A stretch of 64,000 bases of DNA from Pagrus major (taxonomy: Eukaryota > Chordata > Actinopteri > Spariformes > Sparidae): positions 25,497,665 to 25,561,664 of the forward strand of contig NC_133221.1 of NCBI RefSeq assembly GCF_040436345.1, given 5' to 3'. Shown here in pieces: positions 1 through 64,000 of this stretch. How positions within the stretch are numbered: the first letter of the stretch is position 1; each line of letters opens with the position of its first letter. The notes beneath the pieces are model-generated. The model made no database searches, was not told where the DNA came from, and worked only from the letters and a program-made list of their open reading frames with translations. A program made the translations under genes and the position numbers.

Positions 1-190
1 TTTAAATCCTGGTGCCTACATCACCCACAATGCAACCTAACCACTGAGTGATATCAATTTAGATTTAGATTACATGCAGCTTCCTCTGGAGTCGCAAAAG
101 GCTTTATACTACTTTTTTCACATATGCAGCAGTACTACCCAAGACCTGTAAACACACTTCAATGTGTATAATTGGAATTTCCAAGAGAGA
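1..190 (+). repeat. Fragment of a dispersed foldback element, cut by the window edge
   Basis: This stretch is clearly similar, with mismatches and small gaps, to one arm of the foldback element at 20455-20962. Shared blocks include GGTGCCTACAT, CCCACAATGCAAC, GATTACATGCAGCT, TTTATACTACTTTTT and CCCAAGACCTGTAAACACA. The terminal inverted repeat of the family is not present at this end, so the copy is truncated or decayed. No gene is seen here. Confidence 0.7.
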
Positions 191-1406
191 CTTGGTTACA
201 TCGTTGGCAGCGGTGTTCCTTTTCTGCAAGCCGCTGTGTTGTGTGCTGTGCTGTGTTGTGTTGTGTTTTCTTAGCTTAGCTTCCTCAGTAGAGCGAGCTG
301 GCTAACTTTGTTTCAAGCTTCTGAGGCTGAACACAGCTTAGTTACAGACATGTGGTACAGAGACGGAGACCCTTTTAAACTCAGCATGGGCACGTCGGAC
401 GCTCGCCAGGCAGGGATGTGAGGGGTGATCTGACTCCCTTCCCTGGTGACGGGAGACTGTGTTCTTGTCTGGGTGAGAGATGGAGGTTACCGTCTGAGCA
501 GAGCTATATAAATACAATTTTGTATTATTATTATTATTATTACAGATGCATTTTAACTTAGCTAATTTTAAATAGTTGATAACCTGTATTTAGGAATGTG
601 TTGCATTTATGAGCTCATCATAGTTTTCAGATGTGAAGTCTTAATCTGCAAAGTAACTATAATTGTCCTTTAAATGTAGTGCAGGAAAACATTCAATATT
701 TGCCTTTAAAATATAAAGGCATCAAAACTGTACACAGTAAGTGAGTAAATGTACTTAGTTACATCCCACCACTGTGCATCCCAACAAACTGGCTGTAAAC
801 TTTTTTATAGTTACAAGTTACCTGACGCAGCTGTAACTCATCAGAGAGCAGATTTGACTTTCATGTCATAAGACATAAAGTGTCTTCGAGGCCTCGCTCC
901 TGCAACCCTCCCACTGCCTCCTTAGAAAGTACCCAGACACCCTGCTGGCTCTGAAGCAGTAGAGAGGGAGAGAGGGGGGGAGAGAGGGAGAGAGAGGGAG
1001 CTGGCATTAGTCAACATTCTCACTGAGATTTCTCCCTACTGATGCACCACCCACTCCCATGAATGCCAAACAGTTCCTTTATTATCTCTGCATTTACATG
1101 ATTTTCAGGAGCAGCTTAAGCTTTATTCCTCCAGCCTTCCCTCTCCTCCGCCTCCCTGCTCTCCTCCCTTTCCTTTCCCCCCTTCTTCTCTGTCAAAGTG
1201 CTGTATCATTACGTACGCCTGGGATAATCCTGATCCCCTCGCCACTCCCTCCCTCTTCAAGTCTTGAGCCTCACCCTTCAAATTTTTCTGTTTTACAGGG
1301 TGTTCAGAGTGGGGCGGGGGTGGCAGGAGGGCAGAGGGTGGGTTGGGATGTCTTTTTCTTGTGCTACTGCAAAATGATGATGAAACCATATGGAGGCTGG
1401 TGGTTG

Positions 1407-1448
1407 CGGGGTTTGCAGGGAGGGAAATAGGGAGATGGGGTGGGGGGG
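1407..1448 (+). other. G-run cluster with G-quadruplex potential
   Basis: Successive guanine runs (GGGG, GGG, GGG, GGG, GGGG, GGGGGGG) are separated by loops of 1 to 7 bases, which satisfies the usual G3+N1-7 quadruplex pattern. It lies just before the long purine tract at 1563-1815. No gene function can be assigned. Confidence 0.5.
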
Positions 1449-1562
1449 ACAGGAGGGGAAGCTACACGGCAGCGTAAATGACTTCTTAGCAGTGCAGCGA
1501 GATGTGAAGGACAGACTGACGTGAGACGGTGTGGTGAGCAAACTAATGAGCTACACATTTCA

Positions 1563-1815
1563 CGCCGTGAAAGAAAAGGAAAGAAGGGAGGGAGGGGAGG
1601 GCAGGGAGAGGGAGGAGGGATGGAGCAGGAGGGGCGAGATGATGACAGAGATAGAGAGATGAGAGGAGGAGGAAAAGGAGAGGAGGCGGGGGAAGACGAG
1701 AGAGGAGGAATGATGGAGGGAGAAGGGGAGATGGTGAAGCATTGCATTTAGAAAAAGTTGGGAAAAGGAAGAGGGGAAGAGTGAGAGAGACAGCAAGAAG
1801 GAAAAGAGGGTGGAA
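1563..1815 (+). repeat. Long polypurine (GA-rich) tract
   Basis: About 250 bases are overwhelmingly A and G on the plus strand, with only scattered pyrimidines. The open frames seen on both strands are simple by-products of the base composition (Lys/Arg/Glu/Gly on one strand, Ser/Pro/Leu on the other) and are not genes. Confidence 0.8.
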
Positions 1816-4800
1816 GGATAAAGAGTGACATGAAAAATGACCTTTCTTTCTATTCTCATTTATCCTTGCCATGACAATGAACAATAAAGTTAGCTTCGAT
1901 GAGATATTGCATGTGTACACAGTCTCACAGGCTGCTCAACCCCTTTTTTTATTGCGACTTTCAAAGATTTCTTTTCATCTGATGACAAAGGAAATATGTA
2001 TTTGATGCAAAAAAAGTTCCAAAGGGATGTACAGTAGTAGTGTGGAGCTGTTATTGAGGCTCCCAGAAGAACTTTAGAGATGAAACATCAGATATCCAGC
2101 CGTCACTGCAGTCCGCATCTGATCCGATAAGGTTTGTTTGACTACATATTCATTGTAGGATTAATCAATAAAGCACTTGTTGCCCCTGGGAAGCCCTGAA
2201 CCTACTGCGACAGGAGCTTTTACACATTCTGCAGAAACGCCACTGAATACTGTTTTAGTTTGTATGAGGGTTTCTGGATTTACAAGACATAATTTTCCAA
2301 GCCAAATCCCAAAATATTGGTGACAGCCTACGAGACAGAATCTGCATTAATTATATTGTAGGCTGAACGAGCTGAGTTTAAGCTTGACAATAATGTGCTT
2401 TTGCAAAATATTGTTTTGTAAAATCCAATTACGTTTACTGATGGGAAAACAGCATATGGTGACCCTCTGCTGTACCAGTGGGTGTAAATAAAGATTCCAA
2501 TTATTAATACCACCCCAGATTTTTTAATAAACACAGATCCCCACACCCCCCATCAGCTGCAACTTTTTCAAAGCGACATAAGTAGCAGAATGCTGCAGCA
2601 GTACATTTAGTTATGTTGGCTTCACACCCAGGACAAAACTTCCTGCTCTCATCCCTCCTCCTTGGCTCCCTGCAGTGTGAGTCTTTCAGTACCTGGTGTG
2701 ATGGGTGTTGGAGGAGGCCTGTGGTCCTCTGTTACTGAATGCAGGCTGGCATCCAGCTCGTCTGAGTCACATCCAGTGTTTGTTCTGGCCCAACCCGCCC
2801 ACCACAGACCCTCAATGCATCAAATTTTAAAGCACAAGACTGATAAAATGTGGTTAAAGAAAATACAGGGCTTCGCCTCAGAGAGTTGAGCCTCTCTTTG
2901 GTGTCAGCTAACAGCAGGTCATAACTTTGCTCTGAAAAACATGGGTGTATGTCTAAGATCTAGATGTGTCTTAATCCTGTGTAGTCATCTAATAACGAGT
3001 TAGAGGGAACATCACTAAAATATTAAATCCATGCTGTTCATTTCTGTATTCCTCTACTCTGCCTATGTGGTCAGAGGCAGGCCAACCCATGAAAATTCAA
3101 CTACTATCGGCTCTTATCTTTAGCCTTGCTAACGGCATAGCTCTATGGATGGCCATGTTGGTCTGTTAGTCAGTGATTCAGACTGAGATATCTTAACAAC
3201 CATTGGGTTTGTTGCCATGAAAGTTCACACAGTCAATCATGGCCCCCAGAGGATGAAGCCTGCTGACTTTGGTGATCTGCTTTTAAGATTATTGTCTCAA
3301 CAACTATTGTATGGATTGCCATGCAATATGACACACCCATTCATGTCCACAAAGTATGAATTGTAATAACTTTTATTGATCCTCTTTAATTTGTTCAGTA
3401 GGCTTCTTTGGTAAGTCACCACATGATTGCAAACTAATTCCAATCAGCCTCAGCTGTACTTTGTATTTAGTGCAAATGCTTGAATGCTGACAGGCCAGGC
3501 TTAGGCACAGTACCCAAGCCGTTTTGGGCGCCACCTGAGCAGAATGAATGTAAAATCAATGTAGAGAGTATCAAAACTAACTTCAGTGAGGACCCCTAAA
3601 TCTGCCGCCAAATACATACACCTAAGTCATCCACAAACCTACCTAAACCACTGGATGTTGGCATTGTCATTGTGAGCATGCTGCAACTTTGTCCGTAGTT
3701 GTGGGTACCCTTACACTTTACTTTTTGGACTTTTAGTTTTACTTTTATCTCCAAAGAAAGTGGTTCTTTCTAAAGGGGTTTAGACTAAACGTAAAATTGG
3801 AAGCATTAATAATTCAATTGGGAAAGGTGACAGCACCCAAGGGTGTCCTCCAGGTAGACCAGTACATTTTTTGATTCGGCAGTCGGTGGCTTTAAAGATA
3901 CTCTGTGTCTTGAATAAAATCATCCTCATTATCATCAGTGGAGCATCTCTTGATTTTTAATTGTGATGACTTTCCAGATTGATCCCCAGGTTCTCTGACT
4001 TGTAGAGTTTGGTCTCATATTATGATTAAAATGTGTGAGACAATGCATTTGACTTCTTCAACTTACACCTTTGAATTGTCAGTGTGATAATAGACCATGT
4101 TTTTGCAGGGCCGTGTTAGCATAGGTTCCCCTGCAGTGTAATTGGTTCATTCTAACCAGAGGTTAAAAAGGGCTAACGTGTGAATAATCAGCTTTTCCTC
4201 TCTCTCTGTCTCTATTTATCTCTCTCCCCCCTCTGCGCTATGCTGATATATTATGCTATTTAAGTCTCCCTCTTTTCCTCTTTTAGTTGAGATAAGAGTT
4301 CATTTCCACTGCCTCTTCTACTTCTCTCATTATTGTAAAAGTCCTTCTTTTCATGCCAAGGAGCCTGGCAAAGAAGCAAATTGCTTGTCCTGCTAATACT
4401 TTATTAGAGGCTACTGGTGCGCACGTACTCCTTCAAACTCAGTCGGACTCACTCATTCTCTCAATCAATCACACGCACTTCGCTCAGCTCGCCCTGTGAC
4501 CACTTGTGCTAAAACGGGACCGTGTGCACACTGGAGAGAAAATATGCTGCGGAAATGATCATCTTAATATGCAATTGAGTCTTGTATTTAAACGTACATT
4601 TGCATTTTCTTCAAATGCCAATATGCAAGATGACCTTCATTTTACAAGTCTCTTCAGATCACTTGAAATGAGTGTGGTAAATAAATATAACAGCTTTGAC
4701 ATAATGTCTATGTCAATCACGGCCTGTGCAAACTCTCAGGTTCATTCTCTCTATATACAAAAAGAAATTACCAGTACATTACCATTACACATACCAGACA

Positions 4801-6118
4801 CCTGTACAACCTTCCAGCTTCTTTGAATTACTGGAAAATGACCATACTGGTCGGACTTACCCTTTGCCTGTACTTGAACCTGCTTTTGAAACATATCCGT
4901 AAACCCTCTGGCAGTGGGTGTGTGAACCTGCAGTGAGATCCACTGCAAGTCGGTTAGTACGAGGCAACCCCATAGAAACATTGCAAATCATATTAACCGT
5001 CACCTCATCACTCAGGCTCGCTCAGGTACGTCCTTTCCCGAGCAGTTCCCTGAGGTTTCCGAGGCACAGCTTCCTCTGAATTCTGGCAGCTGCATTCACA
5101 GGGTTGCGACCTTCGCGTCTTGTTGAGCTGGAGAGAGATGGGTCACTTTGCAAGCTGTGTTTACAAGCCACACACTGCAGAGATACACTCAGTATGCATT
5201 TTGGACAAGTGAAACATGCCAAAAAGGTAAGCGTGCGCCGACTGTGTTCAGTGTTTATCTTGAAAGGAACCACAATAAATCAGAATATAATGGTAGTATT
5301 GAAAAAAATGGCTTGTAATGCAAGATTGATTTTTTTATACATGCAAAGACATCAGTCAGAGTTGGCACTGATGCAGTCTGATATTGGAATCTGCTGTCGA
5401 TACTTATCACTTATCTGATATCGGACTGACGTCACCGATCCATGTACCGATCCAGATTCTATAGTTGGATCGACTGAGTGTAAAGGGGAATTGATTGAAG
5501 TTGCCATAGCAATTTGCTCGCCTATACCTATACCTTTTTGTCTGTGAAGCCTATTTAACCTACATTTGAAATAAATTGATTTGGGATACATTAAAACTTT
5601 ATCAATTTATGTATATTTTTTTATCTTTTAATAAGAAGTCCCGTGCGGTTTACTACAGCCTCTTGTAACCTCACACAGAACAATAATAATAATGATAATA
5701 ATAATCCAGAAAAACAACTGTGGTTTCAGTATCGGTATCAGCAGATAGTCAAATTCAGGTACTGGAAAAAAAGTGGATTTCACAATACTGGTTGTAATTA
5801 AATAAAGTCTATGGGATTACAGTTTGAAATACACATTACTACACTATGTTGTGGTATATCAAAAGTTGTCTAACATTTTGTGGGAAGTTAGGAGAGTGCA
5901 TTTGCAAAGTCAACCAGTTAGTCCCCATGGATGAAGTTTTTTCACTTCAGCCACTTCTGCTGTGGTTCTCTGAGATAAGCAGAAAAGTAACTAGTTAAGT
6001 TATTCTGTTAAGTAATTGCTTTCCTAATGTGATTGCATTATAATATAGTATTGACTATAAAGTGATAACATTTTTCAAGTTACTTTCCCAACTCTGACAG
6101 ACAAACAAACACCTTGAA

Positions 6119-6120
<2 letters not shown>

Positions 6121-6217
<97 letters not shown>
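6121..6217 (+). repeat. (AC)n microsatellite, about 97 bp
   Basis: Uninterrupted AC dinucleotides, about 48 units. It creates an artificial Cys-Val open frame on the minus strand. Confidence 0.98.
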
Positions 6218-7759
6218 ATGAAACCTCATGTAGACACAAACACAGAGCAATAGGAAGCTTGTCTGAGTCTGGAGGAAGACCTGCCATGACTGCTGGGGGC
6301 TTTAATCAGCGTCTGACAGGAGGAGGTGAAGCAGCTCCTCTAATTGACTATAGACAGCGTCTCTGCATTCAGGGCTGCTGCTGCGGCCTCCAACACGCAG
6401 CATTGATCTGATGGAGAACATTGTCTGTCTCTTACTTACCCTCTTTCTTCATCCATCTGTTCTCTATTCCTCTTGGTTCCCCTCCTTTCTCTCTCTCTCT
6501 TTCATGCAGTGCCCCTCCTCTTTTCCTCCTTTCACTCTGCTAATCACTCCTTCCCTCTATCTCCCTTGCTGCTGTTCTTTCTTTTCTCCTCATCAACATA
6601 TTCTACTACGAGGGATCTGAGCCAAGCCTTTAAGACAGATGGATGATGATGAATGGTGAGGCAAACCAGAGCTCTCTCCCTCTGTCTTGTTCTTTCTCTC
6701 TTTCCCTCCTTTCTTTCACATGGTCTTGACTTTGTTTTCTTTGATGCACTTTTGAAGCTAATGAGAACGCGCCTTTGGGAGGGCGATGATGTGCTTTCAA
6801 ATGATTAGGGCCAAAAGCTACTTCCTTAGCCATCGAACATCAATAGAACAAAGCCAGTCGGACCCAAACAGAGTTGAGATTGAAAAAAGGAGAAAAAAAT
6901 GTTCTACTCAGATGTCGGTTAAGAACCCTCTTGTGGAAAACCAATGAGGGGCAGTCGCCTACTTGTTAGAGCTTCCACCCCTCCAGTCCTCTTTACTTCC
7001 CTATGATAATGATGTGATTCTGCTTGGATTCAAGGGTTGTGGAGGATAAAGATCTGTGAGAAGAGTGACATGTAGCTTTTGCCTTTGAAGGAACACAGAT
7101 GAGGCCTTTTGGGAAATCCCCCAAGGACCCAAGATGGACTCCCCTTGGTCTCAATTATACCAGCCTCCACTTGGTTCCCCCTCTACAGTCTCTATCTATC
7201 CTTGCATGACACTGCGGTGCTCTCTTGTAGCACCGCAGGACAGTTCTGTCCTTCACCTTTTGATCCAGGCCAGATCAAACGCCAGCTGCTCTTTGATGAT
7301 AGCGGAGATGGTGGTAGTGCAAAGGATCCCAGGGCGTCGGCTCCCCCTCGGTTTATCACTGGAAAACCCTAACAACCTGTAGCAGCATGCCTGCAGTTAT
7401 GCTGTTGACAGGTCCTGGCGGGAGGCACCATAAATAATGCCCGTCTAGCTGTGTTGATGCAAGATTGGAATGTACATTTTGCTCGCTGTTACACTTCCAG
7501 GCATGTTTGAGGAGCTGCTCTGCTGGGCTACGCTGCTTTGTTGGTGGTGGAGTCATGCAGTTTATGATTTTCTAATGAGCGCTGAAGGTTTGGGCCACGG
7601 AAGCTCTCAGAGTAAAGTTCTGGCTAATGCAGCAGGTCTGAATAGTCCTGTATGTATTCTGAGGTAACAATGACTTCTGTACACATGATCTCGCCTGATA
7701 TTCTGAAGAGTATAGCTGCGACTAACGATGATTTTCATTTTCGATTCATGCATTCCTCT

Positions 7760-7969
7760 TTTTAGCCAAACTAGTGGTGCTGCTTTATGGATGTCAATAT
7801 CTTTCGGTTGGTTGGTCGGTCAGCCAAGGTCCAAACAGAAATAACTAAAAAAATATTGGATGCATTGCCATGAAATCTCTTACAGACATTCATGTTCCTC
7901 AAAGGATGAATCCTATCGACTTTGATGACCCCCAGGACTTTTGTCCTCTCACACCACCATGAGGTGGTT
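7760..7969 (+). repeat. Decayed interspersed repeat
   Basis: Sequence of the type ATTGCCATGAAAT...ACAGACATTCATG...CAAAGGATGAATCCT...GACTTTGATGACCCC recurs at 3140-3400, 8530-8604, 9398-9690 and 33830-33910. It is an old multicopy element common in fish genomes. The class cannot be named from the sequence alone. Confidence 0.65.
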
Positions 7970-8477
7970 TTAAAGGTGATGGTTGGGGTCTTTTGATGTT
8001 GGGTTGTATGAAGTACTTATCCCTAGTCAGTGTATTACCCACCATAGATGATCTTCAGCTCTCCCCCTGTGTGGAGAAGCAGCGGGTAGCGGCAGCAGGA
8101 AGCCGAGCATTGTACTGCTGTAAACCGAACCAGCAGGAACACGTACGTCGGTATTTCTACACATACTTCCTGTGTGTGTGTGGTGCAGTGGTTGAGGGAA
8201 TGTGGTGCCAAGGCTGTTTGACAGCAACGTAAAGCACAAAACATTTTCACTTAAACGAATATATGTTTTTTAGGTGCGACTTATTTTAGGTGGCTAAAAT
8301 ACGTCTTGCTGCTGGTCGAGTTTACAGCAGTACAATGCTCTGTTTCCTGCTGGGACTACGCGCTGCTTCCTCTCCACACAGGGGGAGAGCTGACGACCTT
8401 CTACTGCAGGTAATACACTGACTAGGGATAAGTACCTCATACAAGCCCACATCAAAAGAACCGAACTATCCCTTTAA
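7970..8477 (+). mobile_element. TTAA-bounded foldback MITE
   Basis: The 508-bp element begins TTAAAGGTGATGGTT and ends AACTATCCCTTTAA. The two ends are long inverted repeats: GTACTTATCCCTAGTCAGTG near the left end recurs inverted near the right end, as does CTCCCCCTGTGTGGAGA. The arms pair over more than 100 bases. There is no coding capacity; open frames inside come from the arms. TTAA at both ends fits target-site duplication by a piggyBac-like or other TTAA-targeting transposase, which is an inference. Confidence 0.8.
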
Positions 8478-8529
8478 ATGAAAATTCAACGACTAATACA
8501 ACTGGCTTTATGAACAGCAATGTCGATTA

Positions 8530-8604
8530 CTTGGTCAATCCACTAAACTGAATTATCTCAACAACTGTTGAATGGACTGCCATGTAATCTTGTACAGATA
8601 ATCC
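8530..8604 (+). repeat. Left half of an old repeat split by a hAT insertion
   Basis: The repeat (TCTCAACAACTGTTGAATGG, GCCATGTAATCTTGTACAG) stops at the target duplication of the hAT element at 8613-9389. Related sequence resumes after 9398, and another copy lies at about 9615-9675. Confidence 0.6.
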
Positions 8605-8612
8605 CTCTAGAT

Positions 8613-9389
8613 CAGGGGTCTGCAACCTGTGGCTCTGGAGCCGCATGCAGCTCTTTTGCCCCTCTGCAGTGGCTCCCTGTGGCTTTGACATTTTACATGG
8701 AAATGAATAATATTATTTTTTTTTTTTATCATCATCACATTTTTAGGCCTTACATTCTCCGACAGTAAAAATGCGTAGCCTACACACAGAATTGTATCTG
8801 TTCTATCAAGTTGTGATTAATTGAATGATCCTGAGTTAATATGATTGTGTTTTATGCTCAAGCCCGAGGGTTGATTGCTGTATGTGGCTGAGGATAAAAA
8901 AAGAAGGATTAACCGAAATGGACTAAAATAAATTTAAACTGTCCTGTGTTTTCAAATCTAGGCTGCCGCTACGTGTTTTATTTATTATCAAATGAGGCTA
9001 CCTTTTATTTTGTACATTTTCACAAACACAGGGAGGACTTAAGTAGGTCTGCATATATAGCTCTGTATTGCTACTCTATTTCTATTTATTGTAGGCTAGT
9101 TCTTTTATTTCATAAATGCACCAAAACATGGCATCATTGAAATGGAAATGCAAAGTTCAAGTACCTTATACTGTGAGCATAACTAGCCCACTGCAGAGTT
9201 GCCACATGATGTGAAAATATGAATGAATGCTCACTTAGGCCTATTAATAATCTTCTTAGGCTAATTTAGACTTTCTAGACTGTGTTACCTTCATCATAAG
9301 GCACAAATATGTTTTGCGGCTCCAGACAGATTTTTTTGGCGAGGCATGGCTAAAATGGCTCTTTTGATAGTAAAGGTTGCTGACCCCTG
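8613..9389 (+). mobile_element. Non-autonomous hAT transposon with intact TSD
   Basis: The 777-bp element begins CAGGGGTCTGCAACC and ends GGTTGCTGACCCCTG, so the terminal inverted repeats match at 14 of 15 positions. It is flanked on both sides by the perfect 8-bp direct repeat CTCTAGAT (8605-8612 and 9390-9397), the classical hAT signature. Sub-terminal GGCTCTGGAGCCGCATG and its inverted counterpart GCGGCTCCAGA are also present. It has no transposase reading frame, so it is a deletion derivative mobilised in trans. Confidence 0.92.
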
Positions 9390-9397
9390 CTCTAGAT

Positions 9398-11904
9398 GAT
9401 GATGAATGACAAATCAGTATGACTTTTTGGTGATCACCTGATATTTAATGGAGTGGCGACATCAGGCCAAAATTCTCACATATAATATCTTAACCTCTAC
9501 TAGATGATAGACTTTCATGATTCCCAGATGCTACATCCTAATGACTCAGTGGCCCCCTGATATTTCCTCAGTACCACCAGCGGATTGAGATACAGTAGGA
9601 TGTCTTGGCGAAATGTCTCAACAACTGTTGGAAGGATTGCCATGTAATCTGTACAGATATTCATGCTCCGGTCAGGATACATTTTAATAATTCATCAGGG
9701 CAGAATTTTAATTTGTTCAACACACTGATCTATAAAATATGTACAGCTTGCCAAACTAATGATTCCCATCAGCCTCAGATGTAGTGTTCTCAGAAATGTA
9801 AAAAAATACTGATGCGTATTGATTCACAATATTTGAAACAGTTTCATTACTCATTTTTTGGCAGTATGAATGCACCAGTACTGGCTTGGTTTTTTCGCTC
9901 TCCTCTTCAACAGCGAGTTGACACATGCGCCGCTGCAGTGTCCGGACAGCTCCACCTGCTCCAGAAATCAAATTATTAAAGCCTAGTTATATTTATCTTT
10001 TGATAGTAATCCAACATTTTACACCCTCAGTGGTATGTCAACATTTCCCTGTGTTTTGTTGAACATGGTATTGAATATCAATTTTTTTTTTTAAGGTAGT
10101 GTAACGAAGTTAGAAATGCCAATATAGTGACCACACTACTCAAATGTATATTGTTCAGTGCTAACATGCTAAACCAAGATGTTGAACATTATACTGGCTA
10201 AACATCCTAAGTACAGCCTCACAGAGCTGATATCACGGCTGTATAGCCTTTTTCTAAATTGACCTGAACAGAGAACCAGCTGATCCTCACATTAGAATTG
10301 GAATCTGCAAATGTTTGCTTGATAAATGAAACATTGAATCAATTATTAAAATTGTTGATGGCACATTTTCTGTTGATCAGTGTAGAACGTTGCACAATTG
10401 AATTGAACAATCTTCTTGCTTTAGTTGTTTGGGACTCTCATTATAAAGTGCTTCAAATTCCAAGGTGTCAAGTTTCAATGGGCTTAAGGCAAACACAACA
10501 ACAGAAAAAAAGTAGTTTATGACATTCAGAAGTGGATGTTTTTATGTTTCTTTTTTTGCGTTAAAAAAGGATCAAAGGATCCAAAGGATGTATTTGAGGA
10601 TCCAGTGTATGAAAGCCTTTTTGAACCTTTGGACTACAGTATGAGAGTTAGCAGGTTGTATAATCACCTGTGGCTCTTCTTGCTACATGCTGCACCTTAT
10701 CCATACCAGAACTAGAAGTGATATTTTATATACCTATATCACCTGTATTACTGTTGGAAACTGACCATTAATCACTTAAATTACAATGTATTAACCCTCC
10801 TGACAAACTGAGGAAAAGATTAGAATGAGCAGTCCAGCTTTCTTACAAAACACATTGGGAGATTTATGACTATTATCCCCATCTATTCAGACCTTTTCAT
10901 CACCTCGGGTGCTTACCTTCTCAAGTCCGACTAATACAGCCCTGGATGGTGATATAAAATGATTACGGCTGATATGGACATTTATGGAGCCCACATTCAT
11001 ACACAGAAGAGACACAGATACCTGAAGGTCAAGTGGAAGGAGGGGGGCAGTCAATTTCAAAGGACCTTTTGTCAAGTCCTTATTGAAATTCATCAATAAA
11101 AATGGGCCGCCCTAAGCCTTTTCAGAAATAAAATTGTCATGCTAATTCATTTTGATTGCCACATTGGAATGGCTAAACAAAATGAATGGCGGGGGCCAGA
11201 TGCGCCCACTGAAGCGTAACTCTGGATATTTCATAGTGAATTACCCTTGATCGACTTGCCCATTGGATCTTGGTGCAAATTCTGATCAAATGCCCACATG
11301 TGTGGAATTCCAATCACCGCTTTGCTAACTCATTGATTTGCATGCCAAAGAAGAACACATTAAGACCCCAAAGGAAAGCAGCACTGCTGACTTTTTTTTT
11401 TTATAATCGAAGAACGAAGAACGAAGAACGAAGAACGAAGGGAATTGAAATTTTCATCCCAAGCTTGCTCTGCCTTGATAATGTAAATGTAGAAAATTAT
11501 TCAGCCATTTGTGAACCAAACGATGAATATTCCACCTTATCATTTGCAGAGACCTGCAAACACGAGCAAAGAGTGATATGTTTCATTAACTTTTTATTCA
11601 GGCTGATTTGTGCTCCAACATATAATTTTAATACACCAGAGTTCCTTAGTTGCTTTCCTGGTTGGGACCGAGTTCAGTGCAAAGTGCATCAAATACATGA
11701 CGGGTTCTGTCGATGAAAGACCACAGACCTTAGTACTGAGGAACACCGAGGAAGGAATAACAAGCCCTCTGTGTTGCATGAGAGACAGGACTCTTGTGGA
11801 TGAGGGGGAGGACACTTTCCAATGAGCCATCTGGACATGGGCCCCCAGGGGACAAAGAGCAAAACATGCTTGATCTGTCTGCCTCTTTCCCTCTTCCTAC
11901 TCCC
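9398..11904. other. Gene-free stretch
   Basis: Contents: the right half of the split old repeat (9398-9690), unique AT-rich sequence, and a 7-bp tandem repeat (GAACGAA, about five units) at 11408-11440. No exon could be supported. Open frames of 60 to 148 codons here have no recognisable motif. Confidence 0.55.
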
Positions 11905-12024
<120 letters not shown>

Positions 12025-12150
12025 AACTTTCATCATTTCAGCACTTTTTGGTTCTAGAAGGAAAATCCCCAAATACCATTCAAGCTGGCTTTTTGTTTCT
12101 CCTCATATTGTTTGTTTTCATAGACCATGTTTACTGAAAGTGAACACATT

Positions 12151-12260
12151 TTAAAGGTGTAATTTGTAAAACATGGCCAGAATTGAAAAACATCAGGGGC
12201 AGCATATCACCAGAGTAACTGAGTCAGTGACTGTCAGTGACATCAGTCGCAGGTAAGAAC
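12151..12260 (+). mobile_element. Truncated copy of the GGTGCAATATG MITE family
   Basis: It begins TTAAAGGTGTAATTTGTAAA and contains CAGGGGCAGCATATCACCAG, which closely matches the copies at 38960 and 32879. The right terminus is not recognisable, so the end is approximate. Confidence 0.6.
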
Positions 12261-13680
12261 GCATGTAGAGCCGGAATATTTTCACATCTTACTCGGTGAA
12301 TTGAGAGGTAATTATGGAAAGACAAACCAAGAGTTGAGTTTGACTGAAGTGTGTTTTATGATGAGTTAACAAGGCAATAGAGCTTGTCTTAGTTCTTTGT
12401 CAGTTTCTTCACATTCTTTTGAAAATGTCATTCGTTTTGAATGTTTTAAATTTAAATTCTTATCTTTCAAACTGCTCTTTTAAGTGATGCCTATTTGCAC
12501 ATTTCGCAAATACGGAGCAACTTTAGCATTCATTTTGAGTAGTATCAGTCCAATATTCAATCTCTTTTAGCTCTGGTTTTGGTCTCCACCAACTCCTGAG
12601 GGAAATACATGTGTCTGTAGTAACTGAATGATCCGTTCTGTTCATCAGCTAGTCGCTGACTGTGTCTGTCTGCCGTTTGGTGCTGTAGCACACACAGTGA
12701 TTTTTTTTTTTAGAGCTTATGGGCTAAAAAACAAAGCCGCCTGCTGAGTCACCTCTCTTTATTAATGAAAACTGGACTGCTTTTGCAGTCAAACAAACAA
12801 ACAGCCTAGTGTACAGATATGAGCAAATTCAAATATATAATTCAAATATTTACAAAGTGTGTGTCTGTGTGACAGCTCAAGTTAACTCCAGTTCTTTGTT
12901 ATTTTCCTCCCTCCTTTCTTCTTATTGTCTTCATCTGTTCAGGAACTGGAGTCATAAAGCCTCAGGAAAACATCAGTTTTCACTCAAATTAGAAACATTT
13001 CTACTTGAGAGCAACATTTTTCAGGTGAAACATTTTTCAACCTGAGCAGGAGCGTGTTCACTCTAATTTGTGACAGATATGCAACTACTCACACCCACTT
13101 GCATGAATCTGACTTTCTTGAAGAACTCCACTTCTGAAATGACTGAAATGCATTGTTTCATTTTCAAACAACCGTGTCACGAGGAACCAGAAGCTAGTGA
13201 CAATGAGAAGGTGCATTCAGGTATCGAGAGAGAGACTTACGTCAGAACAGCAAGGGAAGACCAGGACATGCCACAGTCACTGTGGTGCTTCTCAATCCTG
13301 ACAGCACTGTTCGCGGCGTAGCCAGAGGGAAGGCCTGGCACCGGGGCATGATAAAGCACACCCCCGCAAAAATACGACTACCAGCAAAAGAGTTTCATTC
13401 AGGGCTGGTATGAGCAGGGATGCCTTTTTGGGGAGGCATTTTCTGTTGTGCCTGTTTGTGTTGCTTGTTTGTTAAGATGTGAGCTGTATTGCTTCTCTGA
13501 TATTCTGCCTATATCATTTTTCTGTTATATAAGTTTTCCCATGACTATACTGTTTATTTCTGCATACCTGAATACCATTATTTCATTTTAAACAAAAAAA
13601 GAAAAGAAATTTAGGGCATGTGACACCAAAAGTTGACTTTTGAAATGAAAAAAAAAAAGAGTCTTGTAATGAAACACAAC

Positions 13681-14010
13681 TTATACATGGGTTGCATTCC
13701 TTAGATTAGGATCATAAGTAAACCACACATTTGTATAATCAGGATGGAAATCAACAATATGGTTTAAAAAAAGGACTTTTAGGTCTGAAAAGGATAAGGG
13801 GAGCTCTGTTAACAGTGTCCATAATTTAAGAGAAGAAATGTCTTCCTTTATCTGTTTAAAACACCTGAACAAACCCACTCTCAAACCAAAGGCATTTATA
13901 CCACTGGTGGGAACAAATGACAGACCCCTGGAGAAGAGTGATATCTGGTCATATAATAATTCCACAGAGGAAATGTTAATTAACATGTCTTTGTGAAGTT
14001 GTGTGTCCAA
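13681..14010 (-). pseudogene. Retroelement-like open frame fragment
   Basis: A 109-codon minus-strand frame contains the peptide LFSRGLSFVPTSG followed by FGLRVGLFRCFKQIK. This resembles the 'LLSKGLSFxPT' block that I associate with fish retroelement proteins, possibly Penelope-like elements. Upstream on the same strand (15180 to 14990) there is more possible element DNA, including CTGATGAAGGTCTGAAATG. There is no catalytic YxDD motif or endonuclease domain, so this is at most a dead 5' fragment. The class assignment is tentative. Confidence 0.35.
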
Positions 14011-15985
14011 GGTTGGCTTGTTCTGAGATGACCGCTCGGCCTCTTTTATTCTTTCTGCGTGCGTCTAAAAGAAGACCAGTGTGGAAGAGACCACTTGAAT
14101 CACAGTTGAAAGTGAAGTCACACTCCAAGGAAGAGTTTCCTTGGGGGAAAATAACTTTTTGAATGCATAAGCCTCTAGGAATCCTTTTGTTTCTCTAATA
14201 CTCGCTCAGAGCGAAACCTAGCATGAAGTGGTGAGTTTCTTACAGATAAAGTCTTTCAAGTTTAACTTTCAGATCTTTTTTCGTCGTGTGAAATCTTACC
14301 AAGAAATGCCTCCAGAAAATGAAAGAACACACTTCAGAGAGTTGGTTAACCACTGATTTCTTTCCAAATGATTGACACGGCTAATAATATCTTGACTAAA
14401 CGAGGCAGGTCCGACCAAATATCACTGATCAGACTGCAATTAAACTGCGAACACAAGCTTTTCCCAAACGAATTGAGGGATGAATAACGTGCTGATTAAA
14501 AAAGTAGTCTTTAACCTCCTCTCTGAAGTGTGTTCTTTCATTTTCTGGAGGCATTTACTTCAGAAGTCATACGGCGTAGATATGTTGGGTTTTAGTGTGT
14601 TTCTCCATGCATCTCCCATTCACTTCAATACAGCTGACACCACAGTCTGGCACCAAATCAAGATTCAGCGAAGTAATGACCCTTTCTTCTTTTTCCAAGG
14701 TTCCTTGTTTAGGGAGAGGCACTAGAAGACATCTTGTCAAGCTCCAACCAAATTTGTATCGCCATATTTATCTTGTTATTGTAGCCTTATTTTGACTATA
14801 AACATTTTGACCAACATATAGAATGTTTTTTCTATATTTGATGTTAGAGATTGTTTAATGTTTTTATTGTAGGCCTATGATGCCATGAAGTGATTACATA
14901 CAGTTAATATGTATTCATATTGTTTGATCATGAGTGATGTGTCTATAGTGTGACTTGATTGGTCCACGTGGGTCAACCAACCTATTCAAAATGATTTCCC
15001 CTCGTGCCTTGTAAAATAAACTGATGAAGGTCTGAAATGAAACATTTTTAGATTCTCCTGATTGCAAGTTCGGAGATCAGTGTGTAGAAGGTTTTTCGTC
15101 CTGATTTTGTCAACTCTTGATCTTCTCCTATGCGGCTGTCGATTCACAGGTGTGCGAAAGTTTTGATCTGCCAATTAAGACTCAGACACCATCTGACTGT
15201 GTGAGTTCAATGTGAGGACAGAAATGAGACCAGAGACGCTTCACCTGCAATACGAACGCAGCGTCAGACTCACTGCTCTTATACATCATTTTACAAGCTA
15301 TTCCTCCATCACACTCTCTTTGTCTCCCCCTTTCACCCTGTCTCAGTCACCCTCTGGTGTGTCTGTCTCTCTCTGTGTCGTGCAGTTGCAGGGATTGGAG
15401 GCCCTCGGGATATTGATTGGGCTCGACTTAATGCTGTCAGACTGATGGGAGACATGTGATTCACAGACGAGATCCTGGCCCTCGTGCACTCAGCCCTCCA
15501 ACCACACACAAACCCCCACACACACAAGACGAGAAGTGCATGCACACACACTTATAGTATGTGGGCAGCAAGCATACATACACACAAATGGACACACATT
15601 AGATCATGCACAAAGGCAGAAATGCATGCGCACACACTTAAACCACACACATGCACGAATGCACACACTCCTGCACTCACACACACACGCACACACCATT
15701 ATTTCATGTGCAGTGGTTAGAGTCAGAGTGGAAATTCAAAAGCACATGGACATAAAACAGAAAGTTTTGGTCACTTACACACATTTCCAGTATAATACAC
15801 ACGCGCACATGCACACACAAGTTAGTGAGTCAGTGTGTAGTTGTGGTGACTGATCTGACATCGTAACCACATGAGGCCAATAAAACACCACAGAGACAGA
15901 AAGAGATGGGAAAATCCCTCACTCTCTCTCTTTCTGTCCCTTGAAGTCTCTCGCTTGGTCTCTCTCTCTTAATCACTCTCATTAT

Positions 15986-15990
15986 CTCTC

Positions 15991-16060
<70 letters not shown>
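15986..16060 (+). repeat. (TC)n microsatellite
   Basis: About 75 bases are nearly pure TC dinucleotides, preceded by imperfect CT-rich sequence from about 15917. AC-rich imperfect repeats lie at 15500-15820. Confidence 0.95.
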
Positions 16061-16064
<4 letters not shown>

Positions 16065-16623
16065 ACATGGATGTACAGATTCCTTTCCCTCTGCCTCTCC
16101 ATGTGTTTCTCTCCGGAGCTTCATATCCATATGCATTTTTAATGTGTGTCTCCAGGTCTGTCTGTTGTTCTCACCATGTATTCACACCGCGAGGACAATA
16201 ACGAAGAAGTCTCCATCACTCATTCACGAAGGACCTACACGGACATGGTCGGCCCCTTGGGCAAAAATGAGAAACAATGTTTCTAATTTTTCAATGCTTA
16301 AATATTACCTGGTCCTTGGTTTGGCATGTGGGAATTTAATTAAACACAATATCCAACTGCATTGCATGACTAGAATTAGTGCCTCCTACAGTTAACGTGC
16401 AGTTTACATCTTTTTGTTCAGACTCATATGATGAGGTGAAGACTTTAAAGGAGTTTAATAAAAGGTAAATGTAGTCCGTAGTGAAATCGAAGGTATCACA
16501 TGTATGAGTCCAGTGAATAACTTCCAGTGAGAAAGTACAGAGTACAGAGGACTGATAGAGAGCTTTGTGATATAGTGCAATGACAAACACCTGAAGCTCA
16601 GTATCAGCAAAGCGTTGTGTCCC

Positions 16624-17010
16624 AAATTTGAAGAAATTCCTTCCATGTGTTCCTCAGGCAGTCACGAGAATGAAACAGACCTGAGCTCTCTGTGACCTTT
16701 GACCACCAAATTCGAATCAGCTCATCTTCAAGTCCAAGTGGATGTTTGTGCCAAGGTTGAAGAAATTACCTCCAGGTGTTCCTGATATATCGCATTCATG
16801 AGAATGGGACAGACCCCAGATCAATATGACCTTGACCTTTGACCTTTGGCCTCCAAATTCAAATCAGTTCATCTTTGTAAATGTTGGTGCCAAATTTGAA
16901 GAAATTTTCCTGAATGTGTTTCTGAGATATTGTGTCCACAAGAATGGGATGGACAGATGGATGACTCGAAAATATAATGCCACAGCTATCGCCGGTGCGG
17001 AGCCGTAAGG
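16624..17010 (+). repeat. Three-unit tandem repeat, period about 130-140 bp
   Basis: Units start at 16624 (AAATTTGAAGAAATT), 16753 (AAGGTTGAAGAAATT) and 16892 (AAATTTGAAGAAATT). Each continues with a version of TGTTCCTGATATATCGCATTCATGAGAATGGGACAGA (shown here only in outline), and the first two carry TGACCTTTGACC. The spacing of 129 and 139 bp, with divergence between units, shows an old tandem array of an interspersed family. TGACCTTTGACC (16693-16704 and 16833-16844) is a DR1-type nuclear-receptor motif. Confidence 0.75.
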
Positions 17011-18906
17011 ACTAAAATGAACTAAAAAAAAACCTTTATCAGGAACACAGAGCCTCAAGATGAGGTGCTGAAGCATGAAGACATGATGAACCTATTTCAC
17101 TGTGAACACTTGCTGAGCTGAAACTTTTTTTCCCCCATCATTACATTATTCCTTCCTTTCTACTTTCATTCAATTTCTTATTCCTTTCCATTCTACCCTC
17201 TATATCTCGTTGCAAAGGTTTTGGCAAACTTTGGATAGTTTTACAGATTCTTCAAGAAGTCTTTGGTCCTGTGACCACATAACGTTTTTTTTTTTTTCCT
17301 AGCAGAGAAGTGCTGGTAGCGTGCTTGGGAACACTTGGCAGAAGCACCTGTGTGGTTGACTACACAGCTAAAAACAAGCTTTCAATAGGTAGAGTGATAA
17401 AAGCACGACTCTAAGCACTCTTACGAAGCTCAGGATAGACAGACACTATCAGAACAAGCTTCTCCTCCATTGTCTTGGGTATCAGGGTGAAGCGTGACAG
17501 GTCCCACCCCGTCTAATATATGATTGGTTGCTTGAAAAGGAGCGACATTAACAACACCAGCGCCTCTCTGATAATTTCAGAGAACTGAGGCACAAAATAG
17601 GTGGAGTGCCCTGAAAAAAGACACTGTATGCAGCGCTTTGTCTCTACACTCTCTTCTCATTTGGAACAATTGATCGAAGACGCTGGCACTCAGAAAGAAA
17701 ATATGTTCTGTGGACACAAGGCCTTAGGAGGACAATCTAATGTNNNNNNNNNNNNNNNNNNNNNNNNNNNNNNNNNNNNNNNNNNNNNNNNNNNNNNNNN
17801 NNNNNNNNNNNNNNNNNNNNNNNNNNNNNNNNNNNNNNNNNNNCTCCAAGAAATGTTTTTGCCCTTCACCTTAGAGAATCATGACAAGAAGACTTGGGCA
17901 GTCGTAGAGTTTCAAACTATAACGATTACACATGAAAGGCTGAAAAAATGTATTACATTCTTCCCATTTAATTTTAATGAAAGGTGATAAGAACAGTGTG
18001 ATAGATTGCAGGGTGTCCGGAGGTCCTGATAATGTCTAAAGATGTCTCAATGTATTAATATTTGGTTAAATTTACATCAGAGGTCTTGAAGTTTATTCTG
18101 TCAGCACTGCTTGTTGGATTAGGAGGTGCTGTTTCCAGCCATTTCTGTAACTTTGCGAAACCAGCAATCAAGACATTCACTTCCACGTCATGCCATGATT
18201 GGTCAGCTATGTGGATGTGAGACAGTTTGCAGGGTTGGAACTTCTCATTTCAGGTGTGACCACATGAATGGTTCATTCTAAGGTGGATTTTGGCTTCCTC
18301 GGCTTTCTAAAAACCAAGGATGTACTGACTGTGACATCACAATCTTTCTCTTAATGTGAGTGAACCCCTGGGTTAGGGCTTGTTTCCTGTTGCTGGATCA
18401 GGGGATGTTGGATAGCTAATAAGGCTTTTCTTTTCATTAAGAAAAGAGAACATCTACAGAATTGTTTTTTTTTTGTGTGAGTGATTTAAAAAAAAAAAAA
18501 ATGTTTTGAATGTTAACTTTGGTCTAACTGGCATTAAAGGTTTCTAACAACGTTTAAAACATGCGCTGCTGGCTGATTCATTGACCCCGAAAAAAAGTAT
18601 TTTAAGCCAGCCTTTTTGAAATGTTGAAACTTATCTGTGAGTTGTGGAAATGCTTCATGGAGCCACAGTGGGACAGGGAGGCAGGATATCTCTGCAGCAA
18701 GGTTTAGCCAGGGCCACCCTGCCACCAGGAGTGTTAACCAGATCTAATTTGTCTCCTCATTCTCCTCTTCCTCCTCTCTGCCTCAACCCATTCATCCCTC
18801 CTGCTCAATGGTATTCTCACACCCGCTTCCTCCATGTCACTCTTCATTCCCTTCCTCTCCCTTCCTTTCCCACCCTCTCCTCCTCCTCCTCCTCATCTTT
18901 CGGCAG
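17011..18906. other. Gene-free stretch with assembly gap, upstream of a terminal exon
   Basis: No coding exon is seen. It includes the N gap and AT-rich unique sequence. Just before 18907 the plus strand becomes strongly pyrimidine-rich (18830-18903), which is the polypyrimidine tract and acceptor of the following exon. The stretch is therefore most likely intron. Confidence 0.55.
17744..17843. other. Assembly gap, exactly 100 N
   Basis: One hundred consecutive N characters, the customary placeholder for a gap of unknown size. A missing exon here cannot be excluded. Confidence 0.99.
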
Positions 18907-19131
18907 GCGGGATCGGAGATGGCGATATCCGGTGAGGCAGTGAGCATGTACTTTGAGGAGAAGTTACAGAATATGTTCCCAGGGCAGAGCTTCCCTGAAA
19001 CACCTGAACCCGAGGAGACTGCGGAGACAAACGAAAAGGAGGATGATGACACAGATGACTCTGAGGACGACTTTGTACAGCCCAGACGCAAACGATTAAA
19101 AACAGAGGACAAAGTGCTCCACATCAAGTGA
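18907..19131 (+). CDS. Last coding exon of an unidentified gene (74 aa)
   Basis: A long pyrimidine tract and CGGCAG acceptor precede 18907. The frame from there runs AGSEMAISGEAVSMYFEEKL, continues through a very acidic stretch (about residues 28-54, many Glu/Asp with Ser/Thr), then a basic cluster PRRKRLK that looks like a nuclear localisation signal, and ends LHIK at a TGA (19129-19131). A 3' UTR with a canonical AATAAA at 19655-19660 follows. I do not recognise the protein. The acid-then-basic tail suggests a nuclear protein. An internal ATG (18919) could in principle start a short protein, but the acceptor argues for an internal reading frame. Upstream exons are not visible, so either the preceding intron exceeds 18 kb or an exon lies in the gap. 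Confidence 0.55.
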   Translation, partial: AGSEMAISGEAVSMYFEEKLQNMFPGQSFPETPEPEETAETNEKEDDDTDDSEDDFVQPRRKRLKTEDKVLHIK

Positions 19132-19654
19132 GAACCACCCTCAAAAGAGACAAGAGAAGTGAAGAACTGTCTTCCTCACATCCCACACTTCTCTTTTGTT
19201 TGAGGCAGCAAACAAAAAGGACGAGATTCGCTGTACAAACTGCTTGTTTTATCTCATCCTTGCCTTTGAAAGAATTACTGTCAACTACATTAGACATCTG
19301 CCTTTATCAGAACTCTTGAGGACAGAAACATAAAAGAGCTGCATTTCCTTCTGATTTCATGGACACTCGAGAACTCGCTTGTACAGAGTTTGAAGTAGGA
19401 CTTGTTTTGCAGTAGTTTGATGAGTTTAACGGTTGGTCCCTTATTTTCTATCATACATTTTCATTTGTAGATTTGTTGTGACAGTTGCTTTACAAAACAT
19501 TTAAATTCCCTGTTCCCAGTTCTCAATGTATTATATCTATACTTTGACATGAAACCTACCAAGTATTTGTATGACTTTGTGGAAACGTTATGTAAATAAG
19601 AGAATCTAGCCCATTGAAGGTATTCCTACAGTATAGATGTTTGGGTGCGTCATC

Positions 19655-19660
19655 AATAAA
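19655..19660 (+). terminator. Polyadenylation signal AATAAA
   Basis: Canonical AATAAA 524 bases after the stop codon of the exon at 18907-19131. It supports that exon being the 3' end of a plus-strand gene. Confidence 0.55.
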
Positions 19661-20454
19661 ACCTGTTCTTGAAATATATCAAAGAAAATGTGTGGTGTGG
19701 TGTAGGTCTGGGGTGGCTAGAGAGCCGCTTAAGGAGAAGTTCACGAAAATTACAAAAACGACAACAAAAACATGTTCTGGCATACCCTTGATGGTATTTA
19801 GCCATGTAAATACATTTTGTTTAATTTGTCATGATGCCTGTTTTCAAAACTGCTTCACAGTGGAGGTGGATGGAATCACATTTGTGGTGCATACAAATTC
19901 ACAACTACATCCCTTCACAGAAATGGTGTATAATAGTCAGCAGCACGCTGGGAAAAGTACAGGTGTTACTAATAACATTAAAGTTGAGGCAACGCTAACA
20001 TCCTCAGTAACTAGTTGCTGTGATGGCTCTTTTGTAATTCAGTTGCGTGTTTAAGTTGTGACAGTGAGTCTGCATGAGTACTGGGAGTCTGGGACCCTGA
20101 AACCAAAGCAGCTAAATGGAATATAGCCATCATTCATTCTATTATCTACACCTGTGCTTTTCCTACTGTGACATGAGAAATTGTCCTTGTTGTAAAGGCC
20201 TACTGGTGGAGAGTGCTATGAACACTTGCAAAATTAAATTGCCGGCAGACAGTACTTTGGTAAACTCTTAACTAATATTACTATTTAAAAAACTAATGAG
20301 GACTATTAATAATGTTTTGTTTTAACTTCATTATCAACAACTGTCATAGATGGTTTAAAATACTGTTTTGGACAGTGACATTCTTAAAATCTGAAAATTA
20401 GATTAACAATAAATACTGAGTCAACACGGGATATCATGACTAACATGGAAAGTA

Positions 20455-20962
20455 TTAAAGGGTAACTCCACCAACTCTACACATTAAAGTGTGTTTACAG
20501 TTCTTTGGGGAGTTCTACTGCATATGTGAAAAAGTAGTATAAAGCATTTTGCGGCTCCAGAGGAAGCTGCACTGAATCTGATTAATTGCCTCCAATGATG
20601 TCACTAGGTGGCAGAGTTGCATTGTGGGTAATTTAGGCACCAGGTTTTGAAAAGGAAGAAGAATGTGTGGATTGGTAAAGGTGATATCTCTGGTTCTGCT
20701 GTGCAGACTAGTTATTTGTTTTTTGAACTGCCCAACCATGTTATAGGAGTACAATGCTGTACCAGTGGACTGCTTTCCAAAACCTGGTGCCTACATTACC
20801 CACAATGCAACTTAGCCACTCAGTGACATCACTGAAGGCAGTTTATCAGATTACATGCAGCTACTCGAGCCACTTTATACTACTTTTTCCACATAAGAAG
20901 TAGTACTGCCCAAGACCTGTAAACACATTTTAATGTATAAAATCGCTGGAGTTACCCTTTAA
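20455..20962 (+). mobile_element. TTAA-bounded foldback MITE, 508 bp
   Basis: The ends are perfect inverted repeats: TTAAAGGGTAACTCC (20455-20469) and GGAGTTACCCTTTAA (20948-20962). Two arms of nearly 200 bp are inverted copies of each other; for example TTGCATTGTGGGTAATTTAGG on the left pairs with CCTACATTACCCACAATGCAA on the right (read as arms, with mismatches). A relative of the right arm lies at 1-190. There are no coding sequences. The TTAA ends are consistent with TTAA-specific integration. Confidence 0.88.
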
Positions 20963-22800
20963 GCTTCCTTTACATGTAAAAGGAATGTTTGGCCTTCTTG
21001 GGCATTGTCCTCGTGATGGGAGGACAAAAATTGACCGAACAGACAGATAGCAGCAGCTTAGTAACAACACAAAGTGAAGGATTTTATGGGTAATACACAC
21101 TTAAATTAATCCACTATTTAGAAAAAGTCAGTATTAATTAAAGTTGTTTCCACTACTAACCCTCTTGCCAGTGATGCAGTCATAGTTTCTGTCTAATATT
21201 TGCGATAAGGGGCAACAAAATTATGTTGGTGGCCTTTTTTCTTTTTTTTTAATAAAGTTGCAACATTGTGATTACATCACTATTATAAGATATTGAACTT
21301 GGCAGTTGAAGAGAGGTGGCATCCTTATCTCTGAAAGATTGAATCCTCTTAGATTCTTCAGACAAATGATGTGATAGCCTATATCAGTATACAGGCCTAA
21401 CTTGAGTTCAAAGATCAAACAGACCAAATCTCTTTGCAAATAATTTGCAAAGGGATTTGCACAGTCCCTGGCAAATAACAACCATTGTGTACAGAAACTG
21501 TGCACCTCAGATTTATTCCCTTTTTATGTTCTTGACCCATTACATTTTAACCCCAGACGTCGAGCAGTGTAGGAGAAGCACGTGAGAGAGGGAAGTGGCC
21601 TTTTTAGCCGCACGAGCTGACATCAGCGTGCTGAGGTGCTGAATCGTCAGTCTGCCCGTGTGTCAGCTGATGCGTTCAGCGTCGACTCAGTTAAATATAG
21701 GAAATAACTTGTTGAGTCCTCTTTTTTGTCTTCATTCAAAGTCTCACGTCGTATTTCACCTTCTTTGCCAGGTAGGATTCGTTCCTTGATATTTATGTTC
21801 GGTTACAATACATGAAGCCTAATATTGTCGCTATAATTAATATTTTTCTCTGTTTTCTCATGTTTCCCGCCTTGAACGACTCAACTGTCATTTACTTAAA
21901 ACTGAAATTATCAGCTTCTTTTGTCTTCAAATGAAGATAATCAGGACAGGATGTTATGATGAAAAGAAACCCGTTTTAATGTGATAACGGTAATTAGCCA
22001 TCTAATCATCTCTGCATATAACAAAAGAACTGCCACTTCTTTAGACAGCCAACACCCTCACATTTGCATACAGGTCCGTTTCAAAGCCTATAGGATGTGC
22101 CCCTTTGGGCCTGGTAATTATAGGTTTATTGTTTTTCACGGCTGCATACTAAAATGCAAAGCTTGTTGAAGAATGCAGGAGGCCTCGAGACTAATGACGG
22201 CTCAGGGCTAATGACTGAATTACCACGTGCAGCAAAATATTCCAGTATAACAAGGCTTGTAGATATGTGATGAGAGTGTGTGAAATGTGCGAGCCCTGGG
22301 ACATCAGATCAGCTGTCCCAGTTCTGCAGAGGGGTCGCATTAACATGAAAGCATACCATTAGCTTGTCCCACAGCCTTAATAAATCGTTTACAGTTGAAC
22401 AGTCTCGACCTGACACTGATGTTGGTCCTGAACTTTGGGAAGCAGAATTATAATTTCTACCTCAACCTTGGAAATCATAATAAATCCTCAAAGGGAAATT
22501 AAAACATATATTAGAGATCTATGATAAGCTACAGTCATTGTGTTCTGTAAGTATAATTTTATGGTGATGATGTACAAACTGAGTGACAGAATAACCGCAT
22601 CCTTCCCTTTATGCTTCCTTAAAATCACAATCTGTTACATTGTACTATAAAACAAGTTGGAAGGATGTCTGCGACATGTTCCCAACCCATGGCGAGGGAT
22701 ATTAATGTTATTAAATGGGCGAAATGTACATTCCTGTATCACATCCAAGTAATACTTTTATTTTGAAGGATTAACTACATTGTTTTGAAGTTCACCGGTT
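20963..22800. other. Intergenic stretch upstream of slc66a1
   Basis: No exon is recognised. At 21691-21775 there is a TATA-like ATATAGGAAATAA followed about 75 bases later by CTTTGCCAG/gtagga, a good donor. This could be a non-coding first exon, perhaps an alternative slc66a1 start. The rest appears unique and AT-rich. Confidence 0.4.
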
Positions 22801-22970
22801 GCCCGTCACGTGCAAATTTTGCTGCAGTGACGTTTCAGCCCAACGACCAATCAGCTGACGGGCTCAGAACTGGCTTGTTTACCGCCTGCTTCCTGTTGTC
22901 GCCACAGTCTCTGGGAGGTTTTTGTTCTGCTAACGACTTTGCCGGCATGTCAGCGGCCGCACAGGCAAGA
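22801..22970 (+). promoter_or_regulatory. Likely slc66a1 promoter with CLEAR-type E-box, CRE half-site and CCAAT box
   Basis: Within 50 bases there are GTCACGTG (22805-22812, the core of the CLEAR element GTCACGTGAC bound by TFEB-family factors), TGACGT (22828-22833) and CCAAT (22847-22851). These are followed by GC-richer sequence with CGGCCGC near 22955. slc66a1 encodes a lysosomal protein, so a CLEAR-like site is functionally sensible. The transcription start and first-exon boundary are not fixed by the sequence. Confidence 0.5.
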
Positions 22971-23525
22971 TACATTCAGTTTTTCTCATTTCCACTACGA
23001 TACTTTGTAGTCATGTTCGACACAAACGCCACAAACTGAGATTCAGCTGTCTTTTATGTGTTTTTTGTTTTTGTCGTGGCTAGCTGGCTAAATTGCTAAC
23101 ATATGTTGGTGTATCTGTTCTCTGGTTTCTGTTTCGCCTATTTTGGATGAAAAAGTAACATTATGTGTTCCCACTTAACAGCCACTGTTTTTATCTAATC
23201 AGCGTCTCCAACAGCAGGATTTGGATCCAAACGGGCTGTTTTGATGTTTTTCCACAACCTTTGAACCCGTTGCGACCGTGTTAACTGGAAAAACTGTGTT
23301 ATTTCGGTTTGTGGTCCAGATGCGATGTTCTTTTTGATGTTTTATGGCTGATTGGAGTCAGGGGTGAAGCTCTGGATACTTCATGTTTGTGCCATATGGT
23401 TGAGACATTTTTGCCATTTTCAATTAGTCTCTCTTGGAAACAAGAATCAAATGCAGTTTTAATCTCTTTGTTTCTTGTGTTTTAATAATGTGGATATTTA
23501 CAGTGGTTCCTCTTTTCTACAGAAT

Positions 23526-26500
23526 ATGATGGCAGATGGAGTCCTCACTCGGGGCGCCTTTGGATCGATGACTGATGGAAACTTTACTTCCTTGTGCCCC
23601 AATGGGTCCCAGTGGGTTTGGGATGGGCTTGGAGAATGTGCCCAGGATGCCAGGGATATGGCCAGCATCTACCTAGGCCTCCTGTCCATCCTCTGCTTCA
23701 TGGTGTCTTCACTTCCGTAAGTCTTTTGTGTTGGTGTCTCTCAGAGGAAATGCTTTTTCATCTTATCACCATGTATAACTCTGTCTTCTTCTTTTTTTTC
23801 TGATTGCAGACAGTACTATAGCTCGTGCAGAACGGGGAACATGGACAGCGCCCTCTCAATTTGGTTCCTGCTGCTGTGGTTGGGAGGTGACACCTGTAAT
23901 CTGGTGGGCTCCTTCTTGGCAGATCAGCTTCCACTTCAGGTGACTTGTAGTGATATGAGGACTGCCTCAGTGTTGGGGTGTTTCCCATGAAAGAGTAGGG
24001 CTGCAACTAACAAAACTAAAGCTATAAATCATTTAGTAAATGTAAAAAAACACCAAGAAATGATCATTAGAAGTTATGAAAACCACAAATTTTGTATTTT
24101 CATTCAAAGAAAACATATGATTTTTATAATGTTATGACAAATAAACGAATTAGAATCAGATGAATGATTATTCAAATGTATATTGATCGTTGTTCTGTCA
24201 TTTGATGAATTAATGACTTGACTTATCATGCCAAGTTATGATACAAATGGCTTTTCATGTGAATTCCATCACAATGACTTAATTTGTATGAGGAAAATGT
24301 AAATGTTCATGACTTTTTAACACGTGATTTTTCTCCCTTTTATCCAGACATATACAGCAGTTTATTACGTTATAGCTGACCTGGTGATGCTGGCCATGTA
24401 CCTTTACTACAAGTTAAAGAACAGAATGGCTGAAAGTGAGTGTTTTCTTTGTTTGTTTTATTGCTCAATTTCCCAAATGCCAAATATGAACCAAGTTTTT
24501 GTTTTGTGCAGTGCCTTATTTGCATCTTAATTATTTTGCATCCTACTTTGCTTATTTGCATCCTCATTTAGAATCCCACACATAGGCCTTTGTGAACACA
24601 TGATATATAAAAGAAAAACTCCAAACATATATCCGTAACTGTAAACTGTAGCAATACTCTTTAATGATTTGGTTGCTTAATCCTAACTTCAGTTTTATCT
24701 GACATAGCTGCTTATAGAACAAGCTGATGAGCAATGAACCAACTCTAGTCCAGACAGAGGAAGAGGGTAATCCCTGTACCCTGTGATGATGTCATCATAT
24801 GCCTCATGTTGCTGTGCCATTTGTTCCTTTACGGTTGACCTTTGACACAGTAACCCTTGTCTGGAGGAATGTGCTGAGATGTCTTTCCCTGTACCGATGA
24901 TGAACCCAGGTGTTGTCTCTTCTACAGGCAGGACTGTTCTGAATGTTGTGGGTGTAGCCTGCGTCCTGAGCTTCACCACGAGCCTCATTAACCTCCCTGG
25001 GTTAGGCGCCCAACAGGAAATAATTCCTTCTGGGTTCAGAAGTCGCAGCTTGCTCTCAACCTCTGACACTAACCTTATCAGAGTGAGTCAGTTGTTTAAT
25101 TCGCAACCTGGGGTAAATTAACTATTTATGTTTGGCATTTCATCATGGTGTAACAATGTGTCTGCCTCTCTGTTGCTTCAGGCTTTTACCCCCAAAGAGA
25201 TTATTGGATTCTCCATTGGGTCAGTGTCATCAGTGCTTTATCTCTTCTCCAGACTTCCACAGATGTACACTAATGTGAGTATGACAAAGTGGGTTCTGCT
25301 ACAAATGTGAAGTATCTTTTGTAGTACTGCCTGCATACTATAGATGGTAAATATTAACTGATACTAATACTTATGCTAGAAGCAAATGGATGATAACGGT
25401 CATTAGAACAAGTATGGTAATAATAATATTACTACAGCATCACTATATAGTGCAAACCTTCGAATTATAATTGTTATAAAACTCATTACACTATTGTTGG
25501 TAAAACTAAATCCAACAAGTTCTAAATACAATAAAAATAAAATTCAGTTAGTTTGGTATCAAGATGAAGACCTATATCAGGTCTGGAATCCATGTGTACA
25601 CAGTGATTAACATGCATAACGTGTAACAAGTCAAGACTTTACATATTTAAAATGACAGGTATGATTAAAGATAAATCAGGTGAGAATGTGCCTTGTGTAA
25701 AATAATGATAGCAATTACAAGCTGTGTATGTTTAAATCCTCTCAAGATGAAAAATGTAAAACCCTGATTCAAAAAAAGTTGGGATGCCATGTGAAATGAA
25801 AATAAGGTCAGAATGCAATGATTTGCAAAAGTTTTTGACCTATATTCAACTGAATACAGTATGAAGACGGGATATTTAATGTTTAAACTGATAAACTCAT
25901 TTATTTGATGACTGAAACACACAAAGTGAAAGAACCACGATATCTCAACTTTTTTGAAAGGCCTTGTATTTCAAAGTGAAAGAAGCAAATTCATTGTAGC
26001 TGAAATCTGAGCAGCTGAAAATAAAAGTGAATAAAATGTACTGACATAATGGATGATTGCCTCTGCAGTCAAGAAAAGGTTTTTGTTTTGCTAACTTCCT
26101 CTCGTTCTCTCATTTCTCCTCTCAGTACAAGAGGAAGTCCACAGAAGGAGTTTCTTACTTCCTGTTCGCTCTGGTCATTCTGGGAAACACCATGTACGGC
26201 ATGAGCGTCCTACTGAAGAACCCTGATGAGGGCCAGGGCGAGAAAAGCTACATGATCCACCACTTGCCCTGGCTCATTGGCAGCCTTGGCACCCTGGCGT
26301 TGGATCTCCTTGTATCCTTTAAAGAAAAGAAAAAATGCCCACTGCGGCCGGGCCTCTGGATTCTCCTTAATCCCACGTACATGCTACATTTTAGGCAGCG
26401 TTGAGCTTGTGGAGAGGACACTTCATCAAATTGGTTTAGGTCTCATGACTGTGTGTGTGGGAACACGATATGTAGTATCAAAGCTCCAAACACTCGTAGA

Positions 26501-28226
26501 GAAATTGGTTTGTTGCCAGCAAAGAAACAGGAGTGTAAAGAGCTGCACTAGTGGCCCCTGGAGGCCACAAAAGTGGTGGACTGAAGTATCAAGTTGCTTC
26601 CTGCTGTTTTTCCAATTAGCATATAGATGAGGCAGAAGTACCAGGGGAAAGTTTTTACTGAACTCTGATTGGACAGTTGAAAGCCCTGCTTTGCTGTCTC
26701 AGTCATCTGCAGGTTTAAAGGAATTCTTTAATTTGGGAAAAGGTGGTTAGTTAACATAAACTTAGCAGAAGCAAAGCTAACTTTGGCAACAATCAGAGAG
26801 GTCACAGCTGGGACAAAAGGCAGTCTATCAAGTCATTTCCATGTTAAACCACTGTAATCTTTGTATGCATTAAACAAACAAGATACAACATGGTACTTAG
26901 TGAGCTTTAGAAGTGCTTTGAAGAGGTTTCCCCTGCTTCCAGTCTTTATGCTAAGCTAAGCTAACATCTCTTGGCTGTAGATTCATATTTATTTGACAGT
27001 CATGAGAGTGGTAGTGACCATCTGATTCTCAGCAAGACAGCCTTTACCAAAAATAACAGTTATTTCTCAAAGCTACTACAAGGAACTTAAATTTGTTGTT
27101 GTTTCTGGCAATCCCTTTGGACAAACGATAATGATGGTGAAACAAAGTAAACTTTGTTTTGTAGCTTTTCTCCTCAGACTGTGAGCCCTTTCAATCATCC
27201 TCAGGACTCTTCCATAAAAATACTTTTCATGTAAGAATAGCTATTTTAGTGCAGAAGTGTGCAGAAATAGCCAGTCGAGTCACTGATGGTCTCTTTTAGC
27301 TTATGTAGAGGCATCAGTATTCAATTATAAAGCCTGACCAATATTTCAGTCATATATGGTGTGCAATATGAGCTGAAATTAAAACTTTTTTTGAGAGATT
27401 ATAATGCTTAAAAAGATGTTTGGGGTAATTTATAATTATCAAATTTCTAGTTAAGAACAAGTGTTTGGTTACCACATTTGAAGGATCATCGCAAAAATAA
27501 TTTGTGTATATCAGGCAATATATTGATATTATAATATCTAATATTGGTATCAGCATCTGCCCGAAAATCTGAATATTGTTTGGGCTCTGTTAAATTCAGA
27601 CTGTTTCATATCCAGTTAAATGTTTCTTGTTGTACATTCAAGCTACAGGGAACAAACATGGCCGCTTAATTAAAAGATCATAAAGCCAGAGACCAGCCAG
27701 TACTATTCTATAATAATACTATCAGGGCCCAGGTCGTCTGTGTTTTGATTTTGGTCATTTGAATAATTGCAGCCTTATTTAGGAATATACACAACAGAAA
27801 CTAAAAATAACAACAGTATTCAAACCAGATTTTGATACAGGACTCCATCAACAAGAGGTAATGTGATCAGGCAGCAATGCAGGATATCCCATAGTAAATA
27901 TTGTACTTGAGTGTAGCTAATTAGAAACGTAAATTCAAATGCCCCCACAGTGAACCTGGGAGTTAAAGGAGTTGGGCCGCAGGGCCGACTTTACACAGTA
28001 AGTAATCCAACCCTGTGCAGCAGATAAGAAGGACTTAGTGTCTAGTATTCAGTAAAATGTATTTTTCTTTATACCATTTCTTTATACCATGAATAAGGCT
28101 GTCAGCACTTCTTTAGATTTCCTTAACGCTGCGGTTCAGATCTCAGTCCAGTTCTTGATTTACCGCAAAGCTAAGGTGGAGATGAACGGCATCCACGCTG
28201 AGACGACGCCTCTGATCGGGAGCTAA
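23526..28226 (+). CDS. slc66a1: Lysosomal cationic amino acid transporter, PQ-loop family (SLC66A1/PQLC2)
   Basis: Exports arginine, lysine and cysteine-lysine mixed disulfide from the lysosome (family knowledge). Coding exons: 23526-23716, 23810-23939, 24348-24435, 24928-25082, 25182-25274, 26126-26311, 28140-28226, all with GT/AG borders and matching phases, giving 309 aa (human 291). Seven membrane segments are expected. The two PQ-loop motifs are visible as SSLPQYYSSCRTGNMDSALS and SRLPQMYTNYKRKSTEGVSY. The block WFLLLWLGGDTCNLVGSFLA is nearly identical to the human protein. The tail ETTPLIGS keeps an acidic dileucine-type lysosomal sorting signal (human ELEPLLPS). The exon opens with acceptor CTACAG at 23522. 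I used the first ATG (23526); the in-frame ATG at 23568 is a real alternative and fits the human N-terminus length better. Confidence 0.95.
25768..25962 (+). mobile_element. Short MITE in slc66a1 intron
   Basis: TTCAAAAAAAGTTGGGAT at the left end is mirrored by ATCTCAACTTTTTTGAAA at the right, giving 195 bp with inverted termini and no coding content. It contains GAATGCAATGATTTGCAAA. It lies in intron 6 and disrupts no splice signal. Confidence 0.65.
26714..27043 (-). repeat. Interspersed repeat in last intron of slc66a1
   Basis: CCCCTGCTTCCAGTCTTTAT followed by GCTAAGCTAAGCTAAC is the reverse complement of sequence at 38230-38295. The element occupies the large last intron (26312-28139). 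A decayed left end starts near 26714. Confidence 0.55.
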
Positions 28227-29080
28227 AGCAACAAACCAAGAGTGTTCTTGTGGGACACGAGCAGACACTCACTTCCAGTGGACCCTCACAATCACATATC
28301 CAACAAAATCAGGACGTTTTAGTTTGATTTTATACTTTTATTTATTATGCTCTTTTTTGATGTTTACAATGCATGTTTTTATTGGTAAACATAATGTGAC
28401 AGATGACTTCCTTCACTTGGGTTCAGCTGCAGGGGTGTGATTTACACTGCTCTTAATGTTGGGGTTTTAAAGGGACGATTGAGGGTTTCAGGTGTCGGAC
28501 ACGGATGGAGACTCCTCCTGTCAACCTGAACTCATCTCCTGATTTTAGGTCACAGCCTCAGTTTGATGTCAGACCTCTTATAGATGTCAGAAACCTGTTG
28601 CTGGGGGTGACCAGACCATGCAGAGGTTTCTTTTAAACGGTTCTGGTGTTTGTAAGTTGCCAAATACTTTAACAGTCATGACGCTGACCACTGCATGAAG
28701 CCCGATCTTGTTTACAGTGTTTTTAAAATTAAGTCCTGTAACTTGACTCTTTTGTTTTTCTGGGCTTCAGAGACGTGTCTGACTGGAAAAGAAGCAGTGC
28801 TTTGTAAAACAAGTGTAAATTGTATTTAGTCTATTTTTAATTAATGTTTACACCAAGTTCTGTAATCTTGGAAATCTTTTTAATTGTAGTCATATGATTT
28901 TATTTTAATTTGAAATACAGACACTTGACCAGTTTTGTTTGCACTGGCGATTAAAGTCATCACTTAACACAGATTTTCACTACCTTGTTAAATTTACACA
29001 TTTTTCATTTTTTCCTTTTGCCTGGTTTGCACAACAAGAATTGGTTTTGTACTCGTTAAATAAAGTAAGTTAATAAATGT
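28227..29080 (+). other. slc66a1 3' UTR
   Basis: Non-coding sequence after the TAA at 28224-28226. The first canonical AATAAA downstream is at 29059-29064, which gives a 3' UTR of roughly 850 bases. Confidence 0.65.
29059..29064 (+). terminator. Polyadenylation signal of slc66a1
   Basis: Canonical AATAAA, 833 bases after the slc66a1 stop codon, followed by T- and GT-rich sequence (GTGTTCTGTGGGTCAGTGTG). Confidence 0.65.
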
Positions 29081-29194
29081 GTTCTGTGGGTCAGTGTGCT
29101 GTACAGATTAAACAAATACATAACACTTTTTCTCTGTTTCTTAAATTCTTGCTGAAGTGTTGATTGAGTCATTTAGGATCGTTTCCAGTTTCCT

Positions 29195-29553
29195 TTAAGG
29201 GGGCACTGTTTAGTTTTGGAGAAAAATCAACCCATAATTTTAATATTTACAATGTTATTGAGGTAATAAAACAAACTCAAATATTTATTTTTCCCATAAG
29301 TGAATAAACAAGCTGTTCTCAGAGTAAAATAAGGTCCCCAGAAGTCTGATTGAAGTTAGAAAGGTGGCAGGGTCCGCCACATATAAACAAAGTAAAACAG
29401 TATGATATTGTGTTGTCCTTTAAGGTCAGTTTGTTTATTCACTTTACTCAGACATGAAAACAAAGAGAGTTTATTTATTTCCATCAGTCAAAGATCAGAT
29501 CTTTCTCTTCTGATTTAAATATCTTCCCCAAAACTTCATACTGCACCTTTTAA
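29195..29553 (+). mobile_element. TTAA-bounded MITE with partly self-complementary body
   Basis: The left end TTAAGGGGGCACTG...TTAGTTTTGG pairs with the right end CCAAAACTTC...CAGTGC-like ACTGCACCTTTTAA. Internal pieces such as AGTGAATAAACAAGC and GTTTGTTTATTCACTTTACT are also inverted copies. The element is about 359 bp and has no coding content. Confidence 0.6.
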
Positions 29554-29646
29554 AATGGTGTTTCACTTTCAGTCTTACTCACTGATATATGATTTTTATT
29601 CTCACTGCTCTTCTTGAGAGGAAAAACTCCTCCCATTTTTCAGAGG

Positions 29647-29791
29647 TCAAGGCCTGCTCTTGGCCTTGATGTTGACCTTTGACCCTCTGCCTCCACTGAC
29701 CCCCAACCCGCAGCCACTGTGTTTGACCTGCTCCTGGGCGGCCTTGACAGCCACGTTGTTTTTCTTCATTAGCAGATTCACACTGGCCTCT
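29647..29791 (-). CDS. Possible terminal coding exon of an unidentified minus-strand gene
   Basis: On the minus strand an acceptor-like GTGCAACAG precedes 29791. The frame then reads EASVNLLMKKNNVAVKAAQ, continues basic and glycine-rich, and ends KVNIKAKSRP at a TGA (29649-29647). Codon choice is GC-rich at third positions, unlike the surrounding AT-rich DNA, and a minus-strand AATAAA lies at 29600-29595. I do not recognise it, and no upstream exon was found. It could be chance. The DR1-like site 29673-29684 falls inside it. Confidence 0.28.
29673..29684 (-). promoter_or_regulatory. DR1-type nuclear receptor motif
   Basis: TGACCTTTGACC is the reverse complement of GGTCAAAGGTCA, a direct repeat of two AGGTCA-like half-sites spaced by one base, the preferred site of RXR, HNF4, COUP-TF and PPAR-RXR dimers. 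It lies between slc66a1 and the nuclear receptor gene. Occupancy is unknown. Confidence 0.4.
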
Positions 29792-30434
29792 CTGTTGCAC
29801 CCTCCTCCCTCACACACACACATACACACACACTTTCCCCTCACGATTAAACATAATGCAATCATACACACTCAAAACAGTAAGGGCCCACCCACAGAGG
29901 AAGCAGGGTCAGTACAGAATATATCAAGGGTCCAGTAAGTGTGTGTGTGTTTCTGGGGTTGTGCGGTTGTGAAACAGTGGCAGAAGGATTGTTCAGCGGG
30001 TTGGAGAGATAGCAGGAAGAGCCAGTGATAGGGAGCACCCATCCATCACTAGGGATGAACAAGAAGCTGTTTATAAACACTCTATACTGGGAATTTCTTA
30101 ATGAGATGACTCCAGTTCCTACAGGCAGGGCAGGAAGGGGGATACGTGACTCAGTGGTTGCCACTTAGACTCCCTAGTGCAACCAGGGGGCCACAGACTG
30201 GGAAATGTATGGTAAATTTGTACAATTTCTCTGTTGACACACAGAGACACACATTACCTTCAAACGTTCCCCGGCTTAAATCCTTCTCATGAAAATACCT
30301 GTGAAGTATTTCTTCTCGCCACTTTGTCTTTCAAGAGAACATTTACAGGAGAAGAAGATCTTTGGTCAGGTTCATGCAGATCAAACACACATCAACAGAA
30401 ACTGTCTCATTTGAAAGGTCCTGTTTACTCTGTG

Positions 30435-30472
30435 AGTGTGTGTGTATTTGTGTGTGTGTGTGTGTGTGTGAG
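30435..30472 (+). repeat. Short (TG)n repeat
   Basis: Interrupted TG dinucleotides immediately upstream of the ATG at 30474. Confidence 0.9.
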
Positions 30473-30473
30473 G

Positions 30474-30576
30474 ATGGAGGCTGGGCCGGAGCCAACATTA
30501 CAAAAAGTGAGGCAGTTGGACAAAGCGAGAGGACGACTGGAAGCTCGGCGCAGAAGGAAGGCTCCTGCCATCAACG
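30474..30576 (+). CDS. Candidate 5' coding exon, unidentified
   Basis: ATG in good context (AGGATGG) opens a frame MEAGPEPTLQKVRQLDKARG followed by an arginine-rich stretch (RLEARRRRK) and ending at a strong donor AACG/gtgagt after 30576, phase 1. It lies 4.9 kb upstream of the first certain receptor exon, on the same strand. It does not join that exon in frame through either visible acceptor (35388 or 35430): both joins hit a stop. It may be an alternative start with a missed intermediate exon, another gene, or chance. Confidence 0.25.
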
Positions 30577-32486
30577 GTGAGTCCTCAGACCGCATCTTTA
30601 ACAGAAATGTTCATAAGCTGACACACATGTTGTTTTGTGATCTTTGACCTCTGCAGGTCCGCATTTACTGTCCTTATCTACAGGGGTTTAAATTAGGGAT
30701 AATTAACATTTAATTTTGTAATTGTTCCTCTCAGTGGATTCTCTTTTCGACCCTTTACTGCCATTACAACCTAGCTGATAGTAGGAGTTTGTTTTGTTTC
30801 GCTCACATAAAACAAGAAACCTAAACACACAACATGAGCGAGCTGACGGCAAAAAGCAGACAACAGATTCAGCAGTAAACTACTTCCCAGGCCTTTAAAA
30901 GACGAATGAAATCAAAGTGTTTGTCCACCACGTTACGTTGCTCCACCAAATGAAAATCTCCTCTTAAATTGTAGGCCGACCTCTTGAGAAACTTTACAAA
31001 TCAGTTTTCTGTCACAGCATATTAAGGCAACATTGCCTCTGACCCCGACCATGTCATGAACAGTGGATACAAATTGTTACCATAAATATTTACTTTGAAG
31101 GGCCTTGAATACTGTCCTCTGTAATCTCCACGGATGTATCTTTGTTTGTCGTCTTAATTTGTGTCTTCTCTGTGATTTTGCAAATGGAGCTGCTGTGATG
31201 CAAGAAAAAAAAAAATCATACTCGATCTGACAATAATGTTTTATCAATCAGTCATAAATGATGGTTAAGATGGTGAGAAGAATCCTGTAAAACGTTGTGC
31301 TACTTCTTCTAGTTGTGCTACATTTCTGGCTGAGACTGGTCGACCTCAGTCCAAGGTTTCCAGTGCGATCCACACCAGCTGATTAGAGTTAAAGGTACTA
31401 CTATGATGGCCAGTTTTTACACACTACTTAATCAAGGGTACTGTTTGTTTAAGGAATTCAGTGCATTTCATTTGTACCAAAATAGACATAACATAGAGGA
31501 GAAATGAGCAAACAACATGGTTTGAAAGTCCAATCTCACAATAACCTCTACAGATTGGAGGAAACGCTTTCAAATAAATACTTTATCATTTGACGATTTA
31601 CATTCCTTCTCATGAAGGAACCACACTCACTCACTCACTCACTCACTCACTCGCATACGCTCAAACATAAGCTATGGACTTTACTCACGAATACTGAGGC
31701 CACTTTAACGTAAGCGTCAGTTTCCTGCGAGGATCAGTAAACAGTCTAGGCCATTATCGAGCTGCAGCTACCAGCCAGCAGCTCTCTGATAAAGAGAGGA
31801 TCACGCCACATGGAGAACAGGATTTATGATGTGCAGAATATATCTCCAGGCATTGGGCTGTGAGTGATTCAGGACTAATGAGTGTAGGGGGTTTGCACAT
31901 GCAATCAGTTTGTTCTGGAAAAGTTGTTTCAGTGTTTGGTCGATTAACATTTGTGTTGCGTGGAAATGTTAGACTTTGCTCAGTCGCTCTTCTCTCTGGA
32001 ATCTTGGTGCAAAGAAAACAAAGTAATAACACAAACGCTCCCGAGTCCAACTAACCACGAACTAACCACGCTTGGTGTGAACGTGCCCTAAAGGTCTTCC
32101 CCTCCCTCCCCTCTCCTCTCCTTCTTCTCTCGTGACACACATCTCCCATGGGGCGAGCCCTCGTAGTCAGGCCCGTGTCCAACAATATGTCCGATAGTGT
32201 GAGACTTCCAGAAGATCCATGGCGACTTCTGCACGCTCTCAGATATTGTCCCTATCGTTTAGTGTCGCTCTGAGCGCTGCTGCCTGCTCTCTACCCTCCG
32301 TCCATTTCTCAGAGGTTACAAACAGTTGGAGGAATGGCTCATTTGTTGTTGTTTTTTTTGGAGGCCCATATGTGTTGGGACATGACAAGAGAAATAACAA
32401 CAGACCATCTCTTCTTCAGCAGTGCATTCATGGCATTTCAGAAACTACCACCGATCTGTCATATGAAGGCAGATGATGCTGTTCTA
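30577..32486. other. Stretch without recognised exon
   Basis: Mostly unique AT-rich sequence, with a short (TCAC)n at about 31622-31652. Nothing could be supported as coding. Confidence 0.5.
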
Positions 32487-32882
32487 TTAAAGGAGCAGTT
32501 CACCTCAAAATCAAACATACATATTTTTCCTGCGAGCTAACTAAGCTAGCTAATGTTACAGCTCGGTCGAGAATGACGCCATAAATGTTTAAATCCCACA
32601 CTGTCATGAGAATTAGCCTCCGGTCCATGAGGAGACGCACACTTCCCTCTGTGCAGTGATACAGTTTGCAGGTGTAGTTTGGTAGAAAGAAAACAGGTAC
32701 ATGAAACTGCTGCTTTTTCAAATGTGTTTTTTGACACTAGTTCCGTTATACTCTAAAGAAGGCAGACATCGTATATCACCAAAATTCAGCTACTCACACC
32801 AAAACAATCTAGATGGATAAATTGGACTACTGGTAAGAGGAAAAATATGTATTTTTGATTATGGGATGAACTGTCCCTTTAA
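32487..32882 (+). mobile_element. TTAA-bounded MITE
   Basis: Left end TTAAAGGAGCAGTTCACC and right end GGATGAACTGTCCCTTTAA are imperfect inverted repeats; sub-terminal AAATCAAA...TATTT is mirrored by AAATATGTATTTTTGATT. Total about 396 bp, non-coding. Its right TTAA is the left TTAA of the next element. Confidence 0.75.
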
Positions 32883-33230
32883 AGGTGCAATATGTAAGAA
32901 TTGGGTCCTGAATTGGGTCCTGAATTGAATTCATACAAACATGGGCAGCACATCACCAGAATAACCGTTAACGCCTGCCAACTGTAGCTGCCTTTTGCCA
33001 GTTAGCTTAGTTATCTCAGTTAGCCGTGCGGCTAGCGCTCCAGACTGCAGGCTCGGAGTGGTGTTATGAAAAAGGACAGGCCTTGGCTAGATGGTTAGCA
33101 TGCTAACTTCAGTAGATATTTCTTCCACACAATACATAAACGTCTTTGATATGAGATTAAAACTACTTTTGGTGCATATTCTGTGCATAATTTTAGTTTA
33201 TTAGTAAATTCTTATATATTGAACCTTCAA
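32879..33230 (+). mobile_element. GGTGCAATATG-family MITE, complete copy
   Basis: The left end TTAAAGGTGCAATATGTAAG and right end CTTATATATTGAACCTTCAA are inverted repeats with a few mismatches, giving a 352-bp element. The body holds CATCACCAGAATAACCG and GTTAGCATGCTAAC, shared with the copies at 38960, 40490 and 48242. It is non-coding. Confidence 0.78.
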
Positions 33231-34598
33231 GTCTGCGTATTAGCATTAAAGAACTGCTGATAGAGACGTCCATTATTAGGCCGTTTCCCTTTCCATGATT
33301 TGAAATATATTCAGGTAATGCAGTGAATGTCTAACTAAGGCTAATGCCCAGGCTGAAAATAAGTAAATATTTCTACCTAACAATACAAGATAACTCATCT
33401 AGTAGTCTAGGAACTTTCTCAAAACATGTGTCAACACATTTAAAACGGGGCAAAAGGGGCAGCTTATTCCAGTAATATCAAGAAAATCAAAGACGTTGTT
33501 GAAACTAGAATAAAATAAGTGTTACATTATGAGATTTGTTTTACAGTGGTCATGGCATAAATCTCTCTGGCTTTAGGAATATACTGACGTTAAGTTTCAT
33601 GTCACGATGAGGCTGACGTTTCTGGGCTGATGGATTCCTCAAGCACACCATGAATTGAAATTTGTGGTTTTAAGTGAAATGTCTCAACTCAGGATTTAAT
33701 AACTTTGTGGTCCATTGACTTTCACCATCATATATCAGTTTTGAAATGTCACATACTTTGGTATATGACCAAATATTTACAAAAATAATCAAATTTCCAT
33801 TGGTGTCAACTCTACTTTGTTCTTTGGATTGAATGCCTTGACATTTTGTACAGATGTTCATGGTCCCCAGTGGCTAATCTTTGGTGACTTTGATGATCCC
33901 CTGACAATTAAAAATCTAAAATGTGGCTTTCTGAGTCATGCAGCCACGTTGCAAAATTCATGTTTGTGTGGTTTTATATTGAAACATAAGTTATTGGTGG
34001 TTTCTGATATGTAGGACACATTTTTGTCTTTATGTATTTGCTCTCTTTTAGATTGTGCTTTTTCCTGAAGTACAATCGATTTTGAAGCGGTGTTGTCATC
34101 GTGCACTGTGATCACATGTGTGCCTATTTACCCTTTGGACATAATCTTCAAAGCAAAGACAACAGAATTCCTGAGTCATTTGTCACTGAGATCGATCGTG
34201 AAGTGAAGGCTACAGCGTCAGTCAGCGTTAGTGGCTCTTCTGTAACCCTCTGCTATCCACAGGCCAGTCCTGGTTCCCATAATGAGCCAGTGAAAGGAAT
34301 GATATGCGGGTGGGAGGACGCCATTAATCCTCGGTAAGCATGCTGCATGTCAAACGGCCATGCTCAGAGATTTACGGGCCAGTGTTGAGGTCACTCCTCG
34401 GTCTCCTCTGGGCGGTTCAGGCCTCGACTCCTTTCACTCTGCCCCGGCCTGGTTCACTGTCTGTGGGGGAGGCGGAGGTCCCGGAGCCCCTTAAATCTAA
34501 CTGCTGTCCAATATTAACTGCAGCACAAACAGAACAGCGGTAAACAAAGGGCAGAGTAAACACACTCCCAAGAGAACAAACATGCACAGATACAGTCA

Positions 34599-34599
<1 letters not shown>

Positions 34600-34693
<94 letters not shown>
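34600..34693 (+). repeat. (AC)n microsatellite, about 94 bp
   Basis: Uninterrupted AC dinucleotides. Confidence 0.98.
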
Positions 34694-34696
<3 letters not shown>

Positions 34697-34983
34697 GTTG
34701 ACAGCTCAATATAAGTAGTAGAGTTTGTTTCATTTGAATTGAACCTGTAAAAAGCTTCATAAGCAGGATTTAGTCATTGATCAGGAAAAAATAAACTTTT
34801 AACAGTTGATTTCATGATGGGAATTATTTTATTTGACTCATCAGATTAATGTTTCCTTTGCCCAGCCCAGCTGTTGCATTCTGGGACACATCCATTCAGG
34901 CCAAGCCTCAGTACAAACATGTATACAAACACCATGAGTGTTGAGTGACCCTCACTCTACCAATGAGGGAGGAGGTCTCCATC

Positions 34984-35031
34984 TATCCATCTATCCATCC
35001 ATCCATCCATCCATCCATCCATCCATCCATC
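34984..35031 (+). repeat. (ATCC)n microsatellite
   Basis: About 12 ATCC units, the first two with ATCT. Confidence 0.95.
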
Positions 35032-35429
35032 CTCCTTGCCTGTCTTTTGATCTGTGAAGTCCCGGGTCAGGTCCAGCTGTTTGGACCACGGCCCCGTCCC
35101 TGCCCTTCCTGGGTGTCCCCTCTTTTCCGATCGTCTATCCCCCAGGGACAGTTAAGACCTCCTCTAGCACATCATCCACCACAGACCAAGAGCCTCAGCT
35201 GCACTCTTGCTCTCTGCCTTTTAAAAATAGGCTGGGATATCAGCCTGGACAGCTAAGAGACCTGCACGCATCCTGGGGATTGAGGAATGTCTCCGCACTT
35301 CCCAGATCCTTCATATCTGTGTGAATCCTCTGAGTAATTGTCTCTGTGTGTGTGTGTATGTTTATATCTTTGCATGTGTGTGTGAAGATAGACCCGTATT
35401 ACAAGCGAAAGAGAGGATCTTCTGTCCAG

Positions 35430-38400
35430 ATGAGAGAGTGGACTGAGTTGGAGATGAGCTTTTCGGCAGGGGGGTTTCTCTCCGCCTCGGATGGTTACTG
35501 CTCCACAGAGCAGCAGCTCCAGTACTATGGTGAGTCCACGGTGACACAATTGTCTCTGCTTCTGTCTCCTCCACTTTTTTCCCACTATGGCTTCACCTTT
35601 AAATTTCTCTTCTTCTTCTTCTACTTCTGTTTTTTCGTTTTCTTCTCTAAAATAAGTTATGTAATGAATGAATCCTTTGCGTAATAGACTGATATGTTAG
35701 GTCATAATGCTCTGTCTCGTTGACATGTGACACCAGTACATTTAAACACGCCTATGAGAAAGAACAGGGAAGACAAAAAGAGATTTGACTATGTGGAGAC
35801 ATTTTTACTTGCAAAGCACTTTCAGTGTTATCAGTCAAAGCTAAATGAATTCAAATGATGCTTTGTGACATCGCTGGTTTCTCTGGCACTCAGGGAGACA
35901 CAATGTTTTTCTTTTGTTAAAGGTTGTTTCACCCAAATTACTGAAATCATTTTCTCACTTCCTTCAGATAGTTTTGGCTGTGTGTGTTTGAATGGAATAC
36001 ATTTCCTTTGTGGTGCTCCCAGCTTTGACAAATTACATTAAGAATTTTTTTATAGTGACTTTTTCTTTAGTAGAATGTATTTCCCAAGAAAATGTAAGAA
36101 GTACTCAGATCTTGTACTTAAAGTAGCAATACCACAGTGATGAAATGCTCTGTTACAAGTTACAAGACATGTACGAGTCATGTGTTTACATTTTTAAGTT
36201 AAGTAAAGGTAAAAAAGTGTAAGCATCTTTATACTTAAAGTACCAAAAGTAAAAGTGGAAGAAAGGCATATTTCAGAATAATGTTTATTTTATTCAGTGC
36301 TGTAAAAAGTGCCCAAAAGGTAAACTTGAGTAAAACTAAAGATATCGTGCTGAAATATTACTCTGGTAAAAGTGAATTTTAATCAAATAATGTAATATTT
36401 ATATTTATATTTATATTATAATAATATTTTTGATCAAATACATTTATTTAAAAATGCAGGTGCTCTGTAGAGTGGCTAGGAACTAAAGTTAAATAAATGT
36501 AGTGGAGTAAAAGTACAATATTTGACTCCAAATTGTACTTAAGTACAGTACTTGAGTAAATGTACTTAGTTACATTCCATCAGTGATTATATAATTGGAT
36601 TATAATTATTGATGCATGAATTGGTAATCAATAATGTTGAAGCTGGCAAAGGTAGTTTAAGCACTACAGTAGTTTATCAGCTAGGTTGTTTGTGAATCTT
36701 CTCTCAATAAAGATTTATATTGATTTATAATATTACAGCGTACTGTTTTTGCTGATTATATTTTGTATAATTGAACCAAATCTGCAAGGTTTTAAAACAA
36801 ATGGAGTCGAGTAAAAACAGCAATATTTACCCATAAAGTAGCAGAAAATTGAAATACTCAAGTAAACTTTAGGCACCTCAAAACTGTACTTAAGTATTGT
36901 ACATGAGAAAGTGTACTTAGTTACTTTCCCCAAAATGAGAATAGTTTACAGTTTTCACCTGGTTCACCTGCACAAATGAAACACCAAACAATCGGCATGG
37001 TTCGACACCACCTGAGAGATTTTTTTTCTTTTTCATGTTATTCTGATTTGAGTGAACTAACCCTTTAAAGTGACACAAACATCGACAGGACACTGCTGCT
37101 GCGACCTCAGTCCTAACAGGATCACTCATGTCAATTAGCATTTTCTCAACGTGTGTCAGCTGAGTGCTTATTTCATCAGTCGGATGATAACTCAAAGTGA
37201 TACTGTTGAACTTCTGAAAGAAGAAATAAAACATTCTCCTTCTTACAAAAATCAAAATTCATGAGCAATGAAATACAGCATTGCTCAACTCACATCACTC
37301 AGGGGTTTTCTGCTATTGCTTTACTTGTTCCAATATGACCTGTAGCTTATGGTGGCTAATGTTAGCTTCCATTAACAAACTTTAGGTCGATATGATCATT
37401 ACTTGTGTTTCACCGAGGTTACGAGGGCTCGCTTTAAGTAAATGGGTCATCTATACATTAAATTGTTACACAACGAGGATGTGACTGCAGTCTGTGTGCA
37501 GCACAGCCTCGTCTCATTCACTCTCACAGTTGATGAATGAATGGTGAGAGTTTATTTACCGCCTTTGAGAACTGGACGACGTGAAAAAAAAAGTTCATGA
37601 GGAGGTTCAGCCGGCCCGCTGCATTCACAGCACGCAGGGAGGCCGAGCGTGCGTCGGAGGATCTATTTATACTGACGTGTATCATCAACAAATTCCCTCT
37701 CTTGTCTCCCCTCCTGCCCCGAGGAGCAGCGGGAGGTGAGGGGTTGGAGGGGCAGCTACGGGGGGTAGTTTGCTGGTGTTGTTTGGCTCCCCCAGTGTGC
37801 GTGGGATGGAAGGGAGGCTGAGGAGTGTTTAGACAGTGCTCAAATGGTTTACAAACAGTGCGAATCACAGCTCTGTCACATGTCGAGTAAGCAAGGACCC
37901 CCCCGAAACCATCGCCGCCACAGTCTGGTAAAGACAGGAAACATCTGGAGAGAGCACACAGAGGAGACAAAAGGAAGGAGAAAAGAGGGGTTGATGAGTG
38001 ACCTTTAGCATTATGATTCTGTTGACATCTATTTGATCAGCAGCGGGATGTCAATCTACTAGATACACCAGTTTTCTACATCTGCTGTCATCAAAACCTC
38101 TAAAAGTTGTCCTACAAAACCAAAGTTAATAAAAATAACTAATTTAAAAGAAAAGTTCAAGACTTAAGTAAATATTTGTTCTTGCTGAGAGTTAGATGAG
38201 AAGATCATGTCATGCACTACATCTGAAGTTATAGCCAGGAGACAGTTAGCGTAGCTTAGCATAAAGACTGGAAGCAGGGGAAACAGCTAGCGTGGCTCTG
38301 CACCACAAGGTAACAGAATCCACCTCACAACACCTCTGCTCCTCAGTTAACCAGCGATATTTTGTCTGCTTAATCCCTACATGTTCTGGTTTCACAGGGA

Positions 38401-41400
38401 GCTATGTAGTGGACTATTTCCTGAACGGGTGCAGTGACTTCCTGGCGTTGCCACTGGTTCAGTCAATAAATGAGCATCAGAGATGCTGGGTTGTATTTTT
38501 ATATTTTAATCTTTGGACAGGCCAAGCTGTTTTTACTTCTTTCAATCTTTATGCTAAGCTACGCTAAGTGTCTGCTGGGTCTGCCTTCATATTTAGCTCA
38601 TAGACGCAAGAGCAGTGTTGATCTTCTCGTCTAACTCTCAGACTGGCCTCAGTATCAGCAGATAATTGATATTAAAGGATCGTTATATAAAAACACATTT
38701 TGTGACCAGGATATCCCTATATATGACTGAAAGAGAAATTATTACGGTAGCTTATAACCATAACTTCAAATAGGGGCTCTTGCTCCAGGCCCTGTCCAAT
38801 AATCCATCCATTGTCACCAATGGCTGAGGCCAAACTATGGACTAAAATTAAGGATATCACAGCCTTTACTTTAATTTGGACTACACTTTATCTTTAATTT
38901 GCCTCCTGTAATTTCCTCAACTTTATGTCAGTGCAATACCAAATCATTAATGTGCCCCTTTAAAGGTGCATTACGTAAGGATTGGTCAACAAACAAACAG
39001 GGGCAGCATATCACCAGAGTAACTGCTAACTGCTGCTAACTGTGTTTTTACATCCATGACTGTAGCTATTGTTAGCTTGTTACCTCAGTTAGACCTGCAG
39101 CCACTGGGGGAGTGTTGATGTTAACACTGTTAGCACCACTGGGATAAAGACGTTTTCAGGCCCAGGGCTAGTTGGTTAGCATGTTAACATCAGTAGATAT
39201 CTCTTCAACACAAGACAGACAACATCGCAGAGCTACAATGATGGTTGGTTTGTTTCCCTGACAAAGTTAAAAGGGAGACAACAATACATGTTTTTTTTCG
39301 ACATAATCAGACTGATATTACTGTCAGTCCTCATCTTCATGCAACATGTTTACCCTTTAAATGTCCATCTCCAGCAGTCGTGAGACTCGGGACAGTTGGG
39401 TGGGCTCTCCGTTTAATCAGTGCAGAACAGATCCCACAGCAGTCCCAGTCATACCGGACCAGCTGTACTTTCAGAGGCTGCCAGTGGTCACACATGTTTT
39501 CTCAGAGGAGACAGGCTTTACGAAAACACAAGCTGTTGACCCACGCTCAAAGACGTCTCGGTCCGTCACAACACTGAACGACCATTACAGGCCGAACCAA
39601 GCATCCAGAAACGAGGATCAAAAAATCCTAAATGGCACTTGGAGCTCTCAGCTGCATCCTGTTTCAGCAGTCTGAGCGAGTTCACAAGGTCTCACTCTCA
39701 GCTTTTTATTGTATCCCTGAAGAGCCATTAAAGCAGTGAAATCACACGAGTCACGTAAGACCACATTCCTGTGACCTTCTTTGACTTTGTAATGGCGTAA
39801 TAGTGTTTCCTTGAAACACTCATTCATGTTTCTGGTCTTGGTAATGCAGTTGCTCTGTTGTTCCAGATGTGAAACGGCTTACTGGGGCATGTTTACACCT
39901 TAATCAGGTGTCTGTACATTCTTTGTTTTTACAGAAAATGACTGAGATGGTGAGAAATGAAGTCACAACTGTACACAGATGGACTTGGATACTGTTGTCA
40001 TGTAAACAGGGAAATGAAGAACCAGGTTTCTCATGTTTCATGTAAACATATCCTTAGTGAGATCAAACCCAGGATAAGACTGAAAACCGGTAAAACTAGT
40101 ACACATGTAAACATACTTGTTCTTAAAGGAAAATCTGGCATTACTGTATTTATTTTTTTTTATTGTCAACAAACCAAATGAAAAGACCAATGCCAACGGG
40201 TAGTTCATCTGTCTCTCAGTAGTTTCTGACCTCCCTTCCCTCACTGTGGCTCTCGATGGGTCCTACTGTTCGCAGAAATCTGAACATTTAAATTTACGTA
40301 GCAATTACGTAGAATTGGATCAAAACGTACTACATTGCCCATATTCATCATAATGAAGGAACATGTCACCCAGGTTTTGGACATCAATGGAGCTCGATGG
40401 CACAGAGGAATAAGATATACCAGGTTTAAGTTTCACAGACAATACTTGGAATGTAACTGAGTACATTTACATTTACTCATTAATGCTACTTAAAGGTGCA
40501 ATATGTAAGAATTTTAGTTGAAAACAGCCAAAAAAACCCAAAAAACTAAAATTATCAACAGAATGCAAAGAAATAAGTTTGGATGTTATGCCATCTATGT
40601 TTTGATAATAATGGATGTTAGCATGCTAAGCAGCTAGCCCCGGCACATCACAGTCCAAAGCTACAGAACTGGTGGTGTAAACACTAACATTCCCCTGATG
40701 CTCCGAGCTCCCAGTCCAGACCACTAGCTACATGGCTAACTGAGCTCTCTAGCTCATTCTGTCTCTGTATATACAGTACATACATACCTGTAAATGTATG
40801 TATAATTTACTTTGAATTGTACTTCGAATTGTTGCCAGAAAATTACATTTGATACTTAAGTATGTTTTTAAGACTTTTTTGAGCAATATTTTAACAAGAT
40901 ATAAATACTTTTACTCAAGTATTACTTTTGGGTACTTATTACAACACTGAAGGCTGCACTAGAGAGGATACAACATTTTCCAGGAAGTAACAGTTTTCTA
41001 AGAAGTTACAAGTTCATCTAATTTCCCTCAAACTCTTTCTTTTATTCTTTTTCAAAATGGCATCAGATCACAAATCTGAACACAAAATTGCAAATGTTGT
41101 ATTTGGAGTAATCAATTACTAAAACTTTTTGCCCTTTCGCTTCCATCGTCCTCATTTTCAGACCTGCTGGCTGACCCTCTGGGCTACCCCCTGCAGGACC
41201 CTGACCTCCAGCTGCTCCCTTACAGCCAACAACAGTACAGCCATGCCAACCTGCCATTCTCCCTCTACGGCTCTCCACCCTCCTCCACCTCCTCTCCCTC
41301 CTCCTCCTCTTCTTCCTCCTCGCAGCCCTGCCATCCTGCCTACCACTACAGCCCTCATTGCCTGGAGGCCCCGTGTGATCCCAACCCCGAGCCCCACTGT

Positions 41401-44400
41401 GGGGGCCTGGTCCAGGGCCTCGGGGCCGTAGGGTTGCCTCTGGGGCGGAGGACACGGGTGGGCATGGGAGGGAAGATCAGAGGTCAGGACGAGCTGTGTG
41501 TGGTGTGTGGTGATAAAGCGTCAGGGTATCACTACAACGCTCTCACCTGTGAGGGATGCAAAGGTATTTCTCACTTTTGTCTGCCAACTTTTTATTCTTT
41601 GTATATTTGTGTTCTAAAATGAATGTTCTCACCCTCACCTGGTCCTTCTTTACCTGTAGGTTTCTTCAGGCGTAGTGTGACTAAAAAGGCGGTGTATCAC
41701 TGTAAGAGTGGTGGTGGCTGTGAGATGGACATGTACATGAGGAGGAAGTGCCAAGACTGCCGGCTGAGGAAGTGCCGGGCTGTGGGAATGCTGGCTGAGT
41801 GTGAGCGACCTCTACTGTACTTTAACTAATGAAATGTTAGGCCCATATGCGTTTGACTGATTCGTCTGGTTTGATGTTGGTCTGAAATTGTTGTTTTTTT
41901 AACCTCAGGCCTTCTGACGGAGGTGCAGTGCCAGTCCAAACGACTCAGGAAAGGAGGTAAAGGCAGAGGACAGGAGGAAGAGGAGAGCACAGACAGCAGG
42001 AAGGTCAGCTCTAGCAGCAGGCTACCTGGACAGGTACCACAAACTAAAGCAGGGCTGACTCAGTGTGTTATTGACGGGGTGGCTGCCTGAGTGGATGCAA
42101 GTTTTTTGCTCATGCTGGTGGCAATTTGACTGCTGAAAGTTAAGTTCTGGCATTGTCCCCAGTCATTTAGACAGGAGCCTGGTTTTATTAGCATGAAATA
42201 ACTGCATGGGGGCGTTGCCAAGATGGCTGCCGAGTGGCAAGACTTGCCTAGAACAATGCCTTACTAAGATTACCCATTTAGTTCAAAGCACTGCTGTGCT
42301 GAAGTAGCTACAGCTTCACGGAGCCACTCACTCTTTCGGTTGGTCAGTTAATCATGCGATTGGCTGTCAGGAGTGAGATTTGATATAATGCTCTTTCAGG
42401 GTGCATGGAGTATTATTTCGCCATACTGATATATTCTGAGATATTGTACTGTTTGTGGATGATAATTATGTGGAAAAATAAAACAGCTTAACTGGGATGT
42501 TTGTTTTAGGCTTATCTAGCTGATAAAATATCTGACAAATCCAATATTTCCATGAATCAGTCCTGCTCATTGATTTGCAGCATTGCCCTCACTGGCCTTA
42601 TCCACTGAAGAGTTACTATAGAGATAGATACCACATTATTTATGGTATGGAAAAATCATTGTGTATTGCTACTGTTGGATGATAAGTTTGATTACTTTTA
42701 TGGCTTGCTGGGTGTTTTTATGATATGTTTGGGTAGTTTGTGTCTTTTGTTTCTTTTTGTTAAATGGTTTGGTTGATGAACGGTTCAGAACACAGATGAT
42801 TTGGTTGGTGAGAAGGTTGTTTGGTGGTTTGAATAAATGATTAGTTTTGTATCGGGTTGGATTATTAAGCAAAACTGCAAAAGACAAGCGTAAACTCTCC
42901 TCCCCCAGCTGTTCAAATTCACATGATAACATTTGTCTTTCATCTTAATGCACTTTCTATCTTATAGTTGTAACAGGCTGAAGTGATATCATGATTTAAA
43001 CTTGTGTTAATTTCCCCCTGCGCCAGGCTTTGTCTGCCACTTTAACCCGAGAACAGAAGTACATCGTGGACAGGATGGTGGAGGCCCATCGCCTGTACAG
43101 AGCACAGGACAGCAGCCCTTGCAGGGTAGGTAACGGTATGGAGACACTAGCTGTGCTTCCAAAAACACATTCACATGTTTTATTATGTTTCCCTCATGGT
43201 TTCTTGTCCGTGTCTGCTCAGTTGTTTGATTGGCCGTGTGCAGAAGAAGGGGAGGTGTTGTCTGATGTTGTGTCACCTCACCTGCAAAGACTGCTACACT
43301 TTGCCAGGACAGTGCCAGGTAAGATGGAGGGGGATATACAGCGTTCAGGATCTATAACCTGCTTCCTGCTGTGTTCCCTTAAGAGAGGAATATATAGTCT
43401 AATTGAGGAAAAATATTCTCAAAGTGCGAGGAAGTTTTTAAGGAGATCAAAGAGAGATGAGGAGCTTTCTGTTGCTATGTGGCACTCCCCTGCAGAAGCC
43501 CATGTAAGCCAGGCCCTGCAGGGTGTTTTTAGCAATGCTCTAAGAATGTTGGTCTGTTTTTGTTTACTTCCTTGGTCCAGATTGAAATATCTCAATTATG
43601 GCCATGAAATTTGGTACAAAAATGTATTTCTGGGCACTAAGAAGAGAGAAAAAAACTGTCTGACTCAGAGATATTTCGAATAAACATAATCTGTATATAA
43701 AAATGAATATTCCTTGTACCCCTCACAGGATTTGACCTCCTGGATTATTCAGATCAGAGCTCTCTTTTGTCCGTCTCCTCACTGGAGGTCATGTTCCTGC
43801 TCTCCGCTCAGCACTTCTGCCACAACCCAACAAGCCCCAGTCCAGGTGAACAACCTGCACAGTTTTATGATTCATGCTTGCATTTGAATTTGATCTTTAG
43901 TTAAAAAATACATTTCTTTATCTCTGTTATCAGTCATGCAGCTTTTCAGCATGTCAACACACAACTGGCTGAGAAATGTAGAGTCAAAGGAAAACATCCA
44001 CAGCAGGACGTTGGTGAACTCAGGTGAAACCACACACACACAGGTTCATTAAGAAAATATCTTACATCTTACAACCCGCAAAATATTCAAGTTACATCAC
44101 ATAAAAATGAGCAATTTCCTGTTTGCTGCTGAGAACAGGAGGCAGTGAGGATCTCTTCGGGCCGGTGCTCAACTTCTTCCATAGCATGGCGACGCTGCGG
44201 GTGACAGAGGCTGAATACACCCTGCTCACTGCTACAGCTCTGCTCTGCTCAGGTCAGACTGTGCTCTGTTGTTTGTGGATGTTTGGTCAGAAATAATCCT
44301 ATCAGCTGTCAAGTCAAGACATGCAAATGCTCTGTTCAATTGTAAATAATCTTTATAAACAGGAAGTAAGATAGTAAAATGATTGATTTACTCAGTCTGA

Positions 44401-44746
44401 CACAAAAGGGTAAAACAACTGTGGGAATTTTCCATGCAGTAGCTGTTTGACAACTTGAATGCATCACCCCGTCTTTGGATATAAACAAAAAAATACATCT
44501 GTTATATGTTTTAACATTGTTAACCTGTGTTCCTCTTCCCCTCCTGTAGACCGTGCGTCCCTGCAGGCGGCCAGCTGTGTTGAGAAGATGCAGGAACTGA
44601 TCCTGGACCTGCTGTCCAGGGCGTGTGGGGCCCAGGCCGGAGCTGCGCGAGGAGGACCGCAACGGTTCGGTCGTCTGCTGGGCCGACTGACGGAGCTACG
44701 AACCCTTCGTCACAACTACCTCCTCCTGACAAGACAGCAGCCTTGA
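35430..44746 (+). CDS. nr1h5: FXR-family nuclear receptor, AF-2-less (FXR-beta type)
   Basis: Ligand-type nuclear receptor of the NR1H group. Coding exons: 35430-35529, 41162-41563, 41660-41800, 41909-42033, 43027-43125, 43222-43318, 43729-43845, 43934-44023, 44139-44252, 44550-44746; phases agree throughout, giving 493 aa. Residues about 146-211 are the DNA-binding domain ([34 protein letters not shown]) with all eight zinc cysteines and P-box CEGCKG, close to FXR. The ligand-binding domain starts near 257 and keeps [19 protein letters not shown] and [11 protein letters not shown], but ends 12 residues later, before helix 12. Divergence from FXR-alpha in the ligand domain favours nr1h5 over nr1h4. 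The first exon could also start at the ATG at 35454, and upstream exons may exist. An alternative donor at 42003 keeps frame. Confidence 0.85.
36060..36930 (+). repeat. Interspersed repeat in receptor intron 1
   Basis: Degenerate blocks rich in AAAGTAC, AAAAGTACAATATT and TGTACTTAGTTACATTCC occur here twice (ending near 36590 and 36930). Related pieces lie at 735-775 and flanking 40490. It is a multicopy fish repeat of unnamed class. Confidence 0.6.
38150..38640 (+). mobile_element. Foldback repeat in receptor intron 1
   Basis: CTGAGAGTTAGATGAGAAGATC near the left end is mirrored by GATCTTCTCGTCTAACTCTCAG at the right, and GCTTAGCATAAAGACTGG by CAATCTTTATGCTAAGC. The arms thus form a foldback of about 490 bp. 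A copy lies at 26714-27043. Confidence 0.7.
38960..39238 (+). mobile_element. GGTGCAATATG-family MITE, right end lost
   Basis: It begins TTAAAGGTGCATTACGTAAG and includes GGGGCAGCATATCACCAGAG and GTTGGTTAGCATGTTAACATC. No right terminal inverted repeat is seen, so the end is approximate. Confidence 0.65.
40440..40960 (+). repeat. GTACTT-type repeat interrupted by a MITE
   Basis: The outer parts (ACTGAGTACATTTAC at about 40458; GATACTTAAGTATG and TACTTTTACTCAAGTATTACTT at 40850-40930) belong to the 36 kb family. Between them, from 40490 to about 40770, sits a GGTGCAATATG-family MITE (TTAAAGGTGCAATATGTAAG) without a clear right end. This is a nested insertion. Confidence 0.6.
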
Positions 44747-45116
44747 CTCTGACGGAGAGGACGTACCAGAAATCTGAAATATGACCACTATCATCTCGGA
44801 GTTTTAAGGACTAGATGGTCCTATATGAGCTGAGAAACTGTAGAGAAACATTTTGGAAATGCAAAGGTTTTCACCTGATACTGATCAGACTATGATGGAT
44901 TCTTTGGCTCGCTGTTGTTGATTTTTTTTCTCAGCTGACTTCAGTTTATTCAGTCCTGCAGTCATTATTGAGTTTCAGCTTCTAATAGGACTGAAGCATG
45001 TTTGTGGACTGCTGTAGTTTGTTTGGACAAAATATATTTTATAGGTCTTTTTATAACTGTTGTATACAGCTAACATGTAAACTTACAGTACTTTTTACTA
45101 TGCCGAGTATTGTTAC

Positions 45117-45122
45117 AATAAA
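45117..45122 (+). terminator. Polyadenylation signal of the receptor gene
   Basis: AATAAA 371 bases after the TGA (44744-44746); the intervening sequence is AT-rich 3' UTR. Confidence 0.7.
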
Positions 45123-45278
45123 ACAAAACTGCAGACTGCATGTCTGCTGGACATCACTTTCACCACGCCTGTTAATGAGTGATTATCATTAAATAATATT
45201 AAAAGTGATCTCACCTTTGGTTTTGACAAGAAAAAACACAAAACTGCAGTTAAGTATCCCAAAAGTTTTAATAGAGCA

Positions 45279-45284
45279 TTTATT
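45279..45284 (-). terminator. Candidate distal polyadenylation signal of brpf3
   Basis: TTTATT on the plus strand (AATAAA on the minus strand). Several other minus-strand signals lie between here and the brpf3 stop (for example near 45570), so which is used is uncertain. If this one is used, the 3' ends of brpf3 and the receptor are about 150 bases apart. Confidence 0.35.
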
Positions 45285-46416
45285 TCCCAAAACAAGGAAA
45301 TACTGGTTCAGACAAAATATTTGGTGAGCAGGTAAAATATGCAGGTAGTACAAGCTTATAAAGGTGTATTTTTCCATTTGATAAAATGGGGCTCTGGACA
45401 ATAAATAGAATCTTCTGGGGGTCGACAGTGAATAATGGCGGTTGGTCTTGAATAAATTCATCAACATCAAACCAAACTTGAACTAATCTGTTAAAAATGT
45501 TGGCTGCATGATTTTAAAACCTCACTCCATTTGTTTTAAATAAGATTTAATTCTCAACTTTAACCAATATAGCTTTATTTCTATAATTCTGTCTTCCATA
45601 AATAAATTATTTCTCTCTGTATCAAAAAGAGAATTCAAATATAAAGAACAATGGCTCATTGTGTTGTATGCTCTGAATGTACACACACGTACAGCACAAT
45701 GAAATTACATCAAAGACGAGCTACGTAGCAAGTCAGGAATTATTTCATCTCCACAAATATACACAGCCTCGCTTTGCCCCTCGTGGGTTGATTGAAATAC
45801 GCATTTTAAAAACAGCAACATTAAATTAAATCGGGTTTGATAATACACATACATATGTACACAAAGTGTGCCTTTATAATATACAAGTGTCTTTGTAAAA
45901 GATTAAAATGTAAAAAGCTATTGTATAAAAGATGGCAGTGATCCATTCATACGTCTTCTGCGTCTCATATAAATATGTCAAATCTCTTTTCTGACAATTT
46001 GATTCCTTGGCAGTAGCATTATACAAAATAGAGGGGAATTCTCTTACATTTGATCCAGACACACACAGCTTCAACACATCCACGTGGAGTAAGCAGATAC
46101 CTCGATACAGCCCTGAACAGGGAATCAACGCTTACTGACTGCAGCAACATGGGACCTAAAGGGAACTTCATTCACATCTGGAGGTCCGCGTCCATGACAA
46201 TGACACGAAGGCAAACGCCACTGCTCTGTGCGTCAGACACTAGTGGTTTGGTAACATACTTTAGTCCATGACTGTGTGCTGCTACAGCAACCTCTCCAGA
46301 CCACAGTGTGAATACAGATTCGAATGGCAGCAGGACTCAGCCCACCTGCTGCTTTAAGACCAAAGAGAAATGCATAGTGGCTGGCTGTGGGTGCACGCAG
46401 GGCTCACTGTCGCCCT
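45285..46416 (-). other. brpf3 3' UTR region
   Basis: Non-coding AT-rich sequence downstream of the brpf3 stop (46417-46419). No exon on either strand was recognised. Confidence 0.55.
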
Positions 46417-46793
46417 CTACAGGTAGTTGGAAGCCACAAAGCCTTGACTGTGGCTGACTCGGCTCTGGTGGATCATGGCGCGGTCGTACGCCACCTGGAC
46501 AGACTTGCGGATGCTAGACTTGCGACCCTCCATTATGCGCAGCTTGTCCCCCGTGTCATCTACACCCAAGGGTGTCACCTTATCACGTGGGAGCCACTGC
46601 CTACAACAACAAAGATACAGATTTAGACTGTTAGAGGCTTTGACAATGGTGATGACCACTTTCACTGCTTGTTGCCTGATTTGGACCTAAAAAACATACA
46701 CACATACAAACATACACAGTATATATTTGTGTTTATACATAAAATTACATATAAAACTATCTTCATTTTTTGTATAAATGTATAAACACACAT

Positions 46794-46867
<74 letters not shown>

Positions 46868-49800
46868 GCATTTTTTGTTTGTTCAAATTTATAGGCAAAA
46901 ATAACTTTCAAGTAGTTATGATCCTCTCTGAATCAACAAATCACCCAGCTGCTCCACGTTAGTCTGTAGAATTACATTTGAGCATGTCTGTTTGACCCTC
47001 ACCATGTCCGCTTGTTGTCAAAGAAGAGCACCAGGTAGAGCCTCTCATTGGTCTCCTCCTGCCTCTGCTCCCCCAGACTGAGGACGTCTTTGGGTGGGAC
47101 AGGGATGGGCACCCCATTGTGCAGCAGGCCCTCTTCGGGCATTTCTGGGTCGATGATCTGGAATGAGCGATCAGTCAGTCTAACAGGGTATTCAAGTCTG
47201 TTTCTAGCACTCGAACAACTATTCTATGGTCCAGCGATCTCTTGAATAATGCTTTTTTCCCTTCCTAGATTTGGTCAATATCGTCAAAATCACTTATTTA
47301 AGTGCTTCTCCACCTGTCGACAGCTCATACTAGATTATGCTAATTAGAATAAGGCATTACCAGAGCAGGATAGGAGGGATATCCCCGACACTTGGCCCAC
47401 ACCAGTTCTAGAGGTTCCAGCTCTGTCTCATCCTCAGACACTTGGCTGACATGGCCTGCAAAACAGCAGCAGATGTCATCACCATTTAATGAATAAGAAG
47501 GAAATGACCAGGACATCCATACATACATATTCCCACTAAGATTGGAGAATTATACTTTGTGACACAAAATTCCATTGGAAACATTTCTGAGCATGAGAGA
47601 GGGAAAAGAGGATGACACACAGAGGAAAAAATATAATTTAAATTCAGATGACCATAACACAAGAAAGGAAAAAAAAACAAAACAAAACATACCAGTGTAA
47701 TCTGAGTCTCCATTGACTATCTCCAGGAAGGGAACTTTGGAAAGAGCTGGTTTCCCAAGGCTTCGTTTGGGTGGTGAGCTGCTGTAAGACAGTACATTGT
47801 ATTGTCAATGTGTTGTCAATCATTACAATAACCAAACAGCCACTGACAACAGATACACTATGTCTTACATTTCTTTGTGGAGGACTGGACAAGGGCTGTA
47901 CTCGGAGTCGGACCCGCCGTCTTTGTGCTTGATGAAGCCATTGGTCAGTCCTGAAAGCAAATGAGAGAAATCTCAGAGGAGCTGCTGCAGACAAAAACAA
48001 GACCAGGAGCAAAACTGGACAAAAAGAAAGGATATCTAGGCACACATATCTCTAGTCTCAATGAAAACAACGCAACAGTACGGTGGTGAGAGGACAGCAC
48101 ACATTAATCAGTGATAAGAGTGGGTGCAGGGGTGGAATTGGGCAATATTTGTTTTGTTGATCTGAGGTAGCAGAAAACAAGTTCCTATGCTAGCTTGTTT
48201 CCTCAGAAGGAGGGCTCAGAATATCTGACTGCTACACAAAATTAAAGCTGCAATATGTAATAATTTTAGTTTAAAACATTCAGAAAATCCACTTAAATTA
48301 TACACAGAATGTGAAGAAATAACAGTTTTGACATTACGACTAAGATGTCTATGTATTGCGTTGCAGAGACATCTACTGAAGTTAGCATGCTAACCAGCTA
48401 GCCCTGGCCCTGAAAACCTCTTTCTCCAAGTGGTGCAAAGCTCCTGTGCAAATGCCATAAATGCCAGCACAACCCTCCCCCAGTAGTCCAGCTAGCTGCA
48501 CGATTAACTGAACTAACAAGCTAACTGTAGCTACAGTCATGGATGTATTAACAGAATACAGTTAGCAGCAGTTAGCAGTTACTCCGACGATGAGGTGGCG
48601 ATTTTTTTTACTTAGTGCACCTTTATGTCTGACATTGTAAAATAAGTAACTAGCATTAGCTAGCTAACCTGAAGTGATAAAGAAGATAATAAAAATGGAA
48701 AAAGATTGCTCTGAACAAGTGTGTTCTGAAGACAAGAATGGAGATAAATTTAACTGTAACATCTATAACTGCACTCTAACATGTCATACATCCCTTTGCA
48801 TTTTGTTGCTGTCTGCCATTGTCATCATTGTCAGTCAGCAAACTTTAATGAGCATCATATGTGATCACATCCTAGTGAATGTCTTCAGAGAGAGAGAGAA
48901 ATGTGTAAGATGTCAGTAACTGAGTAAAGCTTCTCACCACTTTCCAGTGTATGATTTGGTGTCTTCTCCAGCTCATTATCTGACATGTCTCGAATGGGGT
49001 TGCATTTTTCATTGAGTGGGGGGGGTCCTGGGCTTTTCTGGGGGGTCTTAGATGGAGTGGAGAAGGGTGTAGAGGATGGGGTACTGGCTGCGGAGTTGGG
49101 TGCTGTTGGGGTGCTGCTTGTACTGTCATCCTGCAGCCCCTTTCCATTCAGCAGCGGGCCGTCTCTCTCTCTTAACAGCTTAGTTACGTTTTTTGCCTTC
49201 TTGAACAACACCGAGGTTCGTCGTCCGACTCCCCCGGTGGTTGGTCGTGGTGGGGCGCTGAGCTCTGGCAGGCCGTTGGCCACCACCTGTCCTTCACTGT
49301 GCAAAATGGGAGGCGGTGACACCGGCCGCTCCTGTGCTTTAGTGCAATTAATGTTCCCTGTGGCGCTGTCTGAGAGGTCATCGTCGAGCTTTAGGCGTTT
49401 GCAGGGCCAGCTGGGGGACTTGGGCTCCCCTGTGATTGGCCGGAGGGTGGGTGGCTCCAGAGGTGCGTCCCCTTGTCGTGGAGGAGGAGCTGGCCCTGTA
49501 GGTTCCAGTGTTGGGGGCGATGTGGATTTAAGGTCTTCTGGAAGATGAGAGGAGAAAAATTAATTCAATTTCACTCTGCGTTTCTTTGCAATGAATGCCC
49601 ATTTAGTATGTAGTGTGATGTGGCGGTGTAGTATTCACACTGGAAAATGGTGTCACTTCATCATGATTTCATTCAGTCTAACCACAGCCCAGAGGGAGTT
49701 GAGGTATTCTGTAGATATGGAGGACCTTATCAAGACGAGTGAGTATATAACTTTGCTCTCACACCTGTACACCAGCAACATGGTAACATGGCAGTTATGA

Positions 49801-52800
49801 CTCAACTGACACAAATCACAGTGTTCTGCTGCTCTCCTCTACGGTACCAAGAGACTTTTTGACTGGACTAGCCTGTAGTCAGAAGTGGGATGATATGGCA
49901 TGACTGTACGTGGCCAATGGAGAGTGGTGAGTCCATGAGAGTGATGTATAAAAGAGGTGCAGACATAGAGTGCACTGGGAGAGAGGAGTTGTGAGGCAGC
50001 CATGGCTAACGAGACTCTGTGGGCCCCTACTTACTAGACTGGAGACAGTGGGGTGGTTGGGGTTGGTGCGTGGGGGGGACCCTGGCTCAATTACCTGAGG
50101 ACAATGTTCCGTTAGCTCATGTTCACAACTGGTCTCATTGAATAAAAGAGGCTTTTAAAGGTTCATGCATTGGCAATTTCATACTGTTGAAACATCACTG
50201 CTTTTCATCACCCACCTTTGTCCAAAGACAAAAGCCCGTTGTCTGCCTTGGCGTCTTTGTCGTCATCTTCCTCGTCATCTTCATCCTCGTCCTCATCATC
50301 TTCTTTCAGATGTCCATTGTGAAGGCTGTTGCGGGGGTGCTGGCCCTGCCTGTAGCGGATGTTGTTGATCTCGCGACGAAGCAGGCGGATGCGTCGAGTT
50401 CGGGCGCCGCTGCATCGCATGGAGGTGACAAAGTCGAGCTTTTCTAACAGCTCCTTCAGCTGTTCGTCCACCGTCATATGAAGCCGGTTGTCTGGATCCA
50501 GCACACTGTCAACTGGACACAACAGGAAGGAGTCAGGAGAAGAGTGAAGATAGCATGCATGTTCCACGAAGTGACGACAAGTATTTTAATTGAGGCTGAT
50601 TCGCTAACCAATGACACATTCGCAAAAGGTGAGTCACATCAGCACTCAACAATACCAAACTTACAAGAAGAAATCAGATTCCCAACACTGACTTGACAAC
50701 TGTACCAGTATTAATATTATTAATTCTATATATATTTATATTATAAAATTACTGGATATGGACAACACTGCTGTGTGCAGTTCGCCATAGCTAGGTAAAC
50801 CGTTTACAGACACTGTATAGTGTCATTACTTAACACAGTTACAACAGAAACAACTTCATTGACACAAAAACAGACCCTGTGAGAAATCTGTCCAAAATAA
50901 CCCAGTTATTGCCCAACAGATGAAAATGTCAGACTGTACTCTAACTCGACTACACAAATGCACAACAGCCTGAAAACAACACATGTACAAAAATAAGACA
51001 TGCATCAGTGCCTTATATTGGCGGCAATGGTGCTAACATGAATGTTACCCACAGGAACAGAAATGTGACTCATTTTAACTCCTCTCATTCAAAACTGAAT
51101 AGAGAACATGTGCCCATTGAGTATTTTATATACACCGATTCCAGGACTGAGGTAAACAATGCTCACTCAGCAGTATTTCATTGAGAAATGCATCACCTAT
51201 TAACAAACAGCCATTCGACACATTTTTGGAGCAGGGGCATTTGGTTCTCAGCTAGAAATAAAAATAAAAAGTGGAAATAGTATTATTTCTATTTAGGTAC
51301 TGTAAGCAAACTCACACTTTAATTCATGTACAGTTTATAATAGGGTCAGTCCATGCCAATTCACCTAGGGCCTCCCAGTTCACGTCATGGATGCTGACAA
51401 CATCTATTAAATTCATGGGATGGTAAAATCCTATAGCTGTACTCCAAATACTTTTTAAGTTATGAATTTTTGAAGCTCGGAGAGTTTGAAATTGTGATAT
51501 AATATGTGTGTTGAGTTTAATTACTAAGATTAATTTTTTTTTTTAATATCTACAGATGAAATAAAACCACCGAATGTGACATTACAGTCAGTGAAAAGTG
51601 TGAAAAAAATCACAAAACAAAACAAGGAATCACAAAAATGCTGAAATATAGTTTAGAGGACCAGACTTCAAAAATCCATAATTAAAAAGTATTTGGAGTA
51701 CAGCTATAGGATTTTGCAAGGTCTCATGAATCAAATGGAAGTTTCAACATGAACTTTTTTCGAGAAAATCCATGACATGAACTGGGAAAAGTTCTGGGTG
51801 ATTTTGGGTGAGTTGGCGTGGAATGACCCAATAGCACATCTGAATCTGAACTAACTTGTAATCCCATCGATTCAACCTTGAGCTGCATTGTATTGATGTA
51901 AATGTTTCTTAATTGCACTTGATCATAGACCATGTATCCCTATAAAGTATTTAATCATACTAGAGGGATACATACTGACCCCTTTCCAAAGTACAACAGA
52001 TGTGTGTTTTCTCCTTTCCTGCGGAGTACCACCACTGTGACTTACCATCCTCCCAGGTGCAGCTGTAGAAGTCTCGTTTCTGTGGTGACTGTGGGAGGAG
52101 CATGCCAGTGTCCAGGTCCAGGCCGGTGTTGGTGGCTTGTCGTTGGGCATGGCGCAGTACGGCTCCTCCTAGGTCTCGAAGACGCAGTGCTGCCCGGTGG
52201 AAGACTGTGTCCTTGGCATTGTAGAGGAGGCAGTTAGACACCATCAGGTTGAAGTCGGCCTCCAGGTCAGCCACTGAGCGGTAGGCGTGACCCTCCAGCT
52301 TAGTGAGCATAGTGGAAAAGTCCATGGGCTGGCTGATGAACTCCAGGTAATCTGGGACCTGAGGACGAGACAGAATGATAGAAGTTAATGAGGAGAATGG
52401 ACAATGTAGGCAACTAAAATCCACCTCAGCAGAAGCGTAAAGAAGTGGACAGGTGAAAAAAGTTAGTCAAGGTTAATTGCTGAGCAGTTTTAATGACTTT
52501 ATTTCTAACGTTCAAGAGAGCTGCGAGGTGGGAGGGGTGCACTGATTCCAGAAATATTTACCATTTGTTTTTCCCATTGACAAAAATACTTTTACAGCTC
52601 CCAGTTAAATGAGCATTAGAGAATATTAAGAACTGGGTTATTGGATAATAAATTCAAAAAGGACAAGTTTGAGTGCATAAACACTTCAGGGGAGAGTTAA
52701 GCTCCAAAGGTGCATTTCAGCAACATAAATAAATACATACATTCTGCCACATGCCCTATTAACAGTGGGAAGGATCTAAAGATTACACTGTTGATCAAAC

Positions 52801-55800
52801 TGATTTCCAATTTGCAGCTCAAATCCGTTCACATTTAATTTAAGGATTCAGCATCAATGAAGCCTGTTGTATCTTTAGTTAATTCATGCTTTTGACTGCC
52901 TTTTTCTCCATACCAACAGAGGCCAAGGACAAAGTTAAATCATTTGAATTGGTGTTAAGAACATAAACTAAGGCTGCACGATATTGGAAAAAACTGACAT
53001 TGCGATTTATTTATTTTTTGCGATATATATTGCGATATTGAAAAATAGAAGAATTTTCACCAGATGACTTGAATAGCTCTATTTGGAAAGAATTTGGTTG
53101 ATTCACCATGATACCACTGTATTCATATAATACCCTTCTATTAATCCAAGCTAAGGTCAATGATCTAATGTCATACTCTAAAATGGGGGGGGGGGGGGTT
53201 CATCTGTAATTGCAGCCGTTTTTTGAATTTATTTTGAAATACGTGCTTTTATTTTTAAATGAGACAAACTGGAAGTGGTATCTGTTAGCTCCGTAAGCTT
53301 CACGCAGAGACTGAAGAGCACCTGTAGTGGTGATGTTACCTTGTTAGTTCGGTTTTCTTTTTTATCACTCCATGCTTCTTGGTGTTTGCTACAGCTGTGT
53401 GCACGTGGCTTTATGAGAAGTTTATGTTGAAGAAACATATGTTTTGACTGTGAAGATTGCCTCTGGGGGATGACTCTGCCGTTGGTTGAGAAGCAGGCTA
53501 AAGTGGTCAGTATTACCCTATGTATTCTTTATCGGTATTAGTTACAGTGTTAAGCAATGCTATTTCTGTAATGATTGCAATAGCTGATGTTGTCTTTTAT
53601 TTTGTTTAGCTGAACTTTAGTTCTACGGTGTCAATAAACATCTGTGAAGGAAGCTGGAGTCTAGCATTCAATCAATGGGCGGCATATCATCCGTTCATCT
53701 GATCAAAATAGAGCATTAGGGATGGAAGTCTCTTTAGCCAGCCTGTTGTGCAGTGCATTATAGGTGGAATAAGATGATGCACAGAAGAGAAAAAAATGCA
53801 ACAGTGACACTTTTGACACTGTAGTGGACTTAGCATTTAAGCTAGAGATTTCAATGAATCTGTTGATACCAAATACACCATGCTGGCTTACTGGGAAAGG
53901 GGTGAAACGTCGCTCCAAAGTTGAACTGTTTTACCGCGAGTGAACTTTGAAGGGGGGACTTTTAATATCGCATGTCCTGCGATGTGACTATCGCGCACGC
54001 GCACATTGTGATGGCGATGTTCAAACGATATATCGTGCAGTCCTAACATAAACCTACAGGGTCTTTACATTATCTGGCAGAGCCCTGTGTTTCTTTGTTC
54101 AGTAACATTGGCCATGTCATTTAAAGAATCCTTGAAATGGGATAAAGAATGGGGAGAAACACTCCTCCTCTCTATTTAAATGCACCAGGTCTCCGTGTTG
54201 TAACAGTGAAATCACCTCCTTAATGTTGACTGGTTGTGCAAAAATCTGGGCTGTGTCCTTTTCCTGTAGCTGCTCCAGAGTGGAGCGGAGCAGCACCAAC
54301 ATCGGAGTCAACTGCATCTCCAGAGCGGCCTGGTGAACTTTGACCTGTAGTTAACAGAGGATATGCATGTGATGTCAGTATACATGGAAACTGCAACCAT
54401 AAAGAATTCAGACACAAGTTTTTACAGACTGTGAAAGGCTAAAAAGATGAGAAGCAATGTGAAGCCCATGCATGTGACAGGCTGTGTTTTGTAAACCAAC
54501 AAAAGACAATGGTTTGCTATATGAAATGTGATAACATCAAAATATTCCTAAAAAGATTTCCACTGGCTGTTCACTACATCATATGTGTAATTGTCAATTG
54601 TGATGGCTTTTGTTTTATTCTCAGTATAGAAGCTCTAGCCATTCATAGCAGCCACCTGCTGGTTTGTTGTGGCACTCAGTTGGTTTAAGGGGACAGTACC
54701 ACATGAAAAAGACAAGTCAATTTATGACAGGCAAAGAAAAGGGAGCTTTTAGCCATTGTTTGGATTGAACCGCTTAGAGAGATGACAGGAGATGGGGGGG
54801 AGGGGGGGAGAGGGAGAGCGAGAGAAAGAGAGGATGACAGAAAAGGTCCACAGGTTGGAATAGAACCCAGGCTGCTGCTGCTGAGGACTCAGCCTCCAAA
54901 CATGGGCCGCACGCTCTACGAGGGCGCCCAACACTTAAAGTTTTAAATGCTTGTTTATTTATGCACTTTAGATCTTCAACATTTCTGAGACTAATCCATG
55001 TATATTACCTGTTCTCGTTTGAGTTTCTCCCTCTTGCGGATGAGCTCCACCAACAGCCTGGCTTTTTCAAGGTCATGCCGCAGCTTCTGCCAGTATCTCA
55101 GTGCTTCTCTTGCAGCAGAAACCTTCTCATCCACCTCAGGCTACAAATTTACAACAAATGTTCTTATGTTCATTGAATAAACATTGTAGAAGACATGTAT
55201 CTCAATGTAATTATCTGAGTACAAATATATTCACAGAGCATCAAAAGTTTAGTTATGTGTCCTGCCCTGACCTGTTCAGTAGTCCTTTGGGATTGGATGT
55301 TACAGTGCAAACGCCGGACCAGCGGCACACCGTTCCTCGACTGACGCTTCAATAACCAGTAATTGTGCAGCCTCTGCATGAACTGGTTTTTCCTCTGGAA
55401 AATGATTCCTTTGCAGATGATATTCAGCCTGTACAACAAAAAAAGAATTGCAAGTTGGTACAATCAACATGAATGACATCAGCTCAGGACCTCTGCCAGA
55501 GAACAGTTTCTCATAAATTTACACTCATGCTTATTTAAAGTAGCTATCAAATCCAAAAATCTCCACCAAAACAGTGCTTTTAAAATGGATTTGCTTGATG
55601 TTTTGTGCTTCTCTAGGTGTGTTATAAATTTGCTGAAAAACATCCTGGCCAAAATAAATAAATAAAAATAGTTTTTTATTTTTAATAATTGTTGAACAAC
55701 AACAAAAGCACAGCATTTCAGTTAATTCAAAATAAAGGAAAATCTAACCTGCTTGTGGGGATCTGAGGCACTATCACTTGTGCTGGTGACTCTGGGCTCT

Positions 55801-57268
55801 TCTTCCCTTTCTTTTTATCTGTCTTGGCATCATCTTCAGACTTTCTGCCTTTTTTCGGTGTTACAGGACCCTCTGTGTAAGCACTCCGTCCTCTACTCGC
55901 CCTCCCTCTGCTACCCACCACCCTTCCTTCACTCTCCTCATCTGAGCCGGTCTCTTGTCCTGGTGGCGAATGGGCCTCACAAAACGCTGTTTTCTTAACA
56001 GAGAACGTGGTCCCGTTCACGTTCGTTTCTCGCACAGGATCGATCTTCATAAACAAGCCAGCACGCTGGGCACACGTGACATGAAACGCGGTGTAACAGT
56101 TGGCCTTGTGGCACTGAATTGATGCACCACGGCCTTTTTGCTTACACAGGTAGCAGGTCAGTTTCCAGCGTGCTGGGGGAATGTTATTGACCCCTTCCAC
56201 TGGTTCTAGAAACACTGTGTTGGCAAAGCAGACTTCAGGGATCCAGATGGCACAGACCACATGTGCCCAGCGTCCATCACTTGTCTGCTTGAAGGCGCCG
56301 CCCCGGTTCGGACATAGAACACAGTCAACAGGTTTCTGAGGGGACTGGAGGCAGCAGCGGCACAGCCACTGGCCCTCGGGGATGTAGGGCACTCCGTAAC
56401 ACTCCTGGTGCACAGCCAGGTTGCAGGAGTCGCAGAAGAGGATGACGTTGCTGTTGAGGCACTCATCATCCAGGCACACGCAGCAGAAGGCATCGTCGTC
56501 AATAGTGCTCTGAGAGGGCGCCCGACTGCGGGCTTCCTGGTACGCCTCCTCCTCTAGCCGGTCCACCAGCAGCTCAAAGGTGTCTGGTGAGACAGCTGAG
56601 TATCCCTCTGATGTTCGGCCAGCATTTACCATCTCAAGCCAGGCAGTGTCCTCTTCGTCCATGTCATATTCTGCCTCAGCTTCCTGCTCCTCAGCTGAGC
56701 GTTCAATGTAACGGTAATATGCCGTAGGCAGAGGAGGTGCCTCGACTGGTGTAAAGGTTTCTAGAACGTGAAACTTAGGTTCAGGGAGGGTCATGTGGTG
56801 ATTGTGTGATGCATTCACCTTTTCAGGTGTTTGCGGATGTGAATTGGGGCAGTGGTTCTTGGAAGGTGGTGGCGATTTGACTGGAGGACATTTTGAGTCT
56901 TTCCTGCGACCTCTAGGTGTAACAGGTTTGCGGACTGTTTGGGCACTGCTGGTAGGAGATGATGACTGCTCACTGTTCTCCTTGTTGCTGTTACACTCAC
57001 TAATGTCCTGAGCCATCATCTCGTCATCGGTGATGACCTCCAAGGGCTCCAGAATAGAGATGCGGTGAAGCCTGCCATCCAGTTCCACCTCCACCACCTT
57101 CTGGGCCTGTGCGTATGTCAGGGTTTCTCTGCTTGGAGAGGCTTTGAGGCTGTAAGGGGATGGGGATCGTTGGCGGGCACCCCCACGCCCACCAACTGTC
57201 CCATTGGACTTCTTGACATCAGCTCCACCTCCTGCAGCCACCTGGCCTTTTCGACGTGGCTTCCTCAT
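46417..57268 (-). CDS. brpf3: Bromodomain and PHD finger-containing protein 3
   Basis: Scaffold of MYST acetyltransferase complexes (HBO1/KAT7, also MOZ/MORF) acting on histone H3 (family knowledge). Coding exons in transcript order: 57268-55749, 55428-55272, 55140-55009, 54344-54216, 52358-52046, 50512-50216, 49537-48938, 47950-47869, 47781-47693, 47455-47361, 47157-47003, 46600-46417. All have GT/AG borders and consistent phase, giving 1250 aa (human BRPF3 1205). The N-terminus MRKPRRK plus [19 protein letters not shown], and [15 protein letters not shown], distinguish it from BRPF1 and BRD1. First PHD finger about residues 261-308 ([22 protein letters not shown]), zinc knuckle and second PHD about 312-435, bromodomain about 610-720 ([28 protein letters not shown]), acidic linker, PWWP about 1115-1210 ([15 protein letters not shown]), C-terminus [12 protein letters not shown]...ASNYL. 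Confidence 0.97.
46797..46865 (+). repeat. (AC)n microsatellite in last brpf3 intron
   Basis: About 70 bases of AC repeats, inside the intron 46601-47002. Confidence 0.97.
48242..48625 (-). mobile_element. GGTGCAATATG-family MITE in brpf3 intron
   Basis: TTAAAGCTGCAATATGTAAT at the left and CTTAGTGCACCTTTA at the right are the inverted termini. The body has GTTAGCATGCTAACCAGCTA and GTAGCTACAGTCATGGATG, shared in inverted sense with the 38960 copy. About 384 bp, non-coding. Confidence 0.72.
51344..51829 (+). mobile_element. Foldback DNA element in brpf3 intron
   Basis: GGTCAGTCCATGCCAA at the left pairs with TTGGCGTGGAATGACCC at the right. Inside, ATCCTATAGCTGTACTCCAA is an inverted copy of TTGGAGTACAGCTATAGGAT. 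The arms of well over 100 bp enclose AT-rich sequence. A 5-bp AATAG flanks both sides (51339-51343 overlapping the first base, and 51830-51834). No coding content. Confidence 0.75.
52969..54045 (+). mobile_element. Non-autonomous hAT-like element in brpf3 bromodomain intron
   Basis: It starts TAAGGCTGCACGATAT and ends ATATCGTGCAGTCCTA, inverted termini with few mismatches, flanked by a perfect 8-bp duplication ACATAAAC (52961-52968 and 54046-54053). The ends hold repeated GCGATAT-type motifs. It is 1077 bp, with no transposase frame, and contains a run of 14 G (53185-53198). It makes up over half of the intron between the two exons encoding the bromodomain. Confidence 0.9.
54780..54835 (+). 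repeat. Purine-rich, G-run tract in brpf3 intron
   Basis: GATGGGGGGGAGGGGGGGAG followed by GAGA-rich sequence; purine on the plus strand, hence polypyrimidine on the transcribed-sense strand of brpf3. Confidence 0.8.
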
Positions 57269-58475
57269 AGGCCACCAATCACACGTTCCCTCCTGTGGGT
57301 TTAAAAAACATAATATTATTATACTACAACTGTGCTATCAGACTTTAATAAATATAGTATATACAATATATTCTTGTACTTTATACAAAAACATTGTGGA
57401 TAGTATTAAAAATAAGCATTTGATGGTGCTACAGTAGAATATGAAAATGTTTTGCCATTTTTCCACCTTTGATGGATAGCACTCTATTATGTTACATTAA
57501 AAAAAAGACAATGCCCAAGCTAAAATGTTTTGCTGTGTTATCTTAAGGAATTGTCCAGTTATTAACTTATTCATATCCAGCCAGATTGACTATCACAGCT
57601 TAATTTCCCAGTGAGATCATAATATAATATTTACAGGACAAAACAAAATCTCATACCATTGCTGTAACAATGGCATGGAAATAAGACTTGAAGATGCTTA
57701 ACGTAATTTGACATTCTTGACATATTGAGTCATTCAAAAAATCTCTGTCGTGAGTTGTATTTTACTGCAGTGTTTAGGCAGGACTATAGTCAGCATCACC
57801 TGTGGTGTAAAACATTCCTTCACACACATCAACTCGCGTAACTCTTACTCACTCAATCAGTACAGGGAAAGACAAATGTACTGACAGCTGTCAATCTGAA
57901 GGTTAGATTTTATTGTCAAAATACACACGGCCAGTAAAGAAAAATAATCTGTAATTAGATTCTTCTCGACTTTATCTCATAAAATGTTGGCAACTACTAT
58001 CAGGGCAGCCCACAACAGAAGGGCTCGTCCAATCAGCTTTCAGGGTGGTTTGACTGATCCACCCCAGAGCCAATCAGCTTTAAGAGTACCGCGGTCTCAA
58101 CTGCTCGGTGTCCTTATTTCAGGAGTAAAATGTCAGCCATATTTACAGTTTTCAAATTATGTTAAATGCTCTCCTACGGCTTAATGTTAGAAGCAGGTTT
58201 GTAATATCGAAGCAGTGCTTCATATGTTCAAGTTGGGATGAGAAAGGCTCTCTGACATAAAGGTGCGGAGACAAGTAAGGCAGTTGGAGATACCAGCTAA
58301 CAGCTAGCCAACCTGCTAACTTTAACAAATGGGCAGTACCAACGTTAGCAGGCTTGATATTTTTTAACGTTGACAAGGCGCTAAACAAGTTAAACTGTTC
58401 CTAGCTAAAATGGAGTTAAAAGTTATGAGCCACTTTATAATAAAGGAACAGTAGGTAGCAAACTTCCACCTTACC
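57269..58475 (-). other. brpf3 5' UTR, first intron and non-coding first exon donor
   Basis: The first coding exon opens at 57292 after the acceptor ACCCACAG. On the minus strand a strong donor TAATAG/gtaagg lies at 58475/58474, giving a non-coding exon 1 that begins upstream (higher coordinate) and an intron of about 1.2 kb. Two CCAATCAGCTTT boxes (58029-58040 and 58070-58081) lie in this intron. Confidence 0.6.
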
Positions 58476-58700
58476 TATTATGGCAACTGAGTGACACAGG
58501 TAGCTCGACAGCCGGCGGTCTGAAGCCGCTTCTACAGTAATGGTTGCCTAGCCAGCCGCCTTACTTGCTGTAGTCCTGGAGCTAATAGCTACCGTTAGCC
58601 AGCTACAGTTTGCTGGCACAGCCGGTCTATTTCGCCAATTTATAACGCTTCCGTTTCTCCACAACGCGGCGTTTGGGAGGCAAGAAGTCAATCCCAAAGG
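58476..58700 (-). promoter_or_regulatory. Likely brpf3 core promoter and exon 1
   Basis: The minus strand here has ACGGAAGC (58654-58647, ETS-type), TATAAAT (58644-58638), TTGGCGAAA (E2F-like, about 58639-58631) and several CpGs, in an otherwise AT-rich region. The combination is typical of housekeeping vertebrate promoters. The exact start site is not determined by the sequence. Confidence 0.5.
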
Positions 58701-59880
58701 TTTACTGAGAATACAAGTGGTAAACTTGCATTAATAATCTGAGAAACAGCTTATTGTCGACCCAATTTTGTGAGAAGGAGAAATAGTAGCCTCCTTCGGC
58801 TAGCTGGCTAGCTATTTGGGTCTAGAGTATGTGCTAAATCGAAGTGAGCCAAAGTGAAAACACAAGACTTCCGGATACATTTTTCAAAATAAAGTCCTTG
58901 TTGGAGTCAATGTTTAAACAGCTAAAAATGATTACATTTAACGTGAGACCGAATTAAATTACATCAAGTTTTCTCCCCTGCTAACACGTCGCTTTCACAT
59001 TATTTAATTGCAGTACGGTACAGTCATTGGCAGAGTGCTTTAACATTAGTTATAGATACATTGAAAAACGTAGGTAAACACTGGCAGCACTATGGAGGGA
59101 GGCCTAGCAATTTGGTGGACTACAAAGCGCAGATATTAGTTCCCACACCTTTTATTTACAGATTTATATTTTGTAATTGACTTGATGCACCAGAATTCAA
59201 TATATTACTACTTTACATATTATATTTATTGCTTTTAAGTAGTATTTTAGTGTTATCTTACTATTTTTCTGCTAGAAAACGCTATTTTCTTGGGATGTTT
59301 GATCGTCTTGCATCCCTCCATAGTGCATGTAATGTTTTGAGTGTTTTGAGTTATCTAACTCAAAAATCTATCTTCTAACTTGAAATCGTGTATTTGTCAA
59401 CTTCAATTTGGTTACTTGTCACTTTCTATGGGAAAACTTTAGACAAATTATTTTAAAACGATGTGATGCTTTTTCCTCAGTCTCGATCGGACAAATAGTT
59501 GCACAAAATGAGAGAACACTTAACTCATATAGTTATTTGAATAATTGTATGCTTTTATTTTGACGTTGAAATGTCTCACTTCCGCTTTCATGGTAGCCTG
59601 TGGGCTACCTTGATAACAGCAGATTGATACAAGTTTAGCCGGCCCCCTGAACGTCACCAGGCCATGATTTTCGCGCGCAAGCCACTTAACAGGGTCAATG
59701 ACAGATCACAGTTTGTGCTGATCCTGGTGCATCTTTACTCTTTCTAAATGTGTAGTTTTAAATCCAAACAAGCCCTTTCAAAACAGTGCCCTGAACTAAA
59801 CCCTGATGGTTTTCTTTGGAGTAGAAACCTGATACCTGGTCCTGTCACCACATGTACATAAAGCATGTGCACACACATGC
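58701..59880. other. Intergenic spacer between brpf3 and mapk13
   Basis: Unique AT-rich sequence, with another ETS-like ACTTCCGG near 58868. No exon was recognised on either strand. Confidence 0.55.
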
Positions 59881-59899
59881 AGGCTTGTGGATTGAATTG

Positions 59900-59905
59900 T
59901 TTATT
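59900..59905 (-). terminator. Candidate polyadenylation signal of mapk13
   Basis: TTTATT on the plus strand is AATAAA on the minus strand, about 1.14 kb beyond the mapk13 stop codon. Sequence from here to 61040 is taken as the 3' UTR. Confidence 0.45.
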
Positions 59906-61040
59906 CTATGCATATGCACACACACACTCACATGCTCAGGAACAGACCCTTGTCATATTTATATAACATGGTTAAAATGAGTCTTATGGGCAGGAATATG
60001 TCCAGTGCAAAATCCCCAATCAAAAAGATGACACAATTGATTTAACAGAATATCCTTAACCCTAATGAATGACCTCTGTGCAATATTATACATCACACAC
60101 CCTAAATGTACCAAGAGTTGGGCTTAAAATTGTGTGCAAGAGTAAAGTTACAATATATACAGCATGGCAGACATTACAGTAGTGAAGTATGATACAAGCA
60201 CCATACACACTGTCAGGGTCACATGTTACACCTGACGCTGATAGCATATTGCACATGCACACAGTAACTTCTAATATTTTGGAGCCCCTGTTGGTCAGTA
60301 CTTTTCAGGCCATTCATGGGTAAAACAAAGACGTTGTCCCTTGCTAATCATTTTAACCAACAACATATGGAGATGACATTTTCACATAAACTCTGCACTA
60401 ATTTTAAAGGATAAGTTCATCCCGAATTGTTTGAGGTTTCGTAGTCCACAAGACATTTCAGCGTTACAGCATTCTCCTAAACAACTGTAATAGATGGAGA
60501 CTTGTTTAAAATGTAAAAAAAAAAGAAGAAAAAAACCCCCAAAACAAAACAAGACATAACATGGCTCCATACAGCTCGTCCGCGGTAATTCAAGTCTCCA
60601 GAACCCTCAAGATCCCAAAATGACTTAGTTAGACTATAATCTTTTGGTGTAGTCTGTCTTGGGCAGCATCATTTACACTTTGCTGCAAAAACAAAACTTC
60701 ATGCACATCTTGTCATACTGTTTAATTGGAAAACATTATCACAGTAAATCTTACAGTAAACCCTGTGACATTTGGTCACACTAAATTTGCAAGACAATCC
60801 ACTTATAGGGAATGTGTAACATGAAGAGCAATCTACACACAGGAAACAATTGCACGTTACCAAAAACATACCAAAAAAACAAAAACAGGTGTGTTTCAGT
60901 TTTCACTCTCTGAACACTGATTCAATATCTAAACATATCCAGAGTGTAAAAGAAATAGAGTGAATCCATGGTTGGAATATACAAGGGCACCAGTGGCTGT
61001 ACGCTGTGAGGGCATCAGTAGTTACAAGACATTCATCGGG

Positions 61041-63795
61041 TCACGGAGACATAGTCAGGGTGTTTTTCCTCTTGGAGTCCCGCCGAGGGAACGGCACAAA
61101 GCTTTTCACCTCTCTGAAACATAACCCTGTGGGCAAAAGGGGGGAAACCCTTTATTTTCTGCATGTGCAGCATGTTCACAACTTCAATAATAACTTAAAC
61201 AGAAAGCCATTAGAGGTATATTACATGGCATTTTACACATTAACTATTAATTATTACCACATTAAGAGAAGCCCTGCAACAGAATGTTTGTGTAGCAAAT
61301 CATCCAACATAGCCTTCAAGTTAAACACCATTTGAAAAGCTTGATAATGCTCTTCAACTATTTATGCACTTTAAGAGAAGTGCATTATTAATGTTTACAG
61401 TATATCGTTCTTATATAGCAGCATACAAATAAAGTCTTTATACATTGTGTGGAAGGCCTCTTTTCTGTGAAATTTGTAAAATGACTGTAAACAAATGAGA
61501 CAATTACTGACACTATAGCACATTCATTCTATATCTGTAAATGACAGGTACTTATAATGTGTATATATGAACCACTCAAATCTGATCATTATATTATGGC
61601 AATTTCTTTCAATAATGTTTGCTTAATCTTTTTCACTTACGTTTCCACTCAACCAGGGTCATTGTGGCGTTGTCATGGCTGTCATCGTATGGCGTAGGCT
61701 CGGGAAAGTCGTCTGGGTCCCTCAGGATGTCGAAATACGGGTGCTCCAGAGCTAGTTCAGCTGTGGGCCTCTCGTCTCCGTCCAGAACCAACATCTTCTC
61801 CAGCAGGTCAATACCTTCAAATGGCCAGAGGTACAGAATAATTCAGCAATTGGATCAAACATAAAAACAACCAAACTATGCATGTCAGTCAATATATACA
61901 ACACTTTGACTGACATTAGCCATATGGTAGGTTGTTGCTAGCTTTTCAATAGAAGGTGATTATATAACAAGTCCAAAAGTTGTACATTGTACCATTCGTT
62001 TTGTACCTATCTAATGAAACAAGTTCAGCTGATTCTAAAGATACAAAAAGGAATAAACCCTGCTGCTGCCAGTTTCTCCTGTCCTTCACCGCTTGTTTAG
62101 AGCAGTAAGTGGAAAAGCATTCATGAACAGGGAACAAGGAGAGCTATAATGGTGTTACATCATTCAGAGACAGAAAGTGGTCAAATAAACCTTATAAGCA
62201 AATGAAACACATGATGAGCATATGATAGATCCACAGCTGCTGTGCTGTCTGTAAAAGACTGCACTCTTTCTGAATGTGCTTTAATCAACAGGTAAAAATA
62301 AAAATTTAAGGACCATTCGAGCCAAAGTATAATGCCGTGGCTGAACTCACCCTTTGCACTGGCTCTGGGGAACAACGTTGAGAAGTCTTTTCTTGGATAG
62401 CGAGGAAGGGCTTTGACATAATTTTTGGCCTGTTTTAAAAATAAAAGAGGAAATTAAGTTAGGCATCAAAAACAACATTTGAGAAGATTGCAAGATTACT
62501 GTGGTATTATTTTATTTATCAATAATAAATAAAATCATTTATCATCATGTCCTTGTTTCTTGGTTTTGCAAAATGCTATACTGAAAATGCTTAAATTCAG
62601 ATACAAATTTAAATACAAATCACTATCACTAAAATATATTGTATTAACAATGCAATTACTTTCCTTCCTCCAAATAAGCATTTTTTGCTCTTAAAGCAAT
62701 ATCCAACCTCTCATAATGGAGAATGTTCAAACACATTCTTTGAACAAAAGCATCAATAAAAAAGATATTTGTTGATCCTTTGAAATCTGAAATTACTGAA
62801 TAGGTAAAGACTTAACTTGTTTGAGATTGACTGTTTGGCAAAGACAAAAACTGTTACTTGTGGAGCCCCATGGATATAATTTATATTTGTATGATTCATT
62901 TCCACTTCTGTAAATAACTTGAGTTTCCATGTCTCCCTTCCTTCAACATGTGTTTTGTTGAGGCCCTGACTTTTCCTCTACTGCCACCCTCAGGACAAAA
63001 ATATGATATTTTTACTACCACTACGGGTATGAGTTGTGGTCAAAAGTTTACATTCAACTATAAAGAACATGTACTGTATATCATGGCAGTCTTCAGTCCT
63101 AATGATTTCTACAGCTCTCATTTTTCTGTGATGGAATGAGAGAATACTACACATGCTACTTTGTCACAAAAAACATTCATGAAGTTTGGTTCAATAATTA
63201 ATTAATTATAGGTCTTTTGAAAATGTGACAAAATCATCTTCTTCATGAAGGTTTTTATGAGTAGTTTGTGTTCCACTCACTCCATCACAGAAAAATGAGA
63301 TCTGTAGAATTCATTGGAACTGACGACTGCCATGATATACAGTACATGTTCTTTGCTCGTGTATGTAAACTTTTGACCACGACTGTATCTTCAATATGTT
63401 GTTGTTGATGCAAGGATGCAATGTATACTGCAACCTCTGAGGGCTGCTAGTGAGACATTAGCCTTGTTGATATTATTTTCATGGGCTTCAGTGATGGATT
63501 TAGTTATTGTGTTCCAAATGATTTAAGAGCGATTAAGTATTTTCACTCTGAACTCTCTGGGAAATCACTGACCCCTTGGCATTTATTCATTTATTTAATC
63601 AGCTTTAAAGTTGATGAAGATCATCTATTGGGATCAGTGATTAAAAAGTCACCTCAGTCAAACTGTAGTTTTGTGCAATACATGTATATTTATGACACAC
63701 TGTAATATGTCCTACCTCTTGCGTGTCCAGTTTCTGTATGAACTCTGGTCCGGGTACTCCAGTCACTTTCATAATCTGTGTCAGCTGGTCCATGT
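61041..63795 (-). CDS. mapk13: Mitogen-activated protein kinase 13 (p38-delta), C-terminal part
   Basis: Stress-activated Ser/Thr kinase of the p38 group; only the last four coding exons are in the window: 63795-63716, 62429-62351, 61814-61641, 61126-61041 (phases consistent, about 138 aa). The peptide DQLTQIMKVTGVPGPEFIQK matches p38-delta (DQLTQILKVTGVPGTEFVQK) better than p38-alpha (DQLKLILRLVGTPG). It continues with YPRKDFSTLFPRASAK, IDLLEKMLVLDGDERPTAEL and RDPDDFPEPTPYDDS. The aspartates of this last block form the common docking site in p38 kinases. The tail VPFPRRDSKRKNTLTMSP is basic, like the human KDSRRR tail. The kinase core including the TGY loop lies beyond the right edge. The acceptor before 61814 is a weaker TTTGAAG. 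The gene is convergent with nothing here and head-to-tail with brpf3. Confidence 0.93.
63029..63387 (+). mobile_element. Tc1-like hairpin MITE in mapk13 intron
   Basis: GTGGTCAAAAGTTTACAT and ATGTAAACTTTTGACCAC are the inverted ends. The arms continue nearly 150 bp, for example AACATGTACTGTATATCATG pairs with CATGATATACAGTACATGTT and CATTTTTCTGTGATGGA with TCCATCACAGAAAAATG. TA dinucleotides bound both ends (63029-63030, 63386-63387), fitting Tc1/mariner-type insertion. No coding capacity. Confidence 0.82.
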
Positions 63796-64000
63796 CTGAT
63801 CATAAAGGGGTAACAATCAAGGATTCTTAAATTTGGGATGTCCTGGTGATTTCAGTTAGCAAGCGTCCACTCAGAAGCAGTGGAAAGAGTGGTTTCCAAG
63901 CAGGTCCATAACAGGATAATAAAAGAAACTATAAATCACTAAAGTAAGTGCATCATGTGCAAAGAAAGGACATAAAAAGCGACCATAAAACATGCAGAAA

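Follow-up and report, generated by a model that had tools for sequence, protein, structure and literature searches.

A Pagrus major FXR-type nuclear receptor gene, probably NR1H5, whose ligand-binding domain ends before helix 12

Lys303 and Lys321 of FXR are charge-clamp residues. Ligand-activated receptors are antagonised by SHP and DAX1 (NR0B) and by TR-alpha2. Agonists of FXR contact Arg331, His447, Trp454 and Trp469, as described in the passages cited here (PMC8080777). Mammalian FXR-beta is described, in the cited part of another report, as being activated by lanosterol-type steroids (PMC3042382). REV-ERBs are described in a third report, likewise cited for particular passages, as unique among nuclear receptors in the absence of helix 12 (PMC7840129). 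The gene compared with these systems below is located in a 64,000-nucleotide window, C7:25497665-25561664 of Pagrus major, whose assembled genome comprises 786 Mb in 25 contigs. Positions without a contig prefix are those of the window.

Gene structure, family and assembled copies

Nine plus-strand exons of the receptor gene were located, from 41162 to 44746; they have AG acceptors, eight GT donors and no internal stops, and give one open frame of approximately 460 codons. The exon at 41162..41563 (acceptor ttttcag, donor gtattt) encodes an N-terminal stretch of approximately 110 residues ahead of the DNA-binding domain (DBD) and the first zinc finger. An upstream ATG exon was not located; three human peptides used as queries gave no convincing match in 20000-41160. 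The second zinc finger is encoded by 41660..41800, and the C-terminal extension of the DBD and the hinge by 41909..42033. The zinc fingers and P-box are intact, and the Pfam zf-C4 match (PF00105) spans both fingers with 97.4 bits against a cut-off of 21.1. The ligand-binding domain (LBD) begins in 43027..43125 and continues through 43222..43318 (helix 3), 43729..43845 (helix 4/5), 43934..44023, an extra exon with a 21-residue insertion that is placed before helix 7 by alignment, and 44139..44252. This region is predicted to be an LBD by PF00104 (Hormone_recep; 54.2 bits, cut-off 23.5). The last exon, 44550..44746, has the acceptor cccctcctgtag followed by ACCGTG; its reading begins with DRASLQ, runs through helix 10/11 and 12 more residues without helix 12, and ends with TGA at 44744..44746. 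The likely 3' UTR is 44747..45122, with AATAAA at 45117. A large gene, seen as minus-strand open frames at approximately 45200-57400, adjoins the receptor gene tail to tail; it resembles a BRPF-type protein. A plus-strand open frame at approximately 26057-26400 resembles a PQ-loop transporter and is SLC66A1-like.

The receptor groups with human FXR-alpha and the FXR-alpha of the same genome, away from LXR, in 100 of 100 replicates of a five-row tree, in which the LXR row of this genome is partly X. The LBD branch of the receptor is very long (1.45, versus 0.23 and 0.098). This tree, whose rows include no NR1H5 sequence, does not separate the fork inside the FXR group. The receptor is likely NR1H5 (FXR-beta). 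OLFML3 is a gene neighbour of NR1H5, in loose agreement with PMC6404605, but none of the 46 OLF-domain matches of the genome lies near C7:25.5 Mb. A candidate for a third FXR on C4 is instead an LXR-like gene with an intact LPPLLSEIWDV. No relatives were found in viral contigs.

The region C7:25427100-25609500 carries a repeat with an offset of approximately 92.5-92.8 kb and an identity of approximately 99%, approximately 46 kb of it having been compared. A second assembled copy of the receptor gene, with the same last exon and stop, is located at C7:25446344-25449607, 92.8 kb upstream. Stretches near this copy match 21942-59939 of the window with two short breaks, in pieces that are 98.6-99.8% identical. 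The window contains a 100-N scaffold gap at 17744-17843, and the sequence to its left (9960-17743) matches C7:25600500-25608649 at approximately 98.5-98.7% through the last base before the gap. End-to-end joining of two haplotype contigs that overlap would give such a layout, and therefore the two copies are most likely two haplotypes that are falsely duplicated in the assembly. If so, the genes in this region, including the receptor gene, are counted twice. Alternatively, the copies may represent a true tandem duplication.

The two copies differ at none of 1383 exonic sites, which include the stop codon and one acceptor base, but at 16 of 2202 intronic sites (Fisher p 0.0005). The p value is 0.011 when the exonic sites are compared with the rest of the aligned sites in the 10 kb stretch. 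Both values are based on one pair of copies. When neutral substitution was simulated for 204 codons of the LBD of the genome's own FXR-alpha to 40% identity, indels being ignored, the frame remained stop-free in only 2 of 500 runs. These results argue for a gene under constraint, and the receptor gene looks constrained. In addition, because the same stop is present in copies that differ elsewhere, it is not a single-copy error.

Absence of helix 12 and alteration of ligand-contact residues

The receptor has 12 residues after LRTL, whereas human FXR (PDB 1osh_A) has 29 after LRTF, indicating that at least the last 17 residues, including the AF-2 helix, are absent from the receptor. The alignment of the receptor tail past LRTL is arbitrary. 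The earlier note on this DNA, which was made from the sequence alone, had described the retained helix 10/11 signature, followed by 12 residues and TGA, and this description is confirmed in 44550-44746. It had also predicted a DNA-binding receptor that is unable to activate by the classical route; the analysis supports an FXR-type protein whose DBD is intact and whose LBD cannot form the classical AF-2 surface.

The genome's own FXR-alpha (C8, L024) reads on through AF-2 to its stop, and its LXR-like gene has an intact LPPLLSEIWDV. Thus, the assembly and the scan described below can reveal AF-2 where it is present. For comparison with other nuclear receptors of the genome, 20 of the 82 LBD matches were picked by hand and fetched. 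The C-terminus matches the search pattern in 17 of these 20 loci, the exceptions being L011, L014 and L019, and 15 of the 17 matched C-termini are AF-2-like as judged by eye. At L025, which is RAR-like, the reading apparently enters an intron. L026 (C17:27520500-27522200), which is REV-ERB-like, stops at LRSLNNMHSEELLSFKVHP, just past helix 11. Being in the same genome, it is a ready natural control for an end without helix 12.

A hidden AF-2 was sought on the plus strand with two AF-2 peptides as queries, one of which is LPPLLSEIWD, and with shuffles as the null. The same scan scores 61 at the genome's FXR-alpha and 56 at its LXR. The best score is 10 in 44747-45250 (matched by 170 of 200 shuffles), 14 in the intron 44253-44549 (48 of 200), 23 in 44747-47000 (27 of 200) and 23 in 44747-50000 (20 of 100 shuffles). 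With the LPPLLSEIWD query, no match in the scanned parts is better than 52 of 200 shuffles. The best candidate for a further exon, YTASLCPSWVD at 45760 (27 of 200 shuffles), lies past the poly-A signal at 45117, and no usable donor follows LRTL. The sole GT between LRTL and the stop, at 44709, has a donor score of −9.7, compared with −0.1 to 7.1 for the eight real donors of the gene, as calculated with a weight matrix entered by hand. GTs earlier in the last exon score −0.8 or less, and their use would drop helix 10/11.

A one-frameshift test in a fixed register gives a score of 6 with a best shift of +1; 73 of 2000 shuffles, nominally 3.7%, score at least as high. This is the one test that leans, weakly, toward a hidden AF-2. 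The stretch aligned under this model contains stops and no AF-2 core. In the −1 frame, E, I and a stop are found where human FXR has E, I and W, and neither frame contains an AF-2 core. Alignment of the DNA to the FXR-alpha tail of the genome is at chance (270, 542 and 916 of 1000 shuffles) and reveals no AF-2 relic. These results agree with the statements of the earlier note that no AF-2-like peptide is present in the following 3' UTR and that a single frameshift does not account for the ending; no frameshift is convincing, though the register test is weakly positive. Two findings had been named that would overturn its proposal. One was a further exon encoding AF-2; in the scanned parts of 44253-50000, the best candidate peptides are equalled by 27 or more of 200 shuffles. 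The other included a TGA created by an assembly error, and the identical stop is present in the second assembled copy.

The divergence from FXR-alpha is distributed unevenly. With region limits chosen by the analyst, the receptor is identical to the FXR-alpha of its own genome at 76 of 88 positions of the DBD and its extension, at 16 of 24 of helix 10/11 (17 of 24 between human and Pagrus major FXR-alpha), at 82 of 205 of the whole LBD and at 22 of 55 of helix 3-5. Alignment to human FXR and to this FXR-alpha indicates that Lys303 is replaced by Arg in 43222..43318, that Lys321 and Arg331 are replaced by Ser and Leu in 43729..43845, and that His447 is replaced by Tyr. The receptor has no equivalent of Trp454, and the Glu467-Trp469 segment is absent. 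Thus, it does not have what defines a classical ligand-activated FXR: there is no helix 12 with the clamp Glu, and the four agonist contacts are Leu, Tyr, no Trp and absent. In these alignments, residues of the ligand contacts and of the groove are altered beyond helix 12 as well, which adds to the earlier note.

Probable function and rival explanations

The best explanation, to which a probability of roughly 0.5 is given, is that this gene encodes a functional FXR-type receptor, probably NR1H5, in which helix 12 and the known contacts with ligand have been lost and which would act with RXR as a ligand-blind competitor at FXR sites. The receptor would bind FXR response elements as an RXR heterodimer. 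RXR binding is predicted, with 16 of 24 residues of helix 10/11 the same as in the genome's own FXR-alpha. Bile acids would not be able to switch the receptor, and its own LBD would not be able to recruit LxxLL coactivators, so that any activation by the receptor-RXR pair would be left to RXR. Such pairing on FXR sites, together with the lack of switching by bile acids, would lead to competition with FXR-alpha, as suggested by the anatomy of the protein only. Reports on nr1h5, each cited for particular passages and concerning species other than Pagrus major, state that it interacts with RXR-alpha in mammalian cells and list it together with rxraa for a group of zebrafish epicardial cells (PMC7063573), count it, like nr1h4, among the factors that are highly expressed in Atlantic salmon liver (PMC6146974), and track it by PCR in zebrafish liver through fasting and refeeding (PMC6889435). 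The long LBD branch (1.45) counts against the competitor reading, because it is compatible with relaxed constraint.

Active repression of the REV-ERB type, in which the helix 3-5 groove is open without helix 12 and NCoR/SMRT is bound constitutively, is possible, but is weaker than the competitor reading and is considered unlikely. REV-ERBs, which have no helix 12, are described in the cited passages as constitutive repressors (PMC7840129, PMC3315023), and the ivermectin complex of FXR, in which helix 12 is disordered, is described as able to carry a corepressor peptide (PMC8080777). The REV-ERB-like L026 likewise ends just past helix 11, and the positive charge at the helix 3 position is kept by Arg. 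However, the helix 4 lysine is Ser, helix 3-5 is identical to that of the genome's FXR-alpha at only 22 of 55 positions, and the tail past LRTL, with 12 residues versus 15 in L026, is short. In heme-free REV-ERB, it is a strand extension off helix 11 that pairs with NCoR ID1, as far as the cited part of that report describes it (PMC7840129).

It is improbable that the gene is decaying, with AF-2 and the pocket lost under relaxed constraint and no function left. A frameshift variant is described as segregating in dogs (PMC6404605), the cited passage of another report states that Tetraodon yielded no FXR-beta (PMC3042382), and the LBD branch is long. However, the nine exons found retain an open frame and canonical splice sites, the two copies do not differ in their exons, neutral runs rarely remain free of stops (2 of 500), and the DBD is well conserved (76 of 88).

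It is quite improbable that the receptor is an RXR-driven activator, in which the AF-2 of RXR or the N-terminal region still activates, so that ligand control is changed and the sign of the effect is not. The helix 10/11 motif, the DBD and the N-terminal region of approximately 110 residues are consistent with this explanation, but permissiveness of an FXR-type partner without helix 12 is hypothetical. That an intact AF-2 is hidden, either by an error of the assembly or by a splice variant that escaped notice, is very improbable, because the register test (score 6, 73 of 2000) is opposed by an identical stop in two copies that differ elsewhere, by AF-2 scans whose best peptides across the parts of 44253-50000 covered are equalled by 27 or more of 200 shuffles, by the relic test at chance and by the lack of a usable donor after LRTL.

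A broader proposal is less likely than not: FXR-beta may have been made a dedicated helix-12-less antagonist of FXR-alpha in a fish group, so that the REV-ERB design arose independently for a second time, as a selected brake on bile-salt signalling in the liver. No description of AF-2 loss in NR1H5 was found in titles and abstract openings of open-licence papers, among the matches listed. If the proposal is true, fish FXR toxicology would be affected, because assays that assume a ligand-activated FXR-beta would misread such species.

Comparison with known receptors

FXR-alpha (NR1H4; L024 and L030 in this genome, PDB 1osh in human) resembles the receptor in the DBD, the helix 10/11 motif and the start of the last exon. 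It keeps helix 12, Lys303, Lys321, Arg331, His447, Trp454 and Trp469, whereas the receptor does not, and the FXR-alpha of this genome is without the 21-residue insertion and its exon at 43934-44023. FXR-beta (NR1H5) is, like the receptor, a second FXR alongside FXR-alpha. Xenopus FOR, which we infer to be NR1H5, is described as having a 33-residue insertion in helix 7 (PMC3042382), which the 21-residue insertion of the receptor, placed before helix 7, resembles. The passages cited from the same report describe mammalian FXR-beta as ligand-activated (PMC3042382), whereas the receptor is without AF-2. Because the mammalian protein is described as steroid-activated, a loss of activation would mark a shift inside the family.

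The Arg and Ser of the receptor at human FXR positions 303 and 321 are taken, on the basis of the fold, as equivalent to K421 and K439 of REV-ERB-beta. Thus, the receptor shares with a REV-ERB-like repressor the absence of helix 12, but not the AF-2-surface lysines, one of which is lost and the other of which is Arg. In REV-ERB-beta, K421 (helix 3) and K439 are described as lying at the AF-2 surface, and the protein as binding heme and recruiting NCoR (PMC7840129). According to the cited part of that report, REV-ERBs (NR1D) bind DNA with an LBD without helix 12 (PMC7840129), as the receptor is predicted to do, but they belong to a different subfamily. A second, unrelated receptor without helix 12 but with a DBD would show a route from activator to brake. 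SHP and DAX1 (NR0B), unlike the receptor, are without a DBD, and TR-alpha2 is a splice variant, whereas the receptor is a separate gene.
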